Source: Rheinheimera salexigens (GTDB lineage: Bacteria; Pseudomonadota; Gammaproteobacteria; Enterobacterales; Alteromonadaceae). From it: a DNA stretch of 64,000 bases. Positions 1 to 64,000 of this stretch are shown piece by piece (within the stretch, counting starts at the first letter, position 1; every line of letters starts with the position of its first letter). Both the position numbers and the translations under genes were made by a program. The stretch lies in NCBI RefSeq assembly GCF_001752395.1, contig NZ_MKEK01000001.1:715244-779243 (forward strand), given 5' to 3'. A model generated the notes under the pieces. That model was not told the origin of the DNA, searched no databases, and saw only the letters and a list, made by a program, of their open reading frames with translations.

Positions 1-752
1 CGGTTAGCGGCATCAACAGGACCATCGCGCTTAATACCTAAATCGGTAGGTGATACTAACACTACACCGTTTAAATACATCCATTGCTGGTTTTGTAGGG
101 CTAAGGCTAAGCCAGAAACGCGAGTGGTGCCGTAGCTTTCACCAATTAAAAACTTAGGTGACTGCCAGCGTTCGGTACGGGTAACAAAGGTATTAAGCCA
201 TTCTGCTAAGTATTTAACGTCAGCATTAACACCAAAGAACATTTTTTGCTGCTCGTCTTTGCTAGGCATTTTGCCATCTTTATTTGGCAGTACCCGTGAG
301 TAACCGGTATTCACTGGGTTAATAAACACGATATCAGCCACATCTAATACTGAATACGGATTAGTTTTTACGCCGTAAGGCTGAACTGGGTAGCCTTCGT
401 CATCCACATTTAATGATTTAGGGCCAGTATAGGCAACATGCATCCAAACTGATGCCGAACCTGGTCCACCATTAAATGACATTAGTAATGGCCGTTTGCT
501 ACGATCTTTAATATCTGAACGTTGGTAATAAGTATAAAATAAGGTGGCGGTTGGCTCACCGTCTTCATTCCAAACTGGCTGAGTACCGGTAGTCGCCGTG
601 TACTCAAACCGTTTACCGTTGACGCTGGTTTTATGTTTAGTAACGACGCTGCTATCAATTTCAATTTGGCGCTCGGTTGCTAGTAACTGGCTGCTACAGA
701 ACAACAGCACTAGCAATAGCGATTTTACTATTGGCATAGTATTTAGTGGCAT
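1..752 (-). CDS. Peptidase S10 (serine carboxypeptidase-like), C-terminus beyond window
   Basis: The reading frame runs from ATG at 752 to the left edge without a stop, so about 250 N-terminal residues are present. They start with a Sec signal peptide (Lys then a Leu-rich core, ending near LLATE), so the enzyme is probably periplasmic. The family marks are clear: the oxyanion-loop motif FNGGPGSASVWMH near residue 90 and the nucleophile motif IGESYGTTR near residue 205, where Ser is the catalytic residue. The Asp and His of the triad lie outside the window. An in-frame ATG at 737 is an alternative start that shortens the signal peptide by five residues. S10 enzymes remove C-terminal residues from peptides at acidic pH; the exact substrate cannot be read here. 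It is transcribed away from the bacterioferritin genes. Confidence 0.9.
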   Translation of the reverse strand, partial: MPLNTMPIVKSLLLVLLFCSSQLLATERQIEIDSSVVTKHKTSVNGKRFEYTATTGTQPVWNEDGEPTATLFYTYYQRSDIKDRSKRPLLMSFNGGPGSASVWMHVAYTGPKSLNVDDEGYPVQPYGVKTNPYSVLDVADIVFINPVNTGYSRVLPNKDGKMPSKDEQQKMFFGVNADVKYLAEWLNTFVTRTERWQSPKFLIGESYGTTRVSGLALALQNQQWMYLNGVVLVSPTDLGIKRDGPVDAAN

Positions 753-918
753 AGTTTTTCCTATGTTGTATTTTTAATTAATCCCAAGATAAGGTTTACC
801 GTAAAAGCTAGAAGATTACAAAAGGCTTGAGACTAAAGCCGTAAAAACTAAGTTAATGTAATTGCGCAGTATTTTTGGTTAAATTTGGTTACGCTAATGG
901 TGGTAATAACGCGAATCG

Positions 919-942
919 TTATCAATAATATGTTATTGATAA
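919..942. promoter_or_regulatory. Perfect 10-bp palindrome, Fur-like operator before bacterioferritin genes
   Basis: TTATCAATAA is followed by TATG and then by TTATTGATAA, an exact inverted repeat centred about 12 bp upstream of the putative -35 box. The A/T-rich GATAA-type half-sites resemble a Fur box, and bacterioferritin is a usual iron-regulated target. The regulator is inferred; another dimeric repressor or activator could bind here. Confidence 0.5.
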
Positions 943-953
943 ATAACGAATTT

Positions 954-982
954 TTGCTTTGTGTGCATTACTGTACTACACT
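954..982 (+). promoter_or_regulatory. Candidate sigma-70 promoter of the bfr pair
   Basis: A -35 like TTGCTT (954-959) and a -10 like TACACT (977-982) are separated by 17 bp. They lie 41 bp before the first start codon, which has a good ribosome site AGGTGA at 1013-1018. Confidence 0.5.
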
Positions 983-1022
983 GTGAGCATAAATTTATTA
1001 ATCCAGAATAAAAGGTGAAGTT

Positions 1023-1496
1023 ATGCAAGGTAATCCTAAAGTTCTCGCTAAGTTAAATGAAGTACTTACCGGCGAATTAACTTCTATTAATCAATACTTT
1101 CTACATGCTCGAATTTATAAAAATTGGGGCTTAAAAGCGTTAAACGATGTTTGTTATAAAAAATCTATAAAAGATATGAAGCAGGCAGATGAGTTAATTG
1201 AACGCATTTTAATGCTAGAAGGTTTACCCAATTTACAAGCCTTAGGTAAGTTGCGCATTGGTGAAGACACCGAAGAAATGCTGCAGTGCGATATTGATTT
1301 TCAGTTAGAGCAACTACCACAACTGCGGGTAGCGATTGCCCTGTGTGAAACAGAGCAAGACTATGTTAGCCGAGATATTCTGACCGACATACTAGAATAT
1401 GAAGAGCAACATTTAGATTGGATAGAAACCCAACAATATCAAATCGAAGCTTTAGGCTTAGCTAATTATCTGCAAGCTCAGTTAGGAGATGAATAA
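1023..1496 (+). CDS. bfr: Bacterioferritin, heme-binding subunit with degenerate ferroxidase site
   Basis: The 157-residue protein aligns end to end with E. coli Bfr by eye (MQGNPKVLAKLN start, QYFLHARIY, GLANYLQAQ end). Met52, the axial heme ligand, is present. Of the six ferroxidase ligands Glu18, Glu127 and His130 are kept, but Glu51 is Asp, His54 is Gln and Glu94 is Gln. It should therefore bind heme at the subunit interface but oxidise iron poorly. It is followed at once by a second bacterioferritin with the opposite residue pattern, so the two probably co-assemble into a 24-mer iron store, as in the two-subunit Bfr systems known from Neisseria. The SD AGGTGA lies five bases before the ATG. 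A Fur-like palindrome stands upstream. Confidence 0.95.
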   Translation: MQGNPKVLAKLNEVLTGELTSINQYFLHARIYKNWGLKALNDVCYKKSIKDMKQADELIERILMLEGLPNLQALGKLRIGEDTEEMLQCDIDFQLEQLPQLRVAIALCETEQDYVSRDILTDILEYEEQHLDWIETQQYQIEALGLANYLQAQLGDE

Positions 1497-1497
1497 T

Positions 1498-1965
1498 ATG
1501 AAAGGCAACACTAAGATTATTTCCGCGCTCAACACCTTATTAGCCAACGAGCTAGCGGCAATGGATCAATACTTTATTCACTCTCGTATGTATGAAGATT
1601 GGGGCTTACAAAAGTTATTTGTTCGTATAGATCATGAGTTTGAGGACGAAAAAGGCCATGCTTCAGCATTAATAGAGCGCATTCTGTTTTTAGAAGGCGT
1701 GCCAGATATGAGTAAGCGCGATGCTATTCATGTTGGTAAAAACGTGCCGGAAATGCTGCAAAACGATTTAAATGTTGAATACAGCGTGGCTAAGTTACTA
1801 AAACAAACCATGGCCTTGTGTGAGCAAGAGCAAGATTATGTTACCCGTAATATTTTACAAACCTTGTTAGCTGATACCGAGATTGATCACGCCCATTGGT
1901 TAGAGCAGCAACTAAAATTAATTAAAGTATTAGGCTTACCTAATTACTTACAATCACAAATGTAA
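1498..1965 (+). CDS. bfr: Bacterioferritin, catalytic (ferroxidase) subunit
   Basis: Start chosen at ATG 1498, because the SD AGGAG (1484-1488) stands nine bases before it; the in-frame ATG at 1489 is only one base from that SD. The 155-residue product begins MKGNTKII like other Bfr proteins. Ferroxidase ligands Glu18, Glu51, His54 and Glu94 are present, with the last Glu/His pair shifted by one residue (Glu128, His131 in DTEIDHAHW). The heme ligand Met52 is replaced by Lys, so this subunit oxidises Fe(II) but should not bind heme on its own. The start lies one base after the TAA of the heme-binding subunit, so the two are one operon and likely translationally coupled. Confidence 0.95.
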   Translation: MKGNTKIISALNTLLANELAAMDQYFIHSRMYEDWGLQKLFVRIDHEFEDEKGHASALIERILFLEGVPDMSKRDAIHVGKNVPEMLQNDLNVEYSVAKLLKQTMALCEQEQDYVTRNILQTLLADTEIDHAHWLEQQLKLIKVLGLPNYLQSQM

Positions 1966-2054
1966 GCTGTAGCAATTGTTACTTGCTGTCGAAAAGGGAT
2001 AGCCGTGGAAAACGACAGTTAGATAAGTGACAGACATGCTACATGCTAAGCATT

Positions 2055-2082
2055 AAAGCCGGTTTTATTACCGGCTTTTTTA
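2055..2082 (+). terminator. Rho-independent terminator after bfr pair
   Basis: AAAGCCGG and CCGGCTTT form a perfect 8-bp stem around an eight-base loop, followed by a run of Ts. It lies 90 bases after the second bfr stop. Confidence 0.9.
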
Positions 2083-2241
2083 TGGCTATTTTATGGCGGT
2101 TTTAGCGATGTATTAGCTATGTAGTAGCATAGACACATTTTATTACAAACCAGTACCACTGTAGGCTGGCACTAGATTCAGAGCTTGGTTAGAGTAGGCG
2201 ATAGCAAATTGACTCCCTAAAATATATAAATGGAATTTAGC

Positions 2242-5124
2242 ATGAAAAAAATTCTAATGGTTAGTGCAGTCGCACTAGCGGTACTAGCAGGCTGTGCCTC
2301 TGAGAAAAGTACTACCAATAGCCAAGCTAGCCAGCAGCAACAACTGCAAATACAAGTGATTACCAGCCCGAATGATCAGCGCGCTTATAAAGTATTAACC
2401 TTAAATAATAAGCTAGAAGTGATGCTGGTATCCGATCCAACGGCAGAGAAGTCGGCAGCGGCATTAAGTGTCGGTGTTGGATTTGATTAACAAGACCCTA
2501 TGAGCCAGCAGGGTATGGCGCATTATTTGGAACATATGCTGTTTTTAGGCACCGAGCGCTACCCCGATACCAAAGGCTATAGTGAGTTTATGACCAAAAA
2601 TGGTGGAGCGCAAAATGCCTACACTTGGTTAGATATCACTAACTATATGTTTAAAGTTAATAACGATGCCTATGACGAAGCTTTAGATCGTTTCTCCGAC
2701 TTTTTTAAAGCGCCAAAGCTGTATCCAGAATATACCGATAAAGAAAAAAATGCCGTTAATGCCGAATGGTCAATGCGTCGCGAAATGGACTTTTTTGGCC
2801 AATATAAGCTGTCACGTGCCATGATGGGGCAACATCCTGCCAACCGGTTTTTAATTGGTAATTTAGAAACTTTAGGCGACAAAGCTAACAGTAATTTACA
2901 TGCCGAAACTGTGGCGTTTTATAATCAATATTATTCAGCAAACATAATGAAAGTGGCGTTGATAAGTAATTTACCGCTAGTTGAAATGGAAACATTAGCC
3001 AAAAAGCACTTTGCTAATATTAAGAATAAAAATATTGCTAAACCCAGCGTAACCGAACAACTGGATTTTAGTCAGCTCGGTGCTAAACGCATTTACTATG
3101 TACCGAATGAAGATGTAAAACAGTTACGCATCGATTTTACTATCGATAACAACGCTGAACAATTTGCGGTAAAACCGAATGAGTTTGTCAGTTATTTATT
3201 AGGCTCAGAAATGCCAGGCAGTCCGGCTGAGCAATTAAAAGCAATGGGTTTAATTTCCCAATTAAGCAGTAGTGCCACGCCAGATTTATATGGTAACTAT
3301 GGCGCACTAAGTATTGATGTTGACTTAACCGACGCCGGTATGCAAAACCGCGAAGGTATAGTTGCGGTAATTATGCAATATATTGCACTAATACAGCGTG
3401 AGGGTGTTGATAGTAAATACTTTAGTGAAATTCAAACTAGCTTAAATAATAAGTTTCGTTTTTTAGAAAAAAGCGATGAATTTAGCTATGTCGCTAATTT
3501 AACCGATGCTATGCAAAAAGTGCCCGCTAAGCATGCGATTAATGCCAACTACTTTTATCAGCAGTTTGATGCTGCAGCAGTGCAACAAGTATTACAGCAA
3601 TTAACACCAGAGCGGTTACGAGTTTGGTATATCAGTCAGCAAGAGCCCAGCGATAGCGCACTACACTTTTATGATGGTAAATATAAAATTGCTGATATTA
3701 GCTTAGAAGAGCAACAAAGTTGGCAGCAATCGCCTTCATTAGCGTTAACTTTACCGACAGTAAACCGGTTATTACCAGAACAGTTCGCCATTAAGCAAAA
3801 TGCCAAACAAGATAAACCACAGCTGGAACTGGAGCAGCATGACATTAAAGCTTGGTTGTATCCAAGCCAAGAGTTTGCTCATCAACCTAAAGGTAGCCTA
3901 ACCCTACTGATTAATACTAAAAGCGCACAACAGGATGTTAGAGCAAGCGTAATGCTGGCTATATGGCGCGATATTTATAACTTGCAACAAAGTGCTTTAG
4001 CAACTGAAGCTTCTATTGCGGGTATGCAAATGGGCTTAAGTGAAGGCAATGGTTTAATTCTTACGGTTGCCGGCTTTACCGATAAACAACCGCAATTAAT
4101 CCAGCAAGCGTTAGCCGGTTTAAACTTCAATGTAGATCAGCAAAGCTTTACTCAAGCGCTAGATCGTTTTATACGCGGTGTGCAAAATCAGTCTAAGCAA
4201 TTTCCTTATTATCAAGCATTTAATGCTTATAATAAGCTGATCCGTAACGGCAATAACGAACCAGAGCAATTAGTTACTGCAGCACAAAGTCTGACGCTAC
4301 AGCAACTGCAGCAATTTATGCAGCAGACGCTAGCGCATAATCATTTACGCTTGTTTGCTTTTGGTAATTATGATCAAAAAGATTTGCAGCACGTTGTTAG
4401 TGAGGTAAACCAAAGTTTACCGGCAGAGCGGGTAACGCAGCCGTATCAAGCTACTGCTTATTGGCAGCCACAACCTGGGCAAACTTTAGTGATCCAGCGC
4501 GATATTGATGTGGCCGATGTGGCATTAATGGATGTGCATATTCACCCAGAGCCTTCATATCGGCAATTGGCTAGCGCCACAGTATTAGGCAGTCACTTTA
4601 GTAATATAGCCTTTGATAAACTGCGCACAGAAGAGCAACTGGCTTATGCAGTAGGCGGTACCGCAACTAAAGTAGATAACTATGTCGGCTTTGCCATGTA
4701 TATCCAAACACCGGTAAAAAGTGTGTTAGATATGCAGGCTCGGTTCGATAAATTTAAACAACAATATGCGACTGAATTAGCCGCATTAACTGAGCCGCAA
4801 TTTGAGCAGTTAAAAGCCAGCACCTTAATTACCCTAAAACAGCCGGCTAAAAACTTGCAACAAGAAGTGGCGCCGCTATTAAGTGATTGGTATCAAGAAA
4901 AGTTTAGCTTTGACAGTAAACAAAAACTAATTGCTGCCGTTGAGCAAGTCACACTAGCGGATGTTAGCGCCTTTTATCAGCAAACCATGTTAAACCCAGA
5001 GGCTGCACGGGTATCAGTGCAAATGCGCGGCACTAAATTTCAGCAACAACCTTTTGCTAATTTACCTAAGCAGACGTTAGTGTCCGATATTGCTGAGTTT
5101 CAACGCAATATGGCTAAACAGTAA
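2242..5124 (+). pseudogene. M16 (pitrilysin/insulinase) metallopeptidase lipoprotein, split by in-frame TAA
   Basis: One continuous frame encodes a protein of about 960 residues, the size of E. coli protease III, but TAA at 2488-2490 interrupts it. The N-terminal piece has a lipoprotein signal (MKKILMVSAVALAVLAGC, lipobox LAGC), best begun at ATG 2242 because GGA at 2232-2234 can serve as SD; ATG 2230 is upstream in frame. Ten codons after the stop comes the inverted zinc motif HYLEH (2521-2535), then the distal Glu in NAVNAEW, so active-site and signal halves are separated. The C-terminal M16 repeats are intact to 5124. Restart at ATG 2500 has no SD and would give a protein without export signal. 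The gene is therefore dead, a recent mutation, or a sequence error. Intact, it would degrade small peptides in the periplasm from a membrane anchor. Confidence 0.85.
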
Positions 5125-5192
5125 GATTAAATAGTAGGGCAAAACAATAAACCTTAGGCTTGGCTTACTTTAGCTAAGGCCAATTAATGCAA

Positions 5193-5233
5193 ATAAGCCA
5201 GGCTGCTGTAGACGCTTGGCTTATCTTTTTTTT
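5193..5233 (+). terminator. Terminator after M16 gene
   Basis: ATAAGCCAGGC pairs with GCTTGGCTTAT (11 bp with one G-T pair), followed by C and eight Ts. It ends transcription before the zinc-receptor promoter. Confidence 0.9.
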
Positions 5234-5292
5234 ATCCCCATCCAACGCAAAAACCAAATTTATTTTCTTTAACGGTTGCCCGATAACTACAA

Positions 5293-5340
5293 AATGTTAT
5301 AACATCACAAACCTTAACCATAATGTTATACTATCACGTT
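5293..5340. promoter_or_regulatory. Two Zur-like boxes over the promoter of the zinc receptor gene
   Basis: AATGTTATAACATCACA (5293-5309) and AATGTTATACTATCACGTT (5322-5340) are two copies of a motif close to the enterobacterial Zur operator (core GTTATA-N-TATAAC). The second has the better symmetry. A -35 like TTGCCC (5276-5281) and -10 like TATAAC (5298-5303), 16 bp apart, overlap the first copy, so a bound repressor would block the polymerase. The downstream gene encodes a His-rich receptor, which fits zinc control. Confidence 0.75.
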
Positions 5341-5456
5341 ACTGTAATGCCGGAGTTAAGTCTGGTGTAGAGCGATTTTAGATTGATATTTAGACTACAG
5401 TAGTCTGTATTTTTAAGCTTAGTAAGTAACGTGTCAGTGTCAGAATAGGAGTGAAA

Positions 5457-7868
5457 ATGTTTAATAAAACGGTTTTAGCCAGCCTAATTACAGCTGCGGT
5501 ATTTTCTAGCCCACTATGGGCACAAGCAGTCAAAGGTGTCGTAACCGATACCGCTGGTAAACCTCTTACTGGTGCAGAAATATCGATTATTGGTGAGAAT
5601 ATTCGGGTTAAGTCAGACAGTGACGGCCGTTTTATTATTGATAATTTGCATACCCTCGATGCCGAGTTACACGTTGAAGCCAGTGGTTATGCCCACCGTA
5701 ATTTTCATTTCAACGTGCCAGAAGAAGGCTTAACCGATTTAAAATTAACATTATTATCATCGGCAATAGAAGTGATTGATGTTAAAGCCAGCCCATTTCA
5801 TGCTTCTGCCAATGAATCAGCGTTACCGGTCAGTGTGCTGGCGGGTGATAATCTTAAAATGCGTCAGGCTGCTACGCTAGGTGATACCTTAAAAAATGAA
5901 GTTGGGGTGCATAGTAGTTTTTACGGTGGTGTTACCAGTAGCCCTATTATTCGCGGTTTAGATGGTCCTAGAGTGTTAATTACTCAAAACGGTTTAGATT
6001 CAGGTGATGCCTCTCGGGTGGGCCCTGATCATAGTGTGGCAGCTGAAGCCAGCACCGCCACCCAAATTGAAGTGTTACGTGGCCCAGCAACCTTATTTTA
6101 TGGTAGCGGTGCTATTGGTGGTGTGGTTAACGTGGTTGATCAGCGTGTTCCCACGGATAGCAGTACCCGCGCCGAATGGATGCTAGAGCATGGCTCAGGT
6201 AATAACGAAAAACTGGCCGCGGGCTCTATTAGCAGCGGTGGCGATAATTTTGCTGTATATGCGGATGGTTTTATTCGTGATAACGATGCTTATAAAATTC
6301 CGCATCGCAATTCACATAGCGAGGCAGATGACGATCACGCCGAGCACGCTGATGAAGCGTTAGGCAATAAAGTGGAAAATACCCAAGCTAAAGCGACCGG
6401 TTTTACTTTAGGCGGCAGTTATTTACTCGATAATGGTTTTGTGGGTGTTTCTTATGGCCGAATGGATCGTGAATACGGCATTCCAGGCCATAGCCATGCA
6501 GGTCACAATCATGCAGAAGCTGAGGCGACTCCAGATGTACATGCCGAATTAAGCCAAAACCGTTGGCAGTTATTAAGCGAGCTTAATTTACAGCATAACT
6601 TTATTCGCCAAATTAATACCCGTTTTGCTTATACTGATTATCAGCATAAAGAGATTGAAGGCACCGAGATAGGTACAGTGTTTAGTAATGATAGTTACGA
6701 GGCACGGGTCGAGATATTACATCGGCCACGTTTCGATTGGTTAGGTGGCATTAGTGTGCATTACAAATATAGTGATTTTGCTGCGGTGGGTGAAGAAGCC
6801 TTTACACCCCCTTCACGCAGTGAAATGTTAGCCTTAGCCTGGATGGAAGAGCGTCATTTTGGCCCAGTATTATTGCAATTAGGTGCGCGAATAGAACAAG
6901 TCACTATAGATGCTAGCAACGTGGTATTGCCTAGTTTAGAGTTACATTCACATGATGCTGCTCCAGAAGCAGGCCATGATGAGACTAGCCAAATATTTGC
7001 CTTTAAACAGAAATTTACCCCTTATAGCTTATCAGCCGGCGCGGTATGGGATTTTGCTGAAGGTTATAACCTGGGTTTGTCATTGTCACGTTCAGAGCGT
7101 GCCCCTTCAGCAGCAGAATTACTCGCCTTCGGCCCGCATATTGGTACGGCCTCTTATGAAGTCGGCGCCTTATTTAATTTAGATGCTGATGGCGATAGTT
7201 TTATAGTTAACAACCAACCTATTAAGTTAGAAACCGCTAATAATATCGATTTGTCGCTACGCAAATTTAGTGGTGATTTTGGTTTTATATTTAATGCTTT
7301 TTATAACCAAATTGATAATTATTATTATCAGCGTAATACCGGTTTATTAGCCGAAAGTGGCCATGATCATGCTGCAACAACCCCAGGCTCTGAAGCTGCA
7401 CATGAGCACGAAGATGAGCTGCCGGTGTACTTATTTAGCCCAGCGGATGTCCGGTTACATGGTTTTGAAGGCCAGTTTGTCTGGCGCATGGCCGATCCAT
7501 ATACCTTAACGTTACAAGCCGACTATATTAGAGCCCGCTTACAGCAAGGTGGTGATTTACCTCGTACACCGCCACTGCGTTTAGCAGCAGAATTTGGCTA
7601 TGATTTAGGTGATGTCAGTGCTGACATTCGTGCTACTCGTTATTTGAAACAAGACAAAGTAGCGGCAGAAGAATCAGCAACAGCTGGCTATACCTTAGTT
7701 GATGCCAGCGTTAACTATCGGGTGTACTTAGCAGGGCAAGAAATATCACTGTATGTGAAAGGACAAAATTTAACCAATGAATATGCCGCTGTGCATACGT
7801 CATTTTTAAAAGATATTGCCCCTTTACCTGGCCGTTCATTTGCACTTGGCGTTCGGGGTAGTTTTTAA
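5457..7868 (+). CDS. znuD: TonB-dependent outer-membrane receptor, probably for zinc (ZnuD-like)
   Basis: Start chosen at ATG 5457, five bases after the SD AGGAG; the in-frame GTG 5451 overlaps that SD. A signal peptide ending at WAQA is followed by a carboxypeptidase-like regulatory domain (residues about 25-105, VKGVVTDTAGKPLTGA), a plug domain (PIIRGLDGPRVLI, LRGPATLFYGSGAIGG) and a 22-strand-type barrel ending in Phe. Three external loops are rich in His, Asp and Glu (near 5-kb positions 6320-6350, 6480-6540 and 7360-7420; for example GHSHAGHNHAE), the hallmark of zinc receptors of the ZnuD type. With the two Zur-like boxes upstream this makes zinc the most likely substrate, imported through the outer membrane when zinc is scarce. 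Another divalent metal cannot be excluded. Confidence 0.88.
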   Translation: MFNKTVLASLITAAVFSSPLWAQAVKGVVTDTAGKPLTGAEISIIGENIRVKSDSDGRFIIDNLHTLDAELHVEASGYAHRNFHFNVPEEGLTDLKLTLLSSAIEVIDVKASPFHASANESALPVSVLAGDNLKMRQAATLGDTLKNEVGVHSSFYGGVTSSPIIRGLDGPRVLITQNGLDSGDASRVGPDHSVAAEASTATQIEVLRGPATLFYGSGAIGGVVNVVDQRVPTDSSTRAEWMLEHGSGNNEKLAAGSISSGGDNFAVYADGFIRDNDAYKIPHRNSHSEADDDHAEHADEALGNKVENTQAKATGFTLGGSYLLDNGFVGVSYGRMDREYGIPGHSHAGHNHAEAEATPDVHAELSQNRWQLLSELNLQHNFIRQINTRFAYTDYQHKEIEGTEIGTVFSNDSYEARVEILHRPRFDWLGGISVHYKYSDFAAVGEEAFTPPSRSEMLALAWMEERHFGPVLLQLGARIEQVTIDASNVVLPSLELHSHDAAPEAGHDETSQIFAFKQKFTPYSLSAGAVWDFAEGYNLGLSLSRSERAPSAAELLAFGPHIGTASYEVGALFNLDADGDSFIVNNQPIKLETANNIDLSLRKFSGDFGFIFNAFYNQIDNYYYQRNTGLLAESGHDHAATTPGSEAAHEHEDELPVYLFSPADVRLHGFEGQFVWRMADPYTLTLQADYIRARLQQGGDLPRTPPLRLAAEFGYDLGDVSADIRATRYLKQDKVAAEESATAGYTLVDASVNYRVYLAGQEISLYVKGQNLTNEYAAVHTSFLKDIAPLPGRSFALGVRGSF

Positions 7869-7896
7869 CAAACTGTTTTTATAATACGACAGAGTT

Positions 7897-7934
7897 AGCT
7901 TTCTGTTAGCGATGAAATACGTTAGCAGAAAGCT
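7897..7934 (+). terminator. Long hairpin after the zinc receptor gene
   Basis: AGCTTTCTGTTAGCG pairs over 15 bp (two G-T pairs) with CGTTAGCAGAAAGCT around an eight-base loop. The T-run after it is poor (AGTTTGT), so it may be a weak terminator or an mRNA-end stabiliser. Confidence 0.6.
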
Positions 7935-7940
7935 AGTTTG

Positions 7941-7971
7941 TATTGAGAACCATTCTTGTTTGTGTTCTAAT
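7941..7971 (+). promoter_or_regulatory. Fur-like box overlapping promoter of the iron ABC transporter
   Basis: ATTGAGAACCATTCTTGTTT (7942-7961) matches the Fur pattern GAGAA-N-CATTCT closely. A -35 TTGAGA (7943-7948) lies inside it and a -10 TCTAAT (7966-7971) follows after 17 bp, so Fur binding would occlude the promoter. The target, a ferric-ion transporter, is a standard Fur gene. Confidence 0.75.
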
Positions 7972-8008
7972 CACGGCATTATTTTAGTGTCGTCACTGGA
8001 GCAGCAGA

Positions 8009-9025
8009 ATGAAATTAGTTAGCGTTATTAGTTTAGTTGGTGCAAGTGTATTAAGTAGTTTTTTGCCTATGGCTAACGCTGCTGAAGTTAATGTTTACTC
8101 TGGCCGACAAGAAGAATTAGTTAAACCATTATTAGAAAGATTTACTGCCGAAACGGGTATTAAGGTTAATCTTATTACCGGTAAAGCGGATGAGTTAATT
8201 AGCCGTATGGTCAGTGAAGGGCGCAATAGCCCTGCTGATATTATCATTAGCTCCGATGTCGGTCGTTTATATCGAGCCAAACAACAGCAAGTGCTGCAAG
8301 CCGTTCAATCAGACACCTTAACTGAAACCATTCCAAGTGCATTGCGTGATCCTAACGGCTATTGGTATGGGCTAACCATGCGCGCTCGGCCTATTATGTA
8401 TGTTACCGCTAAAGTTGATGCCTCAGAACTATCTACTTATGCCGATTTGGCTAATGCTAAATGGAAAGGCCGTATTTGTGTTCGCTCTTCAGATAATATC
8501 TATAACCAATCGTTAACGGCCAGCTTTATTGCTCATGATGGTGCTGCGGCAACAGCTAAATGGGCACAAGGTTTTGTGGCTAATTTTGCTCAGCCGCCAC
8601 GAGGCGGTGATCGCGATCAAATCAAAGCTGCCGCCGCAGGCATGTGCGATATAGTTATTGCTAACACCTATTATTTAGCCGGTATGTTAGCGGATGATAG
8701 CCAAAAAGCTGCTGCAGAAAAGCTTAGTGTATTTTGGCCAAATCAAGCTACAGACGGCGTACACGTAAATATTTCTGGTGCCGGTGTGGCTAAATATGCA
8801 CCCAATAAAGCCCAAGCAGTTAAGTTGCTAGAATTTATGACCACTGCTGACGCTCAGCGTTGGTATGCCGAAGCAAATCATGAATACTCTATTCGTGCAG
8901 ATGTTGCCAGTAGCGACATTTTACAGCGTTTCGGTGAATTTAAAGCCGATACTTTACAGTTAGAGAACTTAGGCGAATTAAATGCAGATGCAATTCGCTT
9001 AATGGATCGTGCTGGCTGGAAGTAA
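8009..9025 (+). CDS. fbpA: Ferric iron ABC transporter, periplasmic binding protein
   Basis: The 338-residue protein has a cleavable signal peptide (MKLVSVISLVGASV to ANAAEV) and the class of extracellular solute-binding fold of the FbpA/FutA/IdiA family, beginning VNVYSGRQEELV. The adjacent Tyr pair in VIANTYYLAG is the usual Fe(III)-binding pair of this family, and HEYSIRADV near the end is typical too. It captures Fe(III) in the periplasm and hands it to the permease encoded next. The SD GGAG lies seven bases before the start. A Fur-like box overlaps its promoter, and fbpB and fbpC follow without a terminator, so the three form one iron-regulated operon. Confidence 0.93.
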   Translation: MKLVSVISLVGASVLSSFLPMANAAEVNVYSGRQEELVKPLLERFTAETGIKVNLITGKADELISRMVSEGRNSPADIIISSDVGRLYRAKQQQVLQAVQSDTLTETIPSALRDPNGYWYGLTMRARPIMYVTAKVDASELSTYADLANAKWKGRICVRSSDNIYNQSLTASFIAHDGAAATAKWAQGFVANFAQPPRGGDRDQIKAAAAGMCDIVIANTYYLAGMLADDSQKAAAEKLSVFWPNQATDGVHVNISGAGVAKYAPNKAQAVKLLEFMTTADAQRWYAEANHEYSIRADVASSDILQRFGEFKADTLQLENLGELNADAIRLMDRAGWK

Positions 9026-9032
9026 TTGCCTG

Positions 9033-10718
9033 ATGTCACATCGACAAACACAGTTTGATTTTTGGCGCGGTGTAGTATTAATACCCGCGCTTATTTTGGC
9101 TTTGCCGGTACTGGTCGTTTTTGCCAGTGTTTTTACGCCGCAAGTTGAAATTTGGCAGCATTTACGCCAAACCGTATTAACCGACTATATTATTAACTCG
9201 CTACTGCTTGCTACCGGTACCGGTTTTGGTGCGTTAGTTATAGGTACCACCACTGCTTGGTTTGTTAGCCAGTATGATTTTTTTGGCCGCCGCGTGTTGC
9301 AGTGGTTATTGCTGCTGCCGCTGGCCATGCCGGCCTATATTATTGCTTATACTTACACTGGCGTATTAGACTTTGCCGGCCCAGTGCAAAGTTGGCTAAG
9401 AGCCACGTTCTCTTGGTCTTATGGTGATTATTGGTTCCCCGAAATACGCTCGTTAGGCGGCGTTATCATTATGTTAATGTTAGTGCTGTATCCATACGTA
9501 TATATGCTCGCGCGTAGTGCTTTTTCAGAACAAAGTGGCTCATTATCTGAAGCAAGTCGCAGTTTAGGCTTAACCACACGACAGCACTTTATTCGGGTTG
9601 CTTTACCATTAGCTCGGCCCGCTATTTTAACCGGTACTGCTTTAGCTATGATGGAAGCCTTTGCCGATTACGGCACAGTGCAATATTTTGGCGTCTCAAC
9701 CTTCACCACCGGTATTTTTCGCACTTGGTTTGGCTTAGGTAATCAACCCGCAGCTGCTCAGTTAGCGGCCATGCTAACTAGTTTTGTGCTGATATTATTA
9801 TTATTAGAACATTGGTCACGGCGTAAAATTCGCTACTATCATCAAGGCCAACGCCATAGAGCAGCGGCACGTAAATCGTTAACAGTCGCCAAGCAAGTAG
9901 GGGTGTTTATCCTATGTGGTTTACCTATTCTGTTCGGGTTTATATTACCGGCTAGTCAGTTAGGATTATGGGCGGCAGAGCGCTATGAAATGCTGTTTGA
10001 TCCAGCCTATATTAGTTTGTTGTGGAATAGCTTTTCCTTGGCGGCCATTGCGGCGGTGGTATCGGTGATATTGGCGCTAACCTTTGCCTATGCTAAACGG
10101 TTACGTAACAGCTTATTTATTCGCTTACCGGTGCAAACGGCCGCGTTAGGTTATGCCATCCCCGGCACGGTGATCGCCATTGGCGTTATGATCCCATTAG
10201 CCTGGCTAGATAACCATATCGATTTATTGGCAGAAGACTGGTTTGGTATTCGCACCGGTTTATTATTTTCGGGTAGTTTATTTGCTTTAGTATTAGCCTA
10301 CAGCGTGCGCTTTTTAGCGGTGTCACTGCATAGTGTTGAGTCAGGTTTAGCACGGATTAAACCCAATATGGACCATGCCGCGCGCTCATTAGGTGCTAGT
10401 TCGAGTCAAGTATTAACGAAAATTCATTTACCGTTATTACGCGGCAGTGTATTAACCGCGTTATTGTTGGTGTTTGTCGATGCGTTAAAAGAGTTACCCG
10501 CCACCTTAATTTTGCGGCCATTTAATTTTAATACATTAGCGGTGCGTACCTACGAACTGGCATCAGACGAGCGCTTAGCCGATGCAGCGTTACCAGCATT
10601 ATCTATCGTGTTAGTTAGTTTGTTACCGGTGATAATACTGGCACGCGGTCTTGATACTGATATAAAAGCTCCGGATATTAAAGCTCCGGATATTAAAGCT
10701 CCGGATATTAAAGGGTAA
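9033..10718 (+). CDS. fbpB: Ferric iron ABC transporter, fused permease
   Basis: About 561 residues with two copies of the binding-protein-dependent permease domain in one chain, each with six or so membrane helices; the EAA-type loops are SEASRSLGLTTRQHF (about residue 180) and AARSLGASSSQVL (about residue 455). ATG 9033 is preferred: GGAAG at 9018-9022 can act as SD, whereas the ATG at 9009 lies inside fbpA. The protein forms the inner-membrane channel for Fe(III). Its C-terminus carries an unusual tail of IKAPD repeats encoded by a 15-bp tandem repeat. It is four bases upstream of fbpC. Confidence 0.92.
   Translation: MSHRQTQFDFWRGVVLIPALILALPVLVVFASVFTPQVEIWQHLRQTVLTDYIINSLLLATGTGFGALVIGTTTAWFVSQYDFFGRRVLQWLLLLPLAMPAYIIAYTYTGVLDFAGPVQSWLRATFSWSYGDYWFPEIRSLGGVIIMLMLVLYPYVYMLARSAFSEQSGSLSEASRSLGLTTRQHFIRVALPLARPAILTGTALAMMEAFADYGTVQYFGVSTFTTGIFRTWFGLGNQPAAAQLAAMLTSFVLILLLLEHWSRRKIRYYHQGQRHRAAARKSLTVAKQVGVFILCGLPILFGFILPASQLGLWAAERYEMLFDPAYISLLWNSFSLAAIAAVVSVILALTFAYAKRLRNSLFIRLPVQTAALGYAIPGTVIAIGVMIPLAWLDNHIDLLAEDWFGIRTGLLFSGSLFALVLAYSVRFLAVSLHSVESGLARIKPNMDHAARSLGASSSQVLTKIHLPLLRGSVLTALLLVFVDALKELPATLILRPFNFNTLAVRTYELASDERLADAALPALSIVLVSLLPVIILARGLDTDIKAPDIKAPDIKAPDIKG
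10665..10712 (+). repeat. 15-bp coding tandem repeat at the end of fbpB
   Basis: AAAGCTCCGGATATT occurs three times head to tail without a mismatch (10665-10679, 10680-10694, 10695-10709) and a fourth copy begins. It encodes KAPDI repeats in the cytoplasmic tail of the permease. Because the unit is a multiple of three, copy-number change would lengthen or shorten the tail without a frameshift. Confidence 0.95.
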
Positions 10719-10721
10719 GCC

Positions 10722-11756
10722 ATGCTAGCTTTACAACACGTTGCTATAGCCTATAGCGCGGATACTGTAGTTAAAGACGTTAACTTTGCTTTGATGCCGG
10801 GCCAAATAGGTTGCCTACTGGGGCCATCAGGCTGCGGTAAAACCACAATATTGCGAGCAATTGCCGGCTTTGAACGCCTAAAATCAGGCAGTATTGTGCT
10901 GCAAAAAACTGAAGTGAGCAGTGCTCAACAGCACATAAACCCTGAGCAACGCCAAGTAGGTATGGTGTTTCAAGACTTTGCTTTATTTCCGCACTTATCA
11001 GTAGCCGATAATATTAGCTTTGGTTTGGCCCGCGCCAGTAAAGCTGAAAAAGCGCAAAAAGTACGGCAATTATTGCAGTTAGTCGGTTTGCCTAATTTAG
11101 GCAATCGTTTTATGCACCAGTTATCAGGCGGCCAATTGCAGCGGGTGGCTTTAGCGCGTGCTTTAGCACCAGAGCCAAAAGTACTATTACTCGACGAGCC
11201 TTTTTCTAGTTTAGATACCGATTTACGCGAAAGCCTAGCCCGTGATATTCGCGACATTTTAAAACAGCTAAATATCACCGCATTGTTAGTGACGCATGAC
11301 CAACATGAAGCCTTTGCTATGGCCGATATTATTGGCGTTATGTCGGACGGTGAATTACAACAATGGGCCACACCTTACGAGTTATACCATAAACCGATTA
11401 ACCGTTTTGTTGCCGACTTTATTGGCCGTGGCGTGTTAGTACCCGGAACCGTATTAGCAGAAGGAAAAGTAGAAACTAATCTGGGTATATTCACCCCGCG
11501 CTACAATAATATTATGCAGCAAGGCGCTAGGGTAGATGTGTTAATTCGCCCAGACGATATTGTGCACGATGACAGCAGCCCAGTTACGGCTGCAGTAGTA
11601 GAAAAAACCTTCCGTGGCTCACATATTTTGTATCAACTAAAGCTAAAAAGTGGAGAGCAAGTGCAATGCCTAGCGCTAAGCCACCATAACCACGCCATAG
11701 GCGAAGACATCGGTATCCGCTTAGACTTAGATCACCTAGTACTATTCCCCGTATAA
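10722..11756 (+). CDS. fbpC: Ferric iron ABC transporter, ATPase
   Basis: The 344-residue ATPase shows Walker A GPSGCGKTT near residue 33, Q-loop in VFQDFALFPH, signature LSGGQLQR, Walker B VLLLDEP and the switch His in LVTHDQ. A C-terminal TOBE-like region from about residue 235 (VLIRPDDIVHDD) matches the FbpC/AfuC iron importers. It powers Fe(III) uptake with the two preceding gene products. GGGTAAG eight bases before ATG is its ribosome site, and the gap to fbpB is only three bases. No clear terminator follows; the 134 bases to the next gene hold only A/T-rich partial inverted repeats. Confidence 0.93.
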   Translation: MLALQHVAIAYSADTVVKDVNFALMPGQIGCLLGPSGCGKTTILRAIAGFERLKSGSIVLQKTEVSSAQQHINPEQRQVGMVFQDFALFPHLSVADNISFGLARASKAEKAQKVRQLLQLVGLPNLGNRFMHQLSGGQLQRVALARALAPEPKVLLLDEPFSSLDTDLRESLARDIRDILKQLNITALLVTHDQHEAFAMADIIGVMSDGELQQWATPYELYHKPINRFVADFIGRGVLVPGTVLAEGKVETNLGIFTPRYNNIMQQGARVDVLIRPDDIVHDDSSPVTAAVVEKTFRGSHILYQLKLKSGEQVQCLALSHHNHAIGEDIGIRLDLDHLVLFPV

Positions 11757-11890
11757 TCAACAAGCTGTTAAAATAGGGTCGTAGTTAATTAATAAAATGT
11801 TAATAAGCTACGGCCTAAGCAAGCAAGATTAATTACGACTATAATTAAAACTCCTCGTTTTTTTGATTAATAAATAATCAAGGAAATACT

Positions 11891-12817
11891 ATGCCTTCGT
11901 TGCATATTGCTTACTCAGTGGGTATGGCTGGCGTAAATATCGGCAGTGATATTAAAGCGGTGCAAATTGCTTTAAATACAATTTTGGCTTTAACGCCATT
12001 AGCACCTACTTCAATATTTTCAGCAACAGGCTCACCAATACAGCCATTAGTTATCGATGGTTTTTTAGGGGCTCATCTAGACAACTCTAAAACCGTAGCG
12101 GCTATTAAGCTGTTTCAAAGCAATGTTGTTGGCCTAGCAAACCCCAATGGTAAAATAGAGCCCAATGATGCTACGCACCGCAAAATAAATACCACCCTAG
12201 CTGCGGCTTATGCAACACCTTATCAATTGCCAAGGGTACAATCCTCTGCGCCACCGACCGCGCAAGATTATAATGATATTGCCCAAACACTAGGCTGCGA
12301 AGTTGCTGCCATTAAAGCGGTTGCTCAGGTTGAATGTTCAGGCGAAGCGTATTTTAGTAACGGCAGGCCGAAAATATTATTTGAAGCCCATATTTTTTCT
12401 CGTTTAACCCAGCATCGTTATGATATTAGCCAGCCAACTATCTCTAGCAGAAGCTGGAACCCTGCTTTGTATACGGGTGGTAATGCTGAATACTATCGCT
12501 TAGAGCAAGCATTGGCTTTAGATCCGTTAGCAGCATTGCAGTCGGCGTCTTGGGGCAGGTTTCAGATTATGGGTTTTAACTATCAAGCCTGTGGCTATCG
12601 AACAGTTCAGGCTTTTGTTCAGGATATGTTTTGCTCCGAAACAAAGCAGTTAGAGGCATTTGTTGGTTTTATAAAGTACAACTCGCTAGATATCTACCTA
12701 CAGAATAAAGATTGGTCACGGTTCGCTCGAGGCTATAACGGCCCTGGTTATGCAGAGAATAAATACGATATAAAAATACGAGCAGCGTATAAAACTTTTT
12801 CGAGAGAGAGTGCGTGA
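11891..12817 (+). CDS. N-acetylmuramidase-type peptidoglycan hydrolase with N-terminal peptidoglycan-binding domain
   Basis: The 308-residue protein has an N-terminal region like PG_binding_1 (residues about 10-105: VQIALNTI, DGFLGAHLD, KTVAAIKLFQS) and a C-terminal N-acetylmuramidase domain of the DUF3380 type (about 125-305), with VAQVECSGEAYF around the expected catalytic Glu, KILFEAHIFS, ASWGRFQIMG and RGYNGPGYAENKYD. This arrangement is that of phage endolysins that cut the glycan strand. There is no signal peptide and no holin, spanin or phage structural gene nearby, so it is either a lone captured phage lysin or a host gene exported or released by an unseen route. An A/T-rich leader with an SD-like AAGGAAA precedes the ATG. 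Confidence 0.85.
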   Translation: MPSLHIAYSVGMAGVNIGSDIKAVQIALNTILALTPLAPTSIFSATGSPIQPLVIDGFLGAHLDNSKTVAAIKLFQSNVVGLANPNGKIEPNDATHRKINTTLAAAYATPYQLPRVQSSAPPTAQDYNDIAQTLGCEVAAIKAVAQVECSGEAYFSNGRPKILFEAHIFSRLTQHRYDISQPTISSRSWNPALYTGGNAEYYRLEQALALDPLAALQSASWGRFQIMGFNYQACGYRTVQAFVQDMFCSETKQLEAFVGFIKYNSLDIYLQNKDWSRFARGYNGPGYAENKYDIKIRAAYKTFSRESA

Positions 12818-12850
12818 TAACCGTTTTAGCGAGACTAAATAACCCGATAT

Positions 12851-12890
12851 AACTCGATACTAAGACTGTGGATAATCTTAGTACCGAGTT
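12851..12890. terminator. 15-bp hairpin between convergent genes
   Basis: AACTCGATACTAAGA pairs with TCTTAGTACCGAGTT with a single mismatch around a ten-base loop. It sits between the convergent muramidase and membrane-protein genes, where a two-way terminator is expected, but neither side has a strong T-run. Confidence 0.5.
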
Positions 12891-12913
12891 GCAGTGCAAT
12901 TAACCTAAGGTGG

Positions 12914-14791
12914 CTAGTCTTTAGGTTGCTCTAACGGTAGCGCAGTACTGGCTTCTGCATCAGCTTGTGGGCTAGCTAATGTAGCTTGATCTGATGTTAC
13001 CGGCATCGCGCGTGATTGCTGATTTATTTGATGAATTTGATTGGTGTTAGCCAAATCTTGTTCATTTTTAATGCTAGCAATGGTTTCACGATCAGAGAAG
13101 AAGCTGCGAATATCAGCGATAATCGACTGCATTTCTTCTGGGTTTTCTTGCATTTCTAAAATATGTCTTGGGTGCTCAACATTCTTTGCGCCACTGTCGG
13201 CAAAGGTGCTAGTCATAATGCGCGAGCTGATAATCCACGGCGTTAATGACGAGCGCATAACATAGTTTTCTGAAGCGGTAGAATCGTAAATACCTTTACC
13301 AGTGGTAAGCTTACTTTCAGTATAAGTGCCTTCACATTTTAAATAGACTAATAATGAATTAAAGTTTAGCTCGGCCCAAAAAGTATGGCTGTAGTTTTGC
13401 AATAAGCGGCCAAAGCTATGACAAATTAACCAGCTAAATAATAAGCTTAAAATAAACTGACTTTCATTAAATAACTGCACGGCAAGGGGTTCAGGATCAA
13501 CACCACTATACCGAGCGTTCTGAATATCGGTAATTAATGCCATCACGTCTTTAGCTTCAAACATTAAATAGAATAAAATCATTGGGCCAATTAATAGTAA
13601 TATTTGGCCTACTGCAGTAGCGGCAATACGTAGTTGCTTAAATAAAGCGGTATGGGGTAAGGGCGCGTATTCTGGCTGAGTTTCTATCATAACTTCGCCA
13701 CTAAAGTTGCCTTTACTTTCAGATTGTTCGTTTAAATTTGGATTTAACTCACGATAAACACGGTTAGGTATTTCTTTATAGCGGCGGTTGGCCATCACAA
13801 TATTGTCGATATTTACAAACAACTCGCGAGGGTGAATATTTTCTTGCCAGTTAGCACGGTACTCGGCCACTTTAGTTTGCGCCTGTACCAGCGCGGTGCG
13901 TTGTTTTAATAAAATAAAAATTAAGCTGCCACTGATAGCGGCAAATACTAGTACTAAAAGTAACTGCGGTAATACGGCAAAGCTTTGTAAATTTGACTGC
14001 TTTAAGCGTGCAACGGTATCGGCAATATCCGGTTGCTGTAGTAAATAATTAATTATCAGCCCTAAAATTACCGGCGCTAAAATAGCGAAGGTCATAATTT
14101 TTGCTAATTTTAAAGTGCCTTGGGTTTCGATAGTACGTTCCGCATGACGATACACCGTGCTGGCTGCGCGCCAGGTTAAAATTAAATACACTACTAATAC
14201 AAAAGAAAAAATAGGTAATAAAATATCACCTGTAGTACCAACCAAGCCAGTTAAGCACACAAACGCCGTTAACGCATAAGCAATTAAAGCGACAAAAGTG
14301 CCGATAATAGCACCAGAAAAACGCTGGGCTAGATTACGTAGTGGATAAGGTAAGAATATTAATTTTGTGACTAAGGTATGAACGAAGCGAGAAATAAAGC
14401 CATCAGGTTCAACAAAGGTTTTATTTTTGCGACCCATAAGCATTTCTTCTAAATCAATGCTTTTATAATGGGGGGTTTCTAGCTTAGCGGTTTCGCGTTC
14501 TGACTTGCTAAAGTTCGGTGCCAATGATGTAGGCACACTGCGACCAACAAAAAAACGAAACATTTGAAAAATGCCACCGCCCAAGGCTCTTAGACCACCG
14601 GCTAATAAAATGAAGCCCACTCCAGCATAAATCCAGGCTAGCGCTTTATCTGCTTGAACTAAGTTAATCACTTGAAGTAAGGGATAAATACCTAGCAAAC
14701 TTACCAACAGGCCTCTGATTGCTCTAAAAAGTCCCTCTACTTTAAAGGGGTTACGGATCCCTAGGGATTCACTGCCATAATCATAGGCCAT
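12914..14791 (-). CDS. Unknown multi-pass membrane protein
   Basis: The family of this 625-residue protein is not recognised. About eight hydrophobic segments are visible (near residues 25-43, 50-70, 165-187, 190-208, 230-250, 270-295, 390-410 and 440-462), separated by a charged loop at about 85-150 and a polar stretch at 300-385. The last 150 residues are hydrophilic and end in a Gln/Ala/Ser-rich tail, probably cytoplasmic. There is no signal peptide and no visible catalytic motif. It is transcribed alone: a terminator separates it from the gene upstream and a hairpin lies downstream. A transport, scaffold or envelope-maintenance role is possible but unsupported. Confidence 0.85.
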   Translation of the reverse strand: MAYDYGSESLGIRNPFKVEGLFRAIRGLLVSLLGIYPLLQVINLVQADKALAWIYAGVGFILLAGGLRALGGGIFQMFRFFVGRSVPTSLAPNFSKSERETAKLETPHYKSIDLEEMLMGRKNKTFVEPDGFISRFVHTLVTKLIFLPYPLRNLAQRFSGAIIGTFVALIAYALTAFVCLTGLVGTTGDILLPIFSFVLVVYLILTWRAASTVYRHAERTIETQGTLKLAKIMTFAILAPVILGLIINYLLQQPDIADTVARLKQSNLQSFAVLPQLLLVLVFAAISGSLIFILLKQRTALVQAQTKVAEYRANWQENIHPRELFVNIDNIVMANRRYKEIPNRVYRELNPNLNEQSESKGNFSGEVMIETQPEYAPLPHTALFKQLRIAATAVGQILLLIGPMILFYLMFEAKDVMALITDIQNARYSGVDPEPLAVQLFNESQFILSLLFSWLICHSFGRLLQNYSHTFWAELNFNSLLVYLKCEGTYTESKLTTGKGIYDSTASENYVMRSSLTPWIISSRIMTSTFADSGAKNVEHPRHILEMQENPEEMQSIIADIRSFFSDRETIASIKNEQDLANTNQIHQINQQSRAMPVTSDQATLASPQADAEASTALPLEQPKD

Positions 14792-14915
14792 TAGTACTTC
14801 CTTTTGCTTTTATTAATAACGTGAATAGAGACGTAAAGAATAACGTAAAATGTATCGGCTAGTAGTTTGCCGTAATGAGTTCATATTGCAATAAATTCTG
14901 TTAAACCTACAAAGC

Positions 14916-14953
14916 AAAAATCCAGCCGTGGTTAAACCTTTGGCTGGATTTTT
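14916..14953 (-). terminator. Strong terminator after the lipoprotein hydrolase gene
   Basis: AAAAATCCAGCC and GGCTGGATTTTT form a perfect 12-bp arm pair around a 14-base loop. It reads as a terminator on both strands; on the minus strand it ends the GntP-hydrolase operon 45 bases after the stop. Confidence 0.9.
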
Positions 14954-14997
14954 GTTTCAATTAAACTATCACTGAAATAATAATTTAAAACTAAAGA

Positions 14998-16221
14998 TTA
15001 GTTAAGTAAAGCTTCTATTTTATCTGCGACTGCAGCAATACCGACCACGCCATCTAAATGGCCCCATATGCCAGGAATTTCAGCATAGTCTGCTTGTTTA
15101 GCGCCGGCATGGTTTTCGCCAGCATTCATGGCATCAACACTAGCCTTCGCCATAGCGGGATATAGTAACTGATCACCTGTTGCCGGTAAAAACAAGGTTT
15201 TTGCGCTGATGTTTTTAATCGCTTGCTGCCAATTGTCGCCCATCCCAGCACGATACAGTTGCGAAGCACGTATTAAGTATAAAATATGGTTGGCATCTTG
15301 CACTTCAGCGCGCATAGCGGCATGTTGCATCAGTTGATCCCAAGCTGAAAAGCTGGCCAAAATATTGTTATGTGGCGCAGCATCGGTTGCTGGCGCTGGA
15401 TAACGCATATTAAAGCCGGTAGGGAATACTGCATCTTGAATAATATAAGCTAAGGCGGTGACTAAACCTTGCTTAGGTTGGCCATGCTCATAATAGTCGC
15501 CATTATGCCAATTAGGGTCGGTTTTAATCGGATAAGCCCAGCGCTCTAATTTTACGGCCGCCCAAGCATCAATATAAGCTGTGCCAATGACAGGAATTAA
15601 GCGTTCAACTTTATCTGGATAACGGGTCGCCCATTCAATGGCTTGAAACGAGCCCATTGAAGCGCCAACCACGGCGTGCAATTTAGCAATACCTAAGCTA
15701 TCCAGTAAGGCTTTTTGTACTTCAACGAAATCGGCAATGGTCACTACTGGGAAGCTTAAACCATAAGCTTTACCGGTATCAGGGTTAATGGTTGCCGGGC
15801 CTGTGGTAATAACGTTTTTATCAAACACATTGGCATTAACTAAGGTATCAACACTAATCACATAATACTTATTAGTATCGATAGCTTTATTCGGGCCAAT
15901 AATCGCATCCCAGTAACCAGGAGCGGCATCGTCGGCCGTATATTTACCTGCAGCATGTGACGTGCCAGAGAAAAAGTGAGTGATTAAAATCACATTAGAT
16001 TTATCGGCATTTAACGTGCCGTAAGCTTCCCAACCAACTTTTAGCTGCTTAATTGTCGAGCCGTTTTGGGTGGTATAAACCGGCATTTCAAAGGCTTGTT
16101 TTTCAACTAAGGCTAGCTCTTGCACAGGTGCTTGGCCTAGGTTTTTGTCCAGTTCAGCTTGGCCAGAACAACTAACAACCAGTAATAGTAAGCTGATAAA
16201 AATTAGATTAATTTTAGGCAT
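14998..16221 (-). CDS. Lipoprotein alpha/beta hydrolase of the MetX (homoserine O-acetyltransferase-like) superfamily
   Basis: The 407-residue protein begins with a lipoprotein signal (lipobox LLVVSC), so it is anchored in the envelope; real MetX is cytoplasmic. The fold marks of MetX-like hydrolases are present: the oxyanion stretch ILITHFFSGTSHAA, the nucleophile elbow VVGASMGSFQA with Ser, the acid in PATGDQLLYP and the His in IWGHLDGV. It more likely hydrolyses an ester or transfers an acyl group outside the cytoplasm than makes methionine. The SD is near perfect (AAGGAGGT before ATG). It follows a GntP permease by 12 bases in one operon and is near a TonB receptor and 3-hydroxybutyrate dehydrogenase, so an esterified hydroxy acid is a reasonable but unproven substrate. 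Confidence 0.85.
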   Translation of the reverse strand: MPKINLIFISLLLLVVSCSGQAELDKNLGQAPVQELALVEKQAFEMPVYTTQNGSTIKQLKVGWEAYGTLNADKSNVILITHFFSGTSHAAGKYTADDAAPGYWDAIIGPNKAIDTNKYYVISVDTLVNANVFDKNVITTGPATINPDTGKAYGLSFPVVTIADFVEVQKALLDSLGIAKLHAVVGASMGSFQAIEWATRYPDKVERLIPVIGTAYIDAWAAVKLERWAYPIKTDPNWHNGDYYEHGQPKQGLVTALAYIIQDAVFPTGFNMRYPAPATDAAPHNNILASFSAWDQLMQHAAMRAEVQDANHILYLIRASQLYRAGMGDNWQQAIKNISAKTLFLPATGDQLLYPAMAKASVDAMNAGENHAGAKQADYAEIPGIWGHLDGVVGIAAVADKIEALLN

Positions 16222-16233
16222 AACTTTACCTCC

Positions 16234-17535
16234 TTATAGCCATTGAAATAGCGTAATCGCAAGTAAGGTGCCAATTACTGGCACTAACACACTCACAACA
16301 GCCATTGGCCAATAGGCGTTTTTATGGGTTTCGCCACAGATAGCACGAATGGTAGTTACTACATAACCGTTGTGCGGCAGTGAGTCTAATGCACCAGATG
16401 AAATAGCGACCACACGGTGTAATTGCTCTGGATCCACACCACGATCTAAATAATGCGGGGCTATTTCCGGTAGGGCTATAACTTGGCCTCCTGAAGCCGA
16501 ACCCGTTAAGCCGGCGATAGCACTAACGGCCACCGCGGCGCCTAATAATTCTGGGCCGGGCAAATGGGTCATAAAGGCTACTATATCGGTAAAAGCAGGT
16601 GTTAATTTGGCTACCGAACCAAAACCAACGACTGCGGCGGTATTACCAATTGCCATTAGCGCACCGGTAACACCTTCGTTGGTGGCTTCGCCTAGGTTAT
16701 TTAAAAAGCGATGATTCAATAGATATAAGCTAACCACACCACCGGTTAACGCCACTAATAACGCGGCTTGCTGTAAGCTATCGTGTAATAAATATGACAG
16801 TACTAATACGATAATCAGCGGAATAATACCGGTAATCGGATGCGGTAATGCACGTTCAGTTATTGCTGGGTCAGTTTCGCGCTGCACAAAGTTTTCTCCT
16901 TTGCTAACGGCACGTTTTATCATCCACATTAATAACATATAACCACCGATGGCCATAAACATGGCCACGATAATACTCACTTGCCAGCCGGCATATGGGG
17001 TGGTATTTAAATATTGGATTGGGATCCAGTTTTGGATCTCAGGTGAACCTGCAGATGTCATAGTGAAGGTAACTGAACCTAAAGCTAGCGTGGCAGGAAT
17101 AAAGCGCCGCGGTAAGTTAGCGCCTTTAAATAAGCTTAATGCCATTGGATAGGCCGAGAACGCCACCACAAATAAACTTACGCCGCCATAAGTTAACACC
17201 GCACAAGCTAATACCACAGCCAGAACGGCTTTACTTTTACCGAGTTTTTTCACGATCATCAGTGCTACGGCATCAGCTGCACCGGTGTGTTCCATCAGTT
17301 TTCCAAATAATGAGCCTAGTAAAAACATTAAAAACCAAGCCGCAACAAAACTGGCAAAACCAGACATATAGCCATGTACAAAATCAAGCTTATCAGTGAG
17401 TTGCCAAAATGGAATACCATTGGTAACGGCAACTAATAACGCACATAGTGGTGCGGTTACAAAGAGATTAAAGCCACGCATTGTTAATACAAAGAGTAAC
17501 CCTAACCCGACTAGAAGTCCTATGACTGCTAACAT
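16234..17535 (-). CDS. GntP-family permease (hydroxy-acid/gluconate type)
   Basis: The 433-residue protein is almost wholly hydrophobic with about 12 membrane segments. The stretch TSAGSPEIQNWIPIQYL near residue 160 and LTGSASGGQVIALPEIAP near 345 are typical of the GntP family of proton symporters, which carry gluconate or other hydroxy acids. A member of this family imports D-3-hydroxybutyrate in Pseudomonas aeruginosa, and a 3-hydroxybutyrate dehydrogenase gene lies 7 kb away here, so that substrate is a candidate. It is the first gene of an operon with the lipoprotein hydrolase and is divergent from a TonB receptor gene, sharing a 138-base promoter region. Confidence 0.85.
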   Translation of the reverse strand: MLAVIGLLVGLGLLFVLTMRGFNLFVTAPLCALLVAVTNGIPFWQLTDKLDFVHGYMSGFASFVAAWFLMFLLGSLFGKLMEHTGAADAVALMIVKKLGKSKAVLAVVLACAVLTYGGVSLFVVAFSAYPMALSLFKGANLPRRFIPATLALGSVTFTMTSAGSPEIQNWIPIQYLNTTPYAGWQVSIIVAMFMAIGGYMLLMWMIKRAVSKGENFVQRETDPAITERALPHPITGIIPLIIVLVLSYLLHDSLQQAALLVALTGGVVSLYLLNHRFLNNLGEATNEGVTGALMAIGNTAAVVGFGSVAKLTPAFTDIVAFMTHLPGPELLGAAVAVSAIAGLTGSASGGQVIALPEIAPHYLDRGVDPEQLHRVVAISSGALDSLPHNGYVVTTIRAICGETHKNAYWPMAVVSVLVPVIGTLLAITLFQWL

Positions 17536-17673
17536 CTTAAATCCTTATTGTCATTTTGGGTTAGTCTGATACAGCATGGGTTTTTGCACCATAGTACTAA
17601 GGTACAGGTTAAAAAATCTGCAGAGAGCGCTACAGTAGGGTGGACATTGCATTAAATCAGCAGGAGAGCCTAA

Positions 17674-19923
17674 ATGGCCAATAATTATAAAAACAATGTA
17701 ACGCACAAATTCAGCCGCTCTTTACTTAAGCCAAGCTTAATTGCACTAGCTATTAGCGCGAGTTTAAGTGGTGGTGTTATCGCTCAAGAAGCGGTAGCAG
17801 AAACGGAAGTTGAAAGCGCAAAACTAGAGCGGATCCAGGTTACGGCCCGTCGCACAGTTGAAAGCTTACAAGAAGTACCAGTAGCAGTAACCTCTATTGG
17901 TAGTGATGAATTACAACAACGCGGTATGGATAACTTAATTGCTGTTCAGCAATATTCACCCAATACCACGTTACAAGTTTCGCGCGGTACTAACAGTACG
18001 TTAACGGCTTATATTCGTGGTATTGGTCAACAAGATCCATTATGGGGTTTTGAGCCAGGCGTTGGTATCTACATTGATGATGTGTATATGGCGCGTCCAC
18101 AAGGTGCGGCGTTAGATGTATATGATGTAGAGCGGATTGAAGTATTACGTGGTCCACAAGGTACTTTATATGGTCGTAACACTATTGGTGGTGCGGTTAA
18201 GTATGTAACTAAACAATTAACTGGCGATACTGAGTTTGCAGTGCGCGGTACTATCGGTACTAAAAACCAGCAAGATGTTAAATTGTCAGGTCAAGTGGGT
18301 TTAACCGACACTTTATTTGTTAGTGGTGCAATTGCTAGCTTTAATCGTGATGGTTTTGGTACTTACTTAAATACCGGTGCTGATAACTACGATAAAGATG
18401 TCCAATCTGGCCGTATTAGCGTGCAGTGGAATGCTGCAGATAATTTTAGAGTTAACTTTAGTGCAGATAAAACAGTAGATAAGTCTAACTCTAAAGGTGG
18501 CTTCCGCTTAACACCAAGTTTATTAGTACCAGATCAACCGTTAACAGATAGCGTGTATGACTCTTACACCAGTATGCCTGCTGATAACAAAGTTGACACT
18601 GAAGGCCAGTCATTAACCCTAACTTGGGATGTTAATGATAACTGGACCATTAAATCGGTTACCGCAAAACGGAAAGGCGTTACAGATACTAATATCGACT
18701 TTGACTCTACACCTTTAGCGTCATTAGATGTTCCAGCTTTCTATGAAGATGAACAAACTTCACAAGAATTGCAGTTATTATTTACTGGCGACAAATTTAA
18801 AATGGCGTCTGGTTTATATTATTATACCGGTGAAGCTTGTGGTTCTTTTGGTACTGTCATTGTTGCCGGTGCTGGTGTAACCGTTGAAAACGGTGGTTGT
18901 GTTGATACCGATAGTATTGCTGCTTATGCCCAAGGTACGTATCAGTTAACTGATAAGCTATCGTTAACAGCGGGTGGTCGTTACACTAAAGATGATAAAG
19001 ATGCGACGATGTATCGCAACATGTACTTAGGCTATAAAGGTCCACGTGATCCTGTTGTTCCAGGTACATTACTACAGGTACAAACAGATTTCGCAGGCAG
19101 TGAAAGCTTTAGCCACTTCTCACCGCGGATTGGTGCTGAATATCAGTACAACCGTGACTTAATGTACTATGTAAGCTACACCGATGGTTTTAAATCAGGC
19201 GGTTTTGACATGCGTGCGGTTGAAGTTGTTAACCCTAACGCTACCGACCCGTACCAAGAAGAAACGGTTGATACTTATGAGTTTGGTATCAAAAGTGAAT
19301 GGTTAGATCAACGCGTACGTTTAAACGCAGCGGTTTTCCATTCTTCGTATGATGATATGCAAGTTACTGTGCAACGTGCTGTAGGTAATAACGTAGCCTC
19401 TCAAGTATTAAACGCCGCTAGCGCAGATATTAACGGTGCTGAAGTTGAAGCGCTATTTGCTGCCTCGCGCGATCTTGAAATCAGTGCCATTGTTGGTTAC
19501 TTAGATGCATCATTTAATAAAGTAGAGTTCTTTGACCCAACCTCACAATCTGTCGTAGACGTATCTGATGTTTGGGGCTTTGCTAATACACCAGAATTAA
19601 CAGCAACGTTAGCTACTCGTTATACTATTGTGACTGATTTTGGTGACATTGTGTTTAGTGGTAATTTAGCTTATCGCGGTGCGACGCAAATCTTTGAAGT
19701 ACCTTCAGTACTTGATTACGGCGGCTATACTTTGATTAATGCTGGTGTTAACTGGTATTCACAAGATGGTCACTGGGATGTATCGTTACAGGGTAAGAAC
19801 TTAGGTGATAAGCAAGCGCGTGTTGCCGGTTATAACTTCCCATTGTTAGCGGGTGAGCAAACTATTACAGGTTATTATATCGACCCACGTACGGTTAGCT
19901 TATCAGTTGGTTACCGCTTCTAA
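17674..19923 (+). CDS. TonB-dependent outer-membrane receptor, substrate unknown
   Basis: The 749-residue protein has a signal peptide (to VIAQE), a TonB box-like region IQVTARR, a plug domain (EVPVAVTSIGSDELQQRG, VLRGPQGTLYGRNTIGGAV) and a long barrel ending LSVGYRF. This plug type (VTARR-x-ESLQEVPVAV) is common in receptors for organic compounds as well as siderophores. Two Cys in a loop near 18840-18900 may form a disulfide. The SD AGGAG lies nine bases before ATG. The gene is divergent from the GntP-hydrolase operon, which suggests a shared substrate; no Fur-like box is seen in the shared promoter region. Confidence 0.9.
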   Translation: MANNYKNNVTHKFSRSLLKPSLIALAISASLSGGVIAQEAVAETEVESAKLERIQVTARRTVESLQEVPVAVTSIGSDELQQRGMDNLIAVQQYSPNTTLQVSRGTNSTLTAYIRGIGQQDPLWGFEPGVGIYIDDVYMARPQGAALDVYDVERIEVLRGPQGTLYGRNTIGGAVKYVTKQLTGDTEFAVRGTIGTKNQQDVKLSGQVGLTDTLFVSGAIASFNRDGFGTYLNTGADNYDKDVQSGRISVQWNAADNFRVNFSADKTVDKSNSKGGFRLTPSLLVPDQPLTDSVYDSYTSMPADNKVDTEGQSLTLTWDVNDNWTIKSVTAKRKGVTDTNIDFDSTPLASLDVPAFYEDEQTSQELQLLFTGDKFKMASGLYYYTGEACGSFGTVIVAGAGVTVENGGCVDTDSIAAYAQGTYQLTDKLSLTAGGRYTKDDKDATMYRNMYLGYKGPRDPVVPGTLLQVQTDFAGSESFSHFSPRIGAEYQYNRDLMYYVSYTDGFKSGGFDMRAVEVVNPNATDPYQEETVDTYEFGIKSEWLDQRVRLNAAVFHSSYDDMQVTVQRAVGNNVASQVLNAASADINGAEVEALFAASRDLEISAIVGYLDASFNKVEFFDPTSQSVVDVSDVWGFANTPELTATLATRYTIVTDFGDIVFSGNLAYRGATQIFEVPSVLDYGGYTLINAGVNWYSQDGHWDVSLQGKNLGDKQARVAGYNFPLLAGEQTITGYYIDPRTVSLSVGYRF

Positions 19924-19938
19924 TTAAGAAAAACCTTG

Positions 19939-19956
19939 CCGGGGCGAAAGCCCCGG
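19939..19956. terminator. Short GC-rich hairpin with GAAA tetraloop
   Basis: CCGGGGC-GAAA-GCCCCGG follows the receptor stop by 15 bases. The stem is all G/C with a stable GNRA tetraloop, but no T-run follows on the plus strand, so it may end or protect the receptor mRNA or cause partial attenuation into the response-regulator gene. Confidence 0.5.
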
Positions 19957-19990
19957 TTCATTATGGGCAAAAATGCTCAGAAACATTACT

Positions 19991-20635
19991 ATGATTGCTT
20001 TAATTGCAGATGACCACCCCTTATTTCGTGTAGCCTTATCCCAAGCTTGTGCCAATATCCTTGGTGCTGACGCTTTATTGCTCCAAGCGCAAAACATGGG
20101 ACAGCTTTGGCCATTATTACGCCAACACCCTGATACTAATTTTATTTTTCTTGATTTAAAAATGCCGGGTTCTGATGGCTTTACAGGCCTGACCGCACTG
20201 CGTACTGAATATCCTGATGTCCCAGTGATTATGGTGTCAGCAGAAGAAGACCCAGTAATCATTAAACAAGCTTTAGCCTTAGGGGCTTCTGCTTATATTC
20301 CCAAATCTGCGCCTTTAGAGCGTTTATCTGATGCGATTGCTGCCGTGCTCAATGGTGATACTTGGTTGCCTGAAGAGTTAATAGCTGATGTAAATAATGC
20401 TACTTCGTTGATAGATGATGATTTCGCCCAACGCTTAGAGCAGTTAACACCACAGCAGTTTCGGGTATTGAAAATGGTTGCCGATGGTTTGTTGAATAAA
20501 CAAATAGCCTATGAAATGAATGTGCAAGAAACGACGGTTAAGCAGCATGTCTCTGCGGTCTTACGCAAGTTAAACGTTAATAATCGCACCTTAGCCGGCA
20601 TTTTATTTGAAAAGCTGCGCCTGCCAGATAGATAA
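19991..20635 (+). CDS. crbR: LuxR-family response regulator, CrbR-like
   Basis: A receiver domain (ADDHPLFR acidic pair, phospho-acceptor Asp55 in FLDLKMPG, Lys in YIPKSAP) is joined to a LuxR-type helix-turn-helix (LTPQQFRVLKMVADGLLNKQIA, KQHVSAVLRKLNVNNR). With ATG 19991 the Asp falls at residue 55, normal for the family; the in-frame ATG at 19973 would add six residues, and neither has a strong SD. The gene faces the large CrbS-like sensor kinase, and CrbR of this type activates acetyl-CoA synthetase in vibrios, so control of acetate or short-acid metabolism is the likely role. The acs gene is not in this window. Confidence 0.88.
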   Translation: MIALIADDHPLFRVALSQACANILGADALLLQAQNMGQLWPLLRQHPDTNFIFLDLKMPGSDGFTGLTALRTEYPDVPVIMVSAEEDPVIIKQALALGASAYIPKSAPLERLSDAIAAVLNGDTWLPEELIADVNNATSLIDDDFAQRLEQLTPQQFRVLKMVADGLLNKQIAYEMNVQETTVKQHVSAVLRKLNVNNRTLAGILFEKLRLPDR

Positions 20636-20742
20636 CCTTAATGGCTTAGGTTAGCAATCACTGAGTAATTAACTCGTTATCACCTCGAAATTATTTCAAC
20701 GCTATTGATATAACTAACGATAACGCGGCTTATAAAGTTGCG

Positions 20743-23700
20743 TTAACGTAATAAGCGTTGGAACAGCTTCTTTAACGAAACCGGTTTTAACGGTTTTAGT
20801 AAGAAGTAGAAACCGGCACTTAATGCGCTTTCACGAATGGTCTCGTTATGATCGGCCGAGTGGATAATAATCGGCGCAGTCAATTGAAACTGTTCGCTTA
20901 TTTGCTGGGCAACGGCAACACCGGTCACTGCATTATCTAAATGGTAATCAAACAAGATTAAATCTGGCACTAAACCGTCTGTAAAGGCTTGTATTACCTC
21001 TTCAGGCTGACCTAATGCTATAACGTTAATTTGCCAGCTGCGCAGCAACTCGGCGACAGCAAAGCGTAGCTGTGGCTCATTATCTAGCACCAATACCGTT
21101 TTACCACTAAAGCTGGCGCTAATAGTATGAAAAGCGGGTTTAACTACTGCCACGGTAGCTTGGCTAGTGATAGGCACGCTGACACTAAAACAACTGCCTT
21201 GCTGATGCACAGAGTGTAATTCTAGCTTATGTTGCAGTATTTCAGTCATACGGTGGGCAATGGCTAAGCCTAAGCCTAAACCTTTTTGATCCGGCTGATT
21301 ACCTTGATGAAACTCTTCAAATATCCGTTGCTGGTCTTCTTCGGCAATGCCGACACCGGTATCAATAACACAAATCACTAGCTGTTTGCCGCGGCGTTTA
21401 ACCCCTAATAACACTTTGCCGCTTTGGGTATAACGAATGGCATTGGCTAATAAGTTTTGCACCACCCGCTTTAATAGCTTGCGATCAGTGATGACCGCTA
21501 ATGATGAGCGCTGATAGTGAAAGGTTAAGCCTTTTTCAGCGGCTAATACGGAGGCATCTTTGGCGATATCATCCAAAATGGCACTAATAGTAACCGGTTG
21601 TAAGTTAGCGGTAATAGCACCAGAGTCTAATTTAGTTAGTTCTAAAATAGTGCCAAGCAACTCTTCAGCTGAGTTTAACGAACTAATTAAATGTTGGCTT
21701 AGTTGTTTTAATTCGGGGTCGGTTTGTTTGTCGCGTAATAAACTAGCAAATAAAGCTGAGGCATTAAATGGCTGCATTAAGTCATGACTGGCCGCTGAGA
21801 AAAAACGGTTTTTAGCTAAGGTATTGGCTTCTATTTTTTCTTGGGCTAATTGCAGTTGTTGGTTTAATTGCTGTAAGTCCTGAGTTCGCGCTAATACGCG
21901 TTGCTCTAATTGATATTGCTCATCAATAAAGTCACTGACGTCGCTATAAGTGGTGACAAAACCGCCACCTGGCAAGGCATTACCTTGCATTTCTAGTACT
22001 CGGCCATCCTGTTGGCGGCGTTGAAACTTATAGACGCTACCTTGTTTTAAAAAGCTTAAGCGTTTAACTATTTCGGCTTCAATATTATCGCTATCAATTA
22101 AGCCTCGCTCGAGGTTAAAACGAATTAAATCTGCTACCGGTTTACCCACTTCAACTAAACCAGGCGGATAATTAAACAAATCTATATAGCGTTGGTTCCA
22201 AGCTATTAGCCGTAAGTCGGCATCAACCACACTAATGCCTTGGCTAATATTATCAATAGTTGAGCGTAATAATGATTGATTAAACTGAAATACTTGGCTG
22301 GCTTCGTCGACAAAGCGCGCCACTGACTCAATGGGCAAGGACGCATGCTTACTAGAGGCATCCATAATTAAACGCATAGAGGCACCACCCACCACAGCGG
22401 CTAAGCTACGCTCTGCGGCTTGGACCAGATTTGCGGGGGCTAATTGTTGTAGTTCGTAGCGATCTTTTAAATTGCGTTGCAATAAGTGTTTAGCTTCTTT
22501 TTCGCCGGCAAAGCGTTTAACCAATAAAAAGCAATCTTGTATTGATAAGTTATGCGTTGCTCGAGAGGGAGGACTAAGTTGAATGCGTAAAAAACGGCCA
22601 CTTTCCAGCCATTCACCGACTCGGGTAACGCTAAAGCGACTGACAAAAATCACTAATAGCGTGTTGATGGTTAAACTGATTAATACGCTGGTGGTTAAGG
22701 TATCTGCCTGTAATGACTGCGGTATTAACGTAGACCAAGCCGTTGCGGCTGAGCTTAGCCAATCCATATTAATTAAACCGGCACGGCTTAACTCGGGTAA
22801 TAACAGGGTATAAGCCCACAAAAATGAACCGCCACACAAGCCAGCAATAGCACCTTGGCGATTAATTTTACGACTAAATAAGCCTAAAATCAGCGCTGGC
22901 GCTAATTGGGCGACTAAAGCAAAAGCCATTAGGCCTAATTGGGCCAAGCCCGTTGTAGTACCAATCCAGCGATAATAAATAAAGCCCATTACCATCACTG
23001 CCAGCATTGAAAAGCGCCGCAAAGTCGCCACTTTCACCCGATGCGGCTGCTCTGCTTGCTGGATAGGATCACGGTATAAAATAGGGGCTAGTAGCTCATT
23101 GGTGATCATAATACCTAACACAACCGTCGCCACCACCACCATACTAGTGGCAGCTGAAAAGCCGCCTAAATAGGCCAGCAATGCCATATCAGTGCGCTGC
23201 ACCGCCATGGGAATTTGCAATAACACTAAATCAATATTGGCATCGCTGCCCAGTAACATAACTCCAGCCAGCGCTAACGGCAGGGTAAACATGCCTATTA
23301 ACACTAAATACAAAGGGAAAATCCAACGTGCACTACGTAGGTGACCTAAGTGCTGATTTTCAACAAAAGTAACATGGAACTGTCTGGGTAAACATAACGT
23401 AGCGGCGAAGCCTAAAAGCACATGCAGCCAGTAAGTATGGGTGGGTAATGCATTTTTTTGCAAAGCCAGTACATCAGGATGATGCTTGGCCGCAGTAAAA
23501 ATATCACCTATGCCATCATAGATGCCAAAACAGACAAAGATACCGATGGCTAATAAGGCTAATAATTTAACTAAAGACTCAAAAGCAATGGCGGTCATTA
23601 AACCTGGATTAGGTTGATGTGCTTTAGCACTGCGGCTAACAAATAACAGAGCAAAAACCGCCATCCACAGGCTGACATATAAACCGGTATCTCGATACCA

Positions 23701-24189
23701 ATCTTGTTGGGTGGTACCGCCGACTAAGGTATCTATACTGGTAGAAACAGCATGGAGTTGCAGCGCTATATAAGGCACCACCGACATCAGCATAATCAAT
23801 GTGGTGATCACGGCTAAACTGCGGGAGTGACCAAAACGGGTAGCAATAAAGTCGGCGACAGACGTAATGCGATACCGCCGACAGGCAATAGCGATACGGG
23901 CAATCAGTTTAAAACCAAACCAAAATAATAGAAAAGAGCCAATATAAGTGGGTGGCATCCACCAGCCATTTACCGCAGCTTGCGCAGTTACGCCGTAAAA
24001 GGCCCACGAGGTACAATAAATAGATAATGAGAAGCTAAACACCCAAGGTGCCAGCGGGTGCTTGCTATTGATGCGTTTGCCTAAACGGCCAACGCTAAAT
24101 AAAATCAGTAAATAGACTAAGGAGAGTGCAGCAATGGTGCCGACACCAATGCTGCTACCGTTTAACATCATTTCTACCGGCGTAGTCAT
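20743..24189 (-). CDS. crbS: Hybrid sensor histidine kinase with sodium/solute symporter domain, CrbS-like
   Basis: The 1148-residue protein has a sodium:solute symporter domain of about 13 helices (residues 12-510), a STAC-like linker (about 535-615: NLSIQDCFLLVKRF, KEAKHLLQRN), a PAS domain (about 640-760: DNISQGISVVDADLRLIAWN), a coiled coil, a histidine-kinase core with His802 in SAASHDLMQPF, N-box NAIRYT, G-boxes DTGVGI and GLGLGLAI, and a C-terminal receiver with Asp1081 in LILFDYHLD. This order is that of CrbS/CbrA-type sensors. It probably senses or couples to transport of a small carboxylate and signals to the facing CrbR-like regulator. It lies 44 bases downstream of bdhA on the same strand, so the two may be cotranscribed. 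Confidence 0.92.
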   Translation of the reverse strand: MTTPVEMMLNGSSIGVGTIAALSLVYLLILFSVGRLGKRINSKHPLAPWVFSFSLSIYCTSWAFYGVTAQAAVNGWWMPPTYIGSFLLFWFGFKLIARIAIACRRYRITSVADFIATRFGHSRSLAVITTLIMLMSVVPYIALQLHAVSTSIDTLVGGTTQQDWYRDTGLYVSLWMAVFALLFVSRSAKAHQPNPGLMTAIAFESLVKLLALLAIGIFVCFGIYDGIGDIFTAAKHHPDVLALQKNALPTHTYWLHVLLGFAATLCLPRQFHVTFVENQHLGHLRSARWIFPLYLVLIGMFTLPLALAGVMLLGSDANIDLVLLQIPMAVQRTDMALLAYLGGFSAATSMVVVATVVLGIMITNELLAPILYRDPIQQAEQPHRVKVATLRRFSMLAVMVMGFIYYRWIGTTTGLAQLGLMAFALVAQLAPALILGLFSRKINRQGAIAGLCGGSFLWAYTLLLPELSRAGLINMDWLSSAATAWSTLIPQSLQADTLTTSVLISLTINTLLVIFVSRFSVTRVGEWLESGRFLRIQLSPPSRATHNLSIQDCFLLVKRFAGEKEAKHLLQRNLKDRYELQQLAPANLVQAAERSLAAVVGGASMRLIMDASSKHASLPIESVARFVDEASQVFQFNQSLLRSTIDNISQGISVVDADLRLIAWNQRYIDLFNYPPGLVEVGKPVADLIRFNLERGLIDSDNIEAEIVKRLSFLKQGSVYKFQRRQQDGRVLEMQGNALPGGGFVTTYSDVSDFIDEQYQLEQRVLARTQDLQQLNQQLQLAQEKIEANTLAKNRFFSAASHDLMQPFNASALFASLLRDKQTDPELKQLSQHLISSLNSAEELLGTILELTKLDSGAITANLQPVTISAILDDIAKDASVLAAEKGLTFHYQRSSLAVITDRKLLKRVVQNLLANAIRYTQSGKVLLGVKRRGKQLVICVIDTGVGIAEEDQQRIFEEFHQGNQPDQKGLGLGLAIAHRMTEILQHKLELHSVHQQGSCFSVSVPITSQATVAVVKPAFHTISASFSGKTVLVLDNEPQLRFAVAELLRSWQINVIALGQPEEVIQAFTDGLVPDLILFDYHLDNAVTGVAVAQQISEQFQLTAPIIIHSADHNETIRESALSAGFYFLLKPLKPVSLKKLFQRLLR

Positions 24190-24233
24190 AGTAAAATCAT
24201 GATATTGATTGTGCCTGAGTTTTTGTCAAGACA

Positions 24234-24983
24234 CTAGCGTGCTGTCCAGCCACCATCGAGCACTAAGGTTTGCGCCGTCATATGGCGTGCACCATCACTA
24301 CATAAAAAGGCAGCGGTCGCGGCAATTTCATCAACGCCAATAAAGGCTTTTTGCGGCATTGGTGCTAGCATAATTTGCTCAATAACCTGCTGTTCAGTTA
24401 AATTATGCTCTTTAGCTTGAGCACTAATTTGCTGCTCGACTAATGGCGTTCTTACATACGCCGGACAGATAGTGTTAATAGTAAAGTTAATGTCAGCGTT
24501 TTCTAACGCCACCACTTTACTAAAGCCTAATAAACCATGCTTTGCAGCCACATAAGCTGATTTAAACGGCGAGGCCACTAGCGCATGTATAGAACCAACA
24601 TTAATGATCCTGCCAAAGTTACGCTCACGCATGCCAGGGAGCATAGCGCGGCTTAACATGGCAGGACCGGTTAACATGACACTAATTAATTGTTGCCACT
24701 TTTCGGGTGGGAAATCTTCTAAACGCGACACATGCTGAATTCCGGCATTATTAATCAGCACATCCGCAGGAAATTGTTGTGCACAAGCGGCAATAGATTC
24801 AGCACAGGTAACATCTAATACCATGCCACTGGCATTTAAGCCTTGATCTGTTAACTGTTGTACTTTGGCGTCAATAGCCTGCTGCTGCAAGTCGGCAATA
24901 ACCACCTGATGTTGTTGCTTAGCAAAATGCTCTGCAATGGCAAAGCCAATACCACCAGTACCACCGGTTACTACTATGCGCAT
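24234..24983 (-). CDS. bdhA: 3-hydroxybutyrate dehydrogenase (short-chain dehydrogenase)
   Basis: Start placed at ATG 24983, where a GGAG ribosome site stands six to eight bases upstream and the protein begins MRIVVTGGTGGIGFAIAEHF; an upstream extension to 25046 has no homology-like sequence. The 249-residue enzyme has the NAD-binding GGTGGIG, the NNAGIQHVS stretch typical of D-3-hydroxybutyrate dehydrogenases, catalytic Ser in NVGSIHA, YVAAKHG with Tyr and Lys, and the DGGWTAR end. It oxidises D-3-hydroxybutyrate to acetoacetate. The adjacent crbS and nearby GntP permease fit catabolism of ketone-body or poly-hydroxybutyrate products. Confidence 0.88.
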   Translation of the reverse strand: MRIVVTGGTGGIGFAIAEHFAKQQHQVVIADLQQQAIDAKVQQLTDQGLNASGMVLDVTCAESIAACAQQFPADVLINNAGIQHVSRLEDFPPEKWQQLISVMLTGPAMLSRAMLPGMRERNFGRIINVGSIHALVASPFKSAYVAAKHGLLGFSKVVALENADINFTINTICPAYVRTPLVEQQISAQAKEHNLTEQQVIEQIMLAPMPQKAFIGVDEIAATAAFLCSDGARHMTAQTLVLDGGWTAR

Positions 24984-25386
24984 ATAAACTCCGATTATTA
25001 TTTTAATATTATTAGCTATGCTAGGGCGCGCTGGAAATAACAGCAACGGTACTTTAGTGCTATGAAGAGTGACAAAAGGGTAGCTAGAGAGAGTATTCGT
25101 GGTGCTTAAAGAGTCCTAAGCGAATAAGTTAATCAAAGAGGAACAGATGTATGGTTTCTAGTTGCTAATGAGTACCAACTGATAAAAATACGAGCTTTAA
25201 GCTTTTTAGGGTAGATGATCTGTGCTAAGTTGCGGACGCTTAAAAAAGTTACTTAGGTTCAAAAGGGCTTTTTAAATTCATTAATGTGTTTTTTTCGCCA
25301 GCTAGTTATAAAAAAGTATCTTAAGTGGTTAAAAGCTTATGCTTTACTATTGATGCTCAGTTAGCGGCACTAATTGAGGAACTTTC
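24984..25386. other. Intergenic promoter region between bdhA and abgT
   Basis: This 400-base divergent gap has no credible gene. It is A/T-rich and must contain the bdhA and abgT promoters. TTGAGGAA just before the abgT start supplies the SD. No clear operator palindrome was seen. Confidence 0.6.
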
Positions 25387-26984
25387 ATGTCAGCACCGGA
25401 TAAAAATACGCTGGCTGCAAACAATAAAAGAAGTGTCTTTACACGCTTTTTAGATACGGTTGAGTGGTTAGGAAATTTATTACCGCACCCAGTAACCTTA
25501 TTTGCCATGTTTGCGGTAGCCGTAGTTGTAGGCAGTGGTATTGCGGCCTATTTTGATGTTAGCGCGCTTGACCCTCGACCAGAAGGTTCAGCTGGGCGTG
25601 CTGCAGATGGCGTTATTCGCGTGGTTAACCTAGTCAGTGTTGACGGTTTGCAGCGCATAGTCTCAAACTTAGTCACTAACTTTACCAATTTTCCGCCTTT
25701 AGGTGTGGTGCTTGTTGCCTTATTAGGCGTCAGTATTGCCGAGCATTCTGGCTTAATCTCTGCCGCCATGCGTGGCCTAGTAATGGGCGCATCAAAACGT
25801 ACGGTTACGGTAACAATTGTTTTTGCCGGTATTGTTTCTAATACTGCTTCAGAACTGGGGTATGTGGTTTTAATCCCGATGGCAGCGGTAATTTTTCACT
25901 CGTTAGGTCGGCATCCTCTAGCAGGTTTAGCGGCGGCTTTTGCCGGAGTATCAGGCGGTTATAGCGCTAACTTATTTATTGGTACTGTAGATCCTTTACT
26001 CGCAGGTTTTACTCAACAAGCGGCTAATTTAATTGACCCTAACTATACCGTAGGCCCAGAAGCTAACTGGTTCTTTATGATCATTAGTACTTTTGTTATT
26101 TCGATACTGGGTGCTTTTGTTACTGAAAAAATAGTTGAACCTAAATTAGGCAAGTACGATGTTAATGAGGCCGCAATTGATCTAGGCAGCCCGACCTTAG
26201 ACCCGTTAACAAAAACGGAAAAAACCGGTTTGAAAATGGCTGGGTTAGCTTTTTTGGGATTAGGTATTTTATTAGTATTAAGTGTATTGCCAGAATGGGG
26301 GCCATTACGCCACCCTGAAACGGGTGCAGTAGCGGGGTCACCTTTCCTAAAAGGCATAGTGGTATTTATTTTTATCACCTTTGCCATTCCTGGCTTTGTG
26401 TATGGTCGTATTGTTGGCACTATGCGTACTGATCGTGATGTGATTGATGGCATGGCTAAAAGCATAAGCTCGATGGGTTTATATATCGTTTTAGTGTTTT
26501 TTGCCGCTCAGTTTGTCGCGTTTTTCTCTTGGTCAAATTTGGGGGCTATTATCGCCGTAAATGGCGCAACTGCACTGCAAAATATAGGCTTAACAGGCCC
26601 AGAATTGTTTTTCTTCTTTATTGCTATGTGCGCCATTATTAACTTGTCACTAGGTTCAGCATCAGCGCAGTGGGCAATATTTGCACCTATTTTTGTGCCT
26701 ATGCTGATGATTGTCGGCTACTCGCCTGAAGTTATTCAAGCGGCATATCGGATTGGTGATTCGGTTACCAACTTAATAACCCCGATGATGAGTTACTTTG
26801 GTTTAATTTTAGCGGTTGCTGCGCGTTACAAAAAAGACTTAGGTCTTGGCACGTTAATCGCGACGATGTTGCCGTATAGCATAGTGTTTTTATTGGCTGG
26901 ACAACCCTGTTTTATGTTTGGGTATTTTTGCTGGGTTTACCGGTAGGACCTGGATCGCCAACCTATTATCAGTTTGGCGGATAA
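25387..26984 (+). pseudogene. abgT: AbgT-family transporter, C-terminus frameshifted
   Basis: The frame gives 519 residues of an AbgT-family permease (p-aminobenzoyl-glutamate transport family), with PHPVTLFAMFA near residue 37, SNTASELGYVVLIPM near 150 and SVTNLITPMMSYFG near 460. It then ends abnormally in QPCFMFGYFCWVYR. One frame over, directly after LLA, the expected family ending appears (WTTLFYVWVFLLGLPVGPG to TAA at 26982-26984). One base is missing near 26896-26902; GCTGGACA would read GCT TGG ACA if a T were restored, giving 532 residues. The last helix is thus lost in this sequence. Members export sulfonamides or import aminobenzoyl-glutamate. Its link to the sapC and nag genes downstream is unclear. 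Confidence 0.85.
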
Positions 26985-27110
26985 AAATAAACCTGATTAA
27001 CACCTCAGCTAGACGGTTGATCCGCTAGCTGACTTAGCGCATGATAAGCGCGAACCCGCTGCGTGATATATATGTAGCAGCTTAATTTGATGATAGTAAA
27101 AGAGCTTTTT

Positions 27111-27830
27111 ATGACTTCGACTCCTACACCAAAAATTATGCCGTTAAACAAAGATGTACATGGTGCTTTAAAAATAAATTTTGAAAATCCGTATGCACAT
27201 GTTGCAGGCGATCATTTACTTCCCGTTACTGCCCATGAGTTTATTGTTGCTGGTGCTGAATACCCGATTGTATTTGTTAAAAACGAAGAAAAGAACACTT
27301 ATCAATCTGTGATTATGTTGGGCTTATCTTCTAAACAAAATTTATTTGTAAAAGATGGTAATTGGCAAGGTACTTATGTACCCGTCGCTATTCGTAACTA
27401 CCCGTTAGTATTAGTTCATGACCAAAATGATAAAGACCGTTTATTAGTCGCAGTAGACGAAACATCAGCACGTGTAGGGAACGACACAGGCGAAGCTTTA
27501 TTTAATGAAGACGGTACAGAAAGTGAGTTCTTAGCTAAACGTAAAGAACATATGGCCGAGTTTTTAGAGCTAGGTCAGGTTACCACTAAGATGATTGCTA
27601 AATTACAAAGCTTAGACTTATTAAAACAGCAAGTATTAACCTTAAATGTGCAAGGCGAAGAGCGGCGCATTAATGGTATTTACTTAGTAGATGAGCAAAA
27701 ACTAGCTGATTTAGATGATGTAACCTTAGTAGAATTACATAAGAATGGTTATTTAAAAGTAATTTATGCCCATTTATTGTCATTACAGCATACGCAAAAA
27801 TTAGTATTAAGAATTGCTCAAGCTAGTTAA
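27111..27830 (+). CDS. SapC family protein
   Basis: The 239-residue protein resembles the SapC family, known by name from Campylobacter surface-layer biosynthesis but also common next to GlcNAc and polysaccharide-use genes in Alteromonadales. Visible marks are the N-terminal PVTAHEFIVAGAEYPIVF, the LPVAIRNYPLVL-like stretch near residue 100, and an all-soluble composition without signal peptide. ATG 27111 is preferred since the conserved region begins soon after; ATG 27087 is possible and neither has a strong SD. A terminator follows, so it is a separate transcript from nagB. Its molecular function is not known. Confidence 0.8.
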   Translation: MTSTPTPKIMPLNKDVHGALKINFENPYAHVAGDHLLPVTAHEFIVAGAEYPIVFVKNEEKNTYQSVIMLGLSSKQNLFVKDGNWQGTYVPVAIRNYPLVLVHDQNDKDRLLVAVDETSARVGNDTGEALFNEDGTESEFLAKRKEHMAEFLELGQVTTKMIAKLQSLDLLKQQVLTLNVQGEERRINGIYLVDEQKLADLDDVTLVELHKNGYLKVIYAHLLSLQHTQKLVLRIAQAS

Positions 27831-27879
27831 AACAATAACTTAGCTAATCTTTATTTGCAGTAAAGTTAAGATTTATCCC

Positions 27880-27912
27880 AAGCCAGCCGAAATTATTTTC
27901 GCTGGCTTTTTT
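27880..27912 (+). terminator. Terminator after sapC
   Basis: AAGCCAGC and GCTGGCTT close a hairpin whose interior GAAA/TTTC also pairs, followed by six Ts. Confidence 0.9.
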
Positions 27913-28004
27913 ATTGGTACTAGATAATTTTTAATGCTCATTTTACACTGACCCAATCTAGTGCAGTCGGCAGCAAAATTAACATAAGCTTAGTCTGCAG
28001 CCTA

Positions 28005-28014
28005 CTGTTAACAG
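28005..28014. promoter_or_regulatory. 10-bp palindrome upstream of nagB, possible operator
   Basis: CTGTTAACAG is a perfect palindrome 85 bases before the nagB start. It could be a repressor site for the nag genes. The assignment is weak because no second copy was found before nagA or nagP. Confidence 0.25.
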
Positions 28015-28098
28015 GCGCAGTTAGCGTAGCAGCATAAACGATGCTTTAACCGCAACTATTTACGAACCATAACTAAACTATACAAGGTAATATAGCGA

Positions 28099-29100
28099 AT
28101 GAATCACAGCAGTATTATGGCAATAGAAGCGAGAGAAGCGCCCAGTCGTATTGCAGAACAACTTGCCGCAAATATGGAAAAAGTTCAGCAAGTGGTTGCT
28201 GTTATCGCCGCTAGAAAACCAAAGTTTGTCTATATGGTCGGTCGTGGTTCGTCAGATCATGCTGGCGTGTTCGCTAAATACTTAATTGAAATTGAAATTG
28301 GCTTACCGGTAATGTCTGCCGCGCCTTCTATCGCCAGCATTTATCATAAGTCTTTGCAGTTATCTGACGCCTTAGTCATTGTTATTTCCCAGTCGGGTCG
28401 CAGCCCTGATATTTTAGCCCAAGTTGAAATGGCTAAAAAAAGTGGTGCTTTAGTGTTAGCACTGGTTAATGATATTAGTTCACCCTTAGCCGAAATGGCC
28501 GATTACAGCTTACCGCTTAATGTTGGCGAAGAAAAAGCCGTGGCAGCAACCAAAAGCTATTTGGCTACCCTTAGCGCTATTTTGCACTTAGTTGCGGTGT
28601 GGTCTGCTAAACCTGAGCTATTGACAGCAGTGCAGCAATTACCAGCATTAATGCAGCAAGCGGTTGATTTACCCATGCAGTTAAACACCTCAGCACTGAA
28701 GAATGTTAAGCATTTAGTGGTGTTGGGTCGTGGCCTAGGCTATGCCATCTCACGTGAAATCGCTTTAAAATTAAAAGAAGTGTGCGGTATTCATGCTGAA
28801 GCTTTTTCCAGTGCCGAGTTTTTGCATGGCCCAGTAACGTTAGTCAAAGATAATTTTACCATTATTGATATCAGTATTAATGATGAATCTATAGCAGCCC
28901 ATAATCAGCAAATTGCCGATGTTACCCGCCGTGGCGCTGCGGTATTACAATTACATCATCAACCTATTATCGCACCAGCACGGTTACTACCGTTACTAGT
29001 ATTACAACGCTTTTACTTAGATGTTGAAGTGGTTGCGCGTGATTTAGGCATTAACCCCGATGCACCGGTGGGCTTAAATAAAGTGACAAAAACAATGTAG
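28099..29100 (+). CDS. nagB-II: Glucosamine-6-phosphate deaminase, SIS type
   Basis: The 333-residue protein has two SIS sugar-isomerase domains: the first with VYMVGRGSSDHAGVFAKY near residue 48 and VISQSGRSPD near 98, the second with VVLGRGLGYAISREIALKLKE after 205 and SAEFLHGPV. It is not the classic NagB fold but the alternative GlmS-C-like enzyme that converts glucosamine-6-phosphate to fructose-6-phosphate and ammonia; the glutaminase domain of GlmS is absent. The position before nagA and nagP supports that role. The SD AAGGTAA lies eight bases before ATG. Confidence 0.9.
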   Translation: MNHSSIMAIEAREAPSRIAEQLAANMEKVQQVVAVIAARKPKFVYMVGRGSSDHAGVFAKYLIEIEIGLPVMSAAPSIASIYHKSLQLSDALVIVISQSGRSPDILAQVEMAKKSGALVLALVNDISSPLAEMADYSLPLNVGEEKAVAATKSYLATLSAILHLVAVWSAKPELLTAVQQLPALMQQAVDLPMQLNTSALKNVKHLVVLGRGLGYAISREIALKLKEVCGIHAEAFSSAEFLHGPVTLVKDNFTIIDISINDESIAAHNQQIADVTRRGAAVLQLHHQPIIAPARLLPLLVLQRFYLDVEVVARDLGINPDAPVGLNKVTKTM

Positions 29101-29264
29101 CTTAAGCGCTTTAAATAAAATGTAGCTAAAGCTCTTTTAGTAAATAGCCAGCACATCAAACCGTATCGAAAAACAGTAGCAATGGCTAAGTAGACAAACT
29201 CTAGTAGCAAACCTACTAGTAGTAAAAATTAGCAACCAAGCATTCAAGTGACAACGAGGCCGTT

Positions 29265-30386
29265 ATGACGCAGCAAATTAGTGTAAGCAGATTGTTTGAT
29301 GGTGAACATTGGCTGGAAAATATTACTGTAACCATTGCCAATGGTAAAATCCAAGCAATTACGCCGGCTAAGGGTGAAGTCTCTGCCGCATCATTAGTGC
29401 CTGGTTTTATTGATATTCAAGTCAATGGTGGCGGTGGGGCGTTATTTAATACTGCGCCTACTGCGCAAACATTAGCCACTATGGTCCAAGCCCATGCTCA
29501 ATTTGGTACCACGGCATTGTTACCTACAGTGATCACCGACAGTATCCAAGTGATGCAACAAGCCGCTGATACTATTGCTCAAGCTATCGCGGCTAATCAG
29601 CCAGGAGTTCTGGGTGTGCACTTTGAAGGGCCACATTTATCGGTGGCGAAAAAAGGCGTACATTCTGAGCAATATATTCGGCCAATTTCGGCTGCTGAAT
29701 TAGCTATTTATAGCCGAACCGATTTAGGTATTAAATTGCTAACCGTCGCCCCTGAAGCTATTAGCGCTCAGCAGGTTTCCGAGCTAGTAGCGTTAGGTGT
29801 CATTGTTTGCCTAGGCCATTCTAATGCCGATGTAGCTACCGTTCAGGCAGCTTTAGCTGCTGGCGCTACGGGTTTTACCCATTTATATAATGCCATGTCG
29901 GGTTTGAACTCGCGTGCCCCAGGTATGGTTGGCGCAGCATTGGCGGATGCCGATAGTTGGTGCGGTATTATTTTAGATGGTTACCATTTGCACCCTGTTG
30001 CCGCCAAAGTAGCCTTAGCGGCTAAAGCGCCAGGTAAATTAATCCTAGTGACTGATGCCATGTCTCCGGTTGGCACCACTGACACTGAGTTTGCATTTTT
30101 TGATGGTGTAGTCAGTCGCGAAGGTAATAAGCTTACCAACCAGCAAGGCCAGCTAGCGGGGTCAGTGTTAGATATGATCTCAGCAGTAAACTACGCCATT
30201 AATGAACTGGCATTGCCAACAGCAGAAGCCCTCAGAATGGCGTCGTTATATCCAGCGCAATTTATTAAAAGTAAGCAGCATGGCCGAATTGAAGTCGGCT
30301 ACCGCGCGGATTTATTGTTACTTGATCAACAACATCAGGTACAAACTAACTGGATTGGCGGTAACGTAGTTTATCAGCGTCAATAG
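29265..30386 (+). CDS. nagA: N-acetylglucosamine-6-phosphate deacetylase
   Basis: The 373-residue amidohydrolase shows PGFIDIQVNGGGGALFN near residue 45, the metal-site Glu in GVHFEGPHL (about 125), His residues in CLGHSNAD and FTHLYNAMS (about 185-210), and the catalytic Asp in LVTDAMSPVG (about 265). It removes acetate from GlcNAc-6-phosphate in the cytoplasm, feeding nagB-II. It lies 164 bases after nagB and 134 before nagP on the same strand. CGAGG upstream of ATG is a possible SD. Confidence 0.94.
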   Translation: MTQQISVSRLFDGEHWLENITVTIANGKIQAITPAKGEVSAASLVPGFIDIQVNGGGGALFNTAPTAQTLATMVQAHAQFGTTALLPTVITDSIQVMQQAADTIAQAIAANQPGVLGVHFEGPHLSVAKKGVHSEQYIRPISAAELAIYSRTDLGIKLLTVAPEAISAQQVSELVALGVIVCLGHSNADVATVQAALAAGATGFTHLYNAMSGLNSRAPGMVGAALADADSWCGIILDGYHLHPVAAKVALAAKAPGKLILVTDAMSPVGTTDTEFAFFDGVVSREGNKLTNQQGQLAGSVLDMISAVNYAINELALPTAEALRMASLYPAQFIKSKQHGRIEVGYRADLLLLDQQHQVQTNWIGGNVVYQRQ

Positions 30387-30520
30387 CGTTTAGTTGCGGT
30401 ATCAATAGCAACGATAAAGCTATTCATGTACAGATATAAAATAACAAATACCGTCATTTACAACGAATATAGTTATTAAAAAATGAATACAGCAGATAAA
30501 AATAACAACAAGGATGCAGT

Positions 30521-31819
30521 ATGACAACGGCAACAAATAAAGCCCAGCCCAGTAGCGTGTTCCCGATGGTCATCGTGGCAATGTTATTTTTTGTACTTGG
30601 TTTTGCCACTTGGCTTAATGGCTCGTTAATGCCCTATTTAAAGCAGATGCTGCTGTTAACACCTGTCCAAGCGTCGTTAGTGGTATTTTCTTTTTATATC
30701 GCCGTCACGTTTACGGCGCTACCGTCGGCTTGGTTAATTCGTAAGGTTGGCTACAAAAATGGTATGGCGTTAGGCATGGCAGTGATGATGCTAGCGGGCT
30801 TGCTTTATATACCGGCAGCCAAAACTCAAATGTTCTCACTGTTTTTATTAGCGCAACTGGTTATAGGTGCTGGGCAAACTTTACTGCAAACGGCAGTCAA
30901 CCCTTATGTGGTAAAAATAGGCCCAGAGCATACCGCTGCAGTGCGGGTGAGCATCATGGGTATTCTTAATAAGCTGGCGGGTGTAGTAGCACCTATTGTT
31001 TTCACTGCATTAATTTTAAATAGTTTTGCTGATACCACAGATGCGGCGGCATTAACTTCAGTACAAATTGACGCTATGGCCAATGGCTTAGTGCTGCCTT
31101 ATTTAGGTTTAGCCATATTTTTAGGCTTATTAGCGGTTGCGGTTAAGTTTTCGCCTTTACCTGAGTTAGAAAAAGAAGCCGATAATGCCAGCAGTACCGG
31201 TTTAATTAAAGCGGCTTTAACGCGGCCGAATTTAAGTTTTGGTATTATTGCTTTATTTTTATATGTCGCGGTAGAAGTCATAGCGGCAGACACTATCGGT
31301 TTATATGCGCTGTCGTTAGGGGTGAAAAGCTATAGCGTGATGACATCCTATACTATGGCTTTAATGGTGCTGGGCTATATTTTGGGCATTATTATGATCC
31401 CGCGTTTATTATCGCAACAAGCAGCGTTAGCGGTATCGGCCATGCTAGGGGTGGTATTAACCCTAGTGATTGTTAGTGATAGCCCAGATTCATATTGGTT
31501 AGCGGAACATTTGTTAGTGCCATTTGGTGGCGCTATGTTGCCAGATACTTTGCTGTTAATTGCGGTGTTAGGTTTAGCTAATGCGATAGTGTGGCCTGCA
31601 GTATGGCCGTTAGCATTATCTGGATTGGGGCCATTAACTAGCACTGGCTCTGCATTATTAATTATGGGTATAGCGGGTGGGGCTTTTGGTCCTTTAGCCT
31701 GGAGTGTGGCCAGTGGCAGCCTTGGTCAGCAAGGCGCTTATATTGTTATGCTACCTTGCTATTTGTTTATCTTATTCTATGCGCTAAAAGGCCATAAAAT
31801 GCGTAGTTGGCGCAGCTAA
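30521..31819 (+). CDS. nagP: N-acetylglucosamine permease, major facilitator family
   Basis: The 432-residue transporter has 12 hydrophobic helices and the sugar:proton FucP-like pattern (FFVLGFATWLNGSLMPYLK near the N-terminus, GAGQTLLQTAVNPYV near residue 115). Members next to nagA/nagB in marine gammaproteobacteria import GlcNAc (NagP). A GlcNAc kinase and a NagR regulator would be needed but are not in the window. SD AAGGAT lies eight bases before ATG. The gene is convergent with coaD, ten bases away; AGGGTTAACCCT spans the junction but no T-run follows. Confidence 0.9.
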   Translation: MTTATNKAQPSSVFPMVIVAMLFFVLGFATWLNGSLMPYLKQMLLLTPVQASLVVFSFYIAVTFTALPSAWLIRKVGYKNGMALGMAVMMLAGLLYIPAAKTQMFSLFLLAQLVIGAGQTLLQTAVNPYVVKIGPEHTAAVRVSIMGILNKLAGVVAPIVFTALILNSFADTTDAAALTSVQIDAMANGLVLPYLGLAIFLGLLAVAVKFSPLPELEKEADNASSTGLIKAALTRPNLSFGIIALFLYVAVEVIAADTIGLYALSLGVKSYSVMTSYTMALMVLGYILGIIMIPRLLSQQAALAVSAMLGVVLTLVIVSDSPDSYWLAEHLLVPFGGAMLPDTLLLIAVLGLANAIVWPAVWPLALSGLGPLTSTGSALLIMGIAGGAFGPLAWSVASGSLGQQGAYIVMLPCYLFILFYALKGHKMRSWRS

Positions 31820-31829
31820 AGTAAAAGGG

Positions 31830-32327
31830 TTAACCCTGATCTTGTAGTTGTTGAAATCGTGTTTTTAGCGCGATTTCAACATGCGCTGGCACAAAACTAG
31901 ACACGTCACCATTGTGGCGACACACTTCTTTAACTAACGTAGAAGAAATAAAGGTGTTTTTTTCTGACGGTGTCATAAATAAACTATCTAAGGTCGGGTT
32001 CAGTTGCCGGTTCATACTGGCTAGTTGAAATTCATATTCAAAATCAGCAACCGCTCTTACACCGCGCAATAATACTTGGGCATGCTGCTCGTGAGCAAAT
32101 TGGGCTAATAAACCAGAAAAGCCAATTACCGAGACATTTTTTATGCCCGCAAATTCTTGCCTAGCTAATGCTACGCGTTCTTCTAAGCTAAATAGCGGTT
32201 GTTTACTAGGGTTAGAGGCTACGCCAACAATAACTTGATCAAACATGCGTGACGCACGTTGCACTATATCAGCATGGCCATTAGTAAGTGGATCAAAGGT
32301 GCCTGGATAAATTGCTTTTATATTCAT
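31830..32327 (-). CDS. coaD: Phosphopantetheine adenylyltransferase
   Basis: The 165-residue enzyme matches CoaD throughout: the nucleotidyltransferase HxGH motif in [34 protein letters not shown], and the ISSTLVKEV motif. It transfers AMP to 4'-phosphopantetheine in coenzyme A synthesis. This housekeeping gene stands alone between the nag genes and a divergent TetR regulator. Confidence 0.97.
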
Positions 32328-32444
32328 GAGGTTTCGCTTTTTCCTTCACGCTTTAGCACCAGCTTTGTTCTGCTACTAGAGTTTATAGTCTATTTGGCGT
32401 TACTATAGCAAATAACCAATATAATAAGTAAGCCTGATTAGTTG

Positions 32445-33101
32445 ATGGAAAAAAAGTTGAGAACCAAAGATAAAATTTTGCAAGCTAGCATTGAATTATT
32501 CAATCAAGTTGGTGAGCGCCAAGTAACAACCAATCATATCGCGGCTCATCTTGGTATTAGCCCAGGTAATCTGTATTACCACTTTAGGAATAAAGAGGAT
32601 ATTGTTCGGCATATTTTTAAAGAATACGCCAAGCTATTAGAGAACCGTATTCAGCCACCGCAACCCGATCAATCGGCATTAGATGCTTTGGCTTCGTATT
32701 TAGACGTGGTATTTGAGTTAATGTGGCGGTTTCACTTCTTTTATGCCAATTTACCCGACATTTTGGCTCGAGATCCCGGATTACAGCAAGATTATATGCG
32801 AGTGCAGCAAGGCGTGCTGGAAAGAGTAACCTTAGTATTAACCGCGCTTAAAAAATCCGATGTTATTGCCATAGAAGACGCGGACATTGTTAATTTAGCT
32901 CACAGCATTAAATTATTGGTCACGTTTTGGATTAGCTATTTAAAAACTCAAGCGCCCGATAAGCCGATAGATCAAGCCAGTGTTTACCAAGGGGTGTTAA
33001 AAGTCATTTTATTATTTAAACCTTATGCTACACCTTCAGCACTGAATCAAATTCAACGTTTACAGCAACACTATGCAGTGTTGGCCGGTAAGCTGATATA
33101 G
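32445..33101 (+). CDS. TetR/AcrR family transcriptional regulator
   Basis: The 218-residue protein has an N-terminal TetR helix-turn-helix (KDKILQASIELFNQVG, TTNHIAAHLGISPGNLYYHF, KEDIVRHIF) and an all-helical ligand domain. ATG 32445 is chosen over the TTG at 32442. The ligand is unknown. It precedes kbl by 134 bases on the same strand, but there is no sign that it controls threonine degradation. Confidence 0.9.
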   Translation: MEKKLRTKDKILQASIELFNQVGERQVTTNHIAAHLGISPGNLYYHFRNKEDIVRHIFKEYAKLLENRIQPPQPDQSALDALASYLDVVFELMWRFHFFYANLPDILARDPGLQQDYMRVQQGVLERVTLVLTALKKSDVIAIEDADIVNLAHSIKLLVTFWISYLKTQAPDKPIDQASVYQGVLKVILLFKPYATPSALNQIQRLQQHYAVLAGKLI

Positions 33102-33235
33102 TTATTGTAAGTTTATGTTTACGCTTATATGCCGAAAGCGCCAAGCAGAGGCTTAAAAAGCACTGCAGTAGTTGGCTATAAACATTACAATGGCTTATTG
33201 AATTATTCCCCGTTATTTTCGCATCAGGAGGCGTT

Positions 33236-34432
33236 ATGCGCAGCAATCATTTTCTGCAACATATCCAACAACAAATAGATGAAGTAAAAGCAGAAGGCTT
33301 ATATAAAGCGGAGCGGATTATTACGTCTCAGCAACAAGCCAATGTTACTGTAGGTGGCGAGCAAGTTTTAAACTTTTGTGCTAACAACTATTTGGGTTTA
33401 GCTAATCACCCTGACTTAATTAGCGCAGCTCAGGAAGGCTTATCTAGCCATGGATTTGGTGTGGCCTCAGTGCGCTTTATTTGTGGTACCCAAGATATTC
33501 ATAAAACCTTAGAGCAAAAGCTTAGTGCTTTCTTAGGCACAGAAGATACTATTTTATACTCGTCTTGCTTTGATGCTAATACCGGTTTATTTGAAACTTT
33601 ATTAGGGGCAGAAGACGCTATTATCTCTGACGCGTTAAATCATGCTTCTATTATTGATGGTGTGCGTTTATGTAAAGCTAAGCGTTACCGTTATGCTAAT
33701 AATGATATGACCGAGCTAGAAGCGCAATTAAAGCAAGCGGTTGCCGATGGTGCCCGCTTTAAGCTAATTGCTACTGATGGTGTTTTTTCTATGGATGGCG
33801 TTATCGCCGACTTAAAAGCCATTTGTGATTTAGCCGATAAATACGATGCCATGGTGATGGTAGATGACAGCCATGCGGTTGGTTTTGTTGGCGAAGAAGG
33901 CCGCGGAACCCATGAGTACTGCGACGTAATGGACCGGGTAGATCTTATCACCGGCACTTTAGGTAAAGCCTTAGGTGGTGCGTCAGGTGGTTATACTTCA
34001 GGTAAAAAAGAAGTGGTTGAGTGGTTACGTCAGCGCTCACGGCCGTATTTGTTTTCTAACTCATTAGCGCCGTCAATTGTGGCTGCGTCAATTAGCGTAT
34101 TAGAAAAGTTGCAGCAAGGTGGCGAGCTAAGAGCTAAATTATGGCAAAACGCCAATTATTTCCGGGAGCAAATGACTGCCGCTGGCTTTAATTTAGCCGG
34201 TAAAGATCATGCCATTATTCCAGTAATGTTAGGCGACGCTAAAGTAGCAGCAGAAATGTCGAAGCGCATGCTAGCTGAAGGTATTTATGTTGTTGGTTTC
34301 TCTTTCCCTGTAGTGCCAAAAGGCCAAGCTCGGATTAGAACTCAAATTTCAGCCGCGCATACCACAGCACAATTAGACAAAGCCATTGCCGCATTTATTC
34401 GCATTGGTAAAGATATGGGCGTTATCGCATAG
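33236..34432 (+). CDS. kbl: Glycine C-acetyltransferase (2-amino-3-ketobutyrate CoA ligase)
   Basis: The 398-residue PLP enzyme carries the alpha-oxoamine synthase marks: [13 protein letters not shown], the [16 protein letters not shown] loop, [12 protein letters not shown] and the PLP Lys in [14 protein letters not shown]. It splits 2-amino-3-ketobutyrate with CoA into glycine and acetyl-CoA, the second step of threonine catabolism. The SD AGGAGG is strong. tdh follows after 83 bases with no terminator, so they form an operon. Confidence 0.97.
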
Positions 34433-34515
34433 CGCTCAGCCGGCACTAGCGAGTATTAAACCCCAATTAGGTAACAGTTAAGAATAACTAAGCTACAGCT
34501 ACGCGAGAGCTATAA

Positions 34516-35541
34516 ATGAAAGCATTAGCAAAATTAAAAGCAGAACCTGGTATTTGGCAAACCGAAGTTGATAAGCCTGAAGTCGGTCCGAATGATGTGC
34601 TTATCCGGATAAAAAAGACCGCTATTTGTGGTACTGATGTCCATATCTATAAGTGGGATGATTGGGCAAAAGCCACTATTCCTCATGGTATGGTGGTTGG
34701 TCATGAGTATGTCGGTGTTATTGAAGGCATGGGTTCAGAAGTTAAAGGCTTTACAGTTGGCGATAGAGTGTCTGGCGAAGGTCATATTACCTGTGGTCAT
34801 TGCCGCAACTGTCGTGCCGGTCGGGTGCACTTATGCCGCAATACCTTTGGTGTGGGTGTAAACCGTGCCGGTGCTTTTGCCGAGTATTTAGTCATCCCAG
34901 CGTATAACGCTTTTAAAATAGCCGATAATATTCCAGATAATATCGCCGCTATTTTCGATCCTTTCGGTAATGCCGTTCATACTGCGTTATCGTTTGACTT
35001 AGTTGGTGAAGATGTCTTGATTACCGGTGCTGGGCCTATTGGGATTATGGCTGCAGCAGTCGCGCGTCATGTAGGTGCACGCCATGTCGTTATTACCGAT
35101 GTTAACCCGTATCGCTTAGAGCTGGCTTTAAAAATGGGCGCTACACGTGCGGTTGATGTTAGTAAGCAAGACCTAAAACAGATTATGAAAGAACTCGGCA
35201 TGACCGAAGGCTTTGATGTTGGTTTAGAAATGTCTGGCGTACCAGCCGCTTTTAATAGCATGCTGGATACCATTAATCATGGCGGCAAAATTGCTATGTT
35301 AGGTATTCCACCCAGTGATATGGCAGTGGATTGGAATAAAGTCATTTTTAAAGGCCTAGTAATTAAAGGCATATATGGCCGTGAAATGTTTGAAACTTGG
35401 TACAAAATGGCCAGTTTAATTCAATCAGGTTTAGACTTAACACCGATGATCACCCATGTCATGCCGGTGGATCAATTTCAGCAAGGCTTTGACATTATGT
35501 GCTCAGGTCAGTCAGGAAAAGTTATATTAGATTGGTCTTAA
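34516..35541 (+). CDS. tdh: L-threonine 3-dehydrogenase
   Basis: The 341-residue medium-chain dehydrogenase has the catalytic zinc ligands Cys38 (AICGTD) and His/Glu in VVGHEYVG, the structural zinc Cys cluster [15 protein letters not shown], and the NAD-binding [10 protein letters not shown]. It oxidises threonine to 2-amino-3-ketobutyrate, the Kbl substrate. It ends the kbl-tdh operon in front of a strong terminator. Confidence 0.97.
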
Positions 35542-35556
35542 TCTGCACTGTTCAAT

Positions 35557-35584
35557 AAAAAAGCGAACCTCGGTTCGCTTTTTT
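35557..35584 (+). terminator. Terminator of kbl-tdh
   Basis: AAAAAAGCGAAC, loop CTCG, GTTCGCTTTTTT: a perfect 12-bp hairpin with a T-run, 15 bases after the tdh stop. Confidence 0.95.
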
Positions 35585-35765
35585 ATTGTCCGTTATTTAA
35601 ACACTAATTTTTAAAATAGCATCAAAATAACGAAAGTTATGAGTTTAAATTTTTAACTCTATGTATTTATTCACTATTAAATTTATGGTTCGTTTCATGC
35701 AATACCCTGCTAGTGCAGGCTAACTGCACATAAAACCATTAATAATAAATACTAGAGGTTTAGCC

Positions 35766-36269
35766 ATGATTAAAAAGTCTATTTTTATCCTGATGCTGGC
35801 ATTATTTAGTTTCTCATTAATGCCACAAAGCGCCCAAGCCGGGCCAATTTTAACCCAAGAACTACTTATTGAAGATCCTACAGGCCCTATTCCTATTGGT
35901 TGGTTATCAATAGATTTAGACGATATTGTTGCTGGAGAGGTAATGCAATGGAACACCTTTACCTTGTTTGGTTTCGATATTGGCACTAGTTTTGGATTCT
36001 TTGCCGATTACGACCCGTCAAATTTAGCTGCTGGTTTTACTTTTTTAAGTTTTGATGTCAATGATGTAACAGACACTTTTGCCTTCCAGGGCTTTTGGGA
36101 TATCGACTTTGCACCAGGGTTTATTGACGTATTTACTGCTGACGACGGTGATCTATTAATTTCTGAATCACTAGTGCTAGGTCCGGCGTCATTGGTTTCT
36201 GAGCCAGCAACGGCATTCTTATTCTTAATGGCAGCAGGCGGTTTACTATTACGTCGTCGTCGTTCTTAA
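35766..36269 (+). CDS. Small exported PEP-CTERM protein
   Basis: The 167-residue protein has a signal peptide ending AQA, an acidic middle with many Asp and Phe, and a C-terminal sorting signal: SEPAT, a hydrophobic helix (FLFLMAAGGLLL) and RRRRS. This is the PEP-CTERM pattern recognised by exosortase, with VSEP in place of the usual VPEP. Such proteins are cut and attached or released at the cell surface, often in exopolysaccharide or biofilm systems. No exosortase or polysaccharide cluster is in the window. Its mature function is not known. Confidence 0.85.
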   Translation: MIKKSIFILMLALFSFSLMPQSAQAGPILTQELLIEDPTGPIPIGWLSIDLDDIVAGEVMQWNTFTLFGFDIGTSFGFFADYDPSNLAAGFTFLSFDVNDVTDTFAFQGFWDIDFAPGFIDVFTADDGDLLISESLVLGPASLVSEPATAFLFLMAAGGLLLRRRRS

Positions 36270-36661
36270 GTGTCGCCGTTTTAAACATAACTGTCAGGTT
36301 TTTATGCAGTTAGGTTATAGCGTTTAAGCTTTGCGAAAACGAAATTATAACCGCTAAAGCTGCAGGTATGAGGTTTTAAGCTTTGATGTTAAATATTTGT
36401 ATCTAATGTTGGTGTCTGATTTTTATACAGAAATTTTTGTAAAAATTACTACGAAAATTAAAGTTAGATAAAACACTTAACTCAGTGAGCTGAGCTCATA
36501 ACCAAGCAGTTAGTTAGAAAATTTGTTTAAAAATATAGTTAGATAAAAAAAATATCGCTGTTTGCAAATAGCGTGATTATCGCGGTAGTGGATATAGCCT
36601 TTAATCACCAAGTAGTAATGTCTGCATTGCAGCGCATAACAATCATTATTTGGAGATACCC
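36270..36661 (+). other. Intergenic region before the subtilase gene
   Basis: This 390-base gap has no credible gene. It contains a nested inverted repeat at 36313-36352 (GGTTATA with TATAACC, and CGTTT with AAACG inside), possibly a weak terminator for the PEP-CTERM gene, and then an A/T-rich stretch that should hold the subtilase promoter. SD GGAG is at 36652-36655. Confidence 0.5.
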
Positions 36662-39600
36662 ATGCGACTAAATCGATTTATATCCCCAACCGCGTTTGCG
36701 GTTGCATTGGCGATAGGCAGTGTCCATGCAGCCATAGCGCCAAGCGAACACGAAATTGATATTGATTTATCTGTACTCAAACATGCTGCTGATGATCAGC
36801 AATTACATCCCTACATTGTACAAATTAAAGGTAAAACTGGTATTGAAAAAGCCGCTGAATTGGGCGAGTTATTACCGGCACGACAAAATGTCACCCAAGG
36901 CTTAAACCGTTATAATGCGGCATCGGCTAGCTTGCAGCAATATAATAAAAAACTCACAGAGTTTCACCAACGATTAGCTGCGCAGTCTGGTGGTAGCGAA
37001 GTCCTCTATTCTTATACTCACACCTTTAATGGTTATTCCGCCAAAATGACTGCACAACAAGCAGAGATGCTAAAGCATCATGCTAATGTAGTGGGAGTTT
37101 GGCGCGATGAAGCACAGCAACTCGACACGGCCAATACACCGGCTTTTTTAGGTTTAACCGGTCCTGATGGCCAGCATACTTTAGGCATTAAAGGTGACGA
37201 TGTTGTAATTGGTATCGTTGATACTGGGATCTGGCCAGAGCACCCAAGCTTTGCAGATGATGGTAGTTATGGACCTTTAGCGGGCTGGGCAGGTGCCTGT
37301 GATACCGGTGAAGATGAAGCGTTTAGCTGTAATAATAAATTAATCGGTGCTCGATATTTTAAAAACACTTTTGAGACCGTGTACGATCTTCAACCAGGCG
37401 AATTTGTTTCACCACGTGATGCTGATAATCACGGCTCCCACACCGCTTCTACAGCAGGGGGTAATGAAAACGTAACGGCAGTCTTTAATGGTACAGACGT
37501 CGCGACTATTTCTGGTATTGCGCCGCGAGCGCGTATCGCTGCGTACAAAGCGTGTTGGAATAGTAGCTATGTTAGCCCAGAAGGCGTCGCTGAGCGCGGC
37601 TGTTTCTATGGCGATACTATGGCTGCAATCGATCAAGCAGTAGCTGACGGGGTAGATGTTATTAACTACTCAATAGGTGGCAGTTTAACTGATTTAACTA
37701 CGCTTGCTGCAGCTGCAAAATTACGCGCAGCGCAAGCGGGTGTGTTTGTTGCTGTGTCGGCGGGTAATAGTGGACCTGCAGCCGAAACAGTAGGTACGCC
37801 TGCACCTTGGGTGACCACTGTCGCAGCGTCTACCTATACTGGTTTTAGTGTTGCCAGTGGTATAGAAATAACAATGGGACCGCTTAGTGGCATTTATCGC
37901 GCGCTAGAAGGTGCACAGTCTAAACCATTAAGTGAAACTGGTGATGTTATTGCAGATGTTATCGTAGCTGTGCCTTTAGACGGTTGTTCGGCACTGACTA
38001 ATCCAGCGGCTATCAGCGGTCAGTTTGCTTTAATCCAGCGTGGTGGTTGTAGCTTTGATATTAAATTAGACAATGCCCAAGCTGCTGGTGCAGTGGGTGC
38101 AATTGTTTATAACAATTCGCCGGCATCGCCAATCGTCATGGGGGGGAGCAGCACCACTTTAACCATTCCTGCGGTGATGATCAGCCAAGCAGATGGTAGT
38201 GCTATTAATGCTGAAGTCTCGTCAGGCGCGACAGTTGAAATAAAATTAAGCCCAAGCGTGTTTGTTAATGATGTACCAGAAGTTGGTAATATTATGGCTG
38301 AGTTTTCATCACGAGGCCCTAATATAGCCAGCTTTGATGTTATTAAGCCGGATATTACCGCACCCGGTGTGAAAATATTAGCTGCTGCTTCGTCGCAGCC
38401 AATGCTGTCAGCTCCAGGTCGTGATTTTGTCTATCTGCAAGGTACCTCGATGTCGAGCCCACATATCGCCGGTATGGCTGCTTTACTGAAAGGTGAGCAC
38501 AGCAATTGGACACCAGCGATGATTAAATCAGCGTTGATGACTACCGCTAGACAAAACATTACTAAAGAAGATGGCACTACGCCAGCCGATCCGTTTGATT
38601 TTGGTGCCGGCCATGCTGTACCCGTACAAGCCAATAATCCGGGATTAACTTACGACATTGAAAACTTTGATTACTATGCCTTTTTATGTGGCATTGGTAA
38701 TTCAACCTTTGTGTTAAATTCCAGCGGCTTTAGCTGTGCTGCGTTTGAAGCCGCAGGATACTTAACTGATCCTAGTCAACTTAACTTACCGTCTATTGGT
38801 ATAGCTGAATTAGGCTCTGCACAAACAATATATCGTCAAGTTACAGATGTATCAGGCACGGCTTCTAGTTATAATTTAACCGTGAATGCGCCTAGTGGCA
38901 CCACTGTGACGTTGTTAACCGAAAATGCCAGTGGCGATTTAGCCCCAGGTTCAACGGTTAACGTACCTGCTAATGGTAGCGCTACGTATGCTCTAGTGTT
39001 TACACCCATTTCTGGTGCGCCGTTAGAGCAATGGCAATTCGGTTCGCTGACATTAAGTAATGGTGTTAATAATGTCCGTAGCCCAATAGCCATCAAGCTA
39101 GTTTCACCTGAGCTAATTACGGCTCCAGAAGAAATCAATGGTGTTATTAAAGCTAATCGTGGTCGGTACACTTTCCCTGTATTAATGAACTACAGCGGTC
39201 GTACTAGTACTAGCGTCTCTGGTCTAAGTGAACCATTTGGCTCATCAGCGACTGTAAGTCAAGATACTGATAGAATCTTTAGCTTTAATGAGGCTGGCTT
39301 AGGTACGCATATATTCGTCATCCCTGAAGATGTGCGGGTATTACGCTTTAGTTTATATGAAGCGTTAAGCACTGTGCCTGAAGCGGATTTAGACTTATAC
39401 GTATACCGTTGTATCGCCTTTTCTTGTAGTCCAGTTGGAACTTCATTGCGCGCTGGTGGCAATGAGGAAGTGACCTTGCGCGATCCATTGCCTGCCAATA
39501 ATAGTGCTAACGGTGACTTCTATATTGTTTGGGTGCATGGTTACGACTTGCTAGGTAGTGCCAGCGCTAACTATACCCTTCCGTACTGGGTAGTGGCAGA

Positions 39601-39781
39601 AGATGAAGGTAACGTACGAATAGCTGCGAGTACTCGAGCGATTAATACGCGATATAATAATATCACTATTATGAGCACTGGCTTGACGGCGAGCCCATTT
39701 CCATATCTTGGTGTGATTAAATTCCATGATGAAGATGGCGTAGAGCAAGCTAATACCTTTGTAGAATTAACTGCGCAATAA
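36662..39781 (+). CDS. Large secreted S8 subtilisin-like protease with PA domain
   Basis: Start set at ATG 36662 (SD GGAG six bases upstream); the TTG at 36650 contains that SD. The product of 1039 residues has a signal peptide, an I9-type propeptide (about 45-160, HPYIVQIKG, YTHTFNGYSAKM), and an S8 domain with Asp187 (GIVDTGIWP), His257 (DNHGSHTAST) and Ser596 (GTSMSSPH). A protease-associated domain is inserted between His and Ser (FALIQRGGCSF, about 455-530), as in plant-type subtilases. A fibronectin-like region and a further beta domain (about 860-1039) complete it. It should be an extracellular scavenging protease. There is no visible sorting signal. Confidence 0.93.
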   Translation: MRLNRFISPTAFAVALAIGSVHAAIAPSEHEIDIDLSVLKHAADDQQLHPYIVQIKGKTGIEKAAELGELLPARQNVTQGLNRYNAASASLQQYNKKLTEFHQRLAAQSGGSEVLYSYTHTFNGYSAKMTAQQAEMLKHHANVVGVWRDEAQQLDTANTPAFLGLTGPDGQHTLGIKGDDVVIGIVDTGIWPEHPSFADDGSYGPLAGWAGACDTGEDEAFSCNNKLIGARYFKNTFETVYDLQPGEFVSPRDADNHGSHTASTAGGNENVTAVFNGTDVATISGIAPRARIAAYKACWNSSYVSPEGVAERGCFYGDTMAAIDQAVADGVDVINYSIGGSLTDLTTLAAAAKLRAAQAGVFVAVSAGNSGPAAETVGTPAPWVTTVAASTYTGFSVASGIEITMGPLSGIYRALEGAQSKPLSETGDVIADVIVAVPLDGCSALTNPAAISGQFALIQRGGCSFDIKLDNAQAAGAVGAIVYNNSPASPIVMGGSSTTLTIPAVMISQADGSAINAEVSSGATVEIKLSPSVFVNDVPEVGNIMAEFSSRGPNIASFDVIKPDITAPGVKILAAASSQPMLSAPGRDFVYLQGTSMSSPHIAGMAALLKGEHSNWTPAMIKSALMTTARQNITKEDGTTPADPFDFGAGHAVPVQANNPGLTYDIENFDYYAFLCGIGNSTFVLNSSGFSCAAFEAAGYLTDPSQLNLPSIGIAELGSAQTIYRQVTDVSGTASSYNLTVNAPSGTTVTLLTENASGDLAPGSTVNVPANGSATYALVFTPISGAPLEQWQFGSLTLSNGVNNVRSPIAIKLVSPELITAPEEINGVIKANRGRYTFPVLMNYSGRTSTSVSGLSEPFGSSATVSQDTDRIFSFNEAGLGTHIFVIPEDVRVLRFSLYEALSTVPEADLDLYVYRCIAFSCSPVGTSLRAGGNEEVTLRDPLPANNSANGDFYIVWVHGYDLLGSASANYTLPYWVVAEDEGNVRIAASTRAINTRYNNITIMSTGLTASPFPYLGVIKFHDEDGVEQANTFVELTAQ

Positions 39782-39833
39782 GTTAATTACCTACTAGGTA
39801 TAAAAGATGTAAGTGTTTAATCGTGTAAATTTA

Positions 39834-39868
39834 AAATGCTCAGTCAATTGACTGGGCATTTTTTTTAC
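39834..39868 (+). terminator. Terminator after subtilase gene
   Basis: AAATGCTCAGTCAA pairs with TTGACTGGGCATTT (one T-G pair), followed by a run of eight Ts including the stem end. Confidence 0.93.
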
Positions 39869-39892
39869 TTTTACTTTTACTTTAATTATTGT

Positions 39893-39926
39893 CTGTCATA
39901 TCAGTGTAATAAAACCGTAGCATACT
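39893..39926 (+). promoter_or_regulatory. Pho box and -10 element of pstS
   Basis: CTGTCAT, ATCA, GTGTAAT (39893-39910) has the two 7-bp half-sites and 4-bp spacer of a PhoB site; the first half matches consensus exactly. A -10 like CATACT (39921-39926) starts ten bases later, the standard distance, with the Pho box replacing a -35. Confidence 0.85.
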
Positions 39927-39961
39927 GCAGGCGTTATCTTACCAAAACTTGGGAACTTGAT

Positions 39962-40993
39962 ATGAAACTGCAGACCTTAACACGCATCGCTTTAGCTGCT
40001 TCACTGACAGTTATAAGCATAAACTCCGCTCAGGCCGCCAGTCGCGATACTATTCAAATTGCTGGCTCATCTACCGTTTTACCATTCTCATCTATTGTCG
40101 CTGAAGAATTTGGCCAAAGCTTTGCCCAATTTCGCACCCCTGTAGTAGGCTCTGGTGGTTCATCAGGTGGTTTACGCCAGTTTTGCCAAGGGGTAGGAGC
40201 CAATACAATTGATATTGCCAACTCATCACGTGAAATTCGTCCGAATGAAGTTGCGGCCTGTCATGACAATGGCGTTAAGCAAATTATTGAAGTAAAAATT
40301 GGTTACGACGGTATTGTATTTGCTTCTCGTACTGACGCTGCAATCTTTCACTTACTGCCAGAACATGTGTTTTTAGCCCAAGCTGCGCAAGTACCAGTTC
40401 AAGGCCAAATGGTAGCGAATCCTTATAATCGCTGGTCAGAAATAGATAAGTCGCTGCCTGATCAAGCCATCTTACTGGCTATTCCAGGCTCTAATCACGG
40501 TACTCGTGAAGTGTATGAAGAAAAAGTCGTGTTGCCAGGCTGTAAAACCTTACCTGCGGTAAAAGCCCTAGCTAAAACTGAGCAACATGGCTTTTGCACC
40601 GCTATGCGAACAGATGGCAAAGTAGTTGAAATAGCAGGTGATTATACTGAGACCTTAGCTCGGCTATCGGCACAGAAAGATGCTTTAGGCGTATTTGGCT
40701 TAAGTTTTTATGAAGCCAATCGGGATCGAATTAAAGTCGCTACGGTTTCGGGTGTAGAGCCAAATTTAGACAGTATTTTAAGCGGTGAATATCCGGTGTC
40801 TCGGCCATTATATTTTTATATTAAAGGTGAGCATATTGGTGTGATCCCCGGTTTGCAACAATTCGCCCAGTACTTTGTTAGCGATGTAATGTCTGGTTTT
40901 GATAGTCAATTAGAGCAGGCTGGATTAATTCCACTATCAGATGAAGAGCGCAGTGAAATAACGGCAAAAATAACGCAAAAAGTAGCATTGTAA
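39962..40993 (+). CDS. pstS: Phosphate ABC transporter, periplasmic binding protein
   Basis: Start set at ATG 39962, which opens a clear signal peptide (MKLQTLTRIALAAS to AQA); the longer frame from 39836 runs over the terminator and Pho box. The mature 320 residues have the phosphate-binding IAGSSTVLPFSS near the start, GSGGSSGGLRQFCQG, and NSSREI. It binds inorganic phosphate for the PstCAB transporter. It is longer than E. coli PstS and of the subclass that begins DTIQIAGSSTV. A large hairpin follows before pstC, probably giving more pstS than pstC mRNA. Confidence 0.93.
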   Translation: MKLQTLTRIALAASLTVISINSAQAASRDTIQIAGSSTVLPFSSIVAEEFGQSFAQFRTPVVGSGGSSGGLRQFCQGVGANTIDIANSSREIRPNEVAACHDNGVKQIIEVKIGYDGIVFASRTDAAIFHLLPEHVFLAQAAQVPVQGQMVANPYNRWSEIDKSLPDQAILLAIPGSNHGTREVYEEKVVLPGCKTLPAVKALAKTEQHGFCTAMRTDGKVVEIAGDYTETLARLSAQKDALGVFGLSFYEANRDRIKVATVSGVEPNLDSILSGEYPVSRPLYFYIKGEHIGVIPGLQQFAQYFVSDVMSGFDSQLEQAGLIPLSDEERSEITAKITQKVAL

Positions 40994-41045
40994 AGCTGCT
41001 AGCTGCTGTTCCATTAAGTGCTGGTTTAGTTTGTAATGCTACAAA

Positions 41046-41084
41046 TTTATTGCAGTTTTATGGCTGTAATAAAACTGCAATAAA
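41046..41084 (+). repeat. Perfect 16-bp hairpin between pstS and pstC
   Basis: The arms TTTATTGCAGTTTTAT and ATAAAACTGCAATAAA are exact complements around GGCTGTA. There is no T-run, so it may be a partial terminator or a barrier protecting the pstS message from 3' decay, giving unequal expression of the binding protein and the permease genes. Confidence 0.8.
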
Positions 41085-41173
41085 CCAGCTTTATACTGCT
41101 GCTATACGTTAACTATACCGCTTAGGTTAGGGCTGAAAAGCCTAAAACCATTAAGGTTTACTACGGAGTATTA

Positions 41174-42553
41174 ATGAGTAACCTTACATTACTAATGCTG
41201 TTATTAATATTGATGGCTGTTGGCTATCAACTTGGCATTACACGTAGTCGTAAAGTAGCAACTGCCCATCACGGCATTAAAATGCATTCGCGTAATCATC
41301 ATTACGGTGTAATGGTCGGGTTATGGGCGGTGTTACCCGCTTTTTTACTGTTACTAGTCTGGTTATGGTTAGCACCACAAGCCATTAATGGCTTAATGTT
41401 GGCCCAGTTACCAGCTGATATTAGCAGCCTATCGGCAGATCAACTTAAAGTGGTATCGCAGCGTATTAGCAATTTAGCCAGTAATTTTGCGGTGGTGGAT
41501 GATGCACTGCCCTGGGAACTGGCCGCCGCTGAGCACTTAAAGCAATTGCGCAGTAATAGCGCGCTGGTATTAACCGCCTTAATTGCCGTTATTGCGGCGA
41601 TGGGCTTATTGCTCAGTTTGTATAAAATTACCCCGCGTTTACAAGCTCGGCATCAAGTTGAATCCGCCGTAAAAGTACTGCTTATTCTTTGTTCCGCCGT
41701 AGCAGTGTTAACCACTATTGGCATCGTGTTATCCATGGTGGGTGAAACACTAAAGTTTTTTAGCTTTATTAATCCTGTCGATTTTTTCTTTGGTACCACT
41801 TGGAATCCACGCTTTGCCACAGTAGGCAGTGAAGCCCAAGGAAGCTTTGGTATTTTACCGTTGCTATCAGGTACTTTTTTAATCGCGCTTATTGCCATGC
41901 TAGTGGCTATTCCGCTGGGTTTATTAGTGGCCATTTATTTATCAGAATATGCCTCATTAAAGCTGCGTAATACCGCTAAGCCATTAATTGAAATATTGGC
42001 CGGTATTCCCACTATCGTTTACGGCTTCTTTGCCTTAGTGACGGTGGGACCTTTTCTTAGCCAGTTCGGTACGGCTATTGGCTTAGATATTCGGGCAACG
42101 TCGGCACTGACTGCTGGGGTAGTAATGGGCATTATGATTATCCCGTTTATCTCATCGTTATCAGACGATATTATTACCCAAATACCCAAGTCGTTGCGTG
42201 ATGCTTCATTAGGTTTAGGTGCCACTAAATCTGAAACCATTATTAAAGTAGTACTACCCGCAGCCTTACCAGGCATAGTGGGCGCAGTGCTATTAGCGGC
42301 CAGTCGGGCCATTGGCGAAACCATGATAGTGGTATTAGCTGCGGGTAATAGCCCGGCGTTAACCGCCGATCCGTTTCAAGCCGTCTCTACCGTAACGGTG
42401 ACCATCGTTAATCAATTAACCGGCGATAATGACTTCTCTAGCCCGCAATCGTTAGTAGCGTTTGCCTTAGGCTTAACGTTATTTGTCATTACGTTACTGC
42501 TCAATATTTTCGCCTTAATTATCGTTCGTAAATACCGTGAACAATACGAGTAA
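41174..42553 (+). CDS. pstC: Phosphate ABC transporter permease
   Basis: The 459-residue protein has about eight helices. Two N-terminal ones flank a periplasmic loop (about 80-135), and a canonical PstC permease domain follows (about 225-455) with LAGIPTIVYGFFAL and the coupling loop SLRDASLGLGATKSET. It is longer than E. coli PstC by an N-terminal extension common in marine gammaproteobacteria. SD GGAG lies seven bases before ATG. pstA starts three bases after its stop. Confidence 0.93.
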   Translation: MSNLTLLMLLLILMAVGYQLGITRSRKVATAHHGIKMHSRNHHYGVMVGLWAVLPAFLLLLVWLWLAPQAINGLMLAQLPADISSLSADQLKVVSQRISNLASNFAVVDDALPWELAAAEHLKQLRSNSALVLTALIAVIAAMGLLLSLYKITPRLQARHQVESAVKVLLILCSAVAVLTTIGIVLSMVGETLKFFSFINPVDFFFGTTWNPRFATVGSEAQGSFGILPLLSGTFLIALIAMLVAIPLGLLVAIYLSEYASLKLRNTAKPLIEILAGIPTIVYGFFALVTVGPFLSQFGTAIGLDIRATSALTAGVVMGIMIIPFISSLSDDIITQIPKSLRDASLGLGATKSETIIKVVLPAALPGIVGAVLLAASRAIGETMIVVLAAGNSPALTADPFQAVSTVTVTIVNQLTGDNDFSSPQSLVAFALGLTLFVITLLLNIFALIIVRKYREQYE

Positions 42554-42556
42554 GCT

Positions 42557-43987
42557 ATGACTATGCCTTCAACTAGGCCTTCAGGCCCAAAATCAGTTAA
42601 AACCGCCGACGCTAGCCAGTCGCCAGCACTGTCTGCGGCACAGCAGCAATTACAGCATCAACAAGCGGTGCAGCAAAAAGTACAAGCGTCATTAGCTAAA
42701 CGACACACTAAAGAAAAGTTGTTTCGCCGTTTAGGTTTTTCTGCGGTATTAATTAGCTTAGGTTTAGTAGCAATTCTGTTTATTAATATTTTCTCTAAAG
42801 GTTTACCGGCGTTTTGGCAGTCGAGCATTACCTTAGATATTTATTTCGATCCGGCCATTGTTAAAGTGTCTGATAAACCAGTTAAAACAGCCACTGAATC
42901 AGAGCAAGCATTTCAACAACGTAGCATGCAGTGGCAAACCGAAGTGGGCTTTATTAACTTTAATCGCTTAATCACCAATAGCTTAAAACAAGTATTGCCC
43001 GATGCGAATAAACACCGCCGTGAATTAAGCCGCGTTGTAACCTCGGGTGAGCGTTATGCGCTGCGCGATTTAGTCTTAGCCAACCCAGACATCGTGGGCC
43101 AAACTCGTCGTTTACACTTACTGACCGATGCCAATATTGATGTCTGGCTAAAAGGTAATATTGACCGCAGCTTGCCAGATGAGCAACAGCAGCTAAGTCC
43201 GGTGCTACAACGCTGGGCCGAGCAATTGGCCAAAGAGGGTATTATTCAGAATCGCTTTAGTTTTGCCTTGTTTATGAACCCAGATTCGCGTAGCTCGTTA
43301 GCTTCAGCCGGATTAGCGGGCGCCTTTATGGGCTCATTTTATATGTTGTTAGTGGTGATATTATTGGCCGTGCCAATGGGCGTAGCGGCGGCAATATATT
43401 TAGAAGAGTTTGCACCGCAAAACCGTTTTACCGATTTAGTTGAAGTCAATATTAATAACTTAGCCGCTGTGCCATCCATTGTATTTGGTTTACTTGGCGC
43501 GTCGGTATTAATAGGTTGGTTTAACTTGCCCATGTCGGCGCCCATTGTCGGCGGTATTGTTTTGTCATTAATGACCTTGCCTACGGTAATTATCGCGACT
43601 CGTTCTACTTTAAAAGCCATTCCACCATCAATTAGACAAGCGGCACTGGGACTAGGGGCGTCAAAAATGCAGGCGGTGTTCCATCATGTATTACCTCTGG
43701 CTATCCCCGGTATATTAACCGGCGCTATTTTAGGTGTTGCCCAAGCCTTAGGTGAAACCGCACCGCTACTACTAATCGGTATGAAGTCTTTTGTCGCATC
43801 AGTACCGGCTACCCCCTTTGAGCAATCAACCGCGCTGCCAGTGCAAATTTTCTTATGGCAAGGTAATGAATTGCGTAACTTTTTTGAAGCCAGAACCTCA
43901 GCTGCCATCATAGTGCTTTTAGTCATGATGTTAAGTTTAAATGGTATTGCTATTTTCTTACGTAAAAAATTCCAACGTAATTGGTAA
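42557..43987 (+). CDS. pstA: Phosphate ABC transporter permease
   Basis: The 476-residue protein has a Gln-rich cytoplasmic N-terminus, one helix at about 55-78, a 170-residue periplasmic insert, then the permease domain (about 255-470) with NLAAVPSIVFGLLG and the coupling loop IRQAALGLGASKMQA. The length is well above E. coli PstA (296), but the fold at the C-terminus is unmistakable. It pairs with PstC. Confidence 0.92.
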   Translation: MTMPSTRPSGPKSVKTADASQSPALSAAQQQLQHQQAVQQKVQASLAKRHTKEKLFRRLGFSAVLISLGLVAILFINIFSKGLPAFWQSSITLDIYFDPAIVKVSDKPVKTATESEQAFQQRSMQWQTEVGFINFNRLITNSLKQVLPDANKHRRELSRVVTSGERYALRDLVLANPDIVGQTRRLHLLTDANIDVWLKGNIDRSLPDEQQQLSPVLQRWAEQLAKEGIIQNRFSFALFMNPDSRSSLASAGLAGAFMGSFYMLLVVILLAVPMGVAAAIYLEEFAPQNRFTDLVEVNINNLAAVPSIVFGLLGASVLIGWFNLPMSAPIVGGIVLSLMTLPTVIIATRSTLKAIPPSIRQAALGLGASKMQAVFHHVLPLAIPGILTGAILGVAQALGETAPLLLIGMKSFVASVPATPFEQSTALPVQIFLWQGNELRNFFEARTSAAIIVLLVMMLSLNGIAIFLRKKFQRNW

Positions 43988-44033
43988 CGTATTAACTACT
44001 AAGCATTAAATTGCAATAAAAGTGGATATCTTA

Positions 44034-44852
44034 ATGAACAACATTCAGTCTAAAACTCAACCTACAACGGCAACAGTACCTGACACAGTGCCTGACACAG
44101 TTAAAATAGCGGCCAAAGACGTCAAAGTGTTTTACGGCCAAAACCAAGTGCTGCACGGCATTAATATGGATGTGCATGCAAACGAAGTGATCTCGTTTAT
44201 TGGTCCGTCAGGCTGTGGTAAATCCAGTTTTCTGCGTTGTATGAATCGGATGAACGATACCATTGAAGGCTGTCGGGTCGAGGGGCAAATTTTGTTAGAC
44301 CAACGGGATATCAATGCGGCCAATATCGATGTAGTGCAATTACGTGCGCAGGTAGGCATGGTGTTTCAAAAGCCGAATCCGTTTCCAAAATCGATTTATG
44401 AAAATATCGCTTATGGCCCCAAATTACACGGCTTAGCCCAGCGTAAAGCCGATTTAGACGATATTGTAGAATCTAGCTTGCGCCGTGCGGGTTTGTGGCA
44501 AGAAGTGAAAGATCGCTTAGATCAGCCTGGCACCGGTTTATCCGGCGGTCAGCAGCAACGTTTATGTATTGCTCGCAGCATTGCGGTTAGCCCTGAAATA
44601 ATCTTAATGGATGAACCTTGTTCGGCGTTAGATCCCATCGCAACCTCAATTATTGAAGAGCTAATTGATGAGCTAAAACAAAATTTCACCATCGTCATTG
44701 TTACCCACAATATGCAGCAAGCAGCGCGAGTATCAGATCGCACGGCGTTTTTTCATCTGGGGCAAGTGATTGAAATTGGCAATACCAATGAGCTATTTAC
44801 CAACCCAAAACAAAAACGTACCGAAGACTATATTACCGGCCGCTATGGCTAA
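44034..44852 (+). CDS. pstB: Phosphate ABC transporter ATPase
   Basis: ATG 44034 is preferred: GTGGAT just upstream may be part of its SD, and the GTG at 44022 is the alternative start. The 272-residue ATPase shows [46 protein letters not shown] and [12 protein letters not shown], a full PstB set. The N-terminal tail holds a short duplication (VPDTVPDTV) from a 12-base direct repeat. It powers phosphate import. Confidence 0.96.
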
Positions 44853-44923
44853 GCCAACTGTTCAAGTAGGCCGCTTAAAAGGCCTTACCCAATTAGGTTA
44901 GGTTAATAAAGGAGTATTAGATT

Positions 44924-45649
44924 ATGCCCAATAGTAAAATCGGCCGCCATTATTCCCAAGCTTTTGATACCGAGTTACAACAAGCGGTGGATCGTTTGCT
45001 ACAAATGGCTGCTTTAACTCAGCAGCAGTTAACGGATGCCATAGCCGCTTTTGTTGAAGCTGATCATGCTCGTGCTGAGCAAGTGGTAGCCAGCGACCAT
45101 AGAGTAAATGACTTTGAAGTTGATATTGATGAACATTGTCTGGATATCTTAGCCCGCCGCCAACCCGCTGCTAGTGACTTGCGCTTAGTATTAACGGTAT
45201 TAAAAAGCATTAACGATATTGAACGTATTGGCGATTTAGCCAAGCGGGTAGCAAAAACCTTATTAGAACAAGCCGATACGGACAGGCCTAATCAAGCGCA
45301 ACTAGATGAAATAGATGTCATGGGCCATCGCGTATTGCATATGTTACAACGCGCTTGTGTCAGTTTTGAGCGGATGGACGCAACAGATGCTCTTACGGTA
45401 CTGCGCAAAGATAAAGAGATTGATCAAGATTACGATCGTATTGTGGCGCAAAGCATTAGCGCCATGAGCAATGACAGCAGCCAAGTCGGCCCTAGCATGC
45501 AGCTATTTGTTATCGCCCGAGCGTTAGAGCGTATTGGCGATCATAGCCGTAATATTTGCCAGCATGTTATTTTTCTCTGCAAAGGGCGTAATGTAGCGCA
45601 TTTTAGCGATGCCGAATTACAGCAGATTGTCGATAAGCAGCGCAGTTAA
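44924..45649 (+). CDS. phoU: Phosphate signalling protein
   Basis: The 241-residue helical protein has two PhoU repeats with the metal-site signatures RIGDLAKRVAK near residue 102 and RALERIGDHSRNIC near 205. It couples the Pst transporter to PhoR, keeping PhoB off when phosphate is plentiful. The SD GGAG stands eight bases before ATG. The gene is last in the pst operon, with a terminator shared with the opposite TonB gene. Confidence 0.96.
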   Translation: MPNSKIGRHYSQAFDTELQQAVDRLLQMAALTQQQLTDAIAAFVEADHARAEQVVASDHRVNDFEVDIDEHCLDILARRQPAASDLRLVLTVLKSINDIERIGDLAKRVAKTLLEQADTDRPNQAQLDEIDVMGHRVLHMLQRACVSFERMDATDALTVLRKDKEIDQDYDRIVAQSISAMSNDSSQVGPSMQLFVIARALERIGDHSRNICQHVIFLCKGRNVAHFSDAELQQIVDKQRS

Positions 45650-45698
45650 CTTAACGCTAAAATCTCAGTGTAACAAAGAAAGTAAAGCAGCTTAAATT

Positions 45699-45742
45699 AA
45701 AAAGGTTTGCCACTTTGACTTATAGTGACAAACCTTTTTTTT
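45699..45742. terminator. Two-way terminator between phoU and TonB receptor gene
   Basis: AAAAAGGTTTG and CAAACCTTTTT form the stem base, with CCACT/AGTG pairing inside. A-run and T-run on both sides suit convergent transcription. Confidence 0.9.
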
Positions 45743-45789
45743 ATGGCTGAATTTTTTAAGCGCTTATGCATCGATAAGCGCATATTGGT

Positions 45790-48447
45790 TTAAAAGTTAT
45801 AGCTTAGGCTTAAACTATAGTCTTGGCCTTCGGCTCGACGTTGTAATATTTGGCCTTGCTGTAATATTTCGACATCTTGATCTAGCAAGTTTTTCGCGGC
45901 TAGTTTCAAGCTTAAATTCTCGCTTGGCGTATAGCTATAGGTTAAATCTAACGAGTTAAACGGTTGCTCATAGGCATCATCTTTATCATTCACACCGGCA
46001 AAAGCGATGCGCTTGCCAAACACATTATAAGTTAGCGTGGCATGGTGCTGATCGTTATCGGCGTCATAACCAAGCTGCATATTTAACACATATTTAGAAT
46101 GGCCACTTAGCCCGCGTTTGCTATGAGTCAGGTTTGCGCCAGGTAACGGCTGAATGCTGATTTCAGAGTCACTTAAGGTTAGGTTCGATGCCAGATAAAA
46201 GTTGTCAGCAACGTCGCCCAGTTGACCACTAAACATATCCAGTTGTTGCAATACTTCAGCTTCAATACCGTAAATTTTGCCACCTTGAGCATTACGGAAC
46301 GACATTAACAAATTACCGTCGGAGCCCGATAACTCTATGGCTTCTATTGGCTTAGATAAGTCTTTATAAAATACGCCAACGCTATAGTTACTATTATCTT
46401 GATACCATTCTAAGCGCGCTTCAGCGCTATTAATATCGGTGCTTGTTAGTCCAGCATAACCGGTCACTTTAAACTCGGTTAATGGGTCTAGGTACAGCAC
46501 TGGCGTGACTTCACGTAAGTCGGGTCTTACCACGGTTTTGCTATAACCAAATCTAGCTTGTAGCTCATCATTAATAAACCAAGTTAATGATAAAGCAGGG
46601 TAAAAGTCTTGCTCTACTAGTACAGAATCTAACACGTTACCGCTAATATCACCGTTGGCATTTAAGGGTAATGACAGTTGTTTAAAGTCTTCGTAGCGCA
46701 GACCAAGGTTTATTTTAAATAAGTAATCATAATTAATTTCTATGGCAGCATAGCCAGCATCAATAATCTGCGCGGCGACATAATCATCGGCTTGCGTAGT
46801 TACGTTAGAAATTTTAAAGCCATTGCTGCTGTTGCTGATATTGGTATCAGAGAAAATGTCACTAAAACCGTCAGTAAGCTGGGATAGGCTAAAGCCTAAT
46901 GTATCAAAATTAAATAAATTGGTTTCGGCATGTCTATTGCGCTGAAAATTGGCGTAACCACCACTGAATAATAATTCAGCTTTGCCTATGTTTGCTGGTA
47001 ACGAAAAGTTTAGATTGGCACTTTTGGTTCGATCGTTCATATCGCTAAAACTGTAATTAACCGCGTTTTGATTACGGCGTAAAAAGGATTGTACGCTGCC
47101 GTCACTTTGCTGCTCGTTTAAATAGCGAAAATCCACCTCACCTGGTGCATCACGGCGAGCTTTTGCTTGGGTATACTGCCAATCTAGCGCTAAACCGGCG
47201 ATATCATCTAACTGGTGCTGGCCGCGTATTTGTTGGCTAATAAGGCTGCGTTCTTCATAGCGAATGCTGGTATCGGTATTGTTGCGATTAGGCTCATTAA
47301 TCGTTTCAATACTATCGCCTTGCTTAATTTTAATTTCATCTTTGCTATCAAGCAGGTACAAGCTAGTGGTTTCAATGCGGTGAGCGGGAGTAAATTCAAC
47401 ACCAAAATTTAGCATGCCAGATAATTTAACCTGATGCTCGGTACCGCTAATGTCATCATAGCGATTTAGAGGCACTAAATTGTCACCAGAAACAGAATAA
47501 TAGCGCTCTTGTTGCTCAATATTGTCGGTAGCGCGGCTATAACTTAAGCCTGACATCATACCAAACACGATGTCATCACTGATGCTATAGCGATCACCAA
47601 AAGATACGCTGGCATTTAAATCAGGCTCAACGTCACTAGAACGTATAGCAATATCGCGATTAAAGGCTAAACCTAAATTACGCAGCTCGGTATCAGCAGC
47701 GGCAAGGTTGGCTGCGGTAATTCCGCCGTTAGCTTGGGCAATAGTAGTGCGAGTAATAGTGCCATATTGCTGCAATGCCGACTGTAATAACGGTGACATG
47801 GCACGCGTGCCGTCGTCTTTACCTCGCCAGTCATCAGCACCGCCACTATACACATAACCGTCCTCATTATTTAGGCTGTTATAACCGGTGCCTAAGGCCA
47901 TACTAAAACTGGTTTGGCGGGGAATGCTCACGGTGCGAATATTAACATTACCGCCACCAAAGGCCGCGGGTAAATCTGGCGAGTAAGCTTTTTGCACCAC
48001 TAAGCTGTCGATAATGCCAGCAGGAAACATATCTAATGGCATGACATTACGAGTAGGATCGGGACTAGGTACCATAGCGCCATTAAGTAAGGTGCTTGAA
48101 TAACGCTCGCCTAAGCCTCTGACATATATAAATTTATCTTTTACTAAGGTAAGGCCCGTGACTCGGCGCAACGCTGTCGCCGCATTGCTATCACCTGCGC
48201 GGGCAATTTGTTCCATGCCCAACACTTCTGCCACATAGGTATGCTCACGCCGCTCGGCAGCCGCTGAGGCAGCAGAACTAATTAAGCGACCAGTAATGGC
48301 AATATGTTCTATCTGGTCTGGCGCTGCTGCAACAGCAACACTCTGTTCAGCAAAGGTGGCTAAGGATATAAAGGTTGTAGCCGATGTCAGCGCTAGCAGT
48401 ACACTGCGACTGACACGACTAAAAGTTAAGGCTTGTTTGCTGCTCAT
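45790..48447 (-). CDS. TonB-dependent receptor, likely phosphate-starvation induced
   Basis: The 885-residue protein has a signal peptide with a long n-region, a plug with IYVRGLGERYSSTLLNGA, FPAGIIDSLVVQKAYSPDLP and AAFGGGNVNIRT, and a barrel ending SLSLSYNF. Receptors with this RGLGERY plug often accompany a beta-helix lipoprotein, as here: the lipoprotein gene ends 89 bases upstream on the same strand with no terminator. The pair sits between pst and phoBR and has a Pho box in front of the lipoprotein gene. It likely takes up a phosphorus compound too large for porins, such as a phosphoester or nucleic-acid fragment; that is inference. Confidence 0.88.
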   Translation of the reverse strand: MSSKQALTFSRVSRSVLLALTSATTFISLATFAEQSVAVAAAPDQIEHIAITGRLISSAASAAAERREHTYVAEVLGMEQIARAGDSNAATALRRVTGLTLVKDKFIYVRGLGERYSSTLLNGAMVPSPDPTRNVMPLDMFPAGIIDSLVVQKAYSPDLPAAFGGGNVNIRTVSIPRQTSFSMALGTGYNSLNNEDGYVYSGGADDWRGKDDGTRAMSPLLQSALQQYGTITRTTIAQANGGITAANLAAADTELRNLGLAFNRDIAIRSSDVEPDLNASVSFGDRYSISDDIVFGMMSGLSYSRATDNIEQQERYYSVSGDNLVPLNRYDDISGTEHQVKLSGMLNFGVEFTPAHRIETTSLYLLDSKDEIKIKQGDSIETINEPNRNNTDTSIRYEERSLISQQIRGQHQLDDIAGLALDWQYTQAKARRDAPGEVDFRYLNEQQSDGSVQSFLRRNQNAVNYSFSDMNDRTKSANLNFSLPANIGKAELLFSGGYANFQRNRHAETNLFNFDTLGFSLSQLTDGFSDIFSDTNISNSSNGFKISNVTTQADDYVAAQIIDAGYAAIEINYDYLFKINLGLRYEDFKQLSLPLNANGDISGNVLDSVLVEQDFYPALSLTWFINDELQARFGYSKTVVRPDLREVTPVLYLDPLTEFKVTGYAGLTSTDINSAEARLEWYQDNSNYSVGVFYKDLSKPIEAIELSGSDGNLLMSFRNAQGGKIYGIEAEVLQQLDMFSGQLGDVADNFYLASNLTLSDSEISIQPLPGANLTHSKRGLSGHSKYVLNMQLGYDADNDQHHATLTYNVFGKRIAFAGVNDKDDAYEQPFNSLDLTYSYTPSENLSLKLAAKNLLDQDVEILQQGQILQRRAEGQDYSLSLSYNF

Positions 48448-48536
48448 CTGAAAGTCATCCTATCAGCTTTAAAAAGTAGGGTGCTGCAATCACTTTTCAT
48501 GCAGCACCGAAAGTGAACGTTATTTGCTGTTATGGA

Positions 48537-49958
48537 TTAGTCGGTAAAACCTATAGTCCAGCCTTGAGTCCAGTCATTGCTGCCATCAAAAGCGCCAATG
48601 TAATTAACGGCATCAAACCAACCGTCCACGTTATTGCTAACGTCATAGCCATTGTTCAGAGCAGGAGAGGTCGCTTGTGGCATATAGCCAGTTAGCATGG
48701 CGTCGGTGACTAAGTTACCAGGCTGGGCTAAAAACCAAGCTTGCGCATCTAAGGTCACGTTTTTATTGCCATCAACGGTGTTTTTAAAGGCTTCAGGACA
48801 ATCGATAATGGAGTTGCGGATTAAGATTTCACCATTATTAGCGTTAGCCACCGACTCATCGCTATTAATTTCCAAACATTCGCCCATACCGGTAGGGCCG
48901 GTAACAATCATGTTATACAACTCTCCGGCAGTACCCGCGCGCAGTAGCACACCTTCAGAGTCGTCTTCGCCATCAAAGGCATTGCCAATAATGGTGATAT
49001 TAGCAATGCGTGGCTTACTAACGGGCTCGGCCGTAAAGTTACCCGATTGGTTATCGGCTTCTATACCACGGTTAGCTTTAGTGTTATTAGGATTATGCTT
49101 AATTAACACGTGCTGCATGCGGCCTGTCCAACCATCCGCCCAGTCTAGTGAGTCGTCTTGATTGCCGGTTAATACCACATATTTAGCATCTACCGTGCCA
49201 CCAAAAAATTCGACACCGTCATCTAAATTATTATGCACTTGGATATATTCCACTGCAGTGCCACGGCCAACACCGGCAAAGGTAATACCGTTTAGCTCGT
49301 TATCTGGAATAACTTCATAACCGGCATAACGCACTTGTAAGTACTTTAATGCGCCACTACTATCGTCTGGGTTAGCACCACCATAAGGGCCAGCTTCGCC
49401 TTCAGACTCTACTTGGCAGTTGGCTAAATCGGCTTGGTTACACTTGTTAGTAGGCGCCTTGCCTAATAACACTAAGCCACCCCATTCTGCGCTAGACTCA
49501 TCATTCGACAGTCCCAACATATCGTTAACAGATGTCATAATAATCGGCTCTGCTGCTGTACCCACGGCATTAATTTTAGAGCCGCGGGCCACCACTAAAT
49601 AATCGGCTCCACTTTTACCAAAGACCGAGGTGCCTGGCGCTATGCTTAAGGTGGCGCTATTGGCATTATCGTTACCTACCACCACTTTGCCGTTAAGTGA
49701 CCAGAGAATATCGGCACTTAAGCGCGCATCTGCGGTGATGGTGCCAGTCAGTTCACATACTGGTTTATCATTGCCGGTTAACTTAGCGCCTTCAGTAGCA
49801 AATGCTGGGCAGCTGCTAGTAGGTGGCGTTGTGCCACCGCCGTCACTATTGCCACCGTTGCCATTACCGCCTGTATTAAGAATCACATCACCACCACAGC
49901 CGGCCAAAAATAGGGCGGTAGTAATAGCGCTAAGTTTCATTAAGTTTGCTAAAGCCAT
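48537..49958 (-). CDS. Surface/periplasmic lipoprotein with predicted beta-helix, Pho-linked
   Basis: The 473-residue protein has a lipoprotein signal (LFLAGCGGD), a Gly/Asn-rich linker (NTGGNGNGGNSDGGG) and a repetitive beta-rich body with many DDG, GNQDD and GVEFFGG turns like a right-handed beta-helix. Four Cys outside the lipobox (CPAF/VCELT, NKCNQADLANCQ) could form disulfides. Start at ATG 49958 has the SD GGAG eight bases upstream. It precedes the TonB receptor in one operon and is probably its partner, holding or presenting ligand at the outer membrane. I cannot name a family. Confidence 0.8.
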   Translation of the reverse strand: MALANLMKLSAITTALFLAGCGGDVILNTGGNGNGGNSDGGGTTPPTSSCPAFATEGAKLTGNDKPVCELTGTITADARLSADILWSLNGKVVVGNDNANSATLSIAPGTSVFGKSGADYLVVARGSKINAVGTAAEPIIMTSVNDMLGLSNDESSAEWGGLVLLGKAPTNKCNQADLANCQVESEGEAGPYGGANPDDSSGALKYLQVRYAGYEVIPDNELNGITFAGVGRGTAVEYIQVHNNLDDGVEFFGGTVDAKYVVLTGNQDDSLDWADGWTGRMQHVLIKHNPNNTKANRGIEADNQSGNFTAEPVSKPRIANITIIGNAFDGEDDSEGVLLRAGTAGELYNMIVTGPTGMGECLEINSDESVANANNGEILIRNSIIDCPEAFKNTVDGNKNVTLDAQAWFLAQPGNLVTDAMLTGYMPQATSPALNNGYDVSNNVDGWFDAVNYIGAFDGSNDWTQGWTIGFTD

Positions 49959-50033
49959 GGTTATTTCTCCGTTGTATTTTTATGGGTGCAAGTACTAGGT
50001 TTAAATTAACTGCACGCAGCCTAGCGCAGAGAA

Positions 50034-50051
50034 ATGACATTTTTATGACGG
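50034..50051 (-). promoter_or_regulatory. Pho box before the lipoprotein-TonB operon
   Basis: Read on the minus strand the site is CCGTCAT, AAAA, ATGTCAT: two 7-bp half-sites 11 bp apart, close to the PhoB consensus. A weak -10 like TAGGCT follows after ten bases. It lies 76 bases before the lipoprotein start. Confidence 0.8.
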
Positions 50052-50114
50052 AAAAATTACGATATAAAAACGGGCTACATTGCCATTGCGGGATAAGGTA
50101 ATATAAAGCTAACC

Positions 50115-50150
50115 GTTTCATAAAACTGTCATAATGTGCAGTGATACTAA
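50115..50150 (+). promoter_or_regulatory. Pho box and -10 of phoBR
   Basis: GTTTCAT, AAAA, CTGTCAT (50115-50132) is a near-consensus PhoB site, and a -10 like TACTAA lies at 50145-50150. It indicates positive autoregulation of phoBR. Confidence 0.85.
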
Positions 50151-50198
50151 GCAACATAAGTATTTAAAATAAGTATTTACGAAAGCTTGAGGAACCCA

Positions 50199-50885
50199 AT
50201 GTCCAGACGCATTTTGATTGTGGAAGATGAAGCACCCATCCGGGATATGTTAAGTTTTGTGGTTGAACAAAATGGCTATCAAGCCGATACCGCCGCCGAT
50301 TATGATGAGGCAATACTGGCCATCGTAGAGCCTTATCCGGATCTTATTTTACTGGACTGGATGCTACCGGGTGGTAGCGGCATTCAAATTGCCAAGAAAA
50401 TGAAACAACATGAAATCACCCGCAATATTCCGATTATTATGATCACCGCGCGCGGTGAAGAAGAAGATAAAGTTCGTGGCTTAGAAGTGGGTGCTGATGA
50501 CTATGTGACTAAGCCCTTTTCGCCTAAAGAGCTGATGGCGCGGATCAAGGCCGTTATTCGTCGCGTGTCACCTACTAGCTTAGATGATACGATTACTATT
50601 CAAGGCTTAGTGTTAGATCCGGTGTCGCATCGGGTCACTGCCAACGGTACGGCACTAGAGATGGGGCCTACCGAATTTCGGTTATTACACTTTTTTATGA
50701 CCCATACCGAGCGCGTATACAGCCGTGAACAGTTGCTAGATCAAGTGTGGGGCACCAATGTCTATGTCGAAGATCGCACCGTAGATGTGCATATTCGCCG
50801 CTTACGCAAAGCGATTTCTCATGCTGAACATGACAAACTCATTCAAACCGTACGGGGCTCTGGCTACCGTTTTTCAGCTAAATAA
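50199..50885 (+). CDS. phoB: Phosphate regulon response regulator
   Basis: ATG 50199 follows the SD GAGGAA; the TTG at 50187 overlaps that SD and is rejected. The 228-residue protein has a receiver domain ([11 protein letters not shown], phospho-acceptor Asp in [13 protein letters not shown], Lys in YVTKPF) and an OmpR-type winged helix ([39 protein letters not shown]). This is full-length PhoB, which activates genes with Pho boxes, three of which are seen in this window. Confidence 0.96.
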
Positions 50886-50899
50886 GGTTAACCACGCCC

Positions 50900-52186
50900 A
50901 TGCGCCAATTGCTGTCTAAAAAGAAGGTTTACAGCAAAGTACTATTGTTATTTTGTTTTATCGGTGTGGTGGGTTTTTTGTCGAATAGTGCCTTAGCGGC
51001 CTTACTGATTTTAAGTGTCGCTTTATTGCTGTGGCACTATCATCATTTATTTTTACTAGATAAATGGTTATGGCGCGATCGCAAACTATCCCCGCCGTTA
51101 AGCGAGGGAGTTTGGGGTAATTTATTTGAAGGCTTCTATTATCAACAGCGTAAAGAGCGGCGCAAGCAACGTTTGTTACGCGATACAGTTCGCCGCTTTC
51201 GGGATGGTGCGGAAGCTTTACCTCAAGCGGTAGTGGTGTTAACAACCGATTGGGCCATAATTTGGTGCAATAAGCTGGCGCAAATGCTAATAGGTTTACA
51301 CTGGCCAGATGACGAAGGTCAGCGTTTACATAATCTTATTCGCCATCCTGATTTTTTAAGCTATCTAAAACAGCTTAATTTTAGCCAACCATTAGAGCTC
51401 GCTTCACCGATTAATGAACAGTTGGTCCTAGAGTTTAATATCGTACCTTACGGTGCTGAACAATATTTATTAACCGTGCGCGATATCAGCCAACTTAAAC
51501 AGCTAGAGCAAGTTCGCAAAGATTTTGTCGCCAATGTATCGCATGAGTTACGTACGCCATTAACGGTATTACAAGGTTATTTAGAATTAATGGACGACGA
51601 GAGTGTGCCAGATGAGAAAATTTGGCGCAAAGCTCACACGGTAATGTTAGAACAAACAAAGCGTATGGATGGGCTGGTTCAGCAATTATTAACGCTATCG
51701 AGAATAGAGGCCTCAGCCCGAGTGCAATTTGAAGATAAAGTGGATGTACCTGCGATGCTGGCGCAATTAAAGCTTGAAACCGAAAGCTTAAATCAAGAAA
51801 AGCAGCATCATATTCAGTTTAAAATTGATAATAGTTTGTATGTTACTGGTGTAAGCGAAGAGCTACGCAGTGCCTTTTCTAATTTAGTCATTAATGCCAT
51901 TAAATACACGCCAGCCGGTGGCGACATTCAAATCAGTTGGCAGCGCCAGCATTTGAGCGCGCTATTTTCGGTAATCGATAATGGCGAAGGCATAGCACCG
52001 CAACATGTGAAACGCTTAACCGAACGCTTTTACCGAGTAGACCAAGCACGGGCTAGAAACACCGGTGGCACCGGCTTGGGTTTAGCTATTGTTAAACACG
52101 TATTATCACGCCACAACAGTCGGTTAATGATTTTTAGTGAACCAGGCCAGGGCAGTCGTTTTAGCTTTACCTTACCCGCGGAGTGA
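50900..52186 (+). CDS. phoR: Phosphate regulon sensor histidine kinase
   Basis: The 428-residue kinase has two adjacent N-terminal helices (about 12-50), a short cytoplasmic charged patch, a PAS domain (about 100-205), the H-box FVANVSHELRTPLTVL with His near 216, N-box LVINAIKYTP, and G-boxes DNGEGIA and GTGLGLAIVK. This is the PhoR layout. It starts 14 bases after phoB and is cotranscribed with it. Confidence 0.96.
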   Translation: MRQLLSKKKVYSKVLLLFCFIGVVGFLSNSALAALLILSVALLLWHYHHLFLLDKWLWRDRKLSPPLSEGVWGNLFEGFYYQQRKERRKQRLLRDTVRRFRDGAEALPQAVVVLTTDWAIIWCNKLAQMLIGLHWPDDEGQRLHNLIRHPDFLSYLKQLNFSQPLELASPINEQLVLEFNIVPYGAEQYLLTVRDISQLKQLEQVRKDFVANVSHELRTPLTVLQGYLELMDDESVPDEKIWRKAHTVMLEQTKRMDGLVQQLLTLSRIEASARVQFEDKVDVPAMLAQLKLETESLNQEKQHHIQFKIDNSLYVTGVSEELRSAFSNLVINAIKYTPAGGDIQISWQRQHLSALFSVIDNGEGIAPQHVKRLTERFYRVDQARARNTGGTGLGLAIVKHVLSRHNSRLMIFSEPGQGSRFSFTLPAE

Positions 52187-52270
52187 GTGCAGCTAAAGCT
52201 TGCTTAGCAAGGGTTGGTTTTTTAGAATGAAGCAAAGGCTTAACAGCAAACTAAAAAGCAAGGTGAAGCG

Positions 52271-53320
52271 ATGCACGGTGAATATAAGGTACCAGGCGGC
52301 AAGTTAGTGGTTGCAGATGTAGCAGTGCAACAGGATATATTAAGCCAAGTCAGTATTTCCGGTGACTTCTTCTTAGAACCAGATAGCGCGTTAACCCGCA
52401 TTAACCAAGCCCTTACAGGCTTACCTAGCAGCGCTAGCCATAAAACCCTTACCACAGCTATTCAACAAGCGCTCGACGACGATGTGGTGATGTTTGGTTT
52501 CTCTGCAGAAGCAGTCGCCACCGTAGTTCGGCGTGCTTTAGGCCATGCCAGTAGTTGGCTTGATCATCAATTTACCCTGATCCCGCCGGTTACTTTACCA
52601 GCAGTTGAGCATGTCGCGTTAGACGAAGTGATAGCCAACTCGGTAGCGAGAGGTTTACGCGGGCCCACATTACGATTTTGGGATTGGGATGACTCTGTAG
52701 TGGTGATAGGCTGTTTTCAATCGGTAAAGAACGAAATAGATATGCCGGCAGCAAAAAATGCCGATATAAAAGTGGTGCGCCGAATAACAGGTGGCGGTGC
52801 CATGTTTATGGAACCAGGCAACTGCATTACGTATTCGTTAACGGTGCCAACATCGATAGTAGATGGCATGAGCATTGAACAGTCATATCAGTTTTTAGAC
52901 GCTTGGGTGTTGGCAGCTTTAGCGGAAGTCGGCATTAACGCTCACTATAAACCGTTAAATGATATTGCGTCTGACCAAGGTAAAATAGGCGGTGCGGCCC
53001 AAAAACGCTTTGCTAGCGGGGTGTTAGTTCACCATGCCACTTTGGCATACAATATAGACGCTAACAAAATGCTGCAGGTGTTACGTATTGGCCGAGAAAA
53101 ACTCTCTGATAAAGGCATTACCAGCGCGAACAAGCGAGTCGACCCCATGCGCAGCCAAACGGGCTTAACTCGAGCCGCCATTATCGACGCTTTTATTCAG
53201 CACTTTTCTAAAAACTACCCAACCCAAACAGGACAGTATTTGCCGCAAGAACTTGGCAGCGCTAAAACACTAGTCACCGAGAAGTATTTAAGCCAAGAGT
53301 GGTTGTACAAAGTGCAGTAG
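52271..53320 (+). CDS. Lipoate-protein ligase-like enzyme with reversed domain order
   Basis: The first 70 residues (GEYKVPGGKLVVADVAV) resemble the accessory C-terminal domain of LplA, here placed at the N-terminus. From about 105 follows the BPL/LplA catalytic domain: LRFWDWDDSVVVIGCFQ, VRRITGGGAMFMEPGN, and the lysine in GKIGGAAQKRF that contacts the lipoyl-AMP in the family. It would attach lipoate, or octanoate, to E2 or GcvH domains. The exact acyl substrate and cofactor cannot be read. SD AAGGTGA lies five bases before ATG. It stands alone between phoR and a convergent RDD gene. Confidence 0.85.
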   Translation: MHGEYKVPGGKLVVADVAVQQDILSQVSISGDFFLEPDSALTRINQALTGLPSSASHKTLTTAIQQALDDDVVMFGFSAEAVATVVRRALGHASSWLDHQFTLIPPVTLPAVEHVALDEVIANSVARGLRGPTLRFWDWDDSVVVIGCFQSVKNEIDMPAAKNADIKVVRRITGGGAMFMEPGNCITYSLTVPTSIVDGMSIEQSYQFLDAWVLAALAEVGINAHYKPLNDIASDQGKIGGAAQKRFASGVLVHHATLAYNIDANKMLQVLRIGREKLSDKGITSANKRVDPMRSQTGLTRAAIIDAFIQHFSKNYPTQTGQYLPQELGSAKTLVTEKYLSQEWLYKVQ

Positions 53321-53328
53321 GGCTCTGG

Positions 53329-53874
53329 TTAGCGCGCGTTTTTATACAGGTTTAAGGCCCGGCTTTGCTGTTTAGTTAACACCACCATTTGGGTGTGGCT
53401 TAGCTGGTCTTGTAAGGCTAAGCCTTTACCCCAACGGATTAACAACCACAAGTTACCCAGCCCCAACAAAGCGGTTAAGGCGCGGATAGCCGCTTGCTTT
53501 AAAGTAACCGGTCGGCCATCTTGCTGCACTAATAGAACACGCCAACTGCGCATACCTAGGGTTTGGCCGCCTTTGCACCAAAAATATAAATAAAAGCCTA
53601 TAAACAGTGCTAAAGAATATAGCTGAAACCAAATTTTATGATCCGCTATATAAGCCGCCGGGTCGGCATAATTGGCAAAAGAAATTACCCCAGCGCTATT
53701 AAGCAAGGCCACTAGCCCCAGTCCCAAAGCCATGGCGAGCATCCATAAGGCAATTAAGATTAACCAGTCATAAAACATTGCCGCTAACCGCCGCCATAAA
53801 CCAGCGCGAGGTGCGACAGCAAATTCAGAATAAGAATGAGATAAAGACTCAGAGCTATGCATAATACAACCCAT
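53329..53874 (-). CDS. RDD family membrane protein
   Basis: The 181-residue protein has the RDD pattern: RLAAMFYDWLIL with Arg and Asp in the first helix, and a later TLGMRSWRVLLVQQDGRP segment. Three to four membrane helices are visible. The start may also be ATG 53862; neither has a clear SD. RDD proteins are small membrane proteins of unsure role, some being linked to sodium/proton exchange or protein targeting. Confidence 0.85.
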   Translation of the reverse strand: MGCIMHSSESLSHSYSEFAVAPRAGLWRRLAAMFYDWLILIALWMLAMALGLGLVALLNSAGVISFANYADPAAYIADHKIWFQLYSLALFIGFYLYFWCKGGQTLGMRSWRVLLVQQDGRPVTLKQAAIRALTALLGLGNLWLLIRWGKGLALQDQLSHTQMVVLTKQQSRALNLYKNAR

Positions 53875-53965
53875 AATAAAAATCGCGGCAAGTGTAACAT
53901 GCAGCCAACTTATTTCGAAGCTGCTGTAATTTTAGCCAAGCAAATAAATTAACAGAGAAATTATG

Positions 53966-53993
53966 TTGCGCTGCGCCAGATGCATCGTATAAT
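53966..53993 (+). promoter_or_regulatory. Promoter of tRNA-Leu
   Basis: -35 TTGCGC (53966-53971), 16 bp, and a perfect -10 TATAAT (53988-53993), followed by a G/C-rich discriminator GCCAGCG, typical of stable-RNA genes under growth-rate control. Confidence 0.8.
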
Positions 53994-54023
53994 GCCAGCG
54001 TTTACTGCAAAAAATCCCTCAGT

Positions 54024-54110
54024 GCCTGGGTGGCGAAATTGGTAGACGCAGTGGATTCAAAATCCACCGTTGGTAACAACGTGCCGGTTCGAGTCCGGCC
54101 CTAGGCACCA
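54024..54110 (+). tRNA. leuX: tRNA-Leu, anticodon CAA
   Basis: The 87-base gene folds as a class II tRNA. The acceptor stem is GCCTGGG with CCTAGGC (one G-T pair), then A and an encoded CCA. The D-arm contains GGTAGACGC, the anticodon stem GTGGA/TCCAC holds TTCAAAA with CAA at 54058-54060, there is a long variable arm (CGTTGGTAACAACG), and the T-loop is GGTTCGAGTCC. It reads UUG codons. It stands alone. No repeat of its 3' end was found downstream, so it is not shown to be an attachment site. Confidence 0.97.
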
Positions 54111-54504
54111 TATATTTTTATTTCTTGTCTTGTCACTTTAAATCTTATTTATTCGAAATCTGTAGTATTTGAGATGATATTTTCTCTTTAGAATTTATCG
54201 GTACTTATGATCAAGCCTACTACCATAAGACCAGCAGATTAAACTCCCTTTCTAAAGTATAAATAGCCTGCTGTGGTAGCTTTGTGGCAATAGCTGGCAT
54301 GACCTTCGGTATTTATAAAAAATAATACAGTATTTTTGCAGGCAGTGCTAAATGGTTTAAAACCAACTTTACACTCATTTTCTTATTGTTTTTTTATCAT
54401 TTTACTTACATTAAACCAGCAAGTTTGGCATCATTATGCTTATCGCAACAATGACAGCCGCTGGGTAGAAGCCTTTAATAAAGCTGTCAGCAATGGAGCA
54501 GGGA
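54111..54504. other. Intergenic region after tRNA-Leu
   Basis: About 390 bases without a supported gene, A/T-rich. A frame at 54336-54527 opens with TTG and overlaps the next gene; it has one hydrophobic stretch (SYCFFIILLTL) but no good SD, so it is left out. Confidence 0.6.
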
Positions 54505-54957
54505 ATGGATACCATCCAACTGATTAACTTACTACCTTATACTTTTTTAAATCCACTAATCCTGATGGCATATATCTTTATCTGCTCAGAAAACGCGCTA
54601 CTTCAAGGGAGTAAAATACAAACCTTCTATGATATTGGTGGCAACTCGCAGCGCATTAACTTAGGGCTATATTTAGGGTTTTGTGTACTGGCGAGTGGTT
54701 TGTTTATCAGCTTTAAGCTGGTTACCTTGCTCCCCTTAGCTACAACGGATGTAACGGCTTTGGATCTTATATTAGTCGAACCTGGCTGGAGTGAGTTTAT
54801 CGCTTATATAGCGACGCTATTTACGCTATGCGGCTTTTTAGCAAAAGACGGTATTGAAAGCAATGTAGCAGGGTTTATCTTTTTTCCGTTCTTAATGTTA
54901 GGTGCTGTGCTTTTAGTCATAAACCATGTCAGTTGGTTATGGGCAAAGGTGATTTAA
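54505..54957 (+). CDS. Unknown four-helix membrane protein
   Basis: About 150 residues, with four hydrophobic segments (near residues 8-27, 48-68, 90-110 and 117-145). No family is recognised. ATG 54505 is preferred over ATG 54493 because GGAG lies six bases upstream of it. It overlaps the next gene at TAATG, so the two are translated together. Confidence 0.7.
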   Translation: MDTIQLINLLPYTFLNPLILMAYIFICSENALLQGSKIQTFYDIGGNSQRINLGLYLGFCVLASGLFISFKLVTLLPLATTDVTALDLILVEPGWSEFIAYIATLFTLCGFLAKDGIESNVAGFIFFPFLMLGAVLLVINHVSWLWAKVI

Positions 54958-55430
54958 TGGACGGACAAGTTGATTGGTGGATGTACCTACTTAGTGCCTT
55001 TACGCCCGTTGTTACGCTTTTAACTCTAGGTTCCTTAAAAGCCAGCGCGGAGCAAAAAAACTCTACTAATAAAGCGGATAAGGGTATAACTGCGCCCGAT
55101 ATGTCTCCTTTGGGTGTATCAATTACTACAGCTCTGACTCAAGTAGTGTTGGGCGGTATGTTATATGCTTTGTGGTTAGGCGGACACGGGCTGGTATTTT
55201 GGCTTATTGATAAGCCGCTGCATATCAGTGCCTATTTTTATAAGCCGCCGCTAGTTGCCTATTGGTTTCCTTATTTGCTCGGACTGTTTTTTATAATATA
55301 CAGGGTACTAATAGCGCCAAAAATCAGCCAGATGCGCATAAAGGCCATTATGCACAGCTTAATTAGTTTAGGTTTTTTGGCCGCTAGTTATATGGTGATG
55401 ATTACTTATTTGAAATGGTTAGCTGTTTAA
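54957..55430 (+). CDS. Unknown four-helix membrane protein, partner of the preceding gene
   Basis: About 157 residues. An N-terminal helix with WWMYLLSAFTPVV is followed by a polar stretch (SAEQKNSTNKADK) and three more helices (about 68-95, 108-125 and 136-155). The start at ATG 54957 shares a base with the TAA of the upstream gene and has the SD AAGGTGA, so a two-gene operon is likely. No family or function is recognised. Confidence 0.7.
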   Translation: MDGQVDWWMYLLSAFTPVVTLLTLGSLKASAEQKNSTNKADKGITAPDMSPLGVSITTALTQVVLGGMLYALWLGGHGLVFWLIDKPLHISAYFYKPPLVAYWFPYLLGLFFIIYRVLIAPKISQMRIKAIMHSLISLGFLAASYMVMITYLKWLAV

Positions 55431-55458
55431 ATAGTGCTATGCACAAATATGCTAGCCG

Positions 55459-56282
55459 TTATTGGTTAACTGTCAACGCCGACTGTGTTGGCATTAACTT
55501 ACCTAAGATAAAGTCTATTGCAGCTTCACTTTGAAATGAATTATGGTTTGAAGGTGCGATGATCAACTGTTGAAATAAATGGGTAAACTCGCTTGGTAGC
55601 GTGACTAACAAGGCACCAATATAGCCAATAGTAGAATTAGCCACTTGTGAGCCTTTTAATGGAGTATCTAAGAAAAAACAGTGTTGTCTTTAAATGCCGG
55701 TTCAAAAATGAAAATATCTTTTAGTGCAGCGTTGTCCACGGTTAATACGGCATCAGGACTTTGATTTAAAGCAGCATCCCAAAGACCTAAATGGGTTTCG
55801 GTCGCTAATAACTTTGCCACCACGCCGCCCATACTGTGACCAATAATCACCGCTTTATCTATCGGGCTTGGGCTAGCAATTTGTTGACTAAAGCTAAATT
55901 GGCTAGGGTTGGCGTACTGTACGTTAACGCTGTCAGTGGTAAAACTAGGCTGCTTAGTCATTTTGATTAACAGATATAAAGTCTGGTTATAACTCGTAAG
56001 CGCATACTGGCGTAGCGGTTGGCTTAAATCTGCTCTACTCAACAACTCGTTACTACAATGAACCAATAATACTAAACCGATATCGGTGTCTTTGGTTAAA
56101 GACAGGCAATGCTGGTGCACTTCGTTGGTTGTCAGATCATGGAAATTCGGCAGCTGGCCAGCTACTAACGCTTTTTTAACCCTGACGTTAGGCTCTTGTT
56201 GTTGAAAAAAGCGTGCTGATGAGCAACTTGTTAGCAAAGTAACAAGGCATAGCAAACAAATGACATGCAATAATTTAAACAT
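55459..56282 (-). pseudogene. Lipase-like alpha/beta hydrolase lipoprotein, frameshifted
   Basis: The start encodes a lipoprotein signal (LLCLVTLLTSC) and a hydrolase with the nucleophile elbow VIIGHSMGGVVAKLLA near residue 150. The frame stops at 55668-55670 after FKDNTVFS. In the next frame the expected sequence continues (FLDTPLKGSQVANSTIGY to TAA at 55459). The break is at a run of six Ts on the minus strand near 55674-55685; adding one T restores a 274-residue protein with the usual TP-x-x-GS loop. In the sequence as given the enzyme lacks its C-terminal half. It probably hydrolyses lipids or esters at the cell envelope when intact. Confidence 0.8.
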
Positions 56283-56402
56283 CGCTATTTAGCATACGAA
56301 TTAAGCATAAGTATTGAAAATAAGTATTAAGCATGAACTAACAATAGTTTATCTGCACTTCTTTGTGAACTAGCAGCCTTAATTTTAATGGCTAAAATAC
56401 GG

Positions 56403-57131
56403 TTACTTTAGTAATAACCAAGTACCTAATAGCAACAGTAAGTAGTTCATAACTTTTAAAAATAATTGTTTATCGATGCTGGTATTTATCTTTACTCCTA
56501 TCCAGTTACCGAGCAGTGCCAGCGGAAAAAATAGCAGGGCCGTAACAATAGTAGCGCTTGGTAATAAGCCAAAAGATAGGGCGGCAATTAGCTTAAAAAT
56601 ATTCATCATGGCGAAGAATATGGCCGCAGTAGCGACAAACTTACTGGGGGTTAAGCCAATAGCGCTAAAGTAAATAATAATGGGTGGGCCACCAGCGTGC
56701 ACTAAGCTGCTAGTTATGCCGGAAAACATCGACATCACGACAGCGCCAATTTTATTACTGAGAAAGCTAAGTGTAGTTTGCTTAAATAGGATATTTTTTA
56801 GGGCAAAAACAATACAAATAAGGGCAATAATCAATCTGAGATAGTCAGGGTTAATCAGGTCTATCACTAAATAAGCAATGATAACCCCTAATAATGCGCC
56901 AGGGATTAGCGGCAGTAATAGCCGATTATCCCATTTTCGCCAAAAGCTTTTAACACTTAAGATGTCTGCAATAATCAATAATGGCAGCATTAAAGCAATA
57001 GCTTGGCTAGCGGGCAACTTTAGCATTAATAGGGGCACGGCGAATACGCCTAATGCCCCAGCAAATGCGGATTTTGATATACCAATTAGCACAACAACAA
57101 AGGCTATTAGTACTAAGGTTGTCATATCCAT
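56403..57131 (-). CDS. TauE/SafE family membrane permease
   Basis: The 242-residue protein has seven to eight membrane helices and the family's GALGVFAVPLLML near residue 25 and SSLVHAGGPPIIIYF near 140. Members export sulfite or organosulfur anions, or import carboxylates, across the inner membrane; the substrate here is unknown. It starts 13 bases after the pirin stop on the same strand and is probably cotranscribed with it. Confidence 0.88.
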   Translation of the reverse strand: MDMTTLVLIAFVVVLIGISKSAFAGALGVFAVPLLMLKLPASQAIALMLPLLIIADILSVKSFWRKWDNRLLLPLIPGALLGVIIAYLVIDLINPDYLRLIIALICIVFALKNILFKQTTLSFLSNKIGAVVMSMFSGITSSLVHAGGPPIIIYFSAIGLTPSKFVATAAIFFAMMNIFKLIAALSFGLLPSATIVTALLFFPLALLGNWIGVKINTSIDKQLFLKVMNYLLLLLGTWLLLK

Positions 57132-57144
57132 AGTAACGCTTTAC

Positions 57145-57839
57145 CTATCGCACTGGCGGTAGGGTAAACCATAGCGCTTCAAGGTCAGAACTAGCTTGCA
57201 GTTCAAGCTGTTGCTTAGGATCCATAGCAAAGGCATCACCAGCAGTAAAAGATTCATTAGCAACTTTTAGCTCGCCTTTTACTAAGTGTAAATAACCTAT
57301 GTAATCACCCGGCGTTAGGTTAAAAGTATCGTTTTGTTTTAACACCAGCCGCGATAAGCTGGCATCTTGGTTTAATGATAAGGTGCCATTTTCACCCGTC
57401 GCGGTAATTAACGGTGTTAGCGGCCCATTTTGTGGAATAGTTTTTGTTCATAACTTGGTTTAATACCCATTTTATTGGGTTGGATCCAAATTTGAAAAAA
57501 CTTCACCTTTTCCGTGTCTGACGGGTTAAACTCAGAATGCATCACGCCACTACCTGCACTCATGCGCTGCACATCACCAGCGGGAACAATGTGCTTATTG
57601 CCCTCACTGTCTTCATGCTTTAACGCACCTTCAGTCACATAAGAGATAATTTCCATGTCACGGTGACCGTGAGTGCCAAAACCTTGGCCGGGCATAACCA
57701 TATCGTCGTTAATCACCCGCAGAGCCGAAACGCCCATATGTTTAGGATCATGGTAGCTGCCAAAAGAAAAACTGTGCTTGCTCACTAACCAGCCTAAATT
57801 GACCGCGCCTCTATCTGCAGCTCGTCTAATGTATTTCAT
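57145..57839 (-). pseudogene. Pirin family protein (YhhW-like), frameshifted
   Basis: The N-terminal 140 residues are a clear pirin cupin with the metal-site His/Glu set (GFGTHGHRDMEIISYV, GVMHSEFNPS, QIWIQP), then a stop after LFHKMGR. One frame over, the sequence continues FPQNGPLTPLITATGENG and joins a second open frame to TGA/TAA at 57145. One C is missing from a CC near 57436; TTC CCA CAA AAT would restore a 231-residue protein, the length of E. coli YhhW. Intact, YhhW-type pirins have quercetinase-like activity and answer to redox or electrophile stress. The LysR regulator gene lies 110 bases upstream and is also broken. Confidence 0.85.
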
Positions 57840-57950
57840 GGTTTAATTCCTTCTCTAATTACAATGAGGCTAGTTTAACGTTTACCTGAAACGATTAAAA
57901 TTAGTTAATCTAGCGTCTATCATTCTAATTAAGCGAATGTGATCTAAGCT

Positions 57951-58845
57951 TTATGAAGCTAGCAGTGATTGACAACGGTATCTTAACTCGCCTAAAAACG
58001 CTCTCGCTGCCGGGCCTAAGCTGTCACCATCTTTAAAAATGAGGTGCAGTTGCATAGATCGACGGCTATTGTTACGTAACGGCAGCGGCAGTAATTGGCC
58101 ACTAGCAAGCTGTTGCTCAATAGCGCTGCTGGGTAGCCAGGCAAAGCCCAGACCATTACAAATCATATCTATAGAAGTGCGTAAATGGCTGACCGTCCAG
58201 CGTTGATTGGCGCCTAGCCAGCCGGCATCGCTTTTATTAAGCAAGGCTGAGTCTCTAACCACCACTTGGCGATGGCTTTTTAAGTCTTGCTCTGACAGAT
58301 CTCGGTTAAAGGCATGTAAAGCATGTTCAGGGTTGGCCACCGCCATAAAATCTATCTGGCATAGTTGCTCACTAAAGCCATCTATTAAGGCCACTGGCGA
58401 AATAGCAATATCGACATCAGCATTCTTTATTAACTCGCTGGCGCCGCTAAGTACGGATTCCACCAGTTCAATTTGCAACATAGGATATTGAGCCGAAACG
58501 CTCTCTAACACTTGATACAAAATGGCATGGGGAAACATTTCATCTACCGCAATGCGTAAGTGTGACTGCTGTGCCTTGGCCCAGGGTTTGGCCGACAATT
58601 TCTAATTTAGCTGCTTCATCCAGCAGAAAATTAGCTCTTCTTAACATTAAAGTACCGGCTTCGGTTAACACCGTTTTGCGACCTTCGATTTCAAATAACT
58701 TGACGTTTAAAGTGCTTTCTATTTTGCCCACTGCATTGTGGATACTAGACTGACTTTTATGGATGCCTTGAGCCGCTTGATTAAAACCGCCAAATTGCAC
58801 CACAGAGCGAAACATCCGCCATTGCTCTAGAGTGACTCTAAGCAT
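57951..58845 (-). pseudogene. LysR-family regulator, frameshifted
   Basis: The frame from ATG 58845 gives a winged helix (FRSVVQFGGFNQAAQGIHKSQ, HNAVGKIESTLNVKLFE) but stops after LGQGTAVTLTHCGR. The other frame begins AKAQQSHLRIAVDEMFP and continues through the substrate-binding domain to 57951. One extra base, best placed in GGG near 58577-58580, explains it; QTLAKAQQSHLRIAV then reads through for 297 residues, a normal LysR length. As given, the DNA-binding and effector domains are separated. It overlaps the end of the kef gene and lies upstream of the pirin and TauE genes that it may control. Confidence 0.85.
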
Positions 58846-60718
58846 CTTTTATCTCTTTATTTATGTGCGCATCTTGTTTCTCAGCGGCTTGGTTGGCACT
58901 TCCTGAGCAAGTGTCCAATTTTTCTTGCTGCTGTTTATCCGCATTTAGTACTTGTTTTAGATCATCTAAGCGCTGTTTGACGGCTACGCCATAACTGCGA
59001 TCATCGCCCCATAAATGCGCCAGTTTATGCAGAGATTCCTGATCATGGGCGGAAAATAACTGTCCGGCACGTTCGGCATCGTCACGGTTATTACCAAGTA
59101 AGGTCAAGGCTTCAACGGCTAAATGTAGTGCCGAGTGAAAAGTTTCTCGCTCAAAGCTAGTGACGCCGATATGCAGCAGTTCATAAGCATGGCGACGGTC
59201 AATGGCACGGGCGACTATTTTTAGTTGCGGGTAATGTTTTTTAGCCAGCTCAGCAATCTTTAATATTTTATCAGCATCATCTATGGCAATAACCAGCAGT
59301 TTGGCTTCGTTGGCGCCGGCGGCCGCTAATAGATCACGGTTAGCCGCATCGCCATAAAACACTTTATTGCCAAAGCGGCGCACCAAATCGATTTGACTTG
59401 AACTGTGGTCCAATATAGACAAATGATAGCCTTGAGCACTAAGCAAGCGACCGACAATTTGGCCAAATCGACCATAGCCAGCAATGATGACATTTTTAGT
59501 CGCTTCCATCTGTTCAGGGTGATCGTATGCTTGATTAGCTTGTGTGTTTTTATTGAAAAATTTATCGTAAACAATAAGCAGTAAAGGCGCCATTAGCATG
59601 GATATAGCCACTACTAAGGTAGTAATTTTGCTTTGCTCTGGACTAAGTATTTGTAAAGTAGAAGTGAGTGATAGCAAAACAAAGGCAAATTCACCGCCTT
59701 GAGCCAAAGCCAAGGTGAATAACAGCTTTTGCTTACTTTTCATATTAAAAAGTACCGCTAACAAATACAGTACTAACGCTTTAACCACTATTAATCCGGC
59801 TACCAGCATAATAACTAGTGACAGGTTTTCAAATAACAACGGAAAGTCGATTGACGCGCCAACGGTGATAAAAAATAAGCCAAGCAGCAAGCCCTTAAAA
59901 GGCTCAATATCAACTTCAAGCTCATGCCGAAATTCGTTATCCGCTAACACCACACCGGCTAAAAAAGTACCCAAAGCAGGGGATAATCCAATTTTTTGCA
60001 TAATCACGGCTATGGCAATAACTAAGAATAGTGCCAGCAGAGTAAATAATTCTCTTAGCCGCGTTTCTGCGATGTACCTAAATAACGGCGCGGAAATATA
60101 TCTACCGGCAATTATAATGGCAGCGATAACAATAAATGAAATCAACACTTGGCCGTACACAGGGTAGTGTTCTATTAGGTTATTATGATCTGTTGCAACA
60201 CTAATAGTGTCACTAAAAGCTAATAGGGGTAATAACGCTAAGATGGGAATAACCGCAATATCTTGAAACAACAATACCGAAAAAGCATTTTGGCCGGCGT
60301 CTTGTTTTATCCAGCCTTTTTCAGTGAGGGTTTGCAGCACTATAGCTGTTGAAGACAATGCCAGCATTAAGCCAATGGCTAATGCAGTTTCCCAACGTAG
60401 GGCTAGCGCATAATGGCCAATAACAAAAAACACGGCACTGGTTAATACCACTTGCAGGCCACCTAAGCCAATAATGGAATTTTTAAGCTTCCAGAGCCGA
60501 GAAGGTTGCAGCTCTAAACCGACTAAAAATAACATCATTACCACACCGAACTCGGCAAAATGCATCACATCGGTCTGATCGCCCACCAGAGCTAAGGCAA
60601 AAGGGCCTATTAATATACCGGCTAGCAAATACCCCAGCACCGAGCCTAAACCTAGTCGCTTGGCAATGGGAACGGCCACAATGGCTGCGGCTAAATATAT
60701 TAAGGCAATTTCAATCAT
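58838..60718 (-). CDS. Monovalent cation:proton antiporter-2 (Kef type)
   Basis: The 626-residue protein has a CPA2 antiporter domain with about 12 helices (residues 1-385, with MLFLVGLELQPSRLW, ALSSTAIVLQTL, GTFLAGVVLADNEFR), a TrkA-N NAD-binding domain (about 400-520, VIIAGYGRFGQIVGRLL) and a charged C-terminus with AHDQESLHKLAHLWGDD. This is the KefB/KefC layout of glutathione-gated potassium efflux, which acidifies the cell during electrophile attack. Glutathione gating cannot be confirmed by eye. The LysR gene starts inside its last codons, so they are one transcript. Confidence 0.9.
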   Translation of the reverse strand: MIEIALIYLAAAIVAVPIAKRLGLGSVLGYLLAGILIGPFALALVGDQTDVMHFAEFGVVMMLFLVGLELQPSRLWKLKNSIIGLGGLQVVLTSAVFFVIGHYALALRWETALAIGLMLALSSTAIVLQTLTEKGWIKQDAGQNAFSVLLFQDIAVIPILALLPLLAFSDTISVATDHNNLIEHYPVYGQVLISFIVIAAIIIAGRYISAPLFRYIAETRLRELFTLLALFLVIAIAVIMQKIGLSPALGTFLAGVVLADNEFRHELEVDIEPFKGLLLGLFFITVGASIDFPLLFENLSLVIMLVAGLIVVKALVLYLLAVLFNMKSKQKLLFTLALAQGGEFAFVLLSLTSTLQILSPEQSKITTLVVAISMLMAPLLLIVYDKFFNKNTQANQAYDHPEQMEATKNVIIAGYGRFGQIVGRLLSAQGYHLSILDHSSSQIDLVRRFGNKVFYGDAANRDLLAAAGANEAKLLVIAIDDADKILKIAELAKKHYPQLKIVARAIDRRHAYELLHIGVTSFERETFHSALHLAVEALTLLGNNRDDAERAGQLFSAHDQESLHKLAHLWGDDRSYGVAVKQRLDDLKQVLNADKQQQEKLDTCSGSANQAAEKQDAHINKEIKDA

Positions 60719-60769
60719 TTATAGCTCTTTATTTAGGGGTAGTGTTTTTTAATTTTATTTAGTTAGCTG

Positions 60770-62026
60770 TTATTCTGCAGTCGTTTCAACAACTAATTTA
60801 CTATGTAGTGTTTTATGCACCGGGCATTTGTCGGCGATAGCCAGCAGCCTTTGTCGTTGTTCATCGCTAATATCGCCAACAATCTTTATTTTTCGGCTGA
60901 TAAGCTCGACATGGCCATCTTGTTCGTCACAGTTTTTACAATCCTGATGGTAGTTTTTGCTGTGACTTAAGCTGACGCTAATATCAGTAATGGCCAACTT
61001 TTTATGCTTGGCATACATGCGCATTGTCATTACAGTGCAAGTACCTAAAGCCGCTAACAAATGCTCGTATGGATCGGGGCCAAGGTTTTGCCCGCCTACT
61101 GCCAAGGGTTCGTCAGCTAACCAAAAATGACTATCACTGCTGACATTAAGGGTAAAGTTATGATCTTTCTCTGTTACTACTAAGCTGCCGTTTTCAGTAA
61201 TGGTTTTTTCTGCTGCATCATCAGTAGCGTCATCGCTTATATCATTAGTGATGTCATCAGCTACGTCATCGGTATCTGTATGCAGATACTTATCTGCCCA
61301 GCTGCTAATTACAGTAGCGGCATATTCTGCATCTGCTTTATTGGATAATAAGTGATCGGCTTTGTCTAACGAAATAAAGCTTTTAGGATGTTTAACACTG
61401 CTGTAGATTTTTTCAGCTTCATTAATAGACACCACCGTATCAACCGGACTGTGTAAAATTAACAGCGCTTTACCGTTAAGGCCAAAATGATGCTGACTAT
61501 TGGCATTAACATCATCAATAAACTGCTTTTGGATAGAAAACTCTCTTAGCCCCAATTTTACCGTTGCTACGCCATCTCGTTTGATGGCATCAACACTGTC
61601 GGCAAAGTTTTTGATAACATGCTCAGCTTTGGCCGGTGCGGCTATTGCAACCACAGCGTTAACAGATTTAATTCTATTAGCCACCGCAAGCACGGCAGCA
61701 CCGCCAAGGCTATGGCCAATTAGTAATTGTGGTGCTTGGTAGTGCTTAGCTAAATAATCAGCTGCCGCGGTTAAGTCAGCAAGGTTCGAGCTAAAGTTGG
61801 TATTAGCAAAGTCACCATCACTATTACCTAAACCAGTAAAATCAAAGCGCAGCACAGCAATACCCTTTGCTACTAAGGCACGTGATATTCTGGTTGCCGC
61901 AGCAATGTCTTTGCCACAGGTAAAGCAGTGGGCAAATATTGCATAAGCTTTTACATGGCTGGCCGGGCTTTCTAACAACCCAGATAGACTGATGCCATTA
62001 CTTATAAAGGTTAGCTTTTCTCTCAC
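60770..62026 (-). CDS. Bifunctional alpha/beta hydrolase-OsmC fusion
   Basis: Start set at GTG 62026: the SD AAAGGAT is six bases upstream and the protein then begins [11 protein letters not shown]; longer frames to 62227 would run into the pirin gene. An alpha/beta hydrolase (residues 1-240: [21 protein letters not shown] with Ser, [16 protein letters not shown] with His) is joined by an acidic linker ([17 protein letters not shown]) to an OsmC domain (about 285-418) with Cys in [15 protein letters not shown] and in DKCPVHKTL, the peroxidatic pair. It may protect against organic hydroperoxides or acyl peroxides. It follows pirin by 52 bases on the same strand. Confidence 0.88.
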
Positions 62027-62078
62027 GTTAGTATCCTTTAGCTTATTTGCTGACAAGTATGTAGAGTAAGTGAGCTTA

Positions 62079-62933
62079 TTATTTAAGTGGAATAAACTCT
62101 TTATCGTCGCCCGGTATGGTAGGAAAACGGCCGTTTTTCCAATCATCTTCGGCTTGTTTAATTCGCTCTTTACTAAAAGAAACAAAATTCCAAGAAATAA
62201 ATGGTACTTGCTCGAATTTCTCACCACCTAACATAATAAAGCGGCCATCAGTTGCTAGCTCAATTTGGCTATCACCTGGTTCTAATAAAATAAACTCATT
62301 GGTGCCGAAGGTTTGACCATTAATAGTAACTTCACCACAAATGGTGAAGATGGCCATTTCTTGCTCTGGGTTAGGCCGGGTGATAACACTGGCTTGGCTG
62401 GCAACAACATCAATATAAAACATGGGTGAATAGGTTTTAACTGGTGAGCTTAAACCATAAGCTTCGCCTACCACTAAGCGCATCATGACACCCTCATGGG
62501 TAATGTGCGGTAAGTCATTTTTTTTGGTGTGGCTAAAGGCAGGTTCTAATTCGGCCATATTTTGGGGTAACGCTACCCAGCATTGTAAGCCGCTTATTGC
62601 ATGGGGGTTGGCCCGAACTTCAAAGCTTTCACGTTCTGAATGGACTATTCTTTTGCCCGATGTCATCCAGTTAACATCACCTGGTTGAATCTCTATATTA
62701 TTACCTAGCGAGTCACGGTGTAAAATACTGCCTGCAAATAAATAGGTTAAGGTTGATAAACCAATATGTGGGTGCGGTCTAACATTAATGCCTTGGCCTG
62801 CAGGAAAGTTATTGGGGCCCATTTGGTCAAAGAAAATAAAAGGCCCAACCATGCGCTTTTCTTGATGCGGCAACACGCGCTTGACACTTAAACCACCAAT
62901 ATCATGATCTTTAGCTTTAAGAATTTTAGCCAT
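62079..62933 (-). CDS. Pirin family protein
   Basis: The intact 284-residue pirin has two cupin halves and the metal-site His/Glu set ([23 protein letters not shown]). It is of the longer type (with [19 protein letters not shown]) and not a copy of the YhhW-like one at 57145-57839. SD GAGGAT stands eight bases before ATG. It is divergent from a LysR gene across a region rich in repeats, so that LysR probably controls it, together with the OsmC fusion gene. Confidence 0.93.
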
Positions 62934-62952
62934 TTAGTGCATCCTCTCTCTA

Positions 62953-63012
62953 TTCATTCTTATTTGGTTGACGAATATTGATATATTCATCATGTTCATT
63001 CTTATTTATGAA
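62953..63012. promoter_or_regulatory. Repeat-rich operator region between pirin and LysR genes
   Basis: TTCATTCTTATTT occurs at 62953-62965 and again at 62995-63007, exactly 42 bp (four helical turns) apart. Between them is GAATAT-TGAT-ATATTC (62973-62988), and the second copy is part of TTCAT-N8-ATGAA (62995-63012). This layout suits a LysR tetramer binding at an activation and a recognition site. Confidence 0.6.
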
Positions 63013-63090
63013 TACTAGCACGTCAAATTAGGCTATATAACAGTCTAAGTATAAATTGAGTGAAATCACTTGATGCTATATTAATTCGCC

Positions 63091-64000
63091 TCAACGGATG
63101 TGATCGAGAATAGTTTTATCCCAATGTGGCGGATTGCCAAAATAACCGTCGATGAAATCAATAAAACAGCGCACTTTATTTGGCAGTAGTTTTCTGTGAG
63201 CATAAACGGCATATAAACCAAAAGGTTCAGGTGAATGCTCAGTTAATACCGGTATCAATTGGCCATTACTAATAGCCTCACTAGCAATAAAAGTGGGTTG
63301 TAAGGCTAAACCCGCCCCCGCGATGGCGGCAGCAATTAACACATCACCATTATTGCTAGATAACCCGGCTCGACTATCTAAATTTTTAGTCTTTAGCCAC
63401 TGATAAATACCGTCTTTATGTGCCATTTCTGAATAACTGTAATGTAAATAACGATGATGTTTTAGATCTTCAGCGACTAAAGGGGTGCCATATTTATTAA
63501 GATAGCCAGGTGATGCGGATAAGATTAGCCGGATCGGCGCCACATACTTAGCAATAAGTGACGAGCTTTTTAATTGGCCAATACGTAGGGCTATATCAAA
63601 ACCTTCTTTAATAATATCAACTTTACGATCACTAAGCTGAAGATCGATATTAACGTTAGGGTGGTGCGACTGAAAATCTGTAATCAGGCTTCCCAAATGC
63701 TTTAATGCAAACGACACGGGCGCGCTGATCTTTAAAGTACCGCTTGGGTTCTGTTGTAAACCGCTCAGTTGCTGGTCCATCTCATCGATACTTAATAATA
63801 TCTGCTGTGCGTGTTGAAAATACTCTGTGCCTGCTTCTGTAAGATTCACTTTTCGGGTGGTGCGGTTAAGCAAACGTACAGCGATGTGCTTTTCTAGTTG
63901 GGACACGTATTTACTAACCAACTGAGGTGATAAGTTTAAGCTTGTTGCTGCTTGACTGAAACTGCCTTCAGTTACTACGGCAACAAAAGCACGCATTGCC
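63091..64000 (-). CDS. LysR-family regulator, N-terminus beyond window
   Basis: About 303 residues run to the right edge. The winged helix (FVAVVTEGSFSQAATSLNLSPQLVSKYVSQLE, with LLNRTTRKVNLTEAG) and the effector domain (LKISAPVSFALKHL, ADRKVDI-like SDRKVDIIKEGFDIALRIG) are complete. The MRAFVAV start at 63996 is probably internal, since LysR proteins usually have a few residues before it. It belongs to the AaeR/DmlR-like subgroup. It is divergent from the intact pirin gene, its likely target. Confidence 0.9.
   Translation of the reverse strand, partial: AMRAFVAVVTEGSFSQAATSLNLSPQLVSKYVSQLEKHIAVRLLNRTTRKVNLTEAGTEYFQHAQQILLSIDEMDQQLSGLQQNPSGTLKISAPVSFALKHLGSLITDFQSHHPNVNIDLQLSDRKVDIIKEGFDIALRIGQLKSSSLIAKYVAPIRLILSASPGYLNKYGTPLVAEDLKHHRYLHYSYSEMAHKDGIYQWLKTKNLDSRAGLSSNNGDVLIAAAIAGAGLALQPTFIASEAISNGQLIPVLTEHSPEPFGLYAVYAHRKLLPNKVRCFIDFIDGYFGNPPHWDKTILDHIR

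Follow-up and report, generated by a model that had tools for sequence, protein, structure and literature searches.

A putative PhoB-controlled unit of a surface lipoprotein and a TonB-dependent receptor, of the ElpS/CC0171 type, between pst and phoBR in Rheinheimera salexigens

In the 64-kb stretch of Rheinheimera salexigens DNA analysed here (the window), the genes for a lipoprotein and a TonB-dependent receptor lie between pst and phoBR and probably form a phosphate-starvation unit of the ElpS/CC0171 type, in which a PhoB-induced lipoprotein would capture a phosphorus ligand and pass it to the receptor. Control of this unit by PhoB, though unproven, appears well supported by the conservation of its Pho box in relatives, and outer-membrane uptake of a phosphorus compound by the pair is plausible. 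When short of phosphate, this aquatic bacterium would probably scavenge phosphorus compounds by means of a lipoprotein on its surface and a receptor in its outer membrane. The pair belongs to a kind already described and under-studied.

The gene content is as the earlier note on this DNA had it, namely pstS-pstC-pstA-pstB-phoU, the receptor, the lipoprotein and phoB-phoR (Table 1). Homologues of pstC, pstA, pstB and phoU are kept in relatives, as found by tblastn. ATG 39962 is the more likely start of pstS, whose mechanical ORF runs from 39836; scanned from 39959, the protein scores 127.9 bits against TIGR02136, under the cut-off of 206.6. Similarly, ATG 50199 is more likely than TTG 50187 as the start of phoB.

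Table 1. Genes and predicted regulatory elements of the pst-phoR region, in window coordinates
Feature	Position	Strand	Remarks
Pho box, pstS	39893-39910	+	CTGTCAT ATCA GTGTAAT, 2 mismatches to consensus
-10-like hexamer, pstS	39921-39926	+	CATACT, 10 nt downstream of Pho box
pstS, periplasmic phosphate-binding protein	39962..40993	+	PF12849 3.5e-46 (scanned from 39959)
Pho box, pstC	41064-41081	+	fourth box, 3 mismatches; absent from the earlier note
pstC	41174-42553	+	name by resemblance and order
pstA	42557-43987	+	name by resemblance and order
pstB	44022-44852	+	name by resemblance and order
phoU	44924-45649	+	name by resemblance and order
TonB-dependent receptor, CC0171-type	45790..48447	-	885 aa; PF07715, PF00593; plug + barrel
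U tract of hairpin	48471-48475	-	between lipoprotein and receptor
Terminator-like hairpin	48480-48508	-	9-bp stem, 11-nt loop
Surface lipoprotein, ElpS-type	48537..49958	-	473 aa; LAGC lipobox, Cys21; one predicted right-handed beta-helix domain
-10-like hexamer, lipoprotein	50023-50018	-	TAGGCT, 10 nt downstream of Pho box
Pho box, lipoprotein-receptor unit	50034-50051	-	CCGTCAT AAAA ATGTCAT, 2 mismatches
Pho box, phoB	50115-50132	+	GTTTCAT AAAA CTGTCAT, 2 mismatches
-10-like hexamer, phoB	50143-50148	+	GATACT, 10 nt downstream of Pho box
phoB	50199..50885	+	TIGR02154 366.3 bits, cut-off 296.2 exceeded
phoR	50900..52186	+	NF008235 564 bits, cut-off 390 exceeded

The Pho box consensus is CTGTCAT-N4-CTGTCAT, i.e. 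two 7-bp direct repeats placed 4 bp apart, with the -10 element about 10 bp downstream. The three 7-4-7 boxes previously reported ahead of pstS, phoB and the lipoprotein gene lie where they had been placed, and no other site in the window comes within two mismatches; Markov shuffles have a mean of 0.27 such sites, and one in 60 of them reached three. The lipoprotein gene has the promoter architecture of a PhoB regulon member, with the direct repeats, the 4-bp gap and the spacing to the -10. At three mismatches the window contains 10 sites against 3.3 by chance (1/100 shuffles reached 10), but such a pattern is weak evidence, since the 268 sites of the whole genome barely exceed the 236 of the reversed-pattern control. 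Consensus counting alone was therefore dropped as proof of regulation and footprinting was used instead. Elsewhere in the genome, a one-mismatch Pho-like site (C1:3142230) falls near the 5' end of the coding sequence of a 481-aa ORF, inside it, and an overlapping pair of such sites (C1:782278) within a 1277-aa ORF. On the lipoprotein strand, a standard scan detected no promoter of sigma-70 type; in the lipoprotein promoter region it listed two terminator-like matches that overlap, where the mean expected by chance is 1.8.

Phylogenetic footprinting gave good support to the placement of receptor and lipoprotein in the phosphate regulon that the earlier note had proposed. Among Idiomarinaceae/Alteromonadales, the lipoprotein box scores at least 11/14 in 18 of 19 loci, only one of which has phoB, as compared to 10/186 control upstream regions. 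In alphaproteobacteria, five of six loci score at least 10 against none of 61 controls, with two of the six passing at the stricter threshold of at least 11. Within the Rheinheimera group 19/28 loci reach at least 11, where the controls are not clean (23/171 at least 11), and scores are weaker in alphaproteobacteria, in SAR86 (at least 11 in 4/9) and in other gammaproteobacteria (at least 11 in 2/8). The lipoprotein boxes of relatives likewise have a -10 at 10-nt spacing. Boxes of the neighbouring genes are retained as well, that of pstC at 10/14 or better in 12/12 and that of phoB at 11/14 or better in 27/27 relatives scored. It is the retention of the lipoprotein box where the pair is located away from phoB that makes PhoB control well supported.

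Lipoprotein and receptor genes are on the same strand in 78/79 loci, and a receptor gene neighbours the lipoprotein gene in 78/79, downstream in 73 and upstream in five (L143-L147); in the one exception, L131, the contig ends in the lipoprotein gene. The window receptor has both plug and beta-barrel domains and its modelled fold is that of a TonB receptor, although with 211.4 bits it falls under the cut-off of 310 for the TonB-Xanth-Caul subfamily (TIGR01782). It shares 32% identity with its counterpart in a lipoprotein-receptor-T2SS locus from an alphaproteobacterium, and T2SS genes follow the pair, as in Caulobacter, in 15 of the 46 distant loci searched for them, all outside L069-L113; several of those without T2SS genes lie on short contigs. 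Extra genes beside the unit in nine relatives' loci offered nothing constant as a substrate clue, the six neighbour proteins scanned being porins (PF07396, PF13609), OmpW, a GH16 protein and another receptor.

As to the lipoprotein-TonB operon postulated earlier, the common strand stands, but the 89-nt gap between the two genes holds a terminator-like hairpin (whole element 48471-48508, 23 nt ahead of the receptor ATG), so the operon is possibly attenuated and co-transcription is not assured. Such a hairpin is found in 29/29 Rheinheimera-group lipoprotein-receptor gaps, a count weaker than it looks, because a hairpin of this kind also occurs in about 45 of the 109 gaps between other same-strand genes in these loci (fraction 0.413) and the shuffles used preserve single-base composition only. 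It is missing from 11/14 gaps in Idiomarinaceae/Alteromonadales and from 5/10 in alphaproteobacteria. The standard terminator scan, limited to loops of 3-8 nt, does not list the window hairpin with its loop of 11.

The lipobox pattern is present in the lipoproteins of 70/79 loci; among the nine misses, the sequences of L121, L122, L128 and L140 start at a contig end, whereas those of L129, L134, L136, L138 and L143 have AAAC or ASGC, outside the pattern used. The window lipoprotein is homologous over its length to a protein from Brevundimonas (34% identity, 459 columns, 4e-65), which in turn has a homologue in the lipoprotein encoded at L181, a lipoprotein-receptor-T2SS locus, and this relative supplies the ElpS-domain homology, the link to CC0170 itself consisting of gene order and published description. 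The precomputed family PF28492 is carried by all homologues listed, at least 120 in each of two listings. The structural model is a right-handed beta-helix (pLDDT 90, assigned from VIA-align and the strand pattern of the model), in agreement with the beta-helix predicted before. Sequence searches of Pfam (E 1e-3), NCBIfam and PDB gave no match, a PDB profile search gave a single one, to a centrosomal protein (E 0.42), and Foldseek returned none at E <= 0.001, the best being Pel9A at 2.7e-3. In 62 lipoprotein sequences nine charged residues are invariant, all of them Asp or Glu, and no Lys, Arg or His is invariant, with R125 present in 61 and H242 in 55; no catalytic base is evident. D246, D247, D268, D269 and D272 form an acidic cluster. 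Across loci the gene encodes one, two or three domains. An origin of the window's single domain by D1/D2 recombination was ruled out, since in 11 blocks it is always closer to D1 than to D2 of L070. Within the genus, the lipoprotein is absent from 9/30 genomes and one more has only a 35% homologue.

The earlier note knew of no description of such a pair, which was wrong as to the kind. According to extracts of a 2010 study, Caulobacter crescentus has ElpS (CC0170) and the TonB-dependent receptor CC0171 upstream of gspC-N, ElpS being surface-exposed and induced by phosphate starvation, and CC0171 accompanying it in stalk extracts (PMC2996285). Shared with the window pair are the LAGC lipobox (residues 17-20 in ElpS, 18-21 in the window protein), a protein of about 50 kDa, an adjoining receptor gene and phosphate-starvation control (PMC2996285), which for the window pair is predicted, and distant relatives of the window pair also have the lipoprotein-receptor-T2SS order. 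The window pair differs in being flanked by pst and phoBR, no adjoining T2SS gene having been seen, and cc0171 was reported as constitutive by RT-PCR, with elpS induced (PMC2996285). In Flavobacterium johnsoniae, as excerpted from a 2020 study, the lipoproteins FI (Fjoh_3856) and FII (Fjoh_0546) and their neighbouring TonB receptors Fjoh_3857 and Fjoh_0545 show strong low-phosphate induction, FI and FII are reported as relatives of the lipoprotein of Caulobacter (31-36% identity over 50-54%), and FII lies within the phoBR gene cluster (PMC8115612). These systems come from a different phylum, and their receptors are listed with pf13715 (PMC8115612), not found in the window receptor. SusC/SusD and PusC/PusD similarly combine a TonB receptor with a surface lipoprotein for capture and import, but SusD has Pfam models of its own, pf07980 and pf14322 by the same extracts (PMC8115612), whereas the window lipoprotein has neither these domains nor any other Pfam match and is modelled as a beta-helix. 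With the pectate-lyase-like right-handed beta-helices Pel9A, NosD and AlgE it has the predicted fold in common, without detectable sequence relation or a conserved catalytic base.

Under scarce phosphate, PhoR would phosphorylate PhoB, which would bind the lipoprotein box and recruit RNA polymerase to the TAGGCT -10, a step strongly backed by conservation. The beta-helix lipoprotein, lipidated at Cys21, would be displayed on the outer membrane, and the hairpin may let only part of the transcripts through, leaving lipoprotein in excess over receptor. An invariant acidic, probably metal-binding patch could then capture a phosphorus-bearing ligand, most likely a polymer or ester whose size keeps it from passing porins, and the ligand would be handed to the receptor and imported for periplasmic phosphatases and PstSCAB. 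More tentatively, ElpS-type lipoproteins might represent a separate class of surface capture protein, unrelated to SusD, in which metal in the acidic patch binds phosphorylated polymers for a dedicated TonB receptor, an intergenic attenuator keeps the lipoprotein in excess and one to three domains tune avidity.

Another reading, which we consider unlikely, takes the lipoprotein as a surface or released accessory factor raising extracellular phosphatase activity, with the receptor having another or a sensing role. This was the first proposal for ElpS, whose overproduction increased secreted alkaline phosphatase activity and which is cleaved and released with the aid of the type II secretion system, according to the extracts (PMC2996285); the T2SS genes of the 15 loci and the lipoprotein excess suggested by the hairpin would also fit. 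Nevertheless, in the same extracts elpS deletion left phosphatase activity unaltered (PMC2996285), the pairing with a receptor is almost invariably retained, and no T2SS gene was seen by eye among window ORFs at 36000-55000. Even less probable is an enzyme of pectate-lyase-like fold that cuts phosphorylated or cell-wall polysaccharide ahead of import, since the invariant charged residues are exclusively acidic, the beta-helix fold is common to binding proteins too, and the PDB holds no sequence relative.

It is highly improbable that the lipoprotein box is a by-product of the phoB promoter and that the pair, free of phosphate regulation, imports something unrelated. That both boxes lie within one 240-bp intergenic region and that three-mismatch matches are near chance genome-wide speak for this reading, but the box is accompanied by a separate -10 on the lipoprotein strand, it persists in lineages with the pair away from phoB, and low phosphate induces related lipoproteins in both Caulobacter and Flavobacterium, as the extracts describe (PMC2996285, PMC8115612). 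A PhoB-induced capture and import unit is the reading we prefer.

Homologues occur in 30/299 sampled Pseudomonadota genomes, that of the window included, and also in SAR86, an abundant ocean group, where in several loci the pair adjoins phoB and phoR homologues. New details added here are the hairpin between lipoprotein and receptor genes and the variable number of lipoprotein domains. With one domain per lipoprotein, the window locus is the simplest form in which function can be tested. Physiologically, if the pair imports organic or polymeric phosphorus, it would constitute an acquisition route missing from current gene inventories.

The lipoprotein and TonB-dependent receptor genes lie between the pst genes and phoBR in the 3.44-Mb genome, as the earlier note had it and as the gene order bears out, and the nearest named relatives of the lipoprotein are found in Rheinheimera, Arsukibacterium and Alishewanella. 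The three Pho boxes claimed before pstS, phoB and the lipoprotein gene are exact in position and are the sole sites in the window with at most two mismatches to CTGTCAT-N4-CTGTCAT (0.27 expected), each followed 10 nt downstream, on its own strand, by a -10-like hexamer. Relatives keep the box of phoB (27/27 scored), while that of pstS could be scored in only two, with 12/14 in both. Since a fourth box, before pstC, recurs in all 12 relatives scored, a separate PhoB promoter for pstCAB-phoU is probable. Directly 5' of pstS is the gene of a large peptidase of family S8 that has PA and fn3 domains, and a partial match to it also adjoins pst at another locus (L081). Some relatives have additional genes between the receptor and pstB (L075:15501-20447), which code for an OmpW protein, a two-component pair and a phosphate-selective porin (PF07396).

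Features of the pst-phoBR region in window coordinates
Feature	Coordinates	Strand	Remark
S8 peptidase	36650-39781	+	
Pho box	39893-39910	+	before pstS
pstS, pstC, pstA, pstB, phoU	39962-45649	+	in this order
Pho box	41064-41081	+	between pstS and pstC
TonB-dependent receptor	45790-48447	-	between phoU and phoB
Terminator-like hairpin with U tract	48471-48508	-	between lipoprotein and receptor, 23 nt before receptor ATG
Lipoprotein	48537-49958	-	between phoU and phoB
Pho box	50034-50051	-	before lipoprotein
Pho box	50115-50132	+	before phoB
phoB, phoR	ending 52186	+	after lipoprotein

Genome-wide, sites with three mismatches are near chance (268 vs 236 for the reversed motif), and the lipoprotein box was therefore judged by relatives. 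Among the sites listed, two have one mismatch: one is inside an ORF and the other (C1:706952, same genome) overlaps a second Pho-like site and is followed by the gene of a general porin (PF13609), behind which comes that of another TonB receptor (L189:3953-7289). Lipoprotein homologues were found at 79 loci, of which the 70 with a recognisable start were given their best score from 130 to 25 bp 5' of that start. In these tallies, which count related species more than once, at least 10/14 is reached by 28/28 loci of the Rheinheimera group (controls 36/171), 18/19 of Idiomarinaceae and Alteromonadales (23/186; at 11 or more, again 18/19 vs 10/186), 5/6 of alphaproteobacteria (0/61), 5/9 of SAR86 (3/57) and 3/8 of other gammaproteobacteria (5/86), box scores being weaker in the last three groups. 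Sites inspected in relatives have their -10 equally far away (among them TAAAGT in Pseudidiomarina, TAAGAT in SAR86). Because phoB is nearby in only 1 of the 19 Idiomarinaceae/Alteromonadales loci, the lipoprotein box is, judged from sequence, no mere shadow of the phoB promoter. Placement of the pair in the phosphate regulon is strengthened by this retention mostly away from phoB, and PhoB binding at the box is probable.

The receptor gene adjoins the lipoprotein gene on the same strand at 78 of the 79 loci, downstream in 73; a lipobox is recognised at 70 of the 79. A divergent branch (loci L143-L147, three of five from Halioglobus) has the receptor upstream and scores poorly for the Pho box (8-9 of 14 at the four loci tallied), and is perhaps a paralogue with another use.

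The hairpin between the two genes lies too close to the receptor for a full promoter to fit in after it. The 106-nt stretch containing it folds with a z of -2.25, equalled by 5/200 shuffles, and the hairpin is not among the matches of a standard terminator scan of the window, which takes loops of 3-8 nt. By a definition made for this analysis and applied to gaps of 45-300 nt, such hairpins occur in 29/29 Rheinheimera-group gaps (1.2% of composition shuffles, 41% of other same-strand gaps of these loci), 5/10 alphaproteobacterial, 2/3 other gammaproteobacterial and 3/14 Idiomarinaceae/Alteromonadales gaps; in SAR86 the genes abut or nearly so. The stem sequence varies among species, including the Rheinheimera group, with pairing kept. 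We read the hairpin as putative attenuation yielding more lipoprotein than receptor, which would fit the unlike expression reported for elpS and cc0171 in Caulobacter.

Lipoprotein genes at L069-L147 differ in their number of tandem ElpS domains: the window, Rheinheimera D18 and Pseudidiomarina have a single one, most have two, and loci L114, L116, L118 and L124 have three; Brevundimonas proteins are of single-domain length. In a tree of 41 domains, that of the window clusters among its relatives' first domains and duplications are separate in several lineages, and hence loss of a second domain best accounts for the one-domain form in the window.

The claim that no such system had been described fails. 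The reported gene order in Caulobacter is cc0170 (elpS), cc0171 (TonB-dependent receptor), gspC-N (PMC2996285), matching 15/46 distant loci searched, where gspD, E, F and mostly G follow the pair on the same strand (calls backed by Pfam on a secretin and two T2SSE proteins). ElpS is there a surface lipoprotein induced on phosphate starvation, its release aided by type II secretion (T2SS). Flavobacterium FI, FII and FIII are reported as related low-phosphate lipoproteins, FI and FII adjoining TonB receptors and FII within the phoBR cluster (PMC8115612). The window lipoprotein aligns with a Brevundimonas homologue (34% identity, 4e-65) and the receptor with that of L181, a lipoprotein-receptor-T2SS locus (32%, 1e-112), CC0170 being compared by description and gene order. 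From gene order, published lipoproteins and these alignments, the pair is a member of an already described kind. The PhoB regulon of Caulobacter includes T2SS and various TonB receptors, membership of elpS/cc0171 not being stated in the text seen (PMC11208175). A literature search, with most subscription journals outside its coverage, returned no paper that deals with this Rheinheimera pair or its ligand. PMC9305737 describes changes of pstS in strain BAL341 of the genus in low-nutrient medium, and a term search of its main text found neither 'TonB' nor 'lipoprotein'.

As to function, ElpS overproduction goes with raised secreted phosphatase activity, and counted against simple uptake are that elpS deletion left this activity unchanged and that cc0171 is constitutive in Caulobacter (PMC2996285). 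The sequence, conservation, gene order and predicted folds of the pair are established; in the mechanism proposed, PhoB would bind the lipoprotein box, and the lipoprotein would be displayed on the cell surface and capture a ligand, which would then be imported.
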